DNA from: Sipunculus nudus
Lineage: Eukaryota; Annelida; Sipuncula; Golfingiida; Sipunculidae
Length of the DNA: 64,000 nucleotides
Assembly (NCBI GenBank): GCA_026874595.1
Contig: CM049306.1
Coordinates: forward strand, 6,464,019-6,528,018
Direction: 5' to 3'
Shown piece after piece: positions 1 through 64,000 of this stretch (within the stretch, counting starts at the first letter, position 1; the number at the start of each line of letters is the position of its first letter). The notes beneath the pieces are model-generated. The model had not been told where the DNA came from, searched no databases, and saw nothing but the letters and a program-made list of their open reading frames with translations. A program made the position numbers and the translations under genes.

Positions 1-3000
1 ACAGCGACTAAATGAGAACCAGTAAACAGCGACTAAATGAGAACCAGTACACAGCTACTAAATGAGAACCAGTAAACAGCCACTAAATGAGAACCAGTAA
101 ACAGCCACTTAATAATAACCAGTACACAGCGACTAAATGAGAACCAGTACACAACATCTAAATGAGAACCAGTACATAGTGGCTAAATGATAACCAGTAC
201 ACAGCGACTAAATGAGAACTAGTACACAGCGACTAAATGAGAACCAGTACACAGCGACTAAATGAGAACCAGTACACAGTGACTAAATGAGAACCAGTAT
301 ACAGCCACTAAATAATAACCAGTACACAGCGACTAAATGAGAACCAGTACACAACAACTAAATGAGAACCAGTACATAGCGACTAAATGATAACCAGTAC
401 ACAGCGACTAAATGAGAACCAGTACAAAGCGACTAAATGATAACCAGTACACAGCGACTAAATGAGAACCAGTACACAGCGAATAAATGAGAACCAGTAA
501 ACAGTGACTAAATGAGAACCAGTAAACAGCGACTAAATAATAACCAGTACACAGCGACTAAATGAGAACCAGTACACAGCGATTCAATGATAACCAGTAC
601 ACAGCGACTAAATAAGAACCAGTACACAGCGACTAAATGATAACCAGTAAACAGCGACTAAATGAGAACCAGTAAACAGCGACTAAATGAGAACCAGTAC
701 AAGCGACTAAATGAGAACCAGTACATAGTGACTAAATGATAACCAGTACACAGCGACTTAATGATAACCAGTAAAAACCGACTAAATGAGAACCAGTACA
801 CAGCGACTAAATGAGAACAAGTACACAGCGACTAAATGAGAACAAATACACAGCGACGAAATGAGAACCAGTAAACAGCGACTAAATTAGAACCAGTAAA
901 CAGCGACTAAATGAGAACCAGTACACAGCGACTAAATGAGAACCAGTACACAGCGACTAAATGAGAACCAGTAAACAGTGACTAAATGAGAACCAGTAAA
1001 CAGCGACTAAATGAGAACCAGTAAACAGCGACTAAATGAGAACCAGTACACAGCAACTAAATGAGAACCAGTACACAGCAACTAAATAATAACCAGTAAA
1101 CAGCGACTAAATGAGAACCAGTAAACAGTGACTAAATGAGAACCAGTAAACAGCGACTAAATAATAACCAGTACACAGAAACTAAATGAGAACCAGTTAA
1201 CAGCGACTAAATGAGAACCAGTACACAGCGACTAAATGAGAACCAGTACACAGCGACTAAATGAGAACCAGTACACACTGACTAAATGATAACCAGTACA
1301 CAGTGACCAAATGATAACCAGTACACAGCGACTAAATGATAACCAACAAACGGAAACTAAATGAGAACCAGTACACAGCGACTAAATGATAACCAGTAAA
1401 CAGAAACTAAATGAGAACCAGTACACAGCGACTAAATGATAACCAGTACACAGCGACTAAATGATAACGAGTTCACAGCGACTAAATGAGAACCAGTACA
1501 CAGCGACTTAATGATAACCAGTACACAGTGACTAAATGATAACCAGTACACAGCGACTAAATGATAACCAGTCAACAGAAACTAAATGAGAACCAGTACA
1601 CAGCGACTAAATGAGAACCAGTAAACAGGGACTCAATTAGAACCAGTACACAGTGACTAAATGAGAACCAGTACACAGCAACTAAATGATAGCCAGTAAA
1701 CAGCGACTAAATGAGAACCAGTAAACAGCGACTAAATGAGAACCAGTACAAGCGACTAAATGAGAACCAGTACACAGTGACTAAATGATAACCAGTACAC
1801 AGCGACTTAATGATAACCAGTAAAAAGGGACTAGATGAGAACCAGTACACAGCGACTAAATGAGAACCAGTACACAGCGACTAAATGAGAGCCAATACAC
1901 AGCGACTAAATGAGAACCAGTACACAGCGACTAAATGAGAACCAGTACACAGCGACTAAATTAGAACCAGTAAACAGCGACTAAATGAGAACCAGTAAAC
2001 AGCGACTAAATAAGAACCAGTACACAGCTACTAAATGAGAACCAGTAAACAGCCACTAAATGAGAACCAGTAAACAGCCACTAAATGAGAACCAGTAAAC
2101 AGCCACTTAATAATAACCAGTACACAGCGACTAAATGAGAACCAGTACACAACATCTAAATGAGAACCAGTACATAGCGACTAAATGATAACCAGTACAC
2201 AGCGACTAAATGAGAACTAGTACACAGCGACTAAATGAGAACCAGTACACAGCGACTAAATGAGAACCAGTACACAGTGACTAAATGAGAACCAGTATAC
2301 AGCCACTAAATAATAACCAGTACACAGCGACTAAATGAGAACCAGTACACAACAACTAAATGAGAACCAGTACATAGCGACTAAATGATAACCAGTACAC
2401 AGCGACTAAATGAGAACCAGTACAAAGCGACTAAATGATAACCAGTACACAGCGACTAAATGATAACCAGTACACAGCGACTAAATGATAACCAGTACAC
2501 AGCGACTAAATGAGAACCAGTAAACAGCGACTAAATAATAACCAGTGCTCAGCAACTAAATGAGAACCAGTACACAACAACTAAATGAGAACCAGTACAC
2601 AGCTACTAAATGAGAACCAGTAAACAGCCACTAAATGAGAACCAGTAAACAGCCACTAAATAATAACCAGTACACAGCAACTAAATGAGAACCAGTAAAA
2701 AGCGACTTAATGAGAACCAGTACACAGCGACTAAATTAGAACCAGTAAACAGCGACTAAATGAGAACCAGTAAACAGCGACTAAATGAGAACCAGTACAC
2801 AGCTACTAAATGAGAACCAGTAAACAGCCACTAAATGAGAACCAGTAAACAGCCACTTAATAATAACCAGTACACAGCTACTAAATGAGAACCAGTACAC
2901 AACATCTAAATGAGAACCAGTACATAGCGACTAAATGATAACCAGTACACAGCGAGTAAATGAGAACTAGTACACAGCGACTAAATGAGAACCAGTACAC

Positions 3001-5188
3001 AGCGACTAAATGAGAACCAGTACACAGTGACTAAATGAGAACCAGTATACAGCCACTAAATAATAACCAGTACACAGCGACTAAATGAGAACCAGTACAC
3101 AACAACTAAATGAGAACCAGTACATAGCGACTAAATGATAACCAGTACACAGCGACTAAATGAGAACCAGTACAAAGCGACTAAATGATAACCAGTACAC
3201 AGCGACTAATTGATAACCAGTACACAGCGACTAAATGATAACCAGTACACAGCGACTAAATGAGAACCAGTAAACAGCGACTAAATAATAACCAGTGCTC
3301 AGCAACTAAATGAGAACCAGTACACAACAACTAAATGAGAACCAGTAAACAGCGATTAAATGAGAACCAGTACACAGCCACTAAATGAGAACCAGTACAC
3401 AGCCACTAAATGAGAACCAGTAAACAGCCACTAAATAATAACCAGTACACAGCGACTAAATGAAAACCAGTACACAACAACTAAATGAGAACCAGTACAT
3501 ATATAGCCACTAAATGAGAACCAGTACACAGCAACTAAATGATAACCAGTACACAGCGACTAAATGAGAACCAGTACACAGCGACTAAATGAGAACCAGT
3601 AAACAGTGACTAAATGAGAACCAGTAAACAGCGACTAAATAATAACCAGTACACAGCGACTAAATGAGAACCAGTACACAGCGACTAAATGAGAACCAGT
3701 ACACAGCGACTAAATGAGAACCAGTAAACAGCGACTAAATGATAACCAGTACACAGTGACTAAATGATAACCAGTACACAGTGACTAAATGATAACCAGT
3801 ACACAGCGACTAAATGATAACCAGTAAAAAGGGACTAAATGAGAACCAGTACACAGCGACTAAATGAGAACCAGTACACAGCGACTAAATGATAACCAGT
3901 ACACAGCGACTAAATGATAACCAGTACACAGCGACTAAATGAGAACCAGTAAACAGCGACTTAATGTAACCAACACACAGCGACTAAATGAGAACCAGTA
4001 CACAGCGACTAAATCAGAACCAGTACACAGCGACTAAATCAGACCCAATACACAGCGTCTAAATGATAACCAGTTAACAGCGACTTAATGAGAACCAGTA
4101 AACAGCGACTAAATAAGAGCCAGTTCACAACGACTAAATCAGAACCAGTTAACAGCGACTAAATGAGAACCAGTACACAGCGACTAAATGAGAACCAGTA
4201 CACAGCGACTAAATGAGAACCAGTAAACAGCGACTAAATAATAACCAGTACACAGCGACTAAATGAGAACCAGTAAACAGCGACTAAATAATAACCAGTA
4301 CACAGCGACTAAATGAGAACCAGTACACAGCGACTAAATGAGAACCAGTACAAAGCGACTAATTGAGAACCAGTACACAGCGACTAAATGAGAACCAGTA
4401 AACAGTGACTAAATGAGAACCAGTAAACAGCGACTAAATAATAACCAGTACACAGCGACTAAATGAGAACCAGTACACAGCGACTAAATGAGAACCAGTA
4501 CACAGCGACTAAATGAGAACCAGTACACAGCGACTAAATGAGAACCAGTAAACAGCGACTAAATGATAAACAGTACACAGTGACTAAATGAGAACCAGTA
4601 CACAGCGACTAAATGATAACCAGTAAAAAGCGACTAAATGAGAACCAGTACACAGCGACTAAATGAGAACCAGTACACAGCGACTAAATGATAACCAGTA
4701 CACAGCGACTAAATGATAACCAGTACACAGCGACTAAATGAGAACCAGTAAACAGCGACTAAATGTAACCAACACACAGCGACTAAATGAGAACCAGTAC
4801 ACAGCAACTAAATCAGAACCAGTACACAGCGACTAAATCAGAACCAGTACACAGCGTCTAAATGATAACCAGTTAACAGCGACTTAATGAGAACCAGTAA
4901 ACAGCGACTAAATAAGAACCAGTTCACAACGACTAAATCAGAACCAGTACACAGCGAATAAATGATAACCAGTTAACAGCGACTAAATGAGAACCAGTAA
5001 ACAGCGACTAAATGAGAACCAGTAAAGAGTGACTAAATAAGAACCAGTACACAGCGACTAAATGAGAACCAGTAAACAGTGAATAAATGAGAACCAGTAC
5101 ACAGCGACTAAATGAGAACCAGTAAACAGCGACTAAATAAGAACTTGTACACAGCGACTAAATGAGAACCAGTACACAGGACTAAAGC
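1..5188. repeat. 25-bp minisatellite array, about 200 copies
   Basis: The stretch is a head-to-tail array of a 25-bp unit close to ACAGCGACTAAATGAG followed by AACCAGTAC. The array starts at or before base 1 and decays near 5180. Units differ at a few fixed sites: GAGAAC or GATAAC, AGCGAC or AGTGAC or AGCCAC, and GTACAC or GTAAAC. A few units are 2 bp short or 3-4 bp long. Variant units recur in the same order in blocks beginning near 50, 2034 and 2801, which shows higher-order amplification. Twenty-five is not a multiple of three and stops occur in all frames, so the array is non-coding. Confidence 0.97.
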
Positions 5189-5329
5189 AGATCAGTCATT
5201 AAATTGTGATAATGGATTGTGTTCAGCTGGGTAGTGGCCTGTGAGTAACTGTGAGAATTTTTTTCTCGGAGGATTCGCGGAGAAATTATGTTACATTTCT
5301 GATCTTATTTAGAAGTGCGCTTACACACA

Positions 5330-5331
5330 CA

Positions 5332-5367
<36 letters not shown>

Positions 5368-5440
5368 CACACACATATATATACACTATATATATATATT
5401 ATATTATATTAGTTATATATATAAATATATATATATTGTT
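5330..5440. repeat. (TA)n-rich microsatellite
   Basis: Imperfect TA runs interrupted by CACACA and TTATATTA follow the minisatellite. Confidence 0.9.
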
Positions 5441-6229
5441 GTTTATGTCCTCTCCGTGAATTTGATTTATCGTTGATTTCAAGATAATTTGCAAAAAAGA
5501 AATTAATAGTTCGTGCATTGTAAATGCTCAGGGGTCAAGACAAGGGATTTCTGTATTTATTACCCACCTTTAAATCCATCCGCATCAAGAAATCTGCATT
5601 CTACGGAATGCAAGCCTCCGCCGTGTGTTTGCACGCATTTTTTTTTCACTGATTCGGTCCATATTCCCAGGTTCATTCGTGCATAATTGACTCTTCATTT
5701 GTCAGTAATCCTCGATGACGTTCCTGGATCCGGGTCATGTGCTGGATCAACACCAAAATCTAATCGAATCTGCCTTGGCCCATTCCGAAATGCCCTGAAA
5801 ATATCATGAGATTCTGTTCATGAATGAGTACGTGAGTAATTTTGTGAAAACATACACGTACGAACACGCACACGAACGGAGATGTACGCATACCCTAGCT
5901 CCTTGCGGAGGCAACTATGTTACACGGAAAACAGACAAACCATCCCACAGACAAAATGAGATTAAAAGACAGGGAATTATAAACGTCTTTTTTGCAGAAA
6001 AGAAATGTGGCATTTAAATGTATTTGAATAGAACTCGTCTCAAACGCCAGCATTCTCTCTTATACCTTACTCTTGACCTGTTACTTGTAGATAAAGTGAC
6101 ACTGGCTGCATCTATAATCGTCTGCCCGTCTGCATCATAGAACTTAACGAACTTTAAAGCCTAGGTCTAGCTCACTTACCACGTTATGTCTACAGCTCAT
6201 CACGTTCTTGAAGATCGTGGGAGGACTTG
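5441..6229. other. No gene recognised
   Basis: The stretch is AT-rich and of mixed composition. The longest open frame (65 aa at 5820) has no recognisable motif. I see no RNA gene here. An upstream exon of the rolling-stone-like gene could lie here or beyond the window, but none is identifiable. Confidence 0.6.
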
Positions 6230-6800
6230 GTAGACGTGGCCTTTACCATGGGACACCGTAGGGGGATGTGAATGAACGTGAATGGTCGTGCGGGGTCCAC
6301 GTTCTCTTTGAAATGTGCAAAACGAAAGAGACAAAACTGCATGGTCCCTGACACAGAAATGTGCACCCCATGGCACCTTGGACAGAACTGATTTGGCGTG
6401 TCAAATCCTAGGAGCTGGGCCACGGTATTTCCTCTTGTCACCCCAGAACGTGGTCCATTGCCGTAGGATACCGTAGGGAAACATGGTTCCCGTGACGCTC
6501 CCGTGAAACTTTCGCAGGAGAACGTAGATAACAGTATAGCAGTACCGTAGCGAGAACGTGGCGAGCACTAGGAAGAACAGGGCCTACCCACGTTCTTCTA
6601 CGGCAAGCCACGTTTCACTGTAGGAGAACATGTTTATAACCGTAGCAGCCCCGTGGATGAACGTGAAATACTGTGAAGAACGTGCCATGAACGTCACGAG
6701 AACGCGGGCTTCAATTTCATCACGTTTATTCCCGAGACCGCCACGTTCAGGCTTGCCATAGCTAAACCGTGAGACACCGTAGAAGGACGTGGCAAGTGAG
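6230..6800. repeat. Cluster of ACGTG/CACGT and CCGTAG motifs
   Basis: About fourteen ACGTG or CACGT cores (often GAACGTGG or CCACGTTC) and about nine CCGTAG or CCGTGG motifs are packed into some 570 bp on both strands. This CpG-rich island contrasts with its AT-rich neighbours. It looks like a diverged short-unit repeat, or a cluster of palindromic binding sites, just upstream of the rolling-stone-like exon. No unit length is clean enough to call a tandem array. Confidence 0.45.
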
Positions 6801-6940
6801 ACCTATACTAGGCTTTAGGACCTTTCTTACGAAGGCATGTTATATTATTTACTCTCGAAAACATATATATCGCAATCAACTAAAAAAAACTTGTATTGCA
6901 TGATATTTATAACTTTATATTTTTAATTCTGTATTTTCAG

Positions 6941-7771
6941 TGGGGCTTTCCGCCGATTATGTTCTTGGTATATCGCGTAGTGGCTGCTGTCTATATGGTT
7001 GTATGGTTGATTATAGCCATGGTGTGGCACACAGACCCCCTGGGCCGCCCATCGATCGTCTGGCTGACGTACTGGAGTTTCATAGTCTTATGCTGTCATC
7101 TAGTGTTCGCGGCAGTCATTCAGATTATTCATCTTGGAAATGTCGGGAAACTTTTGGCGTGCGCAGACATTCCATTGGAGACGGTGAAAGAGTCAGGAAA
7201 GTTAGAGAACAAGCTTCCCTGGTATATCAGGTTGGATTGGATCTTGTACACCGTCAGTTTGTGTGCTGCGCCCCTGGTCACTCTGGTTTACTTCACTACT
7301 ATTTTCCCGGTCTACACGCAATTGGCTGTACCCAAGATTGACGATTTCCATATCCATGGGGTAAATAGTATTGTGATGTTCATAGAAGTATCCATCTCAG
7401 CCATACCTACCAGAGTGTACCACTTTGTATACTTTATGGTATACGGTTTGTTATATTTAGTGTTCACCGTAGTTTACTGGGCCCTGGATCATAACAAGAT
7501 TATGTATTCAATGTTTTCTGACTGGAACAACCCAGGCCGATCTGCTGGAATGTCCATTCTTCTTCTGTTGGTGGTTTTACCCGTCATACATCTGCTGACG
7601 TTCCTCATCTACAAACTCCGTGTATTCTTCTGCAAGAATATCTGCTGTCGGGCAAATTCTAAAACAGACCACGCCATGACAAGCTCAAAACAAGCGCGGG
7701 CCGAAGAATTTTGGAAATCGGAGCGCAGCATTTCCCAAAGTCTGGATGATATGGAACTGAAAAATTACTGA
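6941..7771 (+). CDS. Rolling-stone-like multi-pass membrane protein, 3' terminal exon
   Basis: The open frame runs to a TGA at 7771 and encodes 276 residues. A pyrimidine-rich tract and TTTCAG end at 6940, so the true exon probably starts at 6941 and the upstream in-frame ATG (6896) is probably intronic. The protein begins WGFPPIMFLVYRVV and has about six hydrophobic spans, near residues 5-30, 42-68, 98-124, 138-155, 159-182 and 205-227, then a charged cytoplasmic-looking tail. The pattern, especially NSIVMFIEV and PTRVYHFVY, matches the Drosophila rolling stone (rost) family, implicated in myoblast fusion and widespread in invertebrates. The N-terminal exon(s) with the start codon are not seen. 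The exon is intact, unlike most coding sequence in the window. Family assignment is by recognition of the pattern, not by a search. Confidence 0.75.
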   Translation, partial: WGFPPIMFLVYRVVAAVYMVVWLIIAMVWHTDPLGRPSIVWLTYWSFIVLCCHLVFAAVIQIIHLGNVGKLLACADIPLETVKESGKLENKLPWYIRLDWILYTVSLCAAPLVTLVYFTTIFPVYTQLAVPKIDDFHIHGVNSIVMFIEVSISAIPTRVYHFVYFMVYGLLYLVFTVVYWALDHNKIMYSMFSDWNNPGRSAGMSILLLLVVLPVIHLLTFLIYKLRVFFCKNICCRANSKTDHAMTSSKQARAEEFWKSERSISQSLDDMELKNY

Positions 7772-8210
7772 CAACAAAATATACATGTGAATGTAATACA
7801 ACCGATAGCGTAGGTTAATGCAACTCTGTCATTTCTACCACGAAAACTTAGCAAGATGTGTAATCCTTCAGTAAGATTTCTAATGTTAATAATGAACCAG
7901 GATAGATAAAATTATGAGCTTCAAAAATCCTGTATTATCAATTTGTTAATTATACGTGTAAAGTATCTAATATCTATCATGGAGGACCAGTATATTAGAT
8001 CCAAATGTGATAACATTGTAACACAGTCTCAGTTGTAACTCAAAGGGTTTTCGAAGACCATTCTCGTGGGTTATTTCCCCCCCCCCCCTCAGTTCAATGG
8101 AATGCAAAGGGAATATACAGAGGAAAAAGATCATGAAAATTGTCTTTGGACATGACGCTTCCAACCTTCCCCAAAGGTACCATATAATAGTCAAGTCAAG
8201 AGAGGGTCCC
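7772..8210. other. 3' flank of the rolling-stone-like exon, no gene
   Basis: The stretch is AT-rich and contains a C run near 8079-8088. I see no canonical AATAAA directly after the stop. Short overlapping open frames have no recognisable content. Confidence 0.55.
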
Positions 8211-9790
8211 TGTGGTGATATATCAGAATCCCGCCAGGTGACGTGGCGGGCATATGATAAAGGTCAGACTGACGCATTATTTCACTATATATTATTATTG
8301 TAAATGAAGGTGAATTGCATGCATACCTGACTACATTTTGACAGTTCCGGCACCTTGGTCTGAGAGACCAAACTGAATTCTGTTTACAAATATGGAGAAA
8401 GTGGCGCCTCGTGTGACTCGTTTGAGAACTATGAGCCTAGTTCTACCTCAGTCTGAAGATGGCAGCACCTCCTGGAGCAGACTGTTGAAAAGGCACCCTC
8501 TCACAGCATCGTGTCAATTTATTTCTCTGGAGATACATGAACATTATCTTTTCATAAGATGAGTGAGCGATAAATAGTGCATTATCATCATACATTGTAT
8601 ATTTATAAACGGCACCATACGGCGCCTGAGCATATGTTATCACCTATAGTCGTCTTGATCTTACTGGTAACGTTGCTGAAAACTGGCAGACATTTCGTCA
8701 GCATTTCGAGCTGTATCTAGCAGCCACAGGAACCTCTTCAAAAGACGATACACAGAAAACGTCGCTTGAAACGCCCCCTTTACATGTTGTGAGGGACGAG
8801 GCTCTCGATGTGTATAACACATCGATGTGGGACAAAACAGGGGGTGCGCTTAAGCTAGATAACTCTTGAACGCTGCTACGCAAGCACGGCTGTCATCGGC
8901 TGAAAGTTTTGATCAGTATTTGACAAGAGTAAAGAGCCTCAGAGAGAAATGTGAGTTTAGAGATTTAGTCTGTTCCCTTATAGACTAGTGATTGGTATCA
9001 TCGACCTTTACAGCAACAGTCCAAACATTCACGTGAACCATGGTATCCAACAAAAAGACGATGAGCAACGTCCGCACAGCCAAGTAATAAAACTCCGTGA
9101 CAGCACTCACAGAAGCCCAAAGCAAATACACATTACTGCCAGAGAAGTGGTACTTTGCGTGAGTCTGGCAACTCTAGGGCCTATGGAAAGCGATGTGCTT
9201 AGTGTGGCATCAGAGGCCACTTTGTCAAATAATATTATTAGCTTTAAAGTGTCTCCACGAAATCACATATGTAGTCCAAATACGTGTCACAGTGGCACCA
9301 CTTCCGCCCAGACCAGAAGAGATAATCAGTGATGGTCTCTTGAGTCAGGCAGGATCAGAACCTAATGGAACTATCGAACCAGGGACTGCGACAACAAATC
9401 AATACATAATCTCTGCAGATTGTCAAATTCCGGATGAAACTGTTATCAGTAACATACGGCAGTCTTGACGAGAGCGGCATGCTCCAAGCCGTCTTCTAAG
9501 ACAATGTGATGCTAACTAGAAGATGCACCCTTAATAGGAACATTAAGTGTAATTTTTCAAACTCTGCTACATATAAGATTATTGAATTAACTTTATACTC
9601 TGTTTTACTGGTCTAATTTTATACTTTTTACAATAATTTAATATTCTAAACAGGAGAAGGTGTGGTGATATACCAGGCTAACGCCAGGTGGCACGGCGGG
9701 CTTAATATATAAGTGCATTACGGTATGTCTTGTGGAGCTCGATGCATGCGGATGGCACTTGTAACAAAGGAATTAAAGCGTTTAACAAAT
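8211..9790 (+). mobile_element. Decayed Ty3/Gypsy element (Mag-like), LTR-gag-LTR
   Basis: TGTGGTGATATA starts two related segments, at 8211 and 9661. Both continue with CGCCAGGTG, then an interrupted GGCGGGC, as expected of two diverged LTR 5' ends. Between them lies a broken Gag reading. The internal part is only about 1.4 kb, so pol has been lost. The 3' LTR boundary is not sharp; I end the element where similarity fades. Confidence 0.5.
8459..9330 (+). pseudogene. gag: Gypsy gag remnant with zinc-knuckle trace
   Basis: Translations in shifting frames give a Gag-like start (MAAPPGAD at 8459), then NWQTFRQHFELYL at about 8680, ESFDQYL at about 8905 and KCEFRDLV at about 8950. These fit the capsid of Mag/CsRn1-type Gypsy elements. 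Near 9170 a third frame reads AYGKRC, then CGIRGHF, which looks like the remains of a CCHC knuckle. Several stops and frameshifts separate the pieces. No protease or reverse transcriptase follows. It is a dead fossil; the clade name is an inference. Confidence 0.5.
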
Positions 9791-10259
9791 ATCGGTGTTT
9801 ACACAATACTGTCCTCATACACACAGATGGTTTTCCTTTTAACCCCAGAATTTTTTAAAGTTTTTTTAATGTATATTGTGATAATTCACATCAACATACT
9901 ATGTTTGAACTATGATTATATATACATACTATATAAATTAATAAGTTTGAAGTTTTTGTTACATAAAGGAATTGCTTGACTGTAAACTGGTTCCATCATT
10001 TTAAATCAGTCCTGGATTTTGTATCTCCCTCACTTGTTTTAAGTGACTCTTATTTTAAGGAGTACTTTGATGACGCCATGTTCATTTCACGTATTAGAAA
10101 GCATAAAGACATTGAGTCGCATTTTTTTAAATGAATATTTTGATATACATTTATGTTTGCCAGAAACTAACTGAACAAAGACTCTTGTTCAGAATATTTT
10201 CCCCGTGTTATGTTGGTATTTTGCTGTAATTTATGGAAACTACAAAAACTCATGCAAAC
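9791..10259. other. No gene recognised
   Basis: AT-rich sequence with no coding or RNA signature I can support. Confidence 0.5.
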
Positions 10260-10575
10260 CCATCTGAGACACATGAAAAACACAAGAAGAACCATACAAC
10301 GAACTGAAAAGAATCATTTAAAGAACCCTATGAATCCTTGTAAAGAACCAAAATGAACCATTTAAGTACCCTTTAAAGAACCCTAAAAATCCCTATAAAA
10401 ACCCAAAACAACCTTTGATCGTAATGCAAAGGTTCTTAATAGGACCCTTAAAGACCCTTCAAAGAACCCTTCACAGGATTCTTTAAAAGAACCCCTGGAA
10501 AGGGTTCTTTGTTATTGGGACAAGCCAAAGAACCCCCAGAGGTTCCATAAAGAACATTTGGTGTTAAGAGTGTAA
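10260..10575. repeat. AAAGAACC-rich interspersed repeat
   Basis: The octamer AAAGAACC and close forms occur more than ten times, mostly in one orientation, then GGTTCTTT appears near 10500 in the opposite orientation (GGGTTCTTTG against CAAAGAACCC). This looks like a small non-autonomous element built from a short palindromic motif. Confidence 0.5.
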
Positions 10576-10639
10576 AATCTTTGGCAAAGCGCTTTTGAAG
10601 ATTCTCATACTCATCATTTCTTATGTCCCAGGTTTGGTA

Positions 10640-11545
10640 GTCTATAGTGTTTCATCTGTCTGTTGACATTTTGATTCGTGTAAGGCAGGCTCTGGTCTGT
10701 TGTGCTCAGGGATGTTGCCTGTGTCTATTAGGCAAGCATAGTCCGTTGCCATGTGAGACGCGCGAACCGGGCCGGCCCGCCAGTGGGGTCTGTAGTGTAG
10801 AGACACAGCGTTCGTGCAAATCTGGAATTTTCAGGGCTGTTCGCGCTCTAGGGGCGCGTGTCTTTTATTGGTCTTTGGGCGCGTGTGTATTATGCATTGT
10901 TGTGTTTTTTGGATTGTTCGTGAAATAGAAGTTTCTAGGCTTTGGGATGAGAAGCTATAGTTTAGGGGCTGTGTTTAGATCCCAGAGAGGGAGGAGAGAG
11001 AAAAATTCCAGCGGACACAGAAGAGTGTGAGTCAGTTTGTGGTCTTTTCCGATAATTGCAGAATTCATAGATCTTCGATATTTGTATTATTTTTGAGACT
11101 ATTACCAGAACTTAACTTTTGGATCACAACAGATTGATTTCGGGATTGAATTGGACTATTATTCTCTGAGAAGATCTATGTGAACTCTTCATCTGGATTA
11201 TATGTTTTAAAGGACTTGTTGAGATGTGACAGTGGTGGTATCAAGAAAAGCCTACGATCCGGACACTCTGGTATTGTCCACATTATTTATTATACTGTGT
11301 TATTGTATTGATTTCCTGTTATACTGTTGTTATACTGTGTAATTGTGTTGATTTAGTGAATTATAATGTTAGGATTGTTTAAAGAATAAATTATAATTAT
11401 TTGTTAAAAAAACACTGACTTCTTTATTCATTCCCCTAGACATATCACGCTGCCTAGTGTTACAGAATCTGATTTTACTTATCTCCGTAACAAAATTTAT
11501 GCTCGTCACGAATACGTGATCCGTTGTTATTAGGTTCCTTAACAT
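10640..11545 (+). repeat. Probable 5' LTR of Gmr1-like Gypsy element
   Basis: The stretch directly upstream of a primer-binding site ends TTAACA and carries AATAAA at about 11384, as LTRs do. The 5' limit is a guess because no second LTR copy was recognised downstream. A 93-aa open frame at 10647 lies wholly inside and is most likely incidental. Confidence 0.4.
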
Positions 11546-11550
11546 AAAAT

Positions 11551-11568
11551 TGGGGGCTCGTCCGGGAT
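11551..11568 (+). promoter_or_regulatory. Primer-binding site complementary to tRNA-Pro
   Basis: The sequence TGGGGGCTCGTCCGGGAT equals the classic proline-tRNA primer-binding site of many LTR retroelements. It lies a few bases after the presumed LTR end and 110 bp before the gag ATG. Confidence 0.85.
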
Positions 11569-11678
11569 TCTTTATAGTTTTGAAAATTTATTAGGCCTTG
11601 ACCTAGTCACATTGATTACATTACATTGTTTACAAAATTTATTTCAGTTGGTTTTTGTGATTGTTTTAAAATCTTAAC

Positions 11679-12846
11679 ATGGCAGATTTTAAACCTGAAA
11701 CATTTGTTGAAGATCCCGACCCTGATCAACTTGAACAGTTTACAAAAGATCAGTTGTTGTGTTTGGAACATCACTAGGGCTAGGTGTGAAAAATGCTTTG
11801 AGAAAGCCTAATATCATTGCTAAAATCATGCAAGAACTGGTTAGCAAAGGTTTTATTGAAGAGAGTGAAGTGGTAACATAAAAAAATGACAGCCTTGCTA
11901 TGCAGTTAGAATTAAAAAAGTTGGAAATGCAACATGAACTAGCATTAAAATAATTAGAATTAGAAAAACAAAGAGAAGAGAGGGAAGACCATGAACGGTT
12001 AGAAAGAGAAAGACTAGAAAAAGAAAAAGAAATTGAGTTAAAATGACTGGAGTTAGAACCACTAAAATAAAAACATAGTCTACGTGCTGCCCAAACTCAC
12101 TGTTTTGATCTTACTAAACACATAAGACTTATCCCACCTTTTCAAGAAAAAGAGGTTGATAAATATTTTTTACACTTTGAGAAAGTAGCGGAAAATTTAA
12201 AATAGCCTAAGGAAAATTGGACTATGCTATTACAAAGTGTATTGACTGGCAAGGCCAGAGAAATTTATACAGAGCTTTCAGTAGAAGCCGCTGCTGCATG
12301 ACTATGACCAGGTTAAACGGTTAATCCTAAAAGGTTCTGAGTTAGTTCCGGAGGCTTACCGCCAGAAATTCAGAAATTGGGAAAAGCGCAAAGAACAGAC
12401 CTATGTAGAATTTCCTAGGACGAAAGAGCAGTTGTTTGATTGCTGTTGTAGTTTTAAAATTGTAATGAAAGATTATGACAAATTGCGCAAGTTGATTTTG
12501 CTTGAAGAATTTAAGCGCTACATTAACGCAGATGGTAAAACTTTTCTTGATGAGAAAAGTCCTGAAACACTTGACATTGCTGCTCAATAACTGATGATTA
12601 TTCATTAACACATAGAATGTCCTTTACTAGCAAAGCGAACCAGTCATTCACAAACAAGAATGTAAATCAGTATGGTCAAAAGAAGTTTAAAGCGCAGTCA
12701 CCCAGTACTAGTAGTCTTGAGAGTTCAACAAAGTCCATTGCTGTACCTCAGTCCACGTCCACTGTGTCTGAGTCCAACAAAGACTAGTCATTTTCAAAGA
12801 GAATCTGTAATTACTGCAGAAAGGAAGGTCATCTAATATCTGACTG
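11679..12846 (+). pseudogene. gag: gag pseudogene with coiled coil, SCAN-like segment and CCHC knuckle
   Basis: ATG at 11679 opens MADFKPETFVEDPDPD. A highly charged E/K/R coiled-coil stretch follows at 11900-12060, then a capsid-like part (PPFQEKEVDKYF, about 12135). Around 12305-12590 the pattern PEAYRQKFRNWEK, then TYVEF, LLEEFKR and TLDIAAQ matches the SCAN-like capsid C-domain of Gmr1-type Gypsy Gag. This is the proposed ancestor of the vertebrate SCAN domain. ICNYCRKEGHLISDC (12803-12846) is a complete CX2CX4HX4C nucleic-acid-binding knuckle. At least six stops and several frameshifts break the gene. Confidence 0.75.
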
Positions 12847-13189
12847 CTGGAAACTTGCAAATAAACCGAAGAGTAAACCTTCTGGTTTTGTTTCAAAATC
12901 TATGCATAGCATAGTACAAGAGCCAAGCTGTTTTCATGTAAATAAGGGGTATAACTCCTTTATTGACTCTAAAATAGAGTTTGATGCTACGGAGGCCAAC
13001 GTGCCGTCTGACTCAAAAGAAGAATCCGTAGCTTGCGGGGTAAAACCCTCATTTGATTCCTGCGAGGAATGAACAGCATAAGTTCCCTGATATTTCATGT
13101 TTGTTTCCCAGGGCAGTTTCTAAAGATTAACTATCACAGAACCTAGTTTTTTTATGTTTAAAATGGAGTGCTTATGCGTAAATGGCGAC

Positions 13190-13960
13190 CACCTGATGTA
13201 TGCGCTGATAATGAGTGGGCCATCAAACATCAAATAGTAGTGCCTAAAATTACCGCAAAGAAATTCTAAGCATGGCACATGAGGCTCCTTTGTCTGGCCA
13301 TTTAGGCATAAATAAAACTTATCACAAAGTTACTTGCTGACTGTAATGTGCGCATCTATAAGGTTCCCCGAGGCAATACGTTTGCGCTAAATTAATGCCA
13401 AAAGTGTTGTCAAGGCTCTGACCAATTTTTTACAACTTTTGGGTTACCAAAATCAGTCCATTCTGATCAAGGGTCTAATTTTATGTCTGGCTTATTCCAG
13501 CAAGTTTTGCTTGAGCTAGGTATAAAATAGTACAGCTCCTCGCCATACCATCCTGAAAGTCAGGGCAACCTCGAGCGTTTTCACCAGACATTAAAAACAT
13601 GATTAGGACTTATTGTGATGACCGACAGAAAGACTGGGATGAACGAATCCACCTATTGCTGTTTGCTGTCAGAGAATCATTTCAAGAGTCCTTGGTTTTC
13701 AGTCCCTTTGAACGAGTTTTTCGACACTCCGTTCGCGGTCCATTAAAACTGCTTAAAGAAAAACTCTAGTGTGAAAATCCTGATTCTCTTAGTTTATTGC
13801 AGTATGTCTCAGACTTTCGCACTAAACTACACAATGCTTGTGAGATTGCAAAGTCTAAAAGTCTAAAATCTGCACAAAGTAAAATGAAAACAAATTATGA
13901 CAACCACGGTGCAAGTAGGACATTTGAGCCTAATGAAAATTTCCTTGCCTTACTACCAAT
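13190..13960 (+). pseudogene. Gypsy integrase remnant
   Basis: Pieces in shifting frames read KWRPPD and HQIVVPK, then SGHLGINKTYHKV (about 13300), the N-terminal H2C2 zinc-binding part. Next come GLPKSVHSDQGSNFMSG (about 13443) with the second catalytic Asp, YHPESQGNLERFHQ with the catalytic Glu replaced or displaced, and DWDERIHLLLFAVRES. The final open stretch (13797-14060) gives the C-terminal part, FRTKLHNACEIAKSK to LLPIPSRTLQ. Several stops make it non-functional. It lies directly downstream of gag. Confidence 0.75.
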
Positions 13961-13985
13961 CCCTAGCAGAACTCTGCAATGGCCC

Positions 13986-14072
13986 CTGAGTTTTTTTTTT
14001 TCAGGAAGAGCTAAGATATGTTCTTCCAATAGTGGAAGAACATATCTTAGCTCTTCTTGAAAAAAAACTCAG
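13986..14072. repeat. 87-bp near-perfect palindrome (fold-back)
   Basis: CTGAG plus a T run plus CAGGAAGAGCTAAGATATG and TTCTTCCA is mirrored as its reverse complement after a loop of about 4 bp, ending CTCAG at 14072. The arms are about 41 bp with few mismatches. It sits exactly where Gypsy coding similarity stops. Confidence 0.9.
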
Positions 14073-15140
14073 TAAGGATTACCATAGATATTGAAAATAC
14101 TTATCTCACTCTCTTAGTATGCCTTTCATAAATTCCTTGTGAATTTCGTGGAGTATCCACTGAAGTTCCACTATATCCTCCACATGGTTTAGGAGCCATC
14201 TTGAGCAATGTGTTTGTTTACAGATGAATGTGTAGTCACACACCTCATCAGTCACATAAAGAGTTAAATCACCGTCACAGAGCGAGCGTACACAAAAATA
14301 ACGAAGAGACTCAGTGTCGATCACAACTGACCAGTAGGCAAACATCTCAACGTGATCTATCTCTTTATTTCACTGAATTTGGCTGCATGGATCCTCTTCA
14401 GACTGATGATTTGTGTATGCTTTAATCTTCTCTTCACAATGTACTGGCTCAGGTGCAAAATTTGGTGTATTTCGGCTCTTTTTAAGGATCAGATTTTTAA
14501 GGAAAATGATTTAGCGCTGCTGTTGTTGAGAATGCAAGCTTTGCAGACTAAGCTCCTTCCGAAGAGTTGACCCTCAATAGACTCGATGAAAAGCTCATTA
14601 AGAACTGCTACAAGCATAAGCGCGTGTTTGTCTTCTCACAAATATGTGTCGCGCCATTTCTAGTGTATTAAAAGATGCTTGTCCTGAATTGAGAAACTTA
14701 TTGCCACCAGTCTTTGTATTCACGGCCTGTTTAATCAGCAGCTGCTTTATCATGGAAACGTTGGAGCACGCCCGATACCCCTTGGCTTGATGCTCTCTTA
14801 ATCCATGAGACTAGAGGCAAAATCTGCTCATGTTACAATTTCACAATTGTCAAAACTGGCCTTTTCTACAAAATAGGGTTAGATGCATGAGCTGTTGAGG
14901 ATTCATCCTTCACAACTGATTCACTGACCTTGTGTTTTGCAGGTTTACAGTCTATACCTCTTCTTGAGCATTTTAATCAAGCTCTGAGGGCAGTGCAATA
15001 CGGTATTTTTAGAGCTGTGAGGTTTCTGGGAGGAGTTAGCATTTCTAATATTGAGTGTTTTTTTTATCAACACCTCGATGGTGTATTATATATATATATA
15101 TAAAACTATGAAGAAAAACAAAACTGTAAATTCACTACAG

Positions 15141-15142
<2 letters not shown>
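14073..15142. other. No gene recognised
   Basis: Open frames of 65-79 aa at 14106-14570 have no motif I know. Gypsy similarity does not clearly continue, and no second LTR copy is evident. Confidence 0.5.

Positions 15143-15202
<60 letters not shown>
15143..15202. repeat. (TA)30 microsatellite
   Basis: An uninterrupted TA run. It produces an artificial Ile-Tyr open frame. Confidence 0.97.
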
Positions 15203-15205
<3 letters not shown>

Positions 15206-16087
15206 TAGATCCTTACTTTATAGTATGAATGTTTAAGTGCCGTTATTTAGATCGTGATTCAGTCATCACTTAAATAATATTTGAAATCGAGTACTAACTA
15301 TGACCACTCAGTGTGCCACTAGATTTTCATATAAAAACGCTAATAAACTTTTGCTTCAAACTGCATCGCCCCTATCACCGAGCATGTCACTTAATTTTAA
15401 TTATGTAAGCATGAAATTTGTAGTTGACGCGGTCTGAATACACATTGATGTAGACGGATCGTACATATAAAAAGAACGCCGCTTTGAAAAATGATTTCTA
15501 TTGTCTTGAGGGATGTCCGTCTTCAGGTCCAGTAAATGAAAAAGGGGGGATTGGTGGTGTCCAGGCCACTAAATTTACCCAGAAGCCATGAAAGATTGCG
15601 GTGGCCAAAGAAAAAAAAAGGGGGGGGGGGAGATGGGCGTACCGTCTCCGCCCTCTGAACCCTCCTTTGGATCTGCTTCTGCTCATAAATTGAGAAAGTG
15701 CACATACATTGAGCTTGCATAACCACCAATTATTCAATTATTTATAAATATTGTACAGCTTAATAGGCCCACTTCTATTAAAACAGAAATCGCCCAATAT
15801 TGTTATAAGCATTTATCATGTTATCAACCCATGCAATTATCTCACTGTTCTTTCACTTTTTTTTAAAGCCTATAGGCCTATTTTAAAATTTTGGTCAATA
15901 TTTATTCCATATTATTGGAAGCCAGACATCTCTTTGCGCGGTGTAATAAAATGTTGATAAATTCCTGCCATGTCAAATTTTACAGCTCCTCACAGCTAAC
16001 TAGTGAAGTAAAATGACATGTAATTCACTTCGTATCCTGCATTTTATCATCAAACCCTCTTTTCCAGTATATCTAGCATATTGACGA

Positions 16088-16089
<2 letters not shown>
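15203..16089. other. No gene; G-run-containing repeat fragment
   Basis: A stretch with G runs at 15542-15548 and 15620-15630, ending with a sequence like GGATCTGCTTCTG, recalls the poly-G elements seen near 20440 and 21064. There are no credible coding sequences. Confidence 0.4.

Positions 16090-16132
<43 letters not shown>
16090..16132. repeat. (TA)n microsatellite
   Basis: An uninterrupted run of about 21 TA units. Confidence 0.95.
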
Positions 16133-16136
<4 letters not shown>

Positions 16137-16242
16137 CATCATGTTTTGGCTAAACTGTTATAGGACCAGGATTTAAACTAAAGTGTCCTTTTGAGAACAA
16201 AACAGATTATAAATAAGGAAGGCTGAGGGTAAAAAGCCCACC

Positions 16243-16282
16243 TATGGGCGTCTTGCCCCAGGACTGGGGTAAAACGCCCATG
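16243..16282. repeat. Imperfect hairpin TGGGCGTCTTGCCCC / GGGGTAAAACGCCCA
   Basis: Two inverted arms flank a loop of a few bases. A third copy of GTGGGCGTCTTGCCCC lies at about 16440, so the motif is repeated as well as palindromic. It is probably part of a small degenerate element. Confidence 0.6.
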
Positions 16283-16929
16283 TTTACGGAATTGTTTTTT
16301 CCTATTTATTTAAATGTTTTCTTTTGTTTCGCAAAAATTTCAGTTATAATATATTTTCACCATGAAAACCATTATTTATGAAAGAAGAAATAAGATTTAA
16401 ACCTATTATACAAAATGGCAACAAAGATTTTCCCTTAGGGTGGGCGTCTTGCCCCGGTCTACCCATTAAGTGTTCGTACTTAACCTAAACATGCAATTTT
16501 CCTCCTACGTAGAAGAGAAATGAGTTTGACGTGACTTTTTGATCCTCGTCAATTCTTTTAACCCGACTTCGCTCAGAAGCAGCGAACGCGATTTCTTGGG
16601 ACAGATTATACGCCTGCTGCATTTGGCCTTTCTTGAAAGAAATATTCTTCATTTAAGTTGTGTTATATTATCTCATGCAAACCGCACCTTGCAATAATAC
16701 CCATGCCTGTACTCATCTTTATGCAGGCACGCGTCACTGTAATCAACTTCAGAAGTCTTTCCCAAAAATCCCTACGTGCTAAAGCTTAGAATTTTAGTCT
16801 TTCTTATCGATATTTATAATTCTACATGTTGTTTATATTTGTGTAATATCTTGCCACCCAAGTATTTTAAATATGAATAAATTCAGATCGTTATTCACAT
16901 TTATTGTTGTGTATCCTGCATAGTAAAAT

Positions 16930-17010
16930 TCAGTCAAAACGCCACGCCCACTCAGTCCTAAACTTACAGGGTAACATATAGTCACAATGACACGCCCACT
17001 CAGTCCTAAT
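16930..17010. repeat. Two copies of CACGCCCACTCAGTCCTAA
   Basis: The motif occurs at about 16942 and 16988 with related flanks. A third copy (CCACGCCCACTCAGTCC) is at about 43090, so it belongs to a dispersed family. Confidence 0.6.
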
Positions 17011-17049
17011 AGTACATCAGCCAGAGGGTTCACCGGTACCAATTAGGTG

Positions 17050-20000
17050 ACAATTGCTATCAATGTTTTTCGAAAGTTGTATGTGTGTAGATAATAAAAA
17101 TGCCTGGTAGCAGTATGAAAGTGGTAGCTTTCTGTAAAATATCAGCCTGTTTTGAAATGTACTTGCACCGAAATTGCAATTTTGCGGTACATACTGTAAA
17201 ATATATATATATATATTATTTAAATATAACGTCATATATTTTGCCTGTTAAAAACAAGTCTGATGTCAGTTGATAGTAGACATTTATAGCTTTCATCTGG
17301 TGTGTTATTCATGTATATAGCTTTCCAAATTCCAAAGATATGAATACTTTTCTTCACAACGTATCATAGTAATTTGTATAATTTTAGCTTATTTATTAAA
17401 AACACAAAGTGTTTTTTATAAGACCAACCTGTTAACAGTTTGGTTTTATTAAGTGATTAATGAAGTCTGAAGTCGTTTAGCTGAAGAAAAAACATGTCTT
17501 GCACCCGACTACATTTTTAATAAGGGCGTGGTCACGAAAAGGTGTTATTCTGTTTTTAAGTTAGCCGATACATGTTTCATTGCCACCAACTGCCACAGAA
17601 ACAATAAATGCATGGTTGATGTTTTTGAGTACTTTTGTGTCGCATACCCACGCACTTATCGAACCCTGATTGGTTAATCCTCCCAATTATTCCACGTGGC
17701 TTCTATCTGACTATATATATAGACTATAGACTATATATAGACTAAAACTCGGAAGTCGCAAGCCGAATGTCACATGACATGTATGCAGGCACGGGTACTC
17801 GGCTAGTTGTATAAATATGGTTTTTTTTTGCATGTCTCCTGTTGAAAAAAGGGCGACAAGTCATTTTAAGCAGTATATTTTATTTGCAAGTTTTTGTTAT
17901 ATTAGTGCCTAATTCACCTGTGATATCGTACAAACTAGGCCGCCGTATCTGCACTTCTGGCCAAATTCGCTTTCTTACACGAAATATAAAAGAGCCTTCG
18001 GCTGAGAGAGGGCTATGTTGTCTGCTGAAGTATTTCCATGCAAATATTTCCTACACAATTAACATATAAAAGGCAAGAGTAGTAAATATACCTACAACAT
18101 TTTGCTTGGGTTGCACCATAAATAAATGATATAGATATTGCAGTTTGCCTTTGTGTCAGGACTAACTGTGAAGCAGAGCTGTAAGTTATTCATTCTGAGT
18201 TGCCTCTGTTTTATACTGTTAACATTTCTGACAGAAGAGAGATTTCTGAATAAATACCACTTTCTGTAACGGAAACTAAATGCTCATTTGAACCGTTGGG
18301 CAAACAGTTTTAACATAAATATTTATACCAGTGGCATATTGCCATGCAGTAAGTGCTATGACTGATATTGTTCCGATTTTATGTTAATACAAAGTCTAGT
18401 AAATGCTAGCGATAAGCCCATGCAAATTAATCAAATCAGCTGCTGAAGTTGAAGACATCTTAATTAATTCTAACCTGCTTTGACTCAGGATTTCAGGGAT
18501 TATGTCTCAAACAAAACCCTAGCAGTCCAGTGTCAACTTACTTTACCGGATTTGAAGACATATACACATGGTTCGCCTTGGGCTATGCACTTGCACCATA
18601 GTTTTAATCTTAAAAATGCAATTTTTCACTAAATGATCAAAACAACTTGTGTCCCTGTCATTCCCCTGGTTTGAGCGAGATCATATTAATCATTGACTGT
18701 TGTACTGGCCGAACAATTATAATATAAATGGGGTTTATGGTTTTGCCCTTAAGAGTAATTAAATCATCTCTCGCTCAGTAGGATATAATTCTTATACTGT
18801 TAAATCACAAAATGGAGACACATCTTCTAAAAAAGTTTTGCTTTCATATTACTTTCTTTTATTTAAACATTTCACTAAAATCACACATGATAATGAACAT
18901 GAAAATAACTGATTTGTAATTTTTCTGGTGATTTCTATTTTAATTCCTTGCAAGTGCTAACTTTCTTATGACTTGATTTGGCAAGGTAGCCAGGCTTGAA
19001 ATACCTAAAAGATATAAAAGACTTATAAAATCCCCGATGATAATCTAAAATAAAAATGACGAAATGATTTCAAATTCCATGCACTCGGTGTTATCTTTCC
19101 AACCATGCAAAATATAACTCATCAGATTTGATTTTTTTTCTGTCAGAAAGCTATTGCATATTTATCTTATAACTTATAAACAGATAATGCTTATTTTTCC
19201 TTTAAACCTAACATTTGATATTACTTAGATAATTTTATTTTGGAATATGAAAGTTCAAAATACAAAAGGGCCTAGTTGTGAAATAATCAATGTAACAAAC
19301 AGTTCTTTAAGGAGTCTTTATCACACAGCAAACATTCACGCTGAACAGTGAAACTTTACATATGGGTGAACAAATTCTATATCTTAAATACATTAAATTT
19401 TTAGCTTTACTAAGTGCCCCACTGGTCATAATGCTCAGCTGAATCTATATTGGTCAGTGATCTCATTCTTATTTACTAAGGAGAGTTTAAGAGAACCTGT
19501 ATACACAATGTCTGAACATCCCAGGTCTAGCGATTACGAGTTGTGCCTTGATCTATATCACACTGATAATTGCAGTCTGTCATCGACAAAACGAAACATA
19601 AAAGGCTTACATGATCTTTTCGCATTGTTCATAATCGCTAATTATGATGGAACAATAGAGAGAAACTAAGAAATACAAATTCAGCTCTAGTCCATTATAA
19701 TCGGTAAGCTACATATAGATTAAATCTTCTTAACATTTAGAAAAAAAATATGGAAATGTACCGGTTTTGCTCTAAGAAGATAGGTAAACATAAATGGTGC
19801 CATCTGTAGTTTATATACTCTTTAAAGTCACGTGATCAATGCATGTTTGGTAAAGCACATCACAAATTGTAGGTAAAATGAAACATGAAATACAACAATC
19901 AGCGAATATAAGTTAAACTTAGCTAAGGTAACGCTATGCCTCGCATAAAAAAAATTAATTCCTGACTTGAGTAGAAAGAACTGAAAAAGATCATTTTGAC

Positions 20001-20300
20001 TCAAGTCAACATAAGCGCCGACACTTGCAACTAACACTGATATACCACTCGTACGATCTATATGCCAATCAATATGATCAATTTTTGTACTGGACATAAC
20101 ATTATGAATACAAACACTTGTGATCAGCAAAGTTAAAATAGAGCAAAGACAAATCTTATAATTATTCAGCACACCTCATACATATTTAGTCATCTTTTGA
20201 TCATCTCCAATAAATAAGCAATTGAGTGAAATGAGTTATATTTTTTGGCTTGCATAAGTTAGGACAACCTATAGCTCACAAACAATACCTGTCCAATGAT
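17050..20300. other. Long stretch with no gene seen
   Basis: AT-rich sequence. Open frames (70-114 aa, for example 19457 on plus and 19828 on minus) lack recognisable motifs and flanking splice context. No RNA gene or element ends recognised. Confidence 0.5.
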
Positions 20301-20981
20301 CGATATTACCACAGAACTTGGAGCTGACAGTTGCAGCAGTTCCTGCTGTATTCGGTTACCGACATGACGTTTTATTTGTTAAGGTATTCTATATATGGCC
20401 CCTTTCCAGTCGCCACAACTTCTTTAAGGGTTTCAGACTAAGTTTTGTGTCCTGGAAACCCCCCCCCCCCTTTATCTGGACCTGGAGACTTTTTTCTTTA
20501 AAGTATTTGCAATCAGTCCTGGCGTGGCGTGGACCCGACCTTTCTTAAATCCTGGATCTGCCCCTGTGAGGACATAAAAAAAGTATAACCGTAGATGCAT
20601 ACACCTATTGATCATAAATGATACTTCATTGAAAAGATTATTTTGCTGTATAAAGGTTTGGCATATAACGTTGTATGAAGAAAATTTATATACCCTCTGC
20701 TTTGTCGTTTTACCTTGGGGTGAGTGTAACTATAAGAATGCATTACTTAAGCAGTATACACCAAGTGGTCATAAATAGCATGTCATACTGAGGTGTATGG
20801 TTTAAGCTATCTTTTGAGATAAAATTTGACTTAATACGTTTTTGCATGTTTAGATGTTTGGGGCTTATAACAACTCTGAAGTCGGTGTCCTTAAAGTGAA
20901 AAAAATGTATACGTCATCTGACATAAAACATCCATTTATTCACTGGAAGCTACCACTTCCATACTGTTATCAGGCATTTTT

Positions 20982-21134
20982 ATTAGCTCAGCTGACTGTG
21001 AGTCATCTGAGCTATAGTCGTGGTCCATTGTCCGTCGTCCGTCCGTCAACCTGTCCGTCTGTCCGTCCGCAGGGGCGTAGCCAAGGGGGGGCCGCAGGGG
21101 GCCATTGCCCCCCCCCCCCCCCCCCCCCCCCGCC
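20982..21134 (+). repeat. GCTCAGCTG/GTCCGTCC repeat start joined to a poly-G/C element end
   Basis: TTAGCTCAGCTGACTGTGAG, GAGCTATAGTCGTGG and repeated GTCCGTCC match segments at 54724, 55073 and 59559. At 21064 the sequence switches to CAGGGGCGTAGCCAAGG with G and C runs, a typical poly-G transposon terminus also seen at 45254 and, inverted, at about 50815. Confidence 0.7.
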
Positions 21135-21644
21135 CGGTCTTATCCAGTACTCGCCGTCCTTTCGGAATTTCACTTAATCTAATACAAATCTCTCATTTAT
21201 CATATTTCCGATTTTCGAGATTAATTTTCGTTTTTCATGTTTCTTATAATAAATAAGGAATTAGACTTTATTTTAGTTATCTGCAGTTACAATTACTTTC
21301 AAATTTATTAATTGAGTATAAGGATATTTATTTACAGCTGCAGAACAACTGCAGATCGATCGAGCACCGGGCCCTGGTTGGGGTCGACCGTGAACAATAT
21401 TACGGCTCCTCTGGTGATACCGGTACTAAAAACTCGCAATCTGTGTTGAGCTCTTAGGAGTCATGTGTGCTGTCGAGACCACGGAACCCGGTTAAATGCA
21501 AAGTTTAACATAATAATTCAGTTTATCAGTTATTTCGCCACGAGCATGACATTTGAAAGATAATATTTTGATAGTTACAAACGTGATTGCGCTTTTGCGC
21601 CATTGACTCGTTTGAAGGCGATTGAAATTTTATATCCTAATTTT

Positions 21645-21931
21645 AGGCCACCAACTCACTCGATATTGGGGGTTTAATTACTGAGACAGGGCGTGCTAGG
21701 CACCCCAGGCAGGGGGGTATGATTAATTGCCCTGGCTGTGGAAACGACGGTCCAGCCGGACCAAATATGTCAACAAACTTAACATGCTGTCTGGTCCGGA
21801 CAGGGGGCAGCTGATAAGCTGATGACCGCTTTAATTCAAACAGCAACGGTCATCAGCCTGGCAGAGGGGTGCGCGCACAGTCTGCAGATAGCGGCGGCCA
21901 AGCCAGTAGGCCTATAGCGGCAGCGAGCTTT
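21645..21931 (+). repeat. Ngaro-like repeat A1
   Basis: It begins AGGCCACCAACTCACTCG and ends at GCAGCGAGCTTT. It matches A2 with a handful of substitutions and a 7-bp difference near 21850. Confidence 0.9.
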
Positions 21932-22630
21932 GGCAAGTTGAACTGGATTTCCGCAGTTGTTACGGGCGGGCGAGTATTTCTTCGACGGATAATAACTGCA
22001 ATAAATCGGCTCAAAGAACAACACCACAGAATTAAACTAGGCGGCGAGCTAAAGAAAGATTTCATATGGTGGCGGCAATGTATGTTTGCATTTAATGGGA
22101 AATCCATGATGTTGCACACACAACCAGAATACGCGGTTTATACCGACTCATGCAACGAGGGGGCCGGGGCAGTGTTTGCATCAGATTGGTTTTATTGCAA
22201 ATGGGGTATCGATATGCCCCTTATCAGCGGCCTACACATTAACCAAAAGGAGACCCTGGCGGCGGTGCTAGCGGCGTTACGTTGGGCAAAATGTTGGGAG
22301 AATAAGAGGGTAGTCATCATATCCGACAATAAAACAACGGTTAGTAATATTAATAAAGGGATTGCGAAAGATAGTGTGGTTATGGGATATATGAGGGCAT
22401 TGTTCTGGCTCTCAACAATGTTCAATTTCCATATATATGCATGTTACGTGCCGGGGAAATTCAACATTCTCGCAGCCGTCATATCGAGATTGCATGAGCA
22501 TGGTAAATTTCAGGCGTTAGAGCAGCTCCTTACACCATACCATATACACCCGTTAACCAGCCACATGTCCTTACAGTCCGCATATCGTTTCAGTGCATCG
22601 GTCCCCGATCCTCCGTCAACTGGACCGTGA
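21929..22630 (+). pseudogene. RT connection and RNase H domain of YR retrotransposon
   Basis: The open frame reads FGKLNWISAVVTGGRVFLRR, the region after the RT thumb of DIRS-type elements. The RNase H follows: AVYTDSCNEGAG (first Asp) at about 22137, HINQKETLAAV (Glu), IISDNKTTV (second Asp) and AAVISRL near 22475, where ADAISR-like is usual, so the last Asp appears to be lost (GCAGCC for Ala-Ala). The frame stays open through 22630 and overlaps the recombinase start. The product would degrade RNA in RNA-DNA hybrids during element replication. The frame continues upstream into A1, an artefact of the internal deletion. Confidence 0.8.
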
Positions 22631-23030
22631 AGTGGAGAGCGTCGCCACCCAAGCCTTCGCAGAGGCAACAAAACGGACCTACTCCACACACCTTAAATCG
22701 TATAGAAACTTCTGCCAATCTGCTCGCATAAATATGGTGCCAATTTCGCAGCAGGACCTAGCCTGCTATATTGTTTATCTCTCCCATAAGTTGAAGTATA
22801 GCAGCATAAAACAATATCTAAATGTAGTTAGGTTGTTGCATGTTATAGCCGGAGTGAACCCTTCATCGCGAAGGTTCTTATGAGAGGTGTACGCCGCTCA
22901 ATAAGGGACATACGGTCCCACAAATTGCCGATCACGATCGAGATCCTTCAAGATATTGTAGCTGCTTATTTATTCTGGGAGGAAATTGGGCTTGGGCAAC
23001 ATGCACTCGCACAATTTAAAGAGATAAAAT
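22593..23030 (+). pseudogene. Tyrosine recombinase, N-terminal half
   Basis: The 96-aa open frame (22593-22883) contains VATQAFAEATKRTYSTHLKS, then FCQSARI, LACYIVYLSHKL and IKQYLNVVRLLH, the SAM-like core-binding domain of DIRS/Ngaro/Crypton recombinases. After 22883 another frame continues with MRGVRRSIRDIRSHKLPITI to about 23030. One frameshift separates them. The domain then stops at an insertion. Confidence 0.8.
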
Positions 23031-23459
23031 AACACTTTTTTTTCTAGAATAAAATTTAGAGCCTAAACCTTCAAATTATCAGGACTGCATATTAATATCT
23101 GAACTTATATATGAAACAGAAAGATACTTACCAGGCTGGATAAAAGGATTGCTCTTTGGTAGTGGGTGGCTCTTCACCTGGGTAGCCGACACTGTCGTAA
23201 AACCAACCCCAAGGTGAAAAAGAAGCCATATACCCTCTGCCTACCACAGAGGGCAGGCATAGGGGTCCACTGCTCGATGATCCAAGCGAGAGAGAATCGC
23301 CAGGGCAAGGGGGTTTCATTCCAGAGGGACAGAGGGTGAAGTCCTTAGCTGCCTGTGATTGGCTCTGGGGCATCTCTATATTGACTGTCAATCAGTGTTC
23401 ATGCCCCACCACTGGCCAGGTCAAAGGGCAAGAATGTTACAATATGTTCAAAACGATCG
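23031..23459 (-). other. Insertion splitting the recombinase gene
   Basis: About 430 bp of foreign sequence separates the recombinase halves. On the minus strand it has an 87-aa open frame (23128-23391) that ends FYPAW directly before a consensus GTAAGT donor. The frame includes SPWGWFYDSVGYPG. It may be a SINE-like element or an exonised repeat. No clean target duplication found, and I do not recognise the family. Confidence 0.45.
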
Positions 23460-24055
23460 ACCTAACCTCTCCATCTGAAATGCACCTTTGCATTTTTCTC
23501 ATTTCTTAGGAAATCTAACTTTTTACCAAACAATGAATCGTGTATCCCGACTTCATGTGTACGTAGGAAAGACATCAGTTTCTCTCTACAGGGAGCCACC
23601 GTCAAAGTCCAAAAGACTAAAACAGTACAGTATAACCAAAGGGTACTAGCGATACCGATTCCGCGCATTAAGAACTCCCCCCTTTGTCCTGCACAGGGCC
23701 TCATGCTAGTTTTTAGACTCACCCCGGCACCACTGGAGTCCCCAGTTTTCCAGTATTCCTCAGGCACGCACAGGGAAATATTGACCTATAATAAATTCTT
23801 AACAAAGTTAAAACGAACGCTATCACGGATAGGGGTAGACCCCTCCAGATACGCAGGGCACAGTTTTAGACGCGGGGAGCGACCCTAGCGCTCAAGGCAG
23901 ACATACCGCCAGCGCTCATCAGACGTCACGGAGACTGGCGGAGCGAGGCTTATCAGCGGTATCTCGATCCCTCCTACAACGAACGGTGCGAGGTCGCACG
24001 GGCCTTAGCCGCAGAAGTGACCAAAAAAAACACTAAGTACTATATAGATAGATGT
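23460..24055 (+). pseudogene. Tyrosine recombinase catalytic half
   Basis: In shifting frames the strand reads FLRKSNF (about 23505, first catalytic Arg), then a beta-strand region, LAIPIPRI, CPAQGLMLVF, and YAGHSFRRG (23850, H-x-x-R). After a frameshift it continues LIRRHGDWRSEAYQRYLDPS (about 23915-23975) with the His and nucleophile Tyr. All five expected active-site positions can be located, but at least two frame breaks remain. The enzyme would integrate a circular DNA copy of the element. Confidence 0.8.
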
Positions 24056-24087
24056 GTATACAGAACTCACCAGGTTTGGGGATGTTT

Positions 24088-24237
24088 GGGATGGATTTAT
24101 TGTTTTACTACATCTTACATTATTATTATTCTATAAACATATCATGTTTTGATAAACATACTATATGATAAGCAATAAATTGCCAGAATAAATCCTGTTA
24201 CCCCAAACCGGTGAGTTGTTTGTGTTGAAGTAATTAA
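24088..24237 (+). repeat. Ngaro-like repeat B1
   Basis: It starts GGGATGGATTTATTGT and ends GTTGAAGTAATTAA. It differs from B2 at only a few positions over 150 bp and runs straight into A2. Confidence 0.9.
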
Positions 24238-24516
24238 GGCCACCAACTCACTCGTGATTGGGGGTATAATTACTGAGACAGGGCGTGCTAGGCACCCCAG
24301 GCAGGGGGGTATGATTAATTGCCCTGGCTGTGGACACGACGGTCCAGCCGGACCAAATACTAGTATGTCAACAAACTTAACATGCTGTCTGGTCCGGACA
24401 GGGGGCAGCTGATAAGCTGATGACCGCTTTAATTCAAACAACAACGGTCTGGCAGAGGGGTGCGCGCACAGTCTGCAGATAGCGGCGGCCAAGCCAGTAT
24501 AGCGGCAGCGAGCTTT
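24237..24516 (+). repeat. Ngaro-like repeat A2
   Basis: Second copy of A1, followed by about 190 bp of unique sequence before B2. Confidence 0.9.
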
Positions 24517-24704
24517 TGTATTTCTCCCACCGACCCAACCCCTTATCTTGTATAAATTTACAATTTATCATTTTCATATTAATCATATTATTCTTTCTTA
24601 TACTATACCATAGTTTTTGTTAGTGAGTAGCTTTCAGTACATGTAGGTATGTACCACAGGACTTATTCTTGAATACATATTATTGTCATTTGTTGCTATT
24701 GTGC

Positions 24705-24854
24705 GGGATGGATTTATTGTATTACTAAATGTTACATTATTATTATTCTATAAACATATCATGTTTTGATAAACATACTATATGATAAGCAATAAATTGC
24801 CAGAATAAATCCTGTTTCCCCAAACCGGTGAGTTGTTTGTGTTGAAGTAATTAA
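24705..24854 (+). repeat. Ngaro-like repeat B2, element 3' end
   Basis: Second copy of B1; similarity ends at TAATTAA. Confidence 0.9.
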
Positions 24855-25090
24855 AGATATATAAATATTAAATATTACGTCAGGGAACTGTTTTTCAGGA
24901 AGAGGAAATCCTTATTTTTTGTGAAAATTGCCTCAAAATGTCCTCTTTACCAATATTTGAGGGGGAAACCCCCTCCCAATGTACCTGTAACTAACCTTAA
25001 TTACACCATGGTTCATAATTGAAAATAAAAAATATATATATTTTCATACACTAAAATATATAAAGTATAGTGAAAATTCATAATAATATA

Positions 25091-25251
25091 TATTGTTACG
25101 AAGACAAATTGATTAGGGGAAATACTGGGCCGATCCGGGATTCGAACTGATAACGGTGGGGCACAAGTCCGGCGTACCAACCGCTTCGCTTGCAAAGCAA
25201 GCTGCACTAGCGAGACAGTTCGGTCCACTTTTATGTCGCCCCGTAACAATA
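25091..25251 (-). mobile_element. 161-bp inverted-repeat element containing a tRNA-like pol III promoter
   Basis: TATTGTTACG at the left and CGTAACAATA at the right are perfect 10-bp inverted ends inside a TA-rich target. On the minus strand an A-box-like GCGAAGCGGTTGG (about 25176-25190) and a B-box-like GTTCGAATCCC (25137-25147) lie about 35 bp apart, as in tRNAs and tRNA-derived SINEs. The cloverleaf is poor, so it is not a functional tRNA. It combines MITE-type ends with a tRNA-derived core. Confidence 0.65.
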
Positions 25252-25261
25252 TATATATATA

Positions 25262-25465
25262 TATATTATGGAACATAAAGTGATCAGCTCTGCATGTCCA
25301 TCATCTCTCCTCTATCATAAAACATCTAATAATAATTATGAAAATTTTCCTATAAGCACTGTTGAAATAACTTTCATATGCTGTATGTTTATGGAATTAA
25401 GCTATTTAAGTCTGCAATTTGAAAGCAAATTATATTTTTCAATAAAATAGACCTTATATTTCTAA
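25262..25465 (+). repeat. Dispersed repeat fragment (family of 42209-42390 and 56663-56840)
   Basis: Starting GGAACATAAAGTGATCAGCTC, it is clearly similar to segments at 42209 and 56663, including GAAATAACTTTCATATGCTGTATG. Confidence 0.85.
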
Positions 25466-25496
25466 AAGAGACATATAATTTCTTCCGATGTTAGTA

Positions 25497-25897
25497 GGTG
25501 GACAAGAGAATGGAATTCTAAGCTGATCGCTTGTTGTCATACAAGCCACAGTAGAGGTAATATAATTATGTTTGGAAACCACTGTGATGTTAAAGATATA
25601 ATGTATGTAGTGTCACATTAAATAACAGAATTCAAATCATAAAATGTAAGATAAATGATGATGAATATGCTTTAATTAATTTGTATGCCCCAAATGATGA
25701 CCGTGAAAAATGTACATTATTTAGACAGCTATGAAAATATTGATGCCGTATCAGTAAACGTTGTTGTAGCAGGTGATATGAATACTATTTTGGATTCTAA
25801 TTTGGATGTTATAGCTGGAGAACCACATAGTAGAAAGGCAATTTGAGCTTTTAATGAATCTGTTAGTTGGATGAACATTAAAGATATCTGGAGAGTA
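25497..25897 (+). pseudogene. Tx1/L1-like LINE, 5' part: APE endonuclease fragment
   Basis: Translations in shifting frames read WNSKLIACCHTSHSRG, then YALINLYAPNDDREK, VVVAGDMNTILDS (the conserved GD-N of the APE fold) and WMNIKDIWRV. The last codon is interrupted at 25897 by the 12.5-kb transposon and resumes at 38402. The LINE is 5'-truncated and has several stops and frameshifts. The role in life was nicking the target DNA for reverse transcription. Confidence 0.8.
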
Positions 25898-26090
25898 CAC
25901 TGTTATAAACTGATTGTAAAATTACAGTTAAAATAACTGGCAACTAGGGTGCCAGTTAATTTAACTGTAAAATTGCGGCGGACCGTGAATTGCATTTAAC
26001 TGTAAAGTTGCGTGAATTTAACTGTAAACTTACGACTACCGTGATTTGCATTTAACTGTAATTTCAAGGGCTTTTAACTGGTAAATTAAG
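25898..26090. repeat. Left terminal and subterminal repeats of the transposon
   Basis: After the 12-bp perfect terminal repeat, a hairpin (arms about 25918-25941 and 25951-25974, ending ACTGGC / GCCAGT) is followed by four or five further TTTAACTGTAA motifs to 26085. These are plausible transposase-binding sites. Confidence 0.75.
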
Positions 26091-26597
26091 CATACCCCTG
26101 ATTAGCTTCTACCGCGATTTTATATAATTTATTGACTTCTAAAATTGTTTATGGTTTGATGTGTGATTACTGTGATGCCCATACATTTGTAGCTGTTATC
26201 ACTTCTTTAATATTTGTTTAGTTTTATTTTACATGCTTTTGCTGTGAAAAAAAGGAACTGACTGAAATGTTAGGTACATAATGAATAATTGTTAGCATTG
26301 TTATTATGTTATGGGACAGACTTAAAATGAAGTATGGGCAGTATATTTTACCCATACAATACATTTACAATTCTCAAGGCCTGAAAAGGGGAACGAGGCT
26401 AAAAATGATGATGGGAGTATAAATATTGCTTTACTTTGACAGGAATATAAACTAATGAATCTCGGGTAATAAGAAGTAAACATGAACAAATAGAAACATT
26501 GACTTTGCTTTTATTATCTTAAGGTATATCTAGAGAGAGAAACATTGATCTGCATACATATGTTTACATTCAACCATATTCACGTGCAAAGTGTAAT

Positions 26598-26600
<3 letters not shown>

Positions 26601-26632
<32 letters not shown>
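26601..26632. repeat. (TA)n microsatellite
   Basis: A TA run inside the left arm of the transposon. The surrounding 26090-27028 holds no gene I can recognise. Confidence 0.95.
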
Positions 26633-26637
<5 letters not shown>

Positions 26638-27026
26638 ACAGGAAAATTTTGTTGCCATAACACAATGATTAACACACAATAAACACAATGAGTTTATCCT
26701 TTAACCTGTAACCTTCCCATATAATATAGTGCGACTCAATACCTTCTGTGGTATCTGTTCAACCAGATTACAAACAAGTGGCTCTTGATGTTCTGCTGGA
26801 TACATGTACAGGTTCATATGCTAGAGTCCATGAAATACTATATATTAACATTGTAGTTCGGATTGTTTTAAACTTTACATATCCCATTCACTTCTGAAGT
26901 CTCCATTATAAGTCCCAATCAGGCTGTTGTTAAAGTCTTTTCTTTTTATCCTTTAAGGCTGCAGCCTTACTGTCGCTTTCAGCAAAGACCCTGCAAACAT
27001 CCTGCAAAGAAAGAAAGGTTAATTAG

Positions 27027-27028
<2 letters not shown>

Positions 27029-27105
<77 letters not shown>
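27029..27105. repeat. (TA)38 microsatellite
   Basis: A long uninterrupted TA run; open frames here are artefacts. Confidence 0.97.
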
Positions 27106-27106
<1 letters not shown>

Positions 27107-27171
27107 TCCCGATACAACATAGTGTTCCAGCTGACAAAAATATAAGCATGAATATATAAACAATGGGATAA

Positions 27172-27394
27172 GGGGCTAAAACACTCCTTGGTCTGAGACT
27201 GCATGTATGGTCTGAGAGTGCATGTTGGTCTGGGAGTGCACGCAATGCATGACTGGACAGAGGCTGGGCAGATTATGGTGATAAGGACCAGACAGGGGCT
27301 GGGCCGAGTATGGTGATTAGTGGTGGAGGACTGTTTGCACACCAATTAACTGACTTAATCTGATTAGAGTACTATTTAAATGGAATGTGTGAAT
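27172..27394 (+). repeat. Internal inverted repeat, left copy
   Basis: It begins GGGGCTAAAACACT and contains GGTCTGAGAGTGCATG and CCAATTAACTGACTTAATC. The reverse complement is at 37451-37675, and a third copy in direct orientation, extending further right, is at 53746-54180. Confidence 0.9.
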
Positions 27395-28695
27395 GTAATC
27401 AGGTTACAAAATGTCAGAACAAGACACAGTGTACATTAAATATATTATACACATTTTATTATATACATCGGACAAATCTTTTATAAATAACACAGGCACA
27501 AAACACCAAAGAGAAAAGTTGAACAAAATAAACCGATTAATTTCTTAATTGCTTGGCTCTGATAATCATAAGGCATTACTGTAGCACAGTTACACACACA
27601 AATAATTAGTTATTCAAATGTTCTTAATGTCATCTGTCAGCTCTTTTTGCATATATTTAAATATAAAACATGAGAGGTCATAAGGCTTTAACAGATGATG
27701 ATATGCTATCACCAGTAAGCAAAAACGAAAGAAGCACCCTGTGTTTCATTTATACATAAAAAATATGAGAAGCTTTTGTCAGATAAAATTCCCTTTCTGA
27801 ACCAAGTATAGCATGCACCAATTAAAAATGGAGCTTGGCTTATGGATGTAAAAAATTAATAGAAATATATAATTATTGTTCCTCTTATTCTAAACCTAAT
27901 GTAAAAATGCCTAATGCACAACTAGCCTATGAATTATGTGACATATATACAAAAGTACAGGAAAGCACTAATTTAAGGGCCCCAATCAACTATTGGAGCT
28001 TTCGTAAAATCAGGCCAGACTAATGGATGTGCAAATAGCATTTTGCCACAAGAACTTTCTACCTCCGCGTATATACAACCTAATGCTTAAGGTTAGATGT
28101 TTTTCCTGTACTACAACATTGCTGTGTTTACAAACATGTTGTTGATAAACAAGTTTACACATCCTTCATGAAGGCCTTATAAGAACTTTTCACAACCAAA
28201 TTACTCTTAGATCATTAATATATACACTGAGGAAGCCAGAAATCACAAAAATTCTTTTTCAAAAGGTAGGTGATTGGGCACCTTTAAAACTGGAGTCTAG
28301 ATCATGATTGATATGATTATGATTGATAAAAACAATATGAATTTCTTTCTATCTTATGAACTTAATGTAAAAATCCTAAAGCCATAACTTATCAATGAAA
28401 TATGTAACATATATAACAGTGTAACGTGTATACAAAAATGTACACAAAATGTAACATAAATGCAGATGTCAATTGTCAAAAAAGTCATTATTCTCCATTT
28501 AAAGACAATTTTTTCGGGACCATGTTAAACACCAATTAAAACTTCTAGATGATGATTGATATAAATATAGATAAAAATATGAACTTAACATTCCTCCATA
28601 TAAATTTAATGTAAAAATGCCTTATCAGTGAAATATGTAACATCACATATACACATGTATACATAGATTGATAGACAAAAAGTCTTTATTCTGCA
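27395..28695. other. Transposon 3' flank, no gene
   Basis: AT-rich sequence downstream of the transposase stop. About 27395-27670 matches 53890-54170, so this is element-specific sequence seen in a second, fragmentary copy. A 62-aa frame at 27835 has no motif. Confidence 0.6.
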
Positions 28696-30476
28696 TTAAA
28701 TACAGCTTTGGCAAATCCATGCACTCGCAGTTCTTGGTCCCCTGGTAAATCCTGCACAGGCAAAGTGAAACCATTCAAGGCAAACATCACAAGAAATGCT
28801 TGGTCTGTGTTCTTGAATGTTCTCTTTACACTGTGGACAAACCCACACTGCTGTCCTCCTTTTCACTGCCAACAAATGTTCCAGTGCTACCCAGGCATCA
28901 TCTGACATGAATGACCTAATATCTGAAATATCAATTTCATTGTCGATTAATTGGTTTGGAATAGCATCTGGAATTGATTCAATTTGCTCTTCTCTTATGG
29001 TGTCTCCATTCATTACTTGTGTAACAAGGGGGGGGATCCAGAAGCCAAGATAAAATTTTCTTTTGTTTTTCCACCTGAGAGAGTGTTCTAAACGATTTTA
29101 GTTTTCTGCGTCTCTTGTTGGTTCTCTGATTATCAGGTGCATGTGCTGGTCTTGTTTTCCTAGCAGAACACCCCCGGCCTGATTGAATTTTTCTAGCTGC
29201 ATTTTCATCAAGACATTCCATAGCTTGTCGGTTTAGCAACCACTGGTCATACTCCTGATTTTCCTGAAGCTTGTCATGTGACAAGAGATCATAATGGCCA
29301 TTGAGTGAGAAAAAAAGGTTAACTGTCTGACTCACAGGACCATCCATTGGTATAAATGTCCTGTGGTGCCTGTCCGGACCATCACACCACACAATAATTT
29401 TCAGTCTACACACATGAGCTAGGGCAGTCACAGCTCTGTCATCAACCGGATGACCCAGACTTCCAATTTCTCGAAGCTCCTGTGGAGTTAAATCCAGAAT
29501 ATGTTGATTTCGTACAGCCCATTCATGGGTTTGTTGTCTTAATGCTATGTGGACGTTTTGCCTTTGTCCCAATCCTTTAGCCACAGCTCGGAAAAAACAG
29601 TTTCCATCACCGATTATTTTATACCTGTACAGTATGTCTGTTCCGTAAACTCCTGAATCATTAGAAGCAGAACTGGTTGTACCAGGATGGGGATGTGAAA
29701 CAGAGGTTGTGTGGCAAGCTTGACCTGATGATTTCTCCGAGCATGATGCTGTGGCAGTTGTTCCCTGCTGCTTGATTATGACCTTTTTTACTTGTGCAGC
29801 CTTTATAATTGGACCCACAGGTGCAGTTGATACAGAGTTCACAAGCTGACTGCAATTGTTCAGCATTGTGTTAGCAACCTGTTTTTGAACTCTTTTCACT
29901 GTTTCAGTGTTGATTTTTTCATTTTTTAAGTGAGTCAGTAATTTGAATGTGAAGACATGGTTTGACGGCTGCATTTGATTAAAAAAGTATATGTCCCTAG
30001 CTTTATCACGATGCAGTTGCTCTGCAGCTTGTGTGTTACACATTCCTCGCAATTCCAGAACAGAACTTGCCCTCCTCAAAATTTCCTCATGAACCTTTGA
30101 ATTATTTTCATGGAACCAGTCAAAAAGGAAATAGTGATCAGAACTTCCAGTGATTGGGTGTTCAGAGTCTGTCCTGGTCAATGCAGGCCCTTTCATCAGA
30201 CAGGAAAGGCAAACTAATTTGAAGGCGCTTCTGTTCTGCTGCTTGGATGTGTGCATCTGTGCTCTCAAGAAGGCGTCCTTCATGAGGCATGAACATTCCT
30301 GGTACTGTCTTGTTCCCATGCTTTGCAATAGTATGCGCAATGTCACCAATATTGATAGTTGGTATATGTTTCAGCGAACGCAATATGTCCACATAATCGC
30401 GTGGTGACTCTGCTCGAAGGAGGAACTTAACTGCATAAGTTACATTATGCACACACGTGGAAGAGAGCCATCCTCC
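28696..30476 (-). CDS. Transposase last exon: KDZ core end, OTU protease, PHD finger
   Basis: After TTTTCAG the exon encodes GGWLSSTC, then YAVKFLLRAESPRDYVD and INIGDIAHTIAKHG (second catalytic Asp region) and LPFLSDE. A one-base shift near 30175 leads to HPITGSSDHYFLFDWFHENN and NTQAAEQLH. A linker rich in K, S and T follows. The OTU domain (about 29282-29629) has GDGNCFFRA with the catalytic Asp and Cys, and SLNGHYDLL with the His, so it looks complete. OTU proteins remove ubiquitin. After a shift at a C8 run (29028-29036), a PHD finger (28697-28845) ends the protein with CPQC, CDVC, HFAC and CQSC, a full C4HC3 set expected to bind histone tails. Stop at 28696. Confidence 0.8.
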
Positions 30477-30749
30477 TGAAAATAAGAGAAATTTGACATT
30501 TAGTTTTAAGTTCATTATGAAGCCTAAAATATTTTTTACAGATTTTGTCTGTGTAGTATATTATTCTTCATATTAGTCTCCAACTATATGCTTTATTATT
30601 CCCTGTCAGTTCCATAAAAAATAAAATCAATGGACATGACTATTAAACATTAAAATTTAACATTTAACAGTAAGCAATTCATGTCGTAGCAGTGTTTTTA
30701 GAATATTGCTGTTAACTTACATAACACATAAAGATTTAATGGCAAATAC

Positions 30750-30891
30750 CTGAGTGACTGTGCAAAGCAGCATAGGCATGATTGAAGCTCGCTTTCGACA
30801 TTGAATGTTGTCGTAGCCGCACCAGAATATCAAGTCGACTGCCTCGACTGTTTACCTTCAGGATTCTGCAGAGCCGACGTAGTGTGTCAAC
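30750..30891 (-). CDS. Transposase exon 9, SAP-like segment
   Basis: The exon encodes VDTLRRLCRILKVNSRGSR, then LDILVRLRQHSMSKASF. The helix-loop-helix pattern resembles a SAP DNA-binding motif. Bounded by TATGTAG and GTATTTGCC. Confidence 0.65.
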
Positions 30892-31227
30892 CTACATAAA
30901 TTGTATGTCAGAAACAGAATTATATAAAATTAATTTATAAAAATGTCCTAACCAAATATTTACATGCACTGGCAACAAATTTACCAAATGCTCTAAATGA
31001 ATTAAAAAAAATATACTTATTTTTATGACATGAAGAACTTAACAATAAAATATAATAAAATGATTTAATTAGCACACCATTACCACATCAATGCAATGTA
31101 TATGTTACAGGCAAACTGTATAATCAGGAATTGCATGAAATGACAATTACACATGGTAAGTGAACATATAGCTGACCAGGTTCCTTTTCATTTTGAATAT
31201 CTTCAAAATATATGATTGAATAATTAC

Positions 31228-31406
31228 CTTTTCATCATTGAGTAGACGATCAATCAGCTCCTCAGGAACAGCCTCATGGTCCTCTGGTTCCTCCTGGTGT
31301 ACCTTGCAGTACTCTGTGTTGTAAAGCTGGTTAGACTTTCTGGTTTTTCGGCCAATATATGGTGCCCAATGATGGTATGAAGGTGGAACCTTGAATGGAT
31401 TTTCAC
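31228..31406 (-). CDS. Transposase exon 8
   Basis: The exon encodes ENPFKVPPSYHHWAPYIG to VPEELIDRLLNDEK, between CCATCAG and GTAATTATT. Confidence 0.7.
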
Positions 31407-31554
31407 CTGATGGGAAATGTATATCATTTTGTTAAATACAAGGTGTTTAATACATATTTTCTTCATAATATAATAATGTACTTCTAAGTAGTACTTCTAA
31501 GTATCATTTAAACTTTACTTTATACCCCCCCCCCCGAATCAAAATGAAACCCAC

Positions 31555-31664
31555 CTCGCACAATGCCTCTTGCAATAATTTCCCTCTCAATGTCTGACCA
31601 AAACTGTTCTGCATCCACCTGTGGCTGAGGAGTCTCTGGTAAGGAAACACTGCTTGCTTCATAT
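31555..31664 (-). CDS. Transposase exon 7
   Basis: The exon encodes YEASSVSLPETPQPQ, then EQFWSDIEREIIARGIV, between acceptor TTACAG and donor GTGGGT. Confidence 0.7.
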
Positions 31665-31946
31665 CTGTAAGTGATTTCACAACTTATATCCAAATCTGTT
31701 TATACATTAATTACAATACATGCATAAATAGAGACTGTTTATGTGTTATGTGTACAAAAAGGTGCTGTTTATGTGAAATATCCAATCCAAGAAAGTGCTT
31801 TGTAAGGGAGCAGCAACATAATTACTCTGTGACTAGATATGTAACATGAGCCTGCTTAAATATCTCTGCCCTTAAAGGGTCACTGCCAGGATTGAAAGTA
31901 AATTTCCCTGTGTTAATAATGTAATTTATACTGTTTTCATACTTAC

Positions 31947-32140
31947 TTAAATACTGCTTTCTTGGTTAAGTCATGGACCAAGACCTTTGGATGGTGGCCA
32001 CATTTCACACAAAAATAGTCATGAGAATGGTCAAACAATGCTTCAAATGCAAGGTAAGCATTCTCTACTTCAGTGTGGTTAATATTGATGCCAAGCTTGT
32101 ATTCCATTCTTCCTATTACACGACTGATTGCTGTGTGATT
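31947..32140 (-). CDS. Transposase exon 6, first catalytic Asp region
   Basis: The exon encodes NHTAISRVIGRMEYKLGI, then YFCVKCGHHPKVLVHDLTKK. The Asp in VLVHD after a CxxCG-x2-P motif corresponds to the first catalytic Asp of KDZ transposases. Flanks: CTTTCCAG and GTAAGTATG. Confidence 0.75.
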
Positions 32141-32377
32141 CTGGAAAGAAAAAAGTTTTTTTTTATGTTTATTTGTTAAATATAAATGGTGATATTATTC
32201 ACTGTATTTTATTTACCAATTTATATTTTATAAACCTATATAATAATAATATGTATTTATTGGATTTATATAAGGGAACAGAACACTAATTAATCTATTT
32301 TGGTGTAAGTGTATACATGTACTTGAAGACATCAAAACAATGGCAGATGTTATAAAGGTTAAAAAATATATAATTAC

Positions 32378-32517
32378 CACCAAGGCTGCTCTGATATCCA
32401 AGAGTACAGGGTGTGAAACTAGTAGATGGTCGTTGAAATTGAATATACCGTGGCAGCACTCTTGGTAGCGATACACCATGTGGCATGTACAACAAACCTT
32501 ATAGTAGGTCTTGTAAC
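32378..32517 (-). CDS. Transposase exon 5, Cys-rich/KDZ start
   Basis: After CATTCAG the exon encodes YYKVCCTCHMVYRYQECC, then GIFNFNDHLLVSHPVLLDIR, ending before GTAATTAT. The Cys/His cluster lies immediately N-terminal to the catalytic core. Confidence 0.7.
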
Positions 32518-32686
32518 CTGAATGTAGATAAAAATGTGTTTAAGATTTGTTGGATTCCTGAAGCATCTGTCATCTGTCATGCAAGTATTATGCACTGTAC
32601 AAGTCGGTTAAAGTACTGGTATCATAAAGTTTGCCCTATATTCTTTTAATTTAAAATTTGTGTCAATTGACAGTATTTTTGCTAAC

Positions 32687-32992
32687 CTTGTAGGGGTTCA
32701 GAATCCATGGTGAGTATCACTGCCCTCCGATACACAAGTCTTGGCTCAGAGAGGGGAACATCACAGTGGTTGCAAATAGATTCAAGTGGTATCAGTTGTT
32801 TGGGTACTGCTTCCTGGTTAAACTTCCAGGAGACATGTCGAGGAATTGTCTTCTCCTTCTGAATGTATTCTACCATCTTGACCAAGCTGTCTCCTTTTGG
32901 GGGATATATGTCTGCTGTTGCCATGTCAAACGTGTCTTCATTCATTTGTTCATCACCATCAGCATCATGTAATGTTTCACGAATGATGTTCC
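32687..32992 (-). CDS. Transposase exon 4, acidic linker and Cys-rich part
   Basis: The exon starts GNIIRETLHDADGDEQMNE after TTCCAG and ends SICNHCDVPLSEPRLVYRR to EPLQ before GTTAGC. C..C followed by downstream cysteines in exon 5 matches the C-x-C clusters that precede KDZ cores. Confidence 0.65.
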
Positions 32993-33200
32993 CTGGAATT
33001 GTGTGAAATAGAATCACATCAAATTTAAAATATCAATAACACATTGACTTTTCTGAAAATTATCATAATTAGCACCTATAATAATATTTACTTTAGCTTA
33101 ACATTTTATTTTATATATATTATCAACTTGAATATATTAAATCATATATATTATCAACTTGAATACATTAAATCATAATTATTTGAATATCAAATTATAC

Positions 33201-33594
33201 CTTCTTTGAATAGTTTCCACTTGACCAATGCACGATGTACACACCCTCTCTTTCTACATTTGCATGTGATGGCTGAGGTTTTGGTGTCCAAAGTAACAAT
33301 GGTCCTGTTTGCTTTGCTCCACCAGCTGACATTGTCAGTGAACACACTGTAGAATTGGAATCTTGTACTTGTGAACCTATCATCTGGCAGATGCACAAGT
33401 AGTGGAACATTTTCTTCTTCTGCTCGTTGATGAATGGCAACACAATCATTTTGTCTCCCTGTTGTCATGAAGCCAACATCTGTCATTGCATGTAATGAAG
33501 TCAGCTGTAAGTCATAACTTGGTGCAGGAACACTGAATTGGACAGCCTGGAGATGAGGGCACAGGTAACTTGCATTGCCGCTTCTCCAATGAAC
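33201..33594 (-). CDS. Transposase exon 3, SWIM-type finger
   Basis: The exon is bounded by TGTCAG and GAAG followed by GTATAA. It contains RSGNASYLCPHLQAVQ at the start, and TSAITCKCRKRGCVHRALVK at the end, a CXCX4CXH SWIM-like cluster. SWIM fingers occur in KDZ and MULE transposases and are thought to bind DNA or protein. Confidence 0.75.
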
Positions 33595-33850
33595 CTGACA
33601 TGTAAGATTTAAAAACATATAAGTAGAGATGGTCAAAGTAATAATAAAGACACTATTACCAGGTATTCTTTACAAAGTTTGAAAACATAAAGTGTATGTA
33701 ACACAACTTGTCTTTTCTTTAAAGGACCAACTTACTTGGTTCTCCTGATACACTTACACATTTATTTTAATTTAGTTTCAATATTACAAATGCTGTGAGA
33801 TAGGTTTTTACAAGCACTGATAAAAAACAATAACGGTATAATTAGCTCAC

Positions 33851-34514
33851 CTGAGCGAGGTCCATGCAGTCTCTGCTATCACACTGAGTTTTTGCATCTG
33901 GGCCATATGGTGGATGTATCACATGCAAGGGATGTCTTGCCCCTTTTTGACTGATTGCCACAATATATATACCCTGAGTTGGATCTATACAACATGCATA
34001 AAGGTGGTGTGTAACAAAAGCCATTTGAGATGCCTGTGCGTTTTCTGTGACTGGTTGGTGTTTCCTTCTTATGTGCTGTCGTAAGGATGATTTGTGATAC
34101 ATTTTCTGACAATGAGGACATGGTACTGAGTTACTTGGGGGAGCATGAGGATTCTCTACTGTCATTTCTGTCTGTTCCTGACATGATGCTGAGTTACTTG
34201 GGGGAGCATCAGGATTTTCCACTGAAGACTCTGTATGTTCTGATGGACCATCATATATGTGTTGCCAGGCTGAACCTCATCTTCGTTTAATTCTGAATGT
34301 AGCACAGGTGCCTGGTCAGTTTCCTGATTTGTTACAGCATTAGACATACAGTCAAAGGCTTCTAACTCTGAACTGCTACATGGTTCAATGTGCTGAATAA
34401 CAACTGATTTGTTCTTACCAGTCCAGTTGCAAAAGGGGCAATGGAAATGGCTTCGTGAACTCTCACTGTTTTCATACTTGTTGCAAGCTTTAGCACAGGC
34501 AGTTATTATAAATC
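33851..34514 (-). CDS. Transposase exon 2, two zinc fingers
   Basis: After acceptor TTTCAG the frame reads GFIITACAKACNKYENS, then FHCPFCNWTGKNKS with a following H and C. A shift of one base near 34250 leads into VPCPHCQKMYHKSSLRQHIR, a C2H2 finger, preceded by two near-identical repeats (VENPDAPPSNS, VENPHAPPSNS). The exon ends CAG followed by GTGAGC. The fingers are the probable DNA-binding part. Confidence 0.7.
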
Positions 34515-34992
34515 CTGAAACAATCAATTAAATTTTCATGAACATATAAATTTATTGTATAGGAAAGCTGGCTCTGAAATCACAGCTTTTTTTAAGAATT
34601 TGAGGTGGGTTAGATGACTCTTCATAATAGACTATTGTAAAAACTTTTGTAGGCTTCAGGTTTAATTACTGCCGAATTAAATGGCATTTTTGTGATAAGA
34701 AGGGTCAGCAAAGGCTAGAAAATATTCAGTGCTGGTCTTTGAGACTTGTATATAAAAATAAAAATAAATATATCTCAATTGATAATATGCTGAATAAATC
34801 TAACACAGTAAATTTGACTCTAGACCGGTGACATTGGTATTTGTATTTATATTAATTACTAATCAAAGCATATTGTGACAATAATAATGATAATGGCAGA
34901 GGCATATATATCACAATGGTACCATACTATTATTATCTTACTTGGAATTGATATAATATATGAATTTTCTATAAGAAGTGAATTAATCTTAC

Positions 34993-35232
34993 CATGTGTA
35001 CTGATGAACCCTCTTGTACCAGTAAAGTGTTTCCTGATGTGTTCCTTCATTTTGGAAGATAATTTGGTTTTACCCGTGAAGGTGGGCAGATAGGACAATG
35101 CACTAGACTTTTCTTCCCTGTACATCCTTCAGGACAACCGATACAGGGAACAAGATGAAAATTGTCCACCAGCTCTGATAGCAGTGTTATGCATGATGAA
35201 TGCATACTAGTACAACTGGTGACCATACTCAT
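34993..35232 (-). CDS. Transposase exon 1 (tentative), C2H2-like finger
   Basis: ATG at 35232 opens MSMVTSCTSMHSS. CPIC at about 35098 and, one frame away, KMKEHIRKHF would together make a C2H2 finger, so a frameshift near 35090 is likely. The exon ends CATG followed by donor GTAAGATT. The true start could lie further upstream. Confidence 0.5.
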
Positions 35233-36370
35233 GTTAAGAGGGGTTTAAATATAGATGACCGGAGTTTGTTTTCAACATCAAATAATCAGGTTTCATACAT
35301 CAAACATATACATCAAAGGTGCTTATTTGAATGATCCTTCCTGGGTGCTGTATAAACAGTTCCATTTAGGAAATTACACATGTTTGGACCCTACTCAATA
35401 TCAACTCAATTAATTATTCCCAACATCTTGAACTCCCTGTGAGCTGACCACAGGCCTGCAGGTGGTACAGTGGCCAGAAGCTGTGACTCACAGCAGTAGG
35501 CTGGACATGGGGTTGTGTGTATAATTGACTGGAGTTCCTATCACTTAGATTTATCTGTAAATGACCATGGAAAATAAGAATTAAATGTTACCAGATTAAT
35601 AACATAGGCAGCCACCGAAGCCACACTTAGTAGCAGTGAGAATGATTAAACTCCCAGATTAAGATCACAGGACAAGTAGATCAAATTGGATACATGTGCA
35701 AAGAACTTCTTGAATGTAAAGACAGACAGTGTTTATATCATGCCTAATTTGTAACTAATTTTTTTTTACATATTAATTGCTGTCATTTTGATGAGTGACT
35801 GTAATATGGGAAAATATCAATTATATCTTTCAAACATCATGACTTCTGAAGATTAATTGCCCAACACATGTAGAGCTCTTATCACTGCATCCTGAACCAC
35901 TAGTTGCAAAAGTATTGCAAACACACAACATATCAAGGAAATAAGATACAGTAAAAGCATAAATCAAGGTAAAAAATAATAGTCCACATAATGAAGTTAT
36001 ATTTATAAACAGTCGATATCCAGACCATTTATGTGCACAATCAGACCAAATGTCTCTTTATCTTTCTCTCTCTCATTATCTCTGCTAACAACCTACAGTA
36101 AACACAAAGCTGTGGTATGTTCTGAAAATAGATTGGCCTTAATTGTGCACAAACTGCCCTATTACTGCGCATAACTGCGTGATCAATATGTGGGTAGGAA
36201 TCTTTAGGTAGATATTATAAAAAAAATTAATAAAATATTAGCATTTAAATATTTATAACATATATTATATCATTTCATAATAAAATTCATTTTATCATAT
36301 AATATATGCAAACTTTATATGTGGCCGACATAGCCCAGGTAATCTCCTTTTCTCTCTTCCATTCCAATCC
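35233..36370. other. Transposon 5' flank of transposase gene, no gene
   Basis: AT-rich sequence that probably contains the transposase promoter and possible upstream exons. No clear motif. Confidence 0.5.
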
Positions 36371-36379
36371 ATTCTGTAT

Positions 36380-37210
36380 CTCTCCACTATACTGTTATGG
36401 TACTTCAATATCGGAGGTTAAGAGAAAATTACAAGAAGCTGTAAACTTTGTCTGTGAATGGTTTGCTGCTAATTGATTGACGATTAATGCAGTTAAAGCT
36501 AATGTAATGTTATTAGGCGGTAAAACTCGCGAAAATTGTCATACACTGAGCATAATGGCTAACAGTGTTCTTCTACAACAACTTTATGAAACAAAACTAT
36601 TAGGTTTATCTATTGATACCAGTCTATCCTGTTACCTCATGACCAAGTACTCTCAAATAAATTATCACCTGAACTTGCATTATTAAACCGTCTCTCTAAA
36701 TACTTATCTAGGGATACATTATATGTGGTATATAACACGATTATACAGCCTCATATAGACTATGCCTAAAGTGTATGGGGATATAGATTAACAAAGCTGG
36801 ATAAAGGGAGGATACAAAAAATGTAAAACTGGTCAGCCCGTGTCATAATTGGATTTCGATGTTCAAAGTGCAATGTTAATTCAAAGGTTGAATTAGACGT
36901 CCGTATCAAAACAATATGAATACTTTACAGCCCTTCTTATGCATAAATTATTACATCAAACAACGCATATAGGCATGCAAGAATCATTGTCATTTGTTAA
37001 AAACTCTCATGATAACTCAAAAAGATCTGCAACCAATAAATTAATTACCCTTTCTAAGCTGAGAAGGGAATATTATTGATCAAGTTTATTTATGCTGGTC
37101 CATTGTTATGGAATACATTACCATATGACCTAAGAACAGTAAACTCCTTATCCACTTTTAAGCGTAGCTCAAATCCTTCTTTTGAAGCTCTTAATTTCAT
37201 ACTCTATAGT
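36380..37210 (+). pseudogene. Nested 5'-truncated LINE reverse-transcriptase C-terminal remnant
   Basis: Across frames: LQEAVNFVCEWFAAN, INAVKANVMLLGG, then NRLSKYLSRDTLYVVYNTII followed by QPHIDYA and WSARVIIGF, and at the end AGPLLWNTLPYDLRTVNS. These are the thumb and C-terminal motifs of Jockey/CR1/RTE-type LINE ORF2. It lies inside the 12.5-kb transposon, so it inserted there afterwards. Many stops. Confidence 0.7.
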
Positions 37211-37367
37211 ATTTTATATTTGATCTGTTATTGTTTATTGTAACCAAATTAATGTACCTTCATACACACAGATTTGCAGTGAATGTGATGTTTTATGCTA
37301 TAATTTTTTAATTTTATTTTTCATAATATGAACAATTTTATTAGTATCATATGTTTGTCTGATTGAA

Positions 37368-37376
<9 letters not shown>

Positions 37377-37410
<34 letters not shown>
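37377..37410. repeat. (TG)n(TA)n microsatellite
   Basis: TGTGTG followed by a TA run. Confidence 0.9.
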
Positions 37411-37412
<2 letters not shown>

Positions 37413-37450
37413 AAATAATAATAAAAAATAATTTCCCTCTCCATCTCTCT

Positions 37451-37675
37451 CATTCACACTTTCCATTTACATAGCACTCTAATCAGATTAAGTCAGTTAA
37501 TTGGTGTGTAAACAGTCCTCCACCACTAATCACCATACTCGGCCCAACCCCTGCCTGGTCCTTATCACCATAATCTGACCAGCCTCTGTCCTGTCATGCA
37601 TTGCGTGCACTCCCAGACCAACATGCACTCTCAGACCATCCGTGCAGTCCCAGACCAAACCAGTGTTTTAGCCCC
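37451..37675 (-). repeat. Internal inverted repeat, right copy
   Basis: Reverse complement of 27172-27394, ending AGTGTTTTAGCCCC. It lies 0.7 kb from the right end of the transposon; its partner is 1.3 kb from the left end. 37676-38289 holds no gene I recognise. Confidence 0.9.
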
Positions 37676-38289
37676 TGTTGAACAATGGAGCCGATTTTGA
37701 TACTATCATGATACAATCATAATCTTTGAATAGTTATACTTATTATGTTAGTGAATAGTGCATATAAAATAAGTCTCAATTATAAATAGGTATATGACCA
37801 TATAAATGATAATAAGGTTAAGTAGGTTCAATCGTTTGGACCCACAAGCAAAATGTTTTGCCTGCTCATGTATTCAAAATGGACGGTCCAGCTTAGTCAC
37901 ACACGTGTAGAGGCTGACCTGAAAAGACTTGCATGCTGAATGACTTAATTCACTCATACATGCAAGAGATTCTGATACATCAGAAATATATGGTCTTAGA
38001 CCTAAGCGTTTGACCAGTTAACATTACATTTGTGACACAAAGTACTGTAGTATAGCTAATATTTACCTGATAATATGGTCAAAATATGTTATTGCGTTTC
38101 CTCTGCTGATAGTGATAGCTGGCTGCAAAATGGCACCGATTCAAATTCCGCGCTCCTGTGTATCACATCTGTAACTTGAGCGGAGTCAGAACTGATAAAT
38201 ATCCAGCGGGTCTGCCTGGCGCAGCAACCTCAGCAGGGTGCCAGGCCTGGTCAAGCGCAGTGACACTTGCTCATCCAGCAATTCCGTGC

Positions 38290-38399
38290 ACATTAACTGA
38301 GAATTACAGTTAAATACACTTAAGTCTCTGTTTACAGTTAAAATAACAGGGAATCACTACGTTAATTTAACTGTAAAATTACGTCAATTTATAACAGTG
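38290..38399. repeat. Right terminal and subterminal repeats of the transposon
   Basis: ATTACAGTTAAA, TTTACAGTTAAA and TTTAACTGTAAA precede the inverted end TTTATAACAGTG. Confidence 0.75.
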
Positions 38400-38401
38400 T
38401 A

Positions 38402-41400
38402 AACAACAAAAATCTAAAAATGTTTACATGGAAAAAAAATGTTCCCTTTTAAGGCAAAACGTTTAGACTATATTTTGGTTAGTGAATCAATCGTTGATAA
38501 ATGTATCAATGTGTTTATTAAGGATTATACAAAATCTGATCATAGTATGGTGGGAATTACTTTAAAAACTGAAAGCTATACTATTGCACCAGGTTATTTG
38601 AAACTAAACGTCTCGCTATATTATAAACCACGAGTGTCTTGCGGTGATAGACGAAACGGAAAGGAATTATAAAAACGTTGGTCATCAGGTTCTATGGGAC
38701 CTTTGTAAATTAAGTAATAAGCATATGATCATTGAGTATAGCAAAGAAATAAATTATGCGTAAATCCAGAGGAATATATCCTAGAACGAGAATCGATAAC
38801 GCTTCATAAAAAAATTGCAACCAACCCGGCAGATGAAAATTTATTAAGGACTTATGAAAATAAAATTATGCGGTTAGAGATGATTCAGGTTGTTAAGGCA
38901 AGAGGGGCTTTGGTTCGCTCAAGACGACAGTGGATTGAGGAAGGAGAGAAAAATACTTCCGTCTTTCTTTCTCTTGAAAAACAAAGGGCTAGTTTGAAAG
39001 TTATTAACAAACTTTAAAATGATAATGAAGATATAGCAAACTCGTTAAAAGGTGTTTTAAATGAAATTTATAATTATTTCAGAAAACTTTATACAAAGAG
39101 TGAAATATGTAATGACATAAATTCTTTTATTTGAAATACTAAAATACCCATACTCTCACACGATGAACAAAATATCCTTGAAGGAAATTTTACAGAAGAT
39201 GAGTGTTGGCAAGCAGTTAAAAATATGAGAAATAACACAAGTCCTGGACTAGATGGTCTTAGACCAGAGTTTTATAAAACATTTTGGTTCAGAATAAAGC
39301 ATCTGGTAGTAAATTTGTTAAATTAATCTTTGTTAAAGGGGAAATTGTCATGTTCCCAAAGAAAGGGTGACATTAAAATTATCTCAAAAGGTGATGATTT
39401 AGCTAAGGATGAAATTAAGAATTATCGGCCTATAATGTTTACCTGTTGTGATTATAAAATTGGAGCAGGGGTCTTGGCGAGCAGGCTACACAAAGTTGTT
39501 TCAGTGTTGATCGATTGTGATAAAACTGCTTATATAAAAGGCAGAGGGGTGTTCCAAAATATTAGACAGATACTAGATATTATGTGGTACACAAAAGAAC
39601 AAAAAATGGATGCTGCTATTTTATCAGTGGATTATTCTAAGGCTTTTGATTCGATTTCATTACAGTTGATATAGTACATTTGTTAAAAGTATATAATTTT
39701 TGGTCCTCAATTTAGAAAATTAGTCACTGTGTTTAAAACTGAACGTCAATGTTGTGCGTCGGATGCGGGTTTGCACACTCGGTGCATGGTTTACTATATG
39801 GAGCGCGGAATACGTCAAGGTTGTCCACTCAGTGCAGTTCTATTTATTCTCGCCTGTGAAATTATAGCGTGTAAAGTCCGTCAAGCTGATTCTATTGAAG
39901 GTATCAAACTTCCTGATTCAAATATACAAATAAAAATAAGTCAGTATGCAGATGCTATTCACTTTTTTGTAAGTGACTGTGCTTCACTTAATAGTTGTAT
40001 GGATATTTTAGAGAACTTTAAAAATGTCCCAGGTTTACGAATAAATCAATCAAAAACAAAAGTGATGCATGGGTATTGGTGCTTGGTCAGAAATGCTTAA
40101 TATTGGAAGTTTTAGGTGTGAAAAAGAAATGAAAATACTGGGCATAATATTATCTTATGATAAAAAGTTGATGAATGATAATTTTAATCAAAGGTTATGT
40201 AAGGCTCAGACAGTTGTGAAGCATTGGGAACGTCGTAGTTTGTCCTTGAGTGGAAAGGTATTCTTTGTTAAAAGTTTAATTATGTCACAGTTTATGCATT
40301 TATTTATGAATATATATGCACCAGAGCATATAGTGAGTAAGCTGAATCATCTCATTTTTAAATTTATTTGGAAGAATAATGGTAAACGTATAGAAAAAGT
40401 TAAAAGGTAAGTATAGATACAGGAAGTAAAAATGGTGGAATGAACATGGTGGAAGTAAACAGTGTGAATAAAGCAGCCATCGGTGCTTGGATAAAGCGCT
40501 AAGCAAATGCACAAACTATGGAGAAAATACCAAAATGGGCAATTATACCTTTATGGCTACTGAATAAAACTGGTTCAAATTTACTTATATTTAAATAAAA
40601 TTGCAGATATAATGAGTTGAATAATAAATGTTTAGAAATACTGAATAAATTCCCCACTTTTTATAAGCAAATGATAAAAACAGTGCTTGAAGTGAAAGAA
40701 CTTAAAACTCAAGTAGGTCTGAAGGATGTTGTCTGGAATAATAGTTGTATGAAATATAAAGGAAAAATGATGTATAATGATGATTGGATAAAACAAGGTG
40801 TTTTACACGTTGGTCAAAATGTGCATCTTTTAAAACTCTATTCTTTCAAGGAAATTAAAACAATGATTAAGATACACGGAGGGATATACTTTCAATATAT
40901 GGCACTGCATAATGCGACGAAGAATGTAACGGTGGTCGAGAATACTGATACGAATATATATTTGTTTTTGAACCACGAGACATTGGGATATTAATAGTTA
41001 AAAAGTTATATACTGTACCGATTTGTCAAACTACGTTGGAAGCAAAGTTTCCTTCTGTGGAATTTGACTGGGAAATGGTATGGACCAAACATTATCTTGC
41101 TTTAATGGAAGAAAAAGTATTTTCATTGATGTGGAAGATTGTACACAATATATACCCAACAGGGATCCGGCTGTTTAAAATGGGTATCTGTAATAATGAT
41201 TTGTGTAAATTTTGTCAAGTTCGAGATACATTAGAACATTTCTCTATCTCTTGTAAATCAGTAGATTGTTTATGGAGAAGAATAGAGAAACAATTTAATG
41301 TAACATTAGCTCAAGAGAATATTTTGTTTGGTATAAATGTGCCAGGCAAGGTGCAGAAGTTTATCTGTTTAGCTAAAGTCTGCATAAGTAGATTTAAATA

Positions 41401-41640
41401 TTGCACATTGCAAATTTAGAACTTTTGTATGAACAGGAATGTTGTTATAGAAATATGTGACTATTGTAAAATATCTATATTTAATAAAAAAAAAAGTGCA
41501 ATCCAGCAATTGTTATTGTTTTCACTGTATCTCCTTAATTGTAATGCTGTTTCCACTCCAAAATACAAAACTATCCAAGAAAAAGTAATTCAAGGTGTAA
41601 TCCAGAAGATGCCATGTTGTGTAAATGTAGCTTTTTAAGA
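38402..41640 (+). pseudogene. Tx1/L1-like LINE, 3' part: endonuclease end, RT, C-terminal CCHC
   Basis: This continues the LINE of 25497-25897. The endonuclease end reads FTWKKN, KRLDYILVSESI and SDHSMVGI (about 38560). RT motifs follow: NTSPGLDGLRPEFYKTFW (about 39236), NYRPIMF, AFDSISLQLI, RQGCPLSAVLF (about 39812), and SQYADAIHFF, where the catalytic YADD reads YADA (39945-39956). Thumb: LSLSGKVFFVKSLI (about 40240). A C-terminal CKFCQVRDTLEHFSISC (about 41208) gives the L1-type CCHC motif. Open stretches lie at 39330-39674, 39729-40100, 40069-40410, 40617-40994 and 41036-41419, separated by stops and shifts. It is inactive. Confidence 0.85.
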
Positions 41641-41819
41641 AATCAATGTTCTTTTAAATGATTTCAACAAATTAAAATATAATTAAACCCATCAGTATGC
41701 ATAATTTTTTTTAATATGAAGCAAATTATGGATAAATAAAGGCCCAATTTAAAATTAAAAAATCTTAATCAAGTATAATTTTTATATATTAATTGTTTTG
41801 CAAATTTAAAAGATATTTT

Positions 41820-42534
41820 TGTTGTAAAAAAGGAATATACATTTATATGCATGATGAGGTGTTATCTGATTGAGATTTATGATGATGTAATTAAGAATTT
41901 TGAATCTTTTTTATATTCAGATAAATATGTTATATTGGAAATGTATAGAAATATAAACTTATAATAAAAAAATTGATGTTCTAAAAAAATGAGGATCTAA
42001 TACAAAAATTTGTTCATTATTTTCCTGCCTTAGCAGAATTGGAGATCAGGCTTTGTTTGCCCTGTATGTATATGCATAAGTATTGTTAATCACACTATCT
42101 ATCCGCCCCCCCCTTTTTTTATTGCAAATGTGTACAATTTATTTACTTTAATAAAAAATAGGATTAGAAAAAATCAAGATCTAATTGAAACATATTCTTG
42201 CCTTAGGAGAATGGAACATAAAGTGATCAACTCTGTCCATTATCTCTCCTCTATCATAAAACATATAATAATAATTATGAAATTTTTCCAATGAGCACTG
42301 TTGAAATAACTTTCATATGCTGTATATGTATGGAATTAAGCTATATAAGTCTGATATTTGAAAGCAAAATATATTTTCAGTTGTGTTTTATTGCAGATGT
42401 TAAACTTTTTGATATAATAAATAAATTAAGAAATAATTGAATTCCCCCCCCCCACCACCACCACCAAGTCCTTTCATCTGAGGACTGGGGACATTAATTA
42501 TATTTCAACTGTATACATTTCATTAAATAAATAA

Positions 42535-42578
<44 letters not shown>

Positions 42579-42922
42579 TTGATATTATATATTATAAAAA
42601 ATAGATTCAATTGAACAAATGTGTAAACTACTGAAATGTCAACAATCAATCAAAAATCCAACTTATGATCATGGTAACAGTAAAGATCATTTGTTCGCAA
42701 ATTTCTCATATGCTTTAGCTTCAACATTAGGAAACACATGGTCAGGTCACAAAATATTATTTGCAACAATTTCTTGCTCATCAATACAAACCAATCATAT
42801 AAAGCAACCATGGCCTATATTACTTCTTCCTCTCACACTTTATCTCCATTTGATATTATTTTAGATGTTTACCTTCAAGGTCAACTTCAGCTGATCACAG
42901 TGACCCATGAGTCCCTTGTTAC
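41820..42922 (+). repeat. Poly-C-containing dispersed repeat, copy A
   Basis: It shares GAATTGGAGATCAGGCTTTG, GCAAATGTGTACAATTT, GAACATAAAGTGATCA, CACAAAATATTATTTGCAAC and a closing GTCAACTTCAGCTGA plus GTGACCCAT with copy B (56215-57472). Poly-C tracts lie at about 42106 and 42446, and a TA run at 42539-42578. No intact coding frame. Confidence 0.8.
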
Positions 42923-43330
42923 CTACACATGTATACCTATCAAGCACACATGGTGAAAATTTGTCACCAAATGGTACCGATGATCCAGATTTTTGGTTCT
43001 TGATGAAGTACCATATAACCAGCTGGATTACATTCAGACACAGCGCTACTCCCATTCAGTTCCAACCAGCAGGGTTACATTCAGTCACAACGCCACGCCC
43101 ACTCAGTCCATAACCACTCATCTTATTTATATATATATGTACCCTGCCAGTGTCTGACTCCAGTTTATTTTAATAATTCGTACATGACTCTTTATGTTAT
43201 ATGACATGTATAACATATAACATTTAAGTCAAACAATTAAACTATTAGCTATTTACAGCAAAAGTAAGGATAAATTTATATGATTCAAAAATACATCTGA
43301 CAACTGTCGGTTCCTAAAATCCCAAAAATT
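42923..43330. other. No gene; repeat fragments
   Basis: Includes a GTCACAACGCCACGCCCACTC copy (about 43084) shared with 16930-17010. Confidence 0.5.
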
Positions 43331-43351
43331 AAAGATGGTTTTATTTTCAGG

Positions 43352-43648
43352 AGACCGACTGCAGTTCCAAAGTTTTCACGGGGCAGTGCTTTCTCCAGCT
43401 TTTCAAAGCAGGCTTCCTCCAGCTTTATTCAATTTGTCTTCAATTGGTTCGGGCAAGTTTATTGATCTTTATGCAAAAGTGCGGCACGGAAGGAGCCTGC
43501 ACGCAGGGGGAGAAAAGAAAGACAGAAGTGTCACATCGAATAGTCATCCAGACTTAACAGGGAAAACACGTCATCCAAAGTCACGCACCAGGAAAATATT
43601 CATGGAGCCAGACTCATTTCTGACAGGGGTCGAAGTTCACAGTGCGAT
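43352..43648 (+). CDS. Possible internal exon, function unknown
   Basis: A 99-residue open frame is bounded by acceptor ATTTTCAG (ending 43351) and a GTAAGT donor after GCGAT at about 43648. It is less AT-rich than its neighbours. It reads GDRLQFQSFHGAVLSPAFQS and has a basic C-terminal half (GKTRHPKSRTRKIF). I recognise no domain and cannot name a partner exon. It may equally be an incidental open frame in a repeat. Confidence 0.25.
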
Positions 43649-43849
43649 GTAAGTAACAAAAATAATAAAATATTCGAATTACTACATTATCGCTCATTAT
43701 CGGATAAGAGGCTAAATTAGTAAAAAAAAAACCCGGGCCAGTTTTGGCTCTGTAGCCACAACTGGGTCTAGAGGCTAAAACACTCTGTATCTGTCTGCAT
43801 TATCCACAAATACCAGAGGGCATCACGCGGATAGGTGGTTCAGCTTATG

Positions 43850-44081
43850 AGCAAACGGTTGGTGTTGCCTGACCCGTCTGCACAGGATCAGTTGTAACAG
43901 CTGCCTTAATGTTCATGATAGCTGATACTGTTTCCAAAGAAAGTTCATTCCATTCCGGAATGATGCGAGGAAAAAAAGAGTTCTTGTAAATCTGGTTTTT
44001 TTTCGCTGGTATATGTTTAAATTTTAATTGATGATTAGATCATGTCCTTGTATCTGCTCTAATAAGGACATTGTCTACTGA
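43850..44081 (-). pseudogene. CR1/L2-like LINE ORF2, C-terminal end
   Basis: On the minus strand: DNVLIRADTRT, stop, SNHQLKFKHIPAKK, then FFPRIIPEWNELSLE, the usual C-terminal signature of CR1/L2-group LINEs (FFPRT-x-WN-LP). It continues the LINE whose RT lies at 51502-53745, beyond the inserted MULE. Joined across the single 9-bp target, the frame reads GKAALSVDNVLIRAD. Confidence 0.8.
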
Positions 44082-44195
44082 GGCTTCTGGTCATCTCGTA
44101 CCCAATTAGGTCATCTCGTACCCACAAGTAAGTCATCTCGTAATCAAAGGTAAGTCATCTCGTACCACCAAACAAAGTCATCGCGTACCCCAAAG
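44082..44195 (+). repeat. MULE left terminal iterons
   Basis: Five copies of GTCATCTCGTA, each followed by CCC, ATC or CCA. Confidence 0.85.
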
Positions 44196-44252
44196 CCAGT
44201 GTATAAACCAGACTGCAGACGAAATCCAAAGTAACATTTTTAAATTTTAATA

Positions 44253-44253
44253 T

Positions 44254-44332
<79 letters not shown>
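44253..44332. repeat. (TA)n microsatellite
   Basis: Imperfect TA runs; further TA runs lie at 44608-44642, 48432-48460, 48570-48645 and 48876-48896, with a TG run at 49435-49458, all inside the MULE. Confidence 0.95.
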
Positions 44333-44334
<2 letters not shown>

Positions 44335-44519
44335 AGAAAAGCATGACATTTTAAAGTGGTCAACAAATAAAAGGGCTGTAATATATTATATAAGGACATA
44401 TAATAAACACAATTACTTGTGTTCAACGTACAGCCCTAGCTGTTTCTTAAGGGCCCGTACGAGCACTCAATCGTTAGGAACACACACACACACACACTTA
44501 TATATAAATATATATATAT

Positions 44520-44603
44520 AAGTGGTATAGCCGTGTTAGTCTGTAGTTGAAGCGAAAGTTAAGAAAAATAGTGACGCCTTTTAGATAGACTAACTAGTTT
44601 ATT

Positions 44604-44606
<3 letters not shown>
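44520..44606. repeat. Short repeat with inverted GTTAGTCT / AGACTAAC
   Basis: GTGGTATAGCCGTGTTAGTC, then GACGCC and TAGATAGACTAAC. From memory this resembles a widespread animal repeat terminus, possibly Penelope-like. The family is uncertain. Confidence 0.35.
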
Positions 44607-44645
<39 letters not shown>

Positions 44646-45253
44646 TTGTCTCATTATTTTAAACTTCAAACATGTAGAAAAAAGTCAGGTGAAAAAAATT
44701 TAGGGAGGGGGAGAGGCGCAAAATATTTGAAATTTTTTTGTATTAATCAGTTTCTGTTATGAAATCGGTATTTTTTTCCGTATCATACTCGCAAGGGGGA
44801 GGCTAAAAACGAGAGCCTATGTGAAAGTATTACATTTGATAGTTAATTATTAAATTTGAGAAAAAAATAATTAGCTTTGATATTTATTTTATTTTTCCTT
44901 AATATATTAAAGGGTATTTTGAATGTAGTGTCTCTTGTAATGGTATGTTGGGCGCAGACGTACAAAATAAAATGCAGTATTTTACATATGATAACGATAT
45001 CACAGAAAGAAATCCATAATATAAGAGGAAACGTGTCCCAGCATGATCCCCTTTGATGACACATTTTCAGGTCATGTGTGTGTGTGTGTTATGCACTAAA
45101 CAAACTAGCAATGCGTGTGTCTGTCCTAGAGACTTTTTATATGCACTTGATACTTATTACTGCGACAGCTCTTGACTGATATTTGTATCTAAGAATGTAC
45201 CAATAATACCTTTTTTTCACAGTCACAATTGTTTACCATGTTGCACAATTCTG

Positions 45254-46130
45254 AGCAGTGGCGTACCTAAAGGGGGGGGGGGGGGGGGCGGTCCGCCCTG
45301 GGCAGCACATTTTGGGGGGTGGCATTTCGGGGAATTAGTATAATGAGTGGCACAAGGAGTTCCACAAAAAGTACAAATTCGATCTTTTTGTCCCATGTTC
45401 AAGTATTCCAGGGATTATAAACTGGACAGTGGAACCTACCAAATGATAAGCGAACAATTTGCACATTCTGGGGGCGGCATTTCTGGGCTTAAGTTTAATC
45501 AGTGGCATAAGGAGTTCCACAAAAAGTACAAATTTGACCTTTTTGTCCAATGTTCAAGTATTCCAGGGATTATAAACTGGACATTTGAACCTACCAAATA
45601 ATGAGCGAACAATTTGCACATTTTTAGGGGCGGCATTTCTGGGATTTGGTTTAATCAGTGGCTTAAGGAGATCCACAAAAAGTTCAAATTTGGCCTTTTT
45701 GTCCCATGTTCAGGGAATATAAACTGGAGAGTGGAACCAGCCAAATGATTAGCGAACGATTTGCATATTTTTATGGGCGGCATTTCTGGGATTTAGTTTA
45801 ATCAGTGGCATAAGGAGTTCCACAAAAATTACAAATTTGGCCTTTTTGTCCCATGTTCAAGTATTCCAGGGATTATAAACTGGACAGTAGAACCTTCAAA
45901 ATGATTAGCAAATGATTTGCACATTTTTAGGGGCCGCATTTCTGGGATTTAGTTTAATCAGTGGCTTAAGGAGATCCACAAAAAATTCAAATTTGGCCTT
46001 TTTGTCTCATGTTCAAGATTCCAGGGATTATAAACTGGACAGTGGAACCTACCAATTTATTAGCGAACGTTCTGCACCCTTTCTTTGGGGGGGGGGGGGG
46101 CGGATTTCTGGGATTTAGTTTAATCAGTGG
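45254..46130 (+). repeat. Poly-G-bordered element with about five 155-bp tandem units
   Basis: GCAGTGGCGTACCTAAAGG plus a G run opens it. Units beginning GGCGGCATTTCTGGG recur at about 45318, 45472, 45630, 45777, 45933 and 46098 (the last with another G run). Each contains AGGAGTTCCACAAAAAG or AGGAGATCCACAAAAAG and GGGATTATAAACTGGACAG. Units differ by substitutions and small indels. Confidence 0.9.
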
Positions 46131-46420
46131 CTGCTTACTTTAAAAATATTTATTATGTTCTTCGTACTGATTGATATTTGACTAGACCAACCACGCACAC
46201 AATAAATATCCACGGGCATCCAGATTGTTAGATTGTTAGAAGTCATATTGAATAAATTCAACAATGTTGGTTCATCTTAGATACCACTAAGATTAAAGCT
46301 TATCTCCAAGGTACTGGGTCCCCCGGGTGTAACAACCCGTATTATGCCCTCATAGGAGCGGGTATCACTAGGCACCACCTAGCTCACTGTAGACCAGTTT
46401 CTCATGATGATGGACCATCT

Positions 46421-47613
46421 CTATATGTTTACGCTTCTCTGGAGCTGACTTGTCGAAAGATCTCCCCTGTTGTAGCGCTCCCACAGGCTAAACAATTTCC
46501 CTTGAAGTCGCCGGTACTTTTCTCTTTGGAGCCGCTCGAGCTTGGACTGGGACACAAGCTTCATTTGAATAGTAACAAAGTGAGCTTCATGGTAGAGGAG
46601 AGGTATCAGCACATACATGGAAATATTTCCTCGCGCAGCCCGACTGTTGAGACGCCTGTGACATCCTGTAAATAAAACATGACCATGCACATTTATGTTT
46701 GACAATTATAGACAGATTTTAATTATATTCAACATCTTTAACAGTGGACACATTTTAATGTAATGTCGGATCGCCATGTATAGCTAGTTTCTTCTGAAAT
46801 GGCAAAACCAAACATTGGTTCAATCAGTATCTCACTTGAAATATTTAAAATAAAGTTGCATAAAGATTCATTTTATCCCATACAGTAATGAAATCCCATG
46901 CCATTAATTTAAAAAGTTTTTTTATAGCAAAGTATTATAAAAATATTATTAAGATCTAAGAGCCAAGAGTATATTACTATACGGTTAATAACTAAATCAT
47001 ATTACATCACAGACCTTCGACATCGTTATTTGTCCGTACAGCTTTCATGAAAATACTCCAAGACTCAAAAGGCCAGACGACACTTCTGATCCTGCTTTCT
47101 CCTGCAGGGGGCTGCAGATCACTGGTATCCTGATAAAACATGATGAAAAACGAGATCAAAATATAAGAATGAAAAATATGTCCTGAACATTGAACTTTTG
47201 TGTCAGCAAGCGAGATCCAAATTTACAATATATATTGTGCACATTTGCATTCAGATGAAAAAGCTTACAACATTGCAAGGTAAATTGAATGATGAAATTA
47301 AACTGCTCATTATACAACCCCTTCCCTTTTATATATAAGTTTTTAATACAATACAATGGATAGGCCTATATTAATATGAAGAATATACATAACTATATAA
47401 CCTTACCTGTGCGGCGCACGACTGGCAAGCCCATGCTAAATCGATATCGCCACGTGCTGCGGCCCGGTAATCTTCTCTTCTTATTCCTGTTGAACATCTT
47501 CGGTGCTGCCACTGTCCACATTTTTCACAGGAGACCGCTTCCTTGCTCGGATTCACTGGTCTCCTGCACTCAATACACGGGAATTCTATCTTTTTCCGCG
47601 GTCTCATCTCCAT
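46421..47613 (-). CDS. PHD finger plus MULE transposase C-terminus, three exons
   Basis: Exons 47407-47613, 47015-47130 and 46421-46665 splice in frame with CACAG/GTAAGG, TTATCAG, GAAG/GTCTGT and TTTACAG junctions, giving about 188 residues. Exon 1 (ATG 47613) is a complete PHD-type finger: CIEC, CEKC, HRRC, CQSC. Exon 2 ends VWPFESW, then RTNNDVEG, and exon 3 continues CHRRLNSRAARGN, then PLLYHEAHFVTIQMKL, a region that follows the MULE catalytic core in animal MULE-derived proteins. The core itself, including its DDE residues, is missing; only about 280 bp separates exons 1 and 2. The product may act as a trans factor or be a deletion relic. The gene lies between the MULE ends and is free of stops. 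Confidence 0.65.
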
Positions 47614-48566
47614 TGTACAATTAAGGTTGTAACGTAGACAATACTTTGCGGCTGGTTGAAGGCTGGATTAACGTGCAGTCCCTGACTAGACGTATATATA
47701 TAGACACACGCAGAAAAGTGACATTTACTTATCATTCCACAATGCCAGCGTCTAACTTTAACTTACGAGCTGGGAAAAGGCGAAATTGATAACAACTAAT
47801 CACCAGACCCTGATCACTCACTAATGAATTAACGCTTTCACTGGATGATTTGCTGGTCTTGGCAGGACACCCAGTGCGATATACGCATTAGGGCTGACAA
47901 GAAACAGCTGATGACAGACAGTTTTATAGTTGTCAATAGTCATGGGAAATCTTACAATGTTTGAAACGTAACATGATTTGATAACTGATTCAAGAATGAA
48001 ACCAAAATTTTATTTAAGATTTAAATATACTATACATGCACTAAACGAACATTAATATAATTGTTCATGAACTATTTTTGTTTTGTTTTAGTTGTTTTAA
48101 CTTCAGCGTTTACACTTTCGTATTTAAAAATATTGTTGATATTGATCAGGGACAGAACTACGTTTACCAAAACAGAGATCATCCATACGTATAATGCACT
48201 TAGTAATAGTATACCAATAATAAGAAAAAATCAGCAGGGGATTTATGCATTTGTAGGAGAATTGGATTGTGAATAAATTTATATCAAGAGACATATGTAC
48301 CTATAGCTTTCTCCATCTTTTAAAAATAACCGTTACAACAGTAATTTCTGAAAATGGAATTAAATTGTAGAATCGATATCAATACTACGTATATATTTTA
48401 AATGCATTTTGTTCTTTAATATTTACGGTAGATTTATATATATATATATATATATATATAATTCAGCCTGCACTCGTTTGAAGAAATTATGATGCATGTC
48501 TAAATATACTAACACCTATTCCTTTTAAATATTTTTGAAGCAGTAACTATCCCGCTATTTATGATT

Positions 48567-48651
<85 letters not shown>

Positions 48652-48876
48652 TATGACGTATGAAAACCCTGCTCTCTTCAGTTTATGGACCTAAATATAT
48701 CCAAATTTATAGGACTACCTTTTCATATCTCTGCCCCCTATATATATATAAGCTTATTTAAATACGTTCTGTGTTATTTTTTTATTTTATAATACTTGTA
48801 TTTATTATTTTTTATGTCATGAATAGCAAGTTAATAACATATTGCTGGAACTGAAGGCAAATAAATTTATATCTTT

Positions 48877-48912
<36 letters not shown>

Positions 48913-49420
48913 CGTGCGTGAACATGTGAAATCAGGAAATACACATATTTCCTTAAACTTTCAGTAAAAACATATTATTCCTAGCTTATTTACCCGTGCA
49001 TGAAATTCATGCATTTACTGAAGTTTCTAACAAATGCATGTTTTTCCTTAAATCGGGAGCCTAAAATTTAACCCATTTACTAAAATGAAAAACATGGACA
49101 GAATTTTTCTTATGTAGACTGATTTACTTATATAATTAGAATTCATGTTATACCATGGCCTAGCCGTGCATCATCATAAATATACTTCCTCTGAACGCAT
49201 GTGTACGCTTCAAAGAATTTTCATAGTACTGATTTTTTTTGCCGTTTGCGCACTATATATATCGTTGCCGGAGTGTCATTGCCGGAAAAACTGTTGTCTT
49301 TGGTCAGCTATAATCATCTGGGAGTCAGGATAACCTATTTGTTCAAAATATCGGGGTTTGGCATGAAGTATGATATATCTATAGCCCCTTAGCTCCCTGT
49401 TTCCTATATTATATACAAAA

Positions 49421-49458
<38 letters not shown>

Positions 49459-50760
49459 AACCGGAGTTTCAAGTTAAATTAAATCAAAAGACTAGACTTT
49501 TATTTTTACTGAAATAGTTTAATCTTAAAATATATATAGAGTGAACAGAAATACAATTTTGCACAAAAAGAGAGACGAATCAGAAAGTTCAATTACTATA
49601 TACCGAATTAAAACACTTTCATAAAATATATAAACAATTTGTAACAAAGAAAGACAGTATAGCTTTGGAATTCACTCCACCGTTACAGGCATGTCTGAAA
49701 TAAAACAATAATTCTCTAATACAGCAAATTTGTCATATGTGATATGGTATAGACTTTCAAAATAGTCTATGCTCATCATAAAAAATACCGTTTACATCGC
49801 AACTATTTATATTTGCAGTATCCTATTAGTATCTACATCACAATAGCTCTTTGGTGTGGCATCTGACAGTATTTTACCCTTAATATACATATCTTGCATT
49901 ACAATGTATGAGCCAAATTTGATGTTTTCTGCTATTATTCCTATTAATATTCCGTATGCAACATTAAGAAACTGTTGCTACTCATTAACGTGTATGAACA
50001 TGCATATATAAACAATATAGCACTTAAGAGAACACGTGGTTTCTTAATGATAGTTAATCGGCAGCTTTCAAGGTGATTTTAATTACTCTAGAATCAAGAA
50101 ACCGGAAGATATTCTATAGTATATTGGTGTATTCCAGGGTAAATAAAAAAATAGGCATAGTAAGCATCTAGTGAAAGAACAAATAGCTTGCATGGATTTT
50201 TTAACAGTTTTTGCCATCAACCATGAGGTTACAAAACAATCATAGGGTTTGGAGTCTTCACTTCTGCACACAAACAAAATGAAAAGAGAAATAGTAAAAA
50301 AAATGAGAGAAATGTGTAAATATATAATCCCTTTACTGTTAAGATTTATTTTAGAAAAGTCTGACACTCTTTACATTTACATTACAGACAATATCTTGCT
50401 AAGCTTTTGTTCTTTCTTCAAAAAAGTTCAACAAATACAACCAAAATAGTTTCTCTTTAGGTCAACAGGAACCTTAATTTAGAAATTATAATAAATATTC
50501 TAAACATTATTATATCAGATATATATCTATATTTACATTACAGACAATATCTTGCTCAGCTTTTATTGTTCTTTCTTTTCCATATGGGACTAACATTAAT
50601 TAATATAACCACACTCGTGCATATAGAGAAACATGAAAATATTTATTTACGTATACGCCATATTTTATCTAAGTGTGTGTATACTTAAATAATCGAACAT
50701 AAAATAAATGTGAGTTAACAAACATAACACTTGCCAGTAGTTGAATGACATAAGTGTTAG
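47614..50760. other. MULE interior without recognised gene
   Basis: AT-rich sequence with microsatellites. The 71-aa frame at 48061 is hydrophobic at its start but otherwise unrecognised. I see no MULE catalytic motifs on either strand. Confidence 0.5.
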
Positions 50761-50770
50761 CAGAATTAAA

Positions 50771-50825
50771 GGGGGGGGGGGGCGCCCATTTGCGGCCCCT
50801 ATGAATACGCCCCTGAGGCTAGTAG
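50771..50825 (-). repeat. Poly-G element terminus
   Basis: A G run followed by GGCGCCC and GAATACGCCCCTGAGG; in reverse complement it starts CAGGGGCGTATTC, like 21064 and 45254. Confidence 0.65.
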
Positions 50826-51376
50826 TCTGACTGCATTAATTGCTGGGGTTCTGGTGACACATCCAGGTACTAGTATAGCCACCTGATATGACAATGAGAT
50901 GCATGCACACGGCTCATTCAGCAGTGTGCATGGGAGTAATTAACTAACACTATCAATGCATACGGTACATAGGCCTACCTCATTAGCGTATAAAATATTT
51001 TCTTTTGTACTGAAAGGTTACTGATTTAAGAATAATGTAAAAGTATCGATTTTATTGTGGAACATAAACACTTAAATGCATGTTAAACCACGCTACTAAG
51101 CTACTAAATGATTACAGGGAGAACTTAACAAGAACATATGTTAAATAGGCTACATATAAATATATATACTAAATTCACCGTATAAATGCAACGGATTTAT
51201 CCCTTTATTGGCTTTGCCGAACATGAAATACTGATTAAAAAGTTTACCTCTCTGAAGGAGAACTGGTTTTCTTTTTTTCCAGTGAACATGTTATTTCCAT
51301 ATATCCTTTTGACACAGACTACATATTTATATATTTACAAAAGAAACCCATTGCCTTCTGTGCAACTAATGTTTGG

Positions 51377-51492
51377 TTACGAGATGACTTTGGTGGGGGT
51401 ACGAGATGGCCCGCGATTGAGTACGAGATGACTTGGGGTGATACGAGATGACTTGAGTACGAGATGACTTGGGTACGGGTTGACCGGTACCC
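51377..51492 (-). repeat. MULE right terminal iterons
   Basis: Inverted copies, TACGAGATGAC, five or six times, ending GGGTTGACCGGTACCC. Confidence 0.85.
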
Positions 51493-51501
51493 GTCTACTG
51501 A

Positions 51502-53745
51502 TAATGCTGCTTTGCCACTGCATGAGGATTTTGCCCATGAGAGCCAGTCTGATGTTACAATGTCGACATTCCAGTGTATCCCAGACTCCCAGTTCAAAGA
51601 CTTCATCATCTTGATGACACTACTACTCCATTCCCCTGAGGCAAAGCGTGCATGCCGGTCTCTGCTGGACCTGTTCTAGTGATGCCATATACTTGCAAAG
51701 ATAAGGATCCAATACAGCTCTTGAATACTCAAGCACCAAATACACTAGAGCAAAATATGCCTGCTCTCTTAGTTCCTTTGGACAGTGTTTCAAGTTACAC
51801 CAGAGAAATCTGACCTTGGTATTTGCTTAAGCCGTGATGGTTGATATATGAGAAGACCAAGATACATCACTGGAGGTACTTAGCTTTGTCCACTGAGTTG
51901 GTTTATGGCAATATTGTAAATGGGATGCGATGAGCAGTTGATTCTCATGATCTCAGGTTTACTAGGGTTAAATTGCATTCCCAGTCTCAGGCCCCACTCC
52001 TCTCAAGTGCCAGTAGATCTTGTTGCAAGATCTGCTGGTCTGTTGCTGTGTTAATGACTCTATAGAGCAGACAGTCAGCTAGCTGTGAGTGTGAATAATT
52101 GCACCTTGGACTGTACATTGGAAGGTAAGTCATTTATATGAAGCAAGAATAGTAGGGGGTCTGGACAGTGCCCTGAAGTACCCAAAAAGTGACTGGACCT
52201 GCAGTAGATCTGCCACCCTGTACAACCACACTCTGATATCTGATATAGTTTGTCATGTGGCTCAGTAACAAATGCCTTTTGAAATCTAATATTACAATGT
52301 CAGTTTGGTCCTTATTATCATAATTACTTACAAAGCCTTAAGATGGTTGTTAGGGGTTGTGTCTCACAAGACTGTAGGGCTCGTAATCAATTTTGCACAA
52401 TTCAGTAATATCATATACTGATCAAGATGCTTCAATATGTGACTACAAATTATGTGTTCCATAACCTTACAACTAATGGATGTGAGGGACACTGGTCTGT
52501 AATTTTCTGGTAGATGTTTATTACCTTTTTAGAATATCGGCGATACATATGCCATTTTCCATTCTGATAGAAGTTCACCTGTTTGCAGGGACTGGTTAAA
52601 TAATGTAGTAAGGCAAAGTAAAAGCTCAACTGCAAGTTCTTTCAAAATGCGTGCTGATATATTATCCAGGCCAGACGCTTTCCTAACTCTAAAATTAAGT
52701 AAGAGTTTTTGTAACTCCTGACTGCATAATAATAAGGTTACTAATGGAAGGATATGGGTACCCTTTAAGATGGGGTACATCCTCCCCATTTTCTGGAGTA
52801 AAAACAGATTGAAATTGATCTGAAAGTATTTCTGCTTAGGTGGTGCTGTTTACTATGTAATACTCCTTAAGTGGGGTTACTCCTAAATTTTCCTGTCTCT
52901 GTGACTTAACATATCTCCAGAAGGCCTTATAGAGTCCTTGTTGGCCATACTTTCTTTCAAAATATTATTTATATTATCATTATGGGCTTTCCTCAAAATC
53001 TTACATGTCTTGTTTTAACTGGTTAAAACGCTCCCAGTTTTTACTTATAAGTTTTCCTGGGCCAAATTGTAAAGTAGCTGTTTCTTTCATGTCGTCCTAT
53101 GTATGGCAACATTAACCCAAGGTAAGTGGTGTCTATTATTGGTGTTACACGAAGGAATGTTTATCAGTTGATTTCTGTATGTTTTCCTAAATAATAGTCC
53201 AAAATTTCATTTACAGTTCTACTTGTGTTCTCGATTAAGTACTGTTCTGTGAAGGCAATATTGTCCTCCTAAACAGATTTCCAATCAGCAATTTGAGTAA
53301 ACATAAGTTTTAGGAAGTGGCTAAATAGCCGGCAGGGTGCCAGCAGTTAAGTCAACAGGCTAAACAGCCGGCAGGGGAAATTGACTTTGCTGGCAGTCTA
53401 GCCCACTGGCTTAACTGCTGGCAAATGAACTTAACATTGTATGTGCTCTATTACAGTGTGATACTGTGTACTTTCCATAATTATTTTGACAATGAGCTGA
53501 CAATATAGTGCTGACTTCCCAAGATTTACCTGGTTTTTCTAGGGATATTGGGGTCTAAGATCCATATCTGCAACAATAATTTCATGATCTGGTATCCCCG
53601 GTATAGTGGTAATATAACCTAAAAGATCTGGTTTATTCACACAAAACAAATCCAAAATTCTGTTAAATCATGTCGAAAGTTGTTGCATCTGATTCAAATG
53701 ATGATTTCCCAATATTAATGATAGTTTTTCACTCCTTTGGTTTGA
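51502..53745 (-). pseudogene. CR1/L2-like LINE ORF2 with endonuclease and RT
   Basis: On the minus strand, from 53745 down: endonuclease end LDLFCVNKPDLLGYITTIPG, then PDHEIIVADMDLRPQ (about 53590). After a small insertion comes the linker (EILDYYLGKH, NLGVTPLKEYYIVN, LSDQFQSVFTPENG). RT domain 1 reads KASGLDNISARILKELAVEL at about 52660, then FNQSLQTGELLSEWKMAYVS. RT thumb remnants QQRPARFASGEWSSS and MMKSLNWES lie near 51590-51650. Central RT motifs including the catalytic box are degraded. The ORF continues at 44081 beyond the MULE. Confidence 0.8.
53317..53500. repeat. Small insertion with TGCCAGCAGTTAAG palindrome
   Basis: TGCCAGCAGTTAAG (53338-53351) is mirrored by CTTAACTGCTGGCA (53410-53423), and GGCTAAATAGCCGGCAGG is repeated as GGCTAAACAGCCGGCAGG. 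It interrupts the LINE between endonuclease and RT. Confidence 0.6.
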
Positions 53746-54180
53746 AAGTGCATGTATGGTCTGAGAGTGCACATAATGGATGATCAGGCAGGGGCTGGCC
53801 TGGTAAGGGAGATTAAGTGGTGGATGACTGTGTACACACCAATTAACTGACTTAATTTAATTAGGGTACTATGTAAATAAAAATTGTGTGAATGTAATGA
53901 GGTTACAATTTGTGTGTAAAAGACACAGTATACATTAAATATTTTCATTTACATTTTATTGTATACATGATATGAATTTTCTATAAATTATACAAGCACA
54001 ATATACCTCAGAGATGAGTTGAACAAAATATACAGATAATTTTTCTATGTGCCTGGCTCTGCCAGCCATAAGGCATTGTTGTAGCTGGACCCAGTTACAC
54101 TTGAAAATATTTATTTACTCAAATGTTCTTATAGTCAGCTGTCAGCTCTGTTTGCATAGATGTTTTTAATTTCTTTCTCC
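53746..54180 (+). repeat. Fragment related to the KDZ transposon (matches 27190-27670)
   Basis: GGTCTGAGAGTGCA, CACCAATTAACTGACTTAAT, GGTTACAA and TCTGTTTGCAT align in order with the 3' flank of the transposase gene. This is evidence of a second, fragmentary family member. Confidence 0.8.
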
Positions 54181-54723
54181 TCAGTCCTTTCAGGATTGGT
54201 GTCCACACAGGTGATCGAAACTGATCCCTCTGCCATTACTTTAAATTTCCAATCTTATCCAGAGGAGAAAAAGGGCTGGCCAACTAGCCAACTAGCACCG
54301 TGAGTGCTTAAAACCTATTTTTGTTTAAATTTATGACTTACAAGTTTATAAACTACCAAAATGACTGGGGTGATGCAGTCACAAGGCTTAGCTGGGCTCC
54401 TGGAAATTCTAGGCTTAAGTAATGCACAACTTCCTGTTGACTGGGATCATGCAGTCATCTAAGAGCCTGTATAGAGGGTTTCCATTTATGTTGCAGGAAG
54501 TCCCTAATTACCCTGGTAATAGCCATGCTGAGCCATGGTGGAGGACTAGCTGCTGGGGCTGGATGCTGGTCACTGAGCTGTCCGCCTGTATGTGGTAAAC
54601 AAGGACAGCCCTGTTTCTGCTCCATACAACCTGTTTATCTATTATAAAAATCATGAAAGACAAGCAAAGGAGAAATATTTGGGGAAGATAGAGACCATTA
54701 ATGAAATTCCATACAAGCCAAGC

Positions 54724-55150
54724 TTAGCTGACTGAAAATCATCTGAGCTATAGCAATCACTCTTTATCCATCGTCCGTCTGTCCATCTGTCTGTCCGTTA
54801 ACAGGGAACAAATTGTAACTGCTAGACCTGGAATCTTCTAACTTTACATCCAGGGAGGTCATTGAAAAATCTCCTTGGAAACCTAAATTAGGTCACTATT
54901 ACCCATATCCTCTCAGCTATTGGGCTCAGAACTACCCCCCAAGAATAATAAAAAAAATATGCAAAAGCCCCAGTATCTGAACAACTTTTACGTTTATCAC
55001 CATGATTCTTTGTATGCTTATTCATCATGGAGTGTTTCATCAGTTCCTGCAGACTGGTGGTTCCACCTGTTTTTAGCTCAGCTGACTATAAGTCATCTGA
55101 GCTATAGTCGTGGTCCATTGTCCGTCGTCCGTCCATCTGTCCGTCCGTAG
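54724..55150 (+). repeat. Two GCTCAGCTG/GTCCGTC repeat copies
   Basis: At 54724 AGCTGACTGAAAATCATCTG starts one copy, with GTCCGTCTGTCC and GGGAGGTCATTGAAAAATC. At 55073 TTAGCTCAGCTGACTATAAG starts another. Both run in the same direction. No gene. Confidence 0.8.
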
Positions 55151-56040
55151 ATGTGGCACGTTTTGAAACCGTAAGACCTAGGAATCCAAAATTTGGCATA
55201 ATGTTAGATGTCCCCAAGATCTCGTACCAAGCTGAAAACTGGGTCTTTGCGACCTTGTTCCTTCGAGAAATTAAGGAAAAACCTCAATTTTTTATTAAAA
55301 ACCTATTTTCACACTTCAGGACTCCCTTATATCAAAACCACTCTTCTGTTTTTCCTCATATTTACCATAAATAATCCTCTGTATAGTTCCTATGTACATG
55401 CCAAAAATTAGGTCTGTATTATATAATTTAAAAAAATTATGGGCCCAAACATAATGCACTTTGTAAATAATCAGGAAAGAAATTTGATCACTTAACACAA
55501 AACTTTTTAAAGCTAAGCACTTTTTTTCCAGTAATATAACTTTTATTAATCAAAATTAAATTGTATACCCAAAATAAGATCAAAATCTTTTAAATTTTTT
55601 AAAATATTAGCAAAAATAAAAAATTGGTACCTTAAATTTTGCCCAACTTTGACCATGGCACGTTTTTTTCCTGTAACTGCTGTGGATTTATTTTCAAAGC
55701 ATGTTTTTGTTAGCATTTCAACTGTTTACATTAAAAATTTGAAACCAGTTGATCAAAAACTGTAGATTTTATTCAAGTTTTCAAGCACCATGTCACATAT
55801 TGTTTACATCAAGCTAGTGTTATGCAGTTTGCTAGAGCTCAGTATTTTGTAAATTTTATAAGTTATTAGCATAAACATAAAATCAGTACCTTAAATTTTA
55901 CCCAACTTTGACCAAGGCACGTTTTTTTCCTGTGAGTACTGTTGATTTAATTTTCTCAGCATGTAAACATAATTATTTAATTTGTTTAAATCTGAAATTT
56001 GAAACTAAAAGGTTGAAAATTAGGCTAGTTATTGAATTTT
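55151..56040 (+). repeat. AT-rich repeat with two 65-bp units 260 bp apart
   Basis: ACCTTAAATTTTGCCCAACT to CACGTTTTTTTCCTGT at 55629 recurs at 55889 with few changes. The 73-aa frames at 55153-55411 are not recognisable genes. Confidence 0.7.
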
Positions 56041-56214
56041 ATCTTGAGGCTCTATTGTAGCCACTTGCTTTGTTCCAGATGCAGGTAGGCCACTACAGGT
56101 CACTGGAAGTCAGCTATGCCAGGGTTCCTGATTTGTTACAGTCACTGGGGGAGATCCCCTGCTGTGACAGGTGTACAATTGTTCTCATATCACACCCCCT
56201 CCCCCCCCCCCCCC

Positions 56215-57472
56215 CAAGAATATATAAATATACATTTGTATGCATGATGTGGTGTTACATGACAAGATTGAGATTTATGATGATGAAATTTAGAATTATG
56301 AATCAATGTTTATATTCAGAAATATATTTTATATTGGAAATGTATACAAATTAAACTTAAAAGTAAAAAATGAGGATCTAATACAAACATGTATTTATTA
56401 TTTTGAGCCTCAGCAGAATTGGAGATCAGGCTTTGTTTGCCCTGAATGTATATGCAAAAGTGTTGTTAATCCAACCCCCCCCCCCCCCCCCCCCCCCGTC
56501 CCCCCCCCTCCCCCGGCTGTCATTGATCCTTTGTACCTCACCGTCACCTGTACACTGGGACATAAGTAATCATTGCAAATGTGTACAATTTTTTTAATTT
56601 GAAAGATAATTGGATTAGAAAAAATTAAGATCTAATATTAAAACATATTCTTGCATCAGGAGAATGGAACATAAAGTGATCAGCTCTGTCTGTCTATCAT
56701 CTCTCAATTATCATTAAATGTATATATTAATTATGAAATTTTTCCTTTAAACACTGTTGAAATAACTTTCATATGCTGTATGTGTATGAATTCAAGCTAT
56801 TAAAGTCTGAAATTTGAAAGCAACTTATGTATTCAGATGTGTAATATTGCAGATGAAAAACTTTTAAAATATTAAAATATATTATCAACTTTGTTTGTCT
56901 AACAGTATGTCTGTCCTTTTTTAAATATTATGTAATTGTGAGTGAACTATTTAATCCTGTAAGTATTGTTGAATTAAGTGGAAATCCTATATGTATATAC
57001 ACTATATTAATACAGAGATGTAACTCCCATCATTCCAGCCCTCCCCACCCCCCCCCCCCCCCCCCACCCATCCCCCAACCACCACCACCACCACCAAGTC
57101 CTTGCATCTGGGACTGGGGACATCAGTTATATTTCAACTGTATACATTTTATAAAATAAAAAATACATATATTTAATAAAATATATTATGTAAAATAGAT
57201 CCAGTTGAACAAATGTGTAAACTACTGAACTGTCAACAATTTATCAAAAAGCCAGCCAATGATCATGGTAATAATATACATCTTATGTTCACAAACTGCT
57301 CACATGCTTCTTCAATTTTGACATTAGAGAATGCATGGTTTGGTCACAAAATATTATTTGCAACAATTTCTTACTCATCAATACAAACCATCTCTTAGAC
57401 TTGATCCCCATTTGATATTATTTTAGATTTTTACCTTCAAGGTCAACTTCAGCTGAGCACAGTGACCCATAT
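56215..57472 (+). repeat. Poly-C-containing dispersed repeat, copy B
   Basis: Matches copy A along its length. C-rich tracts lie just upstream at 56191-56214 and inside at 56475-56513 and 57045-57067, followed by (ACC)n. The proline-rich open frames here come from the C tracts. Confidence 0.85.
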
Positions 57473-57609
57473 TTATAGCACCATGTCTTGAATGTTTACA
57501 TCAAGTCATTGGTTAACAGTGTTCTAGGCTGTTACATAACACCTTCACTGCTTGCCTACTGCTTCTGTGAGTGTGTGGGTCAGGCAGTAATAACCAGAGA
57601 GCCTTTCTC

Positions 57610-57645
57610 CTCTCTCTCTTCTTTTTCTCTTTCTCTGGCAGTCAT

Positions 57646-57702
<57 letters not shown>
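57610..57702. repeat. (CT)n microsatellite
   Basis: TCTCTC runs, longest at about 57645-57698, then CACACA. Confidence 0.95.
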
Positions 57703-57706
<4 letters not shown>

Positions 57707-57769
57707 CCTCTATGCCTCCCTTCCTCCCTCCACCCCATTCTGTTGACAGGTACTATAAACCTGATTTAT

Positions 57770-58530
57770 TAGATATATATGTTGATGCAATTAAGAAATG
57801 TGAATCAACTGAAATATTCACATATATATGTTATACTCTAAATGTTTAGTTACATTTTTCATACCTGGAAAAAAAATGATGTTATAAAAAAAAGAATTTA
57901 TGTAAAAATTGTTCATAATTTCCTGGCTCAGATGAATGGGAATTAAAATGATTTGCTTTGTTTCTCTAGCTTTCTGCCTTTTTTAAATATTTAATAATTA
58001 TGAATAAACTTTTTTTTCCTGTAAGCACTGATTACTTAAATTTCATATCCTGTACATATATGCAAAGGTATTGTAACTACCACCATCCCCTTCCCCCACC
58101 CCACTAAGTCCTTGTTCCTTGGCACTGTGAACAATAGTTCTATTGCTATAGCATAAAATTTGATAATTTGAAGAAAATATATACAGAGAGACAGAGGCGT
58201 TGTAACTCCCATCATAACCCCCCCCCCCCCCCCCGCCCTCCATCAAGTCCTTCCGCCTGTGGAGTGGGGACTTTATAGCAACTGTATACATATCATAAAA
58301 TAGAAAAAAAAGTTTATTAAAAAAATTGGATTGCATTAGACAAATGTGTAGAATGTTGAACTGTCAACAGCCTGTCAAAAAGGTATCCAATGGAAACGCA
58401 TGGTCAGATCTTAAAATATTATTTGCAACAATTTCTTCAATCATATCAACCAACCATGGCCTAGATTACCTCTTTCTCTCAGACTTTATCTACATTTCAT
58501 AATATTTTAGATTTTAACCTTCCAGGTGTT
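57770..58530 (+). repeat. Poly-C-containing dispersed repeat, copy C
   Basis: A shorter, more diverged copy: GATTTATTAGATATATATG, a C tract at 58216-58234, TGTCAACAGCCTGTCAAAAA, AAAATATTATTTGCAACAAT and CCAACCATGGCC. 58531-59150 holds nothing I recognise. Confidence 0.75.
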
Positions 58531-59156
58531 TAAGTACTGTTGAATGCTCCGTCCCTCTCTCTCTATCTCCTTTTCTCTCTACATCCAACCCTCCTTGCTG
58601 CCCACACTGTTTCCTTTTCCAAACCCCATCCCAATGTCAGCCTCAGTAAATGAGAACAAGATGAATCAGATATATTCATATTTTTATATATTGTATAACT
58701 ATTTGCCAGAAATTATGTCAATATTGTGTAATATGTAGACGTGGTGGGCATCAATATAATGTACCTTGTCAAGACCTAAGAGATATCATGTCATTCAGTC
58801 ACAATTCATAAATCCCCTCTTCAGCATAGTTAATCTTAACATTATATCTGTCAAATTCCATACACTATAGATCCTTCAACAAATAGCCTTATCATTATTC
58901 TACCACTGCTTAGTGTACTGTCATTGCATTCATATTTGCTCGAATATATCGCTATTTTCAACAGCTCCCAAATTAATTAAAATAAACCACTATATTTACT
59001 CCATATTAATCCATCATTCAGGTTGTTTCATACATCATTTACTCACATATTACGTTATATTCCTTTATAATAGCCTAACATGTCCATGATATTCATAAGG
59101 TTTGTCGACTAAATATAGTATCACAATGGTGATACATTTATAGTCCAATCACGATC

Positions 59157-59556
59157 AGCTGAGCGCCGTGACCCATGGGTCCCTTGTTTTTAATTTGTGT
59201 ACAATTTTTTTCTATATTTTTGAAACCATCAAAGATGTGGTTGTCTGTTAACAGGACACAAATCGTAACCATTGGACCTAGAAACGTCTTACTTGACATC
59301 CAGGGAGGTCCATGAAAAATCTCAGTAGAAACAAAAAATTATGTCTCTGTTACCCATGTATTCCGAGCTATTGGGCTCAGAAGTACCCCCCCCCCCCCCC
59401 AGAAAAATTAAAAATTTGATACAAAGCTCCAGTATATTAACAACTGATGCATTGATCACCATGATTGATTGCATGCATGTTCATCAATAACTGTTTCATC
59501 AGTTCCTGCAGACTGGTGGTGCCACCTAGATTTTTTTCGAATTTTTATGCATTTTT
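59157..59556 (+). repeat. Repeat end plus partial copy of the GTCCGTC family
   Basis: CAGCTGAGCGCCGTGACCCA closes one copy at 59190. GTTAACAGGACACAAATCG and CCAGGGAGGTCCATGAAAAA repeat the internal part seen at 54810 and 61990. Confidence 0.75.
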
Positions 59557-61971
59557 AGCTTAGCTGACTTTCAGTCATGCTGGGCTATAGCGATGGGTCT
59601 TTGTCCGTCGTCCTTCCGTCTGTCCATCCGGCCGTTAGCAGGGCACAAATCGTAACCGTAGGGGCTAGGGCCATGAACCCTATGCAGTCTTAGAGGTTCT
59701 AAAAAGATCTCCTTGCAAAACTGAAATTAGGTCACTGCGACCTATATTCTCGAAGTTATGGGGTGTGTTTGCACCCCCCAGAAATAATTCTTTTAGCCAA
59801 AATTTTCATCCCAAACCTTCCATCTTTCACATACAGCTCACCTACCAACAGGGGAAGAACCATAATTATTTTGAGGTCAAAGGTCAAGGTCACATTACCA
59901 ACTTCTTTGAAAAGCCTGTGGATGCATTTTAAGCCAAACCTTTCATCCCAATTCTTTGATCTTTCACATATAGCTCACCTATTAAGTGGGAGAAGAATCC
60001 TATAGATGTTGAGGTCACAAGGTCATAGGTCAGGGTCACAGGATCCACTTCTTTGAAAAGATTGTGGACACATTTCAAGCTAGACCTTTCATTCCAAACC
60101 TTTCAGCACTGATATCGCTTCTCTGCCAACAGGGGAAAAGACCTGTTGATTTTGAGGTCAAAGGTCAAGTTCACAGCACCCTCTTCTTGCGTGGAGTCAT
60201 TTTTAGGCAAACTTTTCAATCTATACTTTCCATCTGTCATATATGGCTTACCTACCAATAGGGGAAGAAGCCTATTGATGTTGAGTTCAAAATATCAAAG
60301 GTCAAGGTCACAACATTGTTCTAAATGCTTGTGAACATATTTCAAGTGAAACTGTTCAACCCAAACCTTCAGTCTTTCACATATGCCACATCTATGCATC
60401 ACTGAATGTGATTCAAACTTCATATTTATGGGTCTTTTTGCATGAAGAAAAAACTAATTGATTTTGAGGTCAGCTGGTCAGAAGGTTAAAGGTTGCAGGT
60501 CTAAGTTATTCACTCATTGGTTGCCAAGTAATTACACCCGGCCAGATGTAATTGGTTAGTAGTTACCCATCATTTAGAAAGAATCCAGTTGATATGTGGG
60601 CAAAAGGCCAAGGTCATAGGTCAAGTCAACTTATTTTGTAGACCATCTCTATTTTTCTTGTATATATAAGCTTGCACTCCAGCTGGTACATCTCACCGTG
60701 TGGCTGTAATTGTGAGTGACACTGGTGACATATGACTCCCTTTTGTATCAGGCTATTAAGTGATAAGGCTGAGTGATAAGTACCTCGTTACTGCATAACA
60801 AAACACTGTTGTTGGAATACTTCAGCCAGGAATTAACACTATGAGAGTATAGTATTAAGGTTTAGCTACTGATTTATAAGATGATGGGAACATTTTGCAG
60901 TTTATTTTATGGAATCATAGCAATAAACTTCGTTTCCTAGATATCTGAATATTTTTATATAAATCACCACATATAAAAGCAAGTGTTTGTTCTCATAATA
61001 TGTGGATGTGTACTTGATTTAGGATGGCTTTATTTTATTACAAGACTCTTAGTCATGCTTTCTGCATTTCTGTTCTTTCAGGTTTTGCAGTTTACCAACC
61101 CTGCTGACCCCATTGAAAAGCAGAGTGATAATAAAAAATATTGGACCTACACTTTTACATTTGCATATCTATAAATCTGATATGAGCGCCTGAACATGCC
61201 TTTGAATTGTTTTGGACAATTATTACTGTAACATCATTTGGAGAATTTGCCCCAAGTTTGATCTCTTGTTGGAGGATATGTGATATCAAATGTCAGACTT
61301 GTCAGAAATCCATTATGTCTGCCAGTTAGCCACCTTAGAAATCCTTTTTTCAGTGCAGTTTCAGTAATTTACCTTCAATTTTTGGTCTGATTTAGAGAAT
61401 GGTTGTTGTCTGATTTCAGACCTGTCAGAAGTCCAAAATGGCCAACAGGCAACCATCTTTAAATTCCTTTTGATCATATTATCTCAAGAACTGTTAAAGT
61501 GAAGGCAGTCGGACTAATATTAATGTAATCTTGCAAAGGATTGTGTCTAATATTTCTTAATAAATATTATCATCATATATGAAAGTACAGTACAGTTGGC
61601 TTGTATTGAATAAAAAAATTCATACAGAAGCACCTGTTTCTCAATAATTCTTGCATGCATTTCTTTGATTTTTTGCTATATATTTTGATCTTATATTTGC
61701 CCTTTGTGGTGTTCCTTTTGAGACTGACAGGTATCAAGTAAGCTATGGGAATAATTCTGGATACCTTAACAATCATACATTTTCCTCAGACCATCAATTC
61801 ACTGTGTTTTAACCAGACATAGGTGATATATATTTCTGTTGTCGTAGAAAATTTCAACAAATTGGCAAATTGGTTCTTCAAAATTTGACTGGAAGTTGTG
61901 AATCTCAGCCCATGATGTCACAGGTCATGCTTGGCAGCTGAGCGTCATGACCCATGGGTCACTTGTTTCTC
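59557..61971 (+). mobile_element. 2.4-kb non-autonomous element of the GCTCAGCTG/CAGCTGAGC family
   Basis: It starts TTTTTAGCTTAGCTGACT with GTCCGTCGTCC and ends GGCAGCTGAGCGTCATGACC then CACTTGTTT. The ends of other copies (GCTCAGCTG and CAGCTGAGC) are perfect 9-bp inverted repeats; here the left one has one change. The interior has an array of about 140-bp units at 59790-60400 with AGGTCA motifs. No protein recognised; a 63-aa frame at 60983 crosses a plausible acceptor but has no motif. Confidence 0.65.
59790..60400 (+). repeat. About four 140-bp tandem units rich in AGGTCA
   Basis: Units recur at about 59872, 60010, 60153 and 60290, with AAACCTTTCATCCCAA and TTGAGGTCAAAGGTCAAGG. Confidence 0.8.
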
Positions 61972-61979
61972 TGTTTTGA

Positions 61980-62160
61980 GACCTTCAAAGATGCAGTCAT
62001 CCAGTTAACAGGGTACAACTCATATCCATTTAATCTAGAATCTTCTAATTTAACATGCAGGGAGGTCCATGAAAAAACGTAAACTTGACGTAAACTCTGT
62101 TCCCCTTATCCTTTGCGCTATAGGGCTTGTAATCCCCCCCCCCCCCAGAAAAATTGTATC
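61980..62160 (+). repeat. Partial copy of the GTCCGTC-family interior
   Basis: CCAGTTAACAGGGTACAACTC and GCAGGGAGGTCCATGAAAAA, then a C tract at 62131-62145. Confidence 0.75.
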
Positions 62161-62329
62161 CACCAAAACAGAGTTTTGGGGATACTATGTTTTCAGTCTG
62201 ACGCCGCTGCCACCACCCCCACCGCCGCCACCTAGGTTTCTAGAGAACTCCTCCGTAACCACTGGGCGGATTTTTTTTTTTAATTTGGAATCATGATTTG
62301 ATCACATGTGAACTGCTGCGCCCTCATTT

Positions 62330-64000
62330 TTGGTTGACCTCTGACCTTTCCTGTCTGCCTAGCGTCCATTTGTGCGTCTGTTTCCACATATAAACCCACA
62401 TATCTCGGGAACAGTTTGACCGATCAGGCTAAAAATTTGCACAAATGTGGCCCTTGGAAATCTTTATAACATGCACTAAAAATAGTGGCGCCACCTGCAA
62501 CCATTTTTGCACAGCATCCATCTGTTCATCTGTCTTGGGATAAAATCACTCATATCTCTGCATTAGTTAGACTTATCCACCAGAAATTTTGCATGTGTAT
62601 ACATCCTGGACAGCTTTCTTATTTTTATGACAGGTGGTGCCACCTACATTCATGTTAATGCTGCAGACGTCCAAGCTCATATCTCAGGAACCGTTTGACC
62701 AAATGGGCCAAAATTTTGCATGTGTATAGATCTCACATAGCTCTTTATAATACCCAAAAATGGTGAAACCACCAACCATTTTGCACAGTGTCCATCTGTT
62801 CATCTGCCATGGGACAAAATCACTCATATCTTGGCAGTAGTGTTTGACTTATCCACCTGAAATTTTGCATGTTTATACATCCTGGACAGCTTTCTTGATT
62901 TTGTGACAGGTGGCACCACCTTGATTCACGTTTACGCTGCAGACGTCCAAGCTCATATCTCAGGAACTAATTGACCAATTGGGTCAAAATTTTGCATGTG
63001 TATAGATCTCACATAGCTCTTTATCATACCCAAAATTGGTGGTGCCACATGCAACCATTTCTGCACAGCATCCATCTGTTAATCTGCCTTCAGATAAAAT
63101 CACTCATAGCTGGGCAGTGGTGTGACTTGTCCACCTGAAATTTTGCATGTTTATACATCCGGGACAGCTTTCTTGATTTTGTGGTAGGTGGCGCAACCTA
63201 CATACACATTTCAGCTGCAGACATCCATGCTAATATGCAACACCTCACTCTAATTCCCCTTGCCACTCAATCCATGCCTCACTTCACCCATCCCACTCTG
63301 ATTTCGATGGATAGACATAGTCGCTTGTCAACTACCAGTATTCTAGTTGTTCTGTGGATTCTAGGTTTTGGCAGCCACTACGTTCCTTTCTGGAGAGCTC
63401 CTCTGAGACCACTGGACAAATTTTTCTGAAACTTGACCCAATTATCTGGTCACATGGGAACTGGTGCCTAACTATTTTGCATTGATGTCTGACCTTTCCT
63501 GTCTGCAGTGTGTCCATTTGTAGGTCTGTGTTCACACAGTTCATCACCAGATATCTTCAGACTAGTTTGATCAATCAGACTAAAATTTTGCACAAGTGTA
63601 GCTTTTGGGTAGCTTTATATCATACAATAAACTAGTGGAGCCACCTGCAGTCACAGCGTCCATCTGTCCGTCTGACTTGGGTTAAATTTACTTATATCTC
63701 TGAAGTGGTTGGACTTATTCACCTGAAATTTTGCATGCTTTTACATCCCGGACAGCTTTCTTGAATTTATGACAGATTGCTCACCTACATTCATGTTCAC
63801 CCTGCAGACATCTATGCTAATATCTTCAGACTGGTTTGTCGTAGCTTCAGGAAGTTTTGCAAGACTATAGATCTTACATATAATCACTCATATCTCGGCA
63901 GTGGTTTGGCTAATCTTAAAAGTTCGCATATGTGTACATCTTGGATAGCTTACTCGATTTTGTGGCAGGTGGTGTCACCTACATTCATATTTACGCTGAA
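62330..64000 (+). repeat. Tandem array of about 275-bp units, running off the window
   Basis: TCCATCTGTTCATCTG-type unit starts lie at about 62517, 62791 and 63071, with more divergent ones near 62361, 63511 and 63660. Each has AAATTTTGCATG with ATACATCC and GACAGCTTTCTT, and GGTGGTGCCACCT or a variant. No coding capacity. Confidence 0.85.

Follow-up and report, generated by a model that had tools for sequence, protein, structure and literature searches.

We consider it probable that a 64,000-nt stretch of the Sipunculus nudus genome (assembly GCA_026874595.1, contig CM049306.1, positions 6,464,019–6,528,018 of the forward strand; hereafter the window) contains a dead copy of a cut-and-paste DNA transposon of KDZ-like type with a CxC4 cluster, and that the family of this transposon encodes a multi-exon protein joining a transposase core to an OTU cysteine protease domain and a PHD finger, with the roles proposed below. 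Judged from the sequences of several copies, the fusion of zinc fingers, CxC cluster, DDE-type core, OTU and PHD within the transposon is real, although it is sister copies and not the copy in the window that carry this evidence.

The boundaries of the element and the features within it are listed in Table 1. In the sister copy L009 the element ends at the same two points and is flanked by a separate 8-bp TSD (GAGTATAG). The first-pass annotation had described a bounded transposon at 28,696–35,232; the element is indeed bounded, but that interval is only its coding part. Compared with the sister copies, the copy in the window has five frame breaks (exons 1 and 10 have two each and exon 2 has one; those of exon 10 are located within the core and in a homopolymer stretch between the OTU and PHD domains), by which it reads as dead, and for this reason its OTU and PHD are out of frame. 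A stretch of 1,274 bp in the window copy was considered as a nested insertion and rejected, since no TSD was present at the junction and a LINE-like remnant crosses its right border; for the same reasons, a deletion shared by L009 and L011 appears likelier than an insertion in the window copy.

Table 1 Features of the transposon (positions within the window)
Feature	Position	Strand	Remarks
Whole transposon	27167..37680	gene on -	10,514 bp; both ends match the alignment of sister copy L009 exactly; TIRs and 8-bp TSD
Left TSD	27159..27166	+	AACAATGG, 8 bp
Left TIR	27167..27395	+	27171–27395 vs right end: 93.8% identity over 226 columns
Right TIR	37451..37680	-	TIRs of ~226 bp
Right TSD	37681..37688	+	AACAATGG, 8 bp
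Stretch without counterpart in L009 and L011	35883..37156	.	1,274 bp; LINE-like remnant (by eye) spans right border
Exon 1	34993..35232	-	Cys-rich, C2H2-like finger by eye; two frame breaks
Exon 2	33851..34514	-	C2H2-like fingers; zf-C2H2 and zf-Di19 under cut-off; one frame break
Exon 3	33201..33594	-	SWIM-like motif CxCx5CxH at 33235–33264; no Pfam match
Exon 4	32687..32992	-	CxC4 (Pfam PF18717) begins
Exon 5	32378..32517	-	CxC4, middle part
Exon 6	31947..32140	-	CxC4 ends; CxxCG..PKxLxxD motif; candidate catalytic Asp 1 at 31970–31972
Exon 7	31555..31664	-	Splice-chained
Exon 8	31228..31406	-	Splice-chained
Exon 9	30750..30891	-	SAP-like insert, from the motif alone; no Pfam match
Exon 10	28696..30475	-	C-terminal half of core, linker, OTU, conserved post-OTU block, PHD, stop; two frame breaks in the window copy
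Candidate catalytic Asp 2 (NIGDIAH)	30342..30344	-	Retained in 7/9 sequences with a residue there
Candidate catalytic Glu (NTQAAEQLH)	30020..30022	-	Retained in 11/13 sequences with a residue there
OTU cysteine protease domain	29225..29647	-	Catalytic Cys 29597–29599, His 29294–29296
Conserved block between OTU and PHD (KKILSWLLD...DAWVALEHLL...)	28852..29083	-	pN/pS 0.28 (L009 vs L016, 75 codons)
C4HC3 PHD finger, TAF3-like	28702..28851	-	Pfam PHD; TAF3 2k16

The gene lies on the minus strand and consists of ten exons, with GT-AG ends at all nine introns and a single open frame running from exon 3 until the break in exon 10 in the window copy. The conserved ATG is probably at 35194 and not at 35232. 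One spliced gene had been claimed here: the chain of exons holds, while an intact single gene is not what the window copy offers, with its five breaks and with OTU and PHD in different frames. In a similar way, the proposed SWIM cluster and SAP-like insert were recovered as motifs (CxCxnCxH for the former) but not as Pfam domains, as no Pfam match was obtained for SWIM, nor for SAP in the chained window protein. The GSRxxIL motif of the SAP-like insert is present in the relatives C10b and C8 and absent from C16b. Of the three candidate acidic residues, the first Asp is retained in all five sequences that have a residue at its position (Table 1 for the other two).

The fusion is best documented outside the window copy. 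In L009, the C-terminal half of the transposase, the OTU and the PHD form one uninterrupted ORF of 608 aa, while in L016, which is ~48% identical, the linker, OTU and PHD share one ORF of 437 aa; these two ORFs supply the continuity that is missing from the window copy. L011 keeps core and OTU in one ORF of 555 aa that remains in frame until a truncation just ahead of the PHD. Thus, among the four near-identical copies (window, L009, L010, and L011; 97–100% identity over the covered part of the 1 kb that was searched, on four contigs), OTU and PHD are uninterrupted in one frame only in L009, since L011 has no PHD and the two domains occupy different frames in the window copy and L010. None of the copies read is intact. 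At the level of the family, 11 of the 18 detected core copies are followed on the same strand, at a distance of no more than 3 kb, by an OTU, compared with two of these 18 with an OTU upstream and none with one on the opposite strand, and therefore OTU follows the core in more copies than expected by chance. A lack of the two domains in other copies, which the first-pass annotation would have counted against the fusion, is not seen for the family as a whole: nine of the 18 have OTU and PHD within 3 kb, some of them with an OTU-PHD part that is only ~35–48% identical; no OTU was detected within 3 kb in seven core copies, and no PHD in eight. The family is an old one, with OTU and PHD kept over a long divergence.

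The terminal C4HC3 PHD finger was confirmed by Pfam (exon: E=4.7e-7, 30.2 bits vs a cut-off of 24), with the PHDs of L009 and L016 also above the cut-off, and its nearest solved match is TAF3 (2k16, E=3.7e-9). The OTU had been called a complete cysteine protease, of which the motifs stand (GDGNC with the DGNC Cys, NGHYD with the GHY His), while the Pfam OTU profile remained just under its cut-off (E=2.4e-4, 22.1 bits vs 23.3), as it did in all five queries that listed OTU. The nearest solved sequences are OTUD1 (4bop, E=1.4e-5 using the letters of L009, in an alignment restricted to 45 of 160 residues around the Cys) and OTUD3 (4bou, E=0.0055). A single-sequence AlphaFold model of the window OTU reached a mean pLDDT of 33.9, too low for a fold search. 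Both Cys and His motifs are retained in the four near-identical copies as well as in L016, L036, and L045; the catalytic Cys is lost (GDGNS) in the C9 copy and in L015, and residues adjacent to it are changed in L023 and L039. Selection was compared between L009 and L016 (pS 0.70–0.85) by raw pN/pS with bootstrap intervals, because the NG86 dS was undefined in seven of nine comparisons. The values were 0.31 (0.23–0.41) for the OTU, 0.28 (0.17–0.40) for the post-OTU block and 0.40 (0.27–0.60) for the PHD, the last with an interval that overlaps both linkers (0.56, 0.44–0.70, and 0.70, 0.51–0.97), which points to selective constraint that is clear on the OTU and post-OTU block and less clear on the PHD. 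A further OTU copy, L059 (C14), lies near neither a core nor a PHD match and may represent an OTU gene of the host type. In viral contigs scanned with the L009 ORF, two stretches matched a pattern and none was confirmed.

The KDZ family name is partly supported. Among the Pfam profiles suggested by the first-pass annotation (KDZ, CxC, OTU, PHD), CxC4 and PHD exceeded their cut-offs, OTU fell just short and KDZ gave no match. CxC4 (PF18717) was found in the chained window protein with E=1.3e-9 (38.4 bits vs a cut-off of 26.9), and in L022, the one stitched relative scanned, under the cut-off (E=0.075). No match of PF18758 (KDZ) to the chained window protein was obtained at E-values up to 10, a range in which the HMMER filters discard most matches above ~0.1, and none of the 12 matches of this profile in the genome is at this locus. 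Profile comparisons (hhalign) with KDZ-positive groups of the same genome were non-significant (L051, P=0.038, probability 1.4%; L053, including the below-cut-off L056, P=0.091, probability 0.6%), although the alignment fell on the expected motifs, CxxCG..PKxLxxD and NTxxAEQ. No integrase family (the Gypsy-type core of Ginger1) was listed for the chained window protein. The KDZ assignment is thus favoured by the CxC4, the 8-bp TSD and the long TIRs, but receives no support from the KDZ profile and no significant support from the profile comparison.

Known KDZ elements resemble the one described here in several respects. The KDZ1 mobile element is described as ~11 kb long with 241-bp TIRs and an 8-bp TSD, and TSDs of KDZ elements as 8 bp, or 4–8 bp for KDZ2 and KDZ3 (PMC12810828); taken together, the accessible accounts of Cryptococcus KDZ1–3 (PMC12810828) and Zisupton/Dileera (PMC12730594) give ~9–11 kb, TIRs of 139–241 bp and a CxC cluster accompanying the transposase, as here. 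The core motifs of the S. nudus element align with KDZ-positive sequences of the same species, but it has no PF18758 match, carries CxC4 instead of CxC1, and adds OTU and PHD, two words absent from PMC12730594. In the literature covered, to which the founding KDZ papers (Iyer et al. 2014; Boehne et al. 2012) did not belong, no report was found of OTU and PHD on a KDZ-like transposase.

The family is predicted to encode one protein comprising, in this order, zinc fingers, a SWIM-like motif, the CxC4 cluster, a DDE-type (RNase H-like) core with a SAP-like insert, the OTU and a C-terminal PHD. The N-terminal fingers probably bind the element ends, while the core would excise and reinsert the element. 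The OTU may be a deubiquitinase whose substrates are either the transposase or proteins located where cutting or insertion takes place. The PHD, which is TAF3-like and has both Trp positions, could anchor the complex on H3K4me3 chromatin, and integration would then favour open, promoter-like chromatin. This steering role gains weight because the nearest solved relative is TAF3, described as a reader of H3K4me3 (PMC12565824). A coupled action, with the PHD recruiting the complex to nucleosomes that bear H3K4me3 and the neighbouring OTU stripping ubiquitin at that place from a histone, a repair factor or the transposase, is a possibility we put forward tentatively; if true, a single polypeptide encoded by a KDZ-like transposon would combine target choice and ubiquitin editing. 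The fused protein gives two testable predictions, H3K4me3 binding and deubiquitination.

Other roles for the two domains seem rather unlikely to us but carry some weight: the OTU could be a processing protease (self-cleaving or cutting a host protein), act on a ubiquitin-like modifier or serve for binding only, and the PHD could be a dimerisation or docking finger. Helentron authors considered proteolytic roles for the OTU (PMC4067079), transposon OTU domains are stated not to have been assayed for activity (PMC9741609), and some copies keep the domain with the catalytic Cys replaced by Ser. However, both motifs persist in the seven copies named above, and the two best solved matches, OTUD1 and OTUD3, are ubiquitin proteases. 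We are similarly doubtful that the element belongs to another or a new DDE superfamily that only shares CxC4 with KDZ, as the lack of a PF18758 match and the non-significant profile comparison might suggest, given that CxC4 exceeds its curated cut-off, that the TSD and TIRs are like those of KDZ1, and that both core motifs align with L051 and L053.

Two further readings concern the locus itself. That OTU and PHD are a separate or accidentally adjacent gene, wrongly chained to the transposase, would fit the core break and the differing frames in the window copy and the differing frames in L010; it is nevertheless very improbable and already contradicted by the single ORF of L009, the OTU-PHD ORF of L016, the same order in diverged copies and the position of all parts between the TIRs in the window copy. 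A domesticated, transposon-derived host gene, for which a multi-exon structure and domains also present in chromatin and ubiquitin proteins could speak, is hardly credible next to the TIRs, the TSDs at two sites, the near-identical copies on four contigs and the broken frame in the window copy.

For the preferred reading, a KDZ-like transposon bearing OTU and PHD, Ginger1 offers a precedent: its DDE transposase can carry OTU, or Ulp1 together with PHD. Ubiquitin- or SUMO-protease domains are described on the unrelated Ginger1, Mutator, and Helentron/Helitron transposons (PMC2836005, PMC9741609), and the KDZ-like family described here, with its OTU and TAF3-like PHD, would be another case of this kind. 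According to the accessible part of PMC2836005, some Ginger1 families have a C-terminal OTU, others Ulp1, and Ginger1-9_HM Ulp1 with PHD, whereas their core is Gypsy-integrase-like, their length is 2.6–7.1 kb where given, and no table row combines OTU and PHD. Helentrons and Helitrons also carry an OTU-type cysteine protease, but with a Rep-helicase instead of a DDE core, and in Helentrons the OTU is reported to form an additional ORF, with PHD not mentioned in the accessible parts (PMC4067079, PMC9741609). The PHD of TAF3 (2k16, 5wxg, 5c13), which is not a transposase, shares W-x-C-P-x-C and C-x2-C-x2-W-[YF]-H with the S. nudus PHD, in which a Ser takes the place of the TAF3 Met that closely precedes the third Cys.

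On the evidence of reading frames and of a genome-wide copy tally, the fusion of a transposase to an OTU domain and a PHD finger in one protein, in the order proposed by the first-pass annotation, is real. In L009, a near-identical sister copy on contig C10, the C-terminal half of the DDE-type (RNase H-like) core, the OTU and the PHD form one uninterrupted ORF of 608 aa, while in L016, a diverged relative on contig C12 (~48% identical to the chained protein over residues 932–1384), linker, OTU and PHD lie in a single 437-aa ORF. The whole fusion is unbroken in only one of the four near-identical copies (L009): in sister copy L011 core and OTU share one 555-aa frame that stops just short of the PHD, and in L010 and the window copy OTU and PHD are in different frames, broken at the same homopolymer run. 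The length of this run varies among the four and sets whether OTU and PHD share a frame; the variation may be decay, assembly error or something used. For the tally, genome matches (their counts being lower bounds) were merged into copies: 32 into 18 for the core, 33 into 30 for OTU, and 35 into 34 for PHD. Downstream on the same strand, OTU was found at ≥ 11, PHD at ≥ 10 and both at ≥ 9 of 18 cores within 3 kb (≥ 11, ≥ 12 and ≥ 10 within 8 kb), against 2/18 for OTU upstream and 0/18 for OTU on the opposite strand within 3 kb; a PHD also followed at least 12 of the 30 OTU copies within 3 kb. The domain order recurs in other copies; neither domain was detected within 8 kb of 5/18 cores. Several core matches contained internal stops, and two OTU-PHD copies on C17 had no core match, with core remnants at one (L063) and none at the other (L062). 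OTU-like frames, 29–35% identical, also cluster at C16:56.47–56.88 Mb and C12:23.38–23.52 Mb with no core match and no PHD match within 3 kb; these may be a different mobile element or a family of host genes.

The PHD assignment stood, with a Pfam match over cut-off (E = 4.7e−7) and the TAF3 PHD as the closest solved structure by sequence (E = 3.7e−9), W-x-C-P-x-C and W-[YF]-H being common to both; in TAF3 the two tryptophans build the methyl-lysine cage. The OTU has the catalytic Cys and His motifs and resembles solved OTUD1 (E = 1.4e−5) and OTUD3 (0.0055; phmmer, L009 letters), but its Pfam match (E = 2.4e−4) was a little below the curated cut-off, as in all five queries listing it. The annotated SWIM cluster and SAP-like insert are visible by eye as motifs, but neither had a Pfam match.

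The KDZ assignment is favoured by CxC4 (PF18717, E = 1.3e−9, over cut-off; only 0.075 in the stitched relative L022), but the Pfam KDZ profile (PF18758) did not match the element's protein, and its 12 genome matches, nine places over cut-off, include none at this element. When the core was compared by profile with two groups built from these matches, P was 0.038 for the L051 group (probability 1.4%) and 0.091 for the L053 group, which includes L056 from below the cut-off (probability 0.6%), yet the alignment falls on CxxCG..PKxLxxD and NTxxAEQ. Candidate catalytic residues are Asp, kept in 5/5, Asp, kept in 7/9, and Glu, kept in 11/13 sequences with a residue there. The element is therefore called KDZ-like rather than KDZ. 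It measures 10,514 bp, with 226-column TIRs and an 8-bp TSD, compared with ~11 kb, 241-bp TIRs and 8-bp TSDs in the mobile Cryptococcus KDZ1 (PMC12810828); KDZ2 and KDZ3 have TSDs of 4–8 bp (PMC12810828) and Zisupton, likewise, of 8 bp (PMC12730594). Pfam-KDZ transposase frames over cut-off occur in the same genome (L051, L053–L055), one open over 574 aa.

Between L009 and L016, pN/pS was 0.31 [0.23–0.41] for OTU (141 codons), 0.28 [0.17–0.40] for the block after it (75 codons), 0.40 [0.27–0.60] for PHD (47 codons), and 0.56 [0.44–0.70] and 0.70 [0.51–0.97] for two linkers (88 and 48 codons). These ratios clearly point to constraint on OTU and the following block, but for the PHD the interval is not separate from the linker intervals; since pS (0.70–0.85) is near saturation, true constraint probably exceeds what the ratios show. 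Some members of the family have probably lost OTU activity, since a C9 copy (L024/L030/L046) and L015 carry Ser at the position of the catalytic Cys, and L023 and L039 have changes next to it. In this diverged C9 copy (L046:2324–3094; C9:6464700–6465131) the OTU keeps an open frame and reads GDGNS; L015 also reads GDGNS.

The annotated limits, 28696..35232, cover the coding part only, because the exact alignment with L009 begins and stops at the element ends in the table and the 8-bp duplication lies just outside them. On the minus strand the sequence allows a model of ten exons separated by nine introns, all GT-AG, with exons 3–10 sharing one open frame up to a break in exon 10, but the "one spliced gene" is broken five times in the window copy relative to its sisters (twice in exon 1, once in exon 2, once in exon 10 within the core, and at the homopolymer run). 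Its start is probably 35194 instead of 35232, since L009, L011 and the diverged L016 keep a frame whose ATG falls at that place. All four near-identical copies are damaged, the window copy by these frame breaks and its sisters by losses.

Coordinates of features in the window
Feature	Position	Observation
Rolling-stone-type gene	6884–7768	
Possible DIRS-type retrotransposon	21818–23888	ORF resembling RNase H (E = 0.004, under cut-off); next ORF with tyrosine-recombinase-like end by eye, no Pfam match
Element	27167–37680	
8-bp duplication	flanking	AACAATGG in window; GAGTATAG in L009
Inverted repeats	27171–27395, 37451–37676	93.8% identity (window vs itself)
Homopolymer run	28990–29110	between OTU and PHD
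Absent from L009	30471–34809	
Absent from L010	29978–30251	also interrupted near 34593
Absent from L011	32231–33543; all left of 28906	PHD included
Tandem duplication, exon 2	34117–34240	61 bp, 82%; repeated NPxAPPSNS segment
LINE-like reverse-transcriptase 3' remnant	35883–37300	within transposon, by eye; part absent in L009, L011
Short ORF in remnant region	36477–36683	no Pfam match
Non-LTR retrotransposon remnants	39687–41419	RVT_1 (6.9e−13), zf-RVT (3.2e−8)
Relic of related element	53730–54158	~79–90% identical to left end (TIR part + 27286–27653)

Directly seen in the element are its architecture, ends, TSD, domain order and conservation; beyond these, the core would excise and reinsert it by cut-and-paste, the PHD would tether it to H3K4me3, the mark that TAF3 reads via its PHD (PMC12565824), and the OTU would deubiquitinate. 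Transposon Ulp1/OTU domains have been suggested to activate DNA-repair factors (PMC2836005), and helitron-borne deubiquitinases might keep proteins needed for transposition from degradation (PMC9741609, according to which the predicted activity of transposon OTUs is so far without tests). OTU occurs in Helentrons (PMC4067079), and the DDE transposases of Ginger1 end in an OTU in some families and a Ulp1 in others, one of which has a PHD as well (PMC2836005). OTU, or Ulp1 with PHD, on a DDE transposase is thus already known; what seems new is OTU with PHD on a KDZ-like one, of which no report was found in the literature searched, a body largely excluding subscription papers, the founding KDZ paper among them; an earlier mention is possible.

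The window lies on contig C1. Genome size, introns and the Rolling-stone-type gene suggest an animal. The assembly totals 1.43 Gb and has 153 contigs, 17 of which are probably chromosomes, since among eight contigs sized C16 and C17 reach 61–64 Mb and C18, C19, C20, C22, C30 and C153 only 52–92 kb. Part of the TIR (bases ~22–74) exists elsewhere in the genome as a short tandem array, with many closely spaced matches at C4:55072584–55073613 and C3:1744500–1744667.
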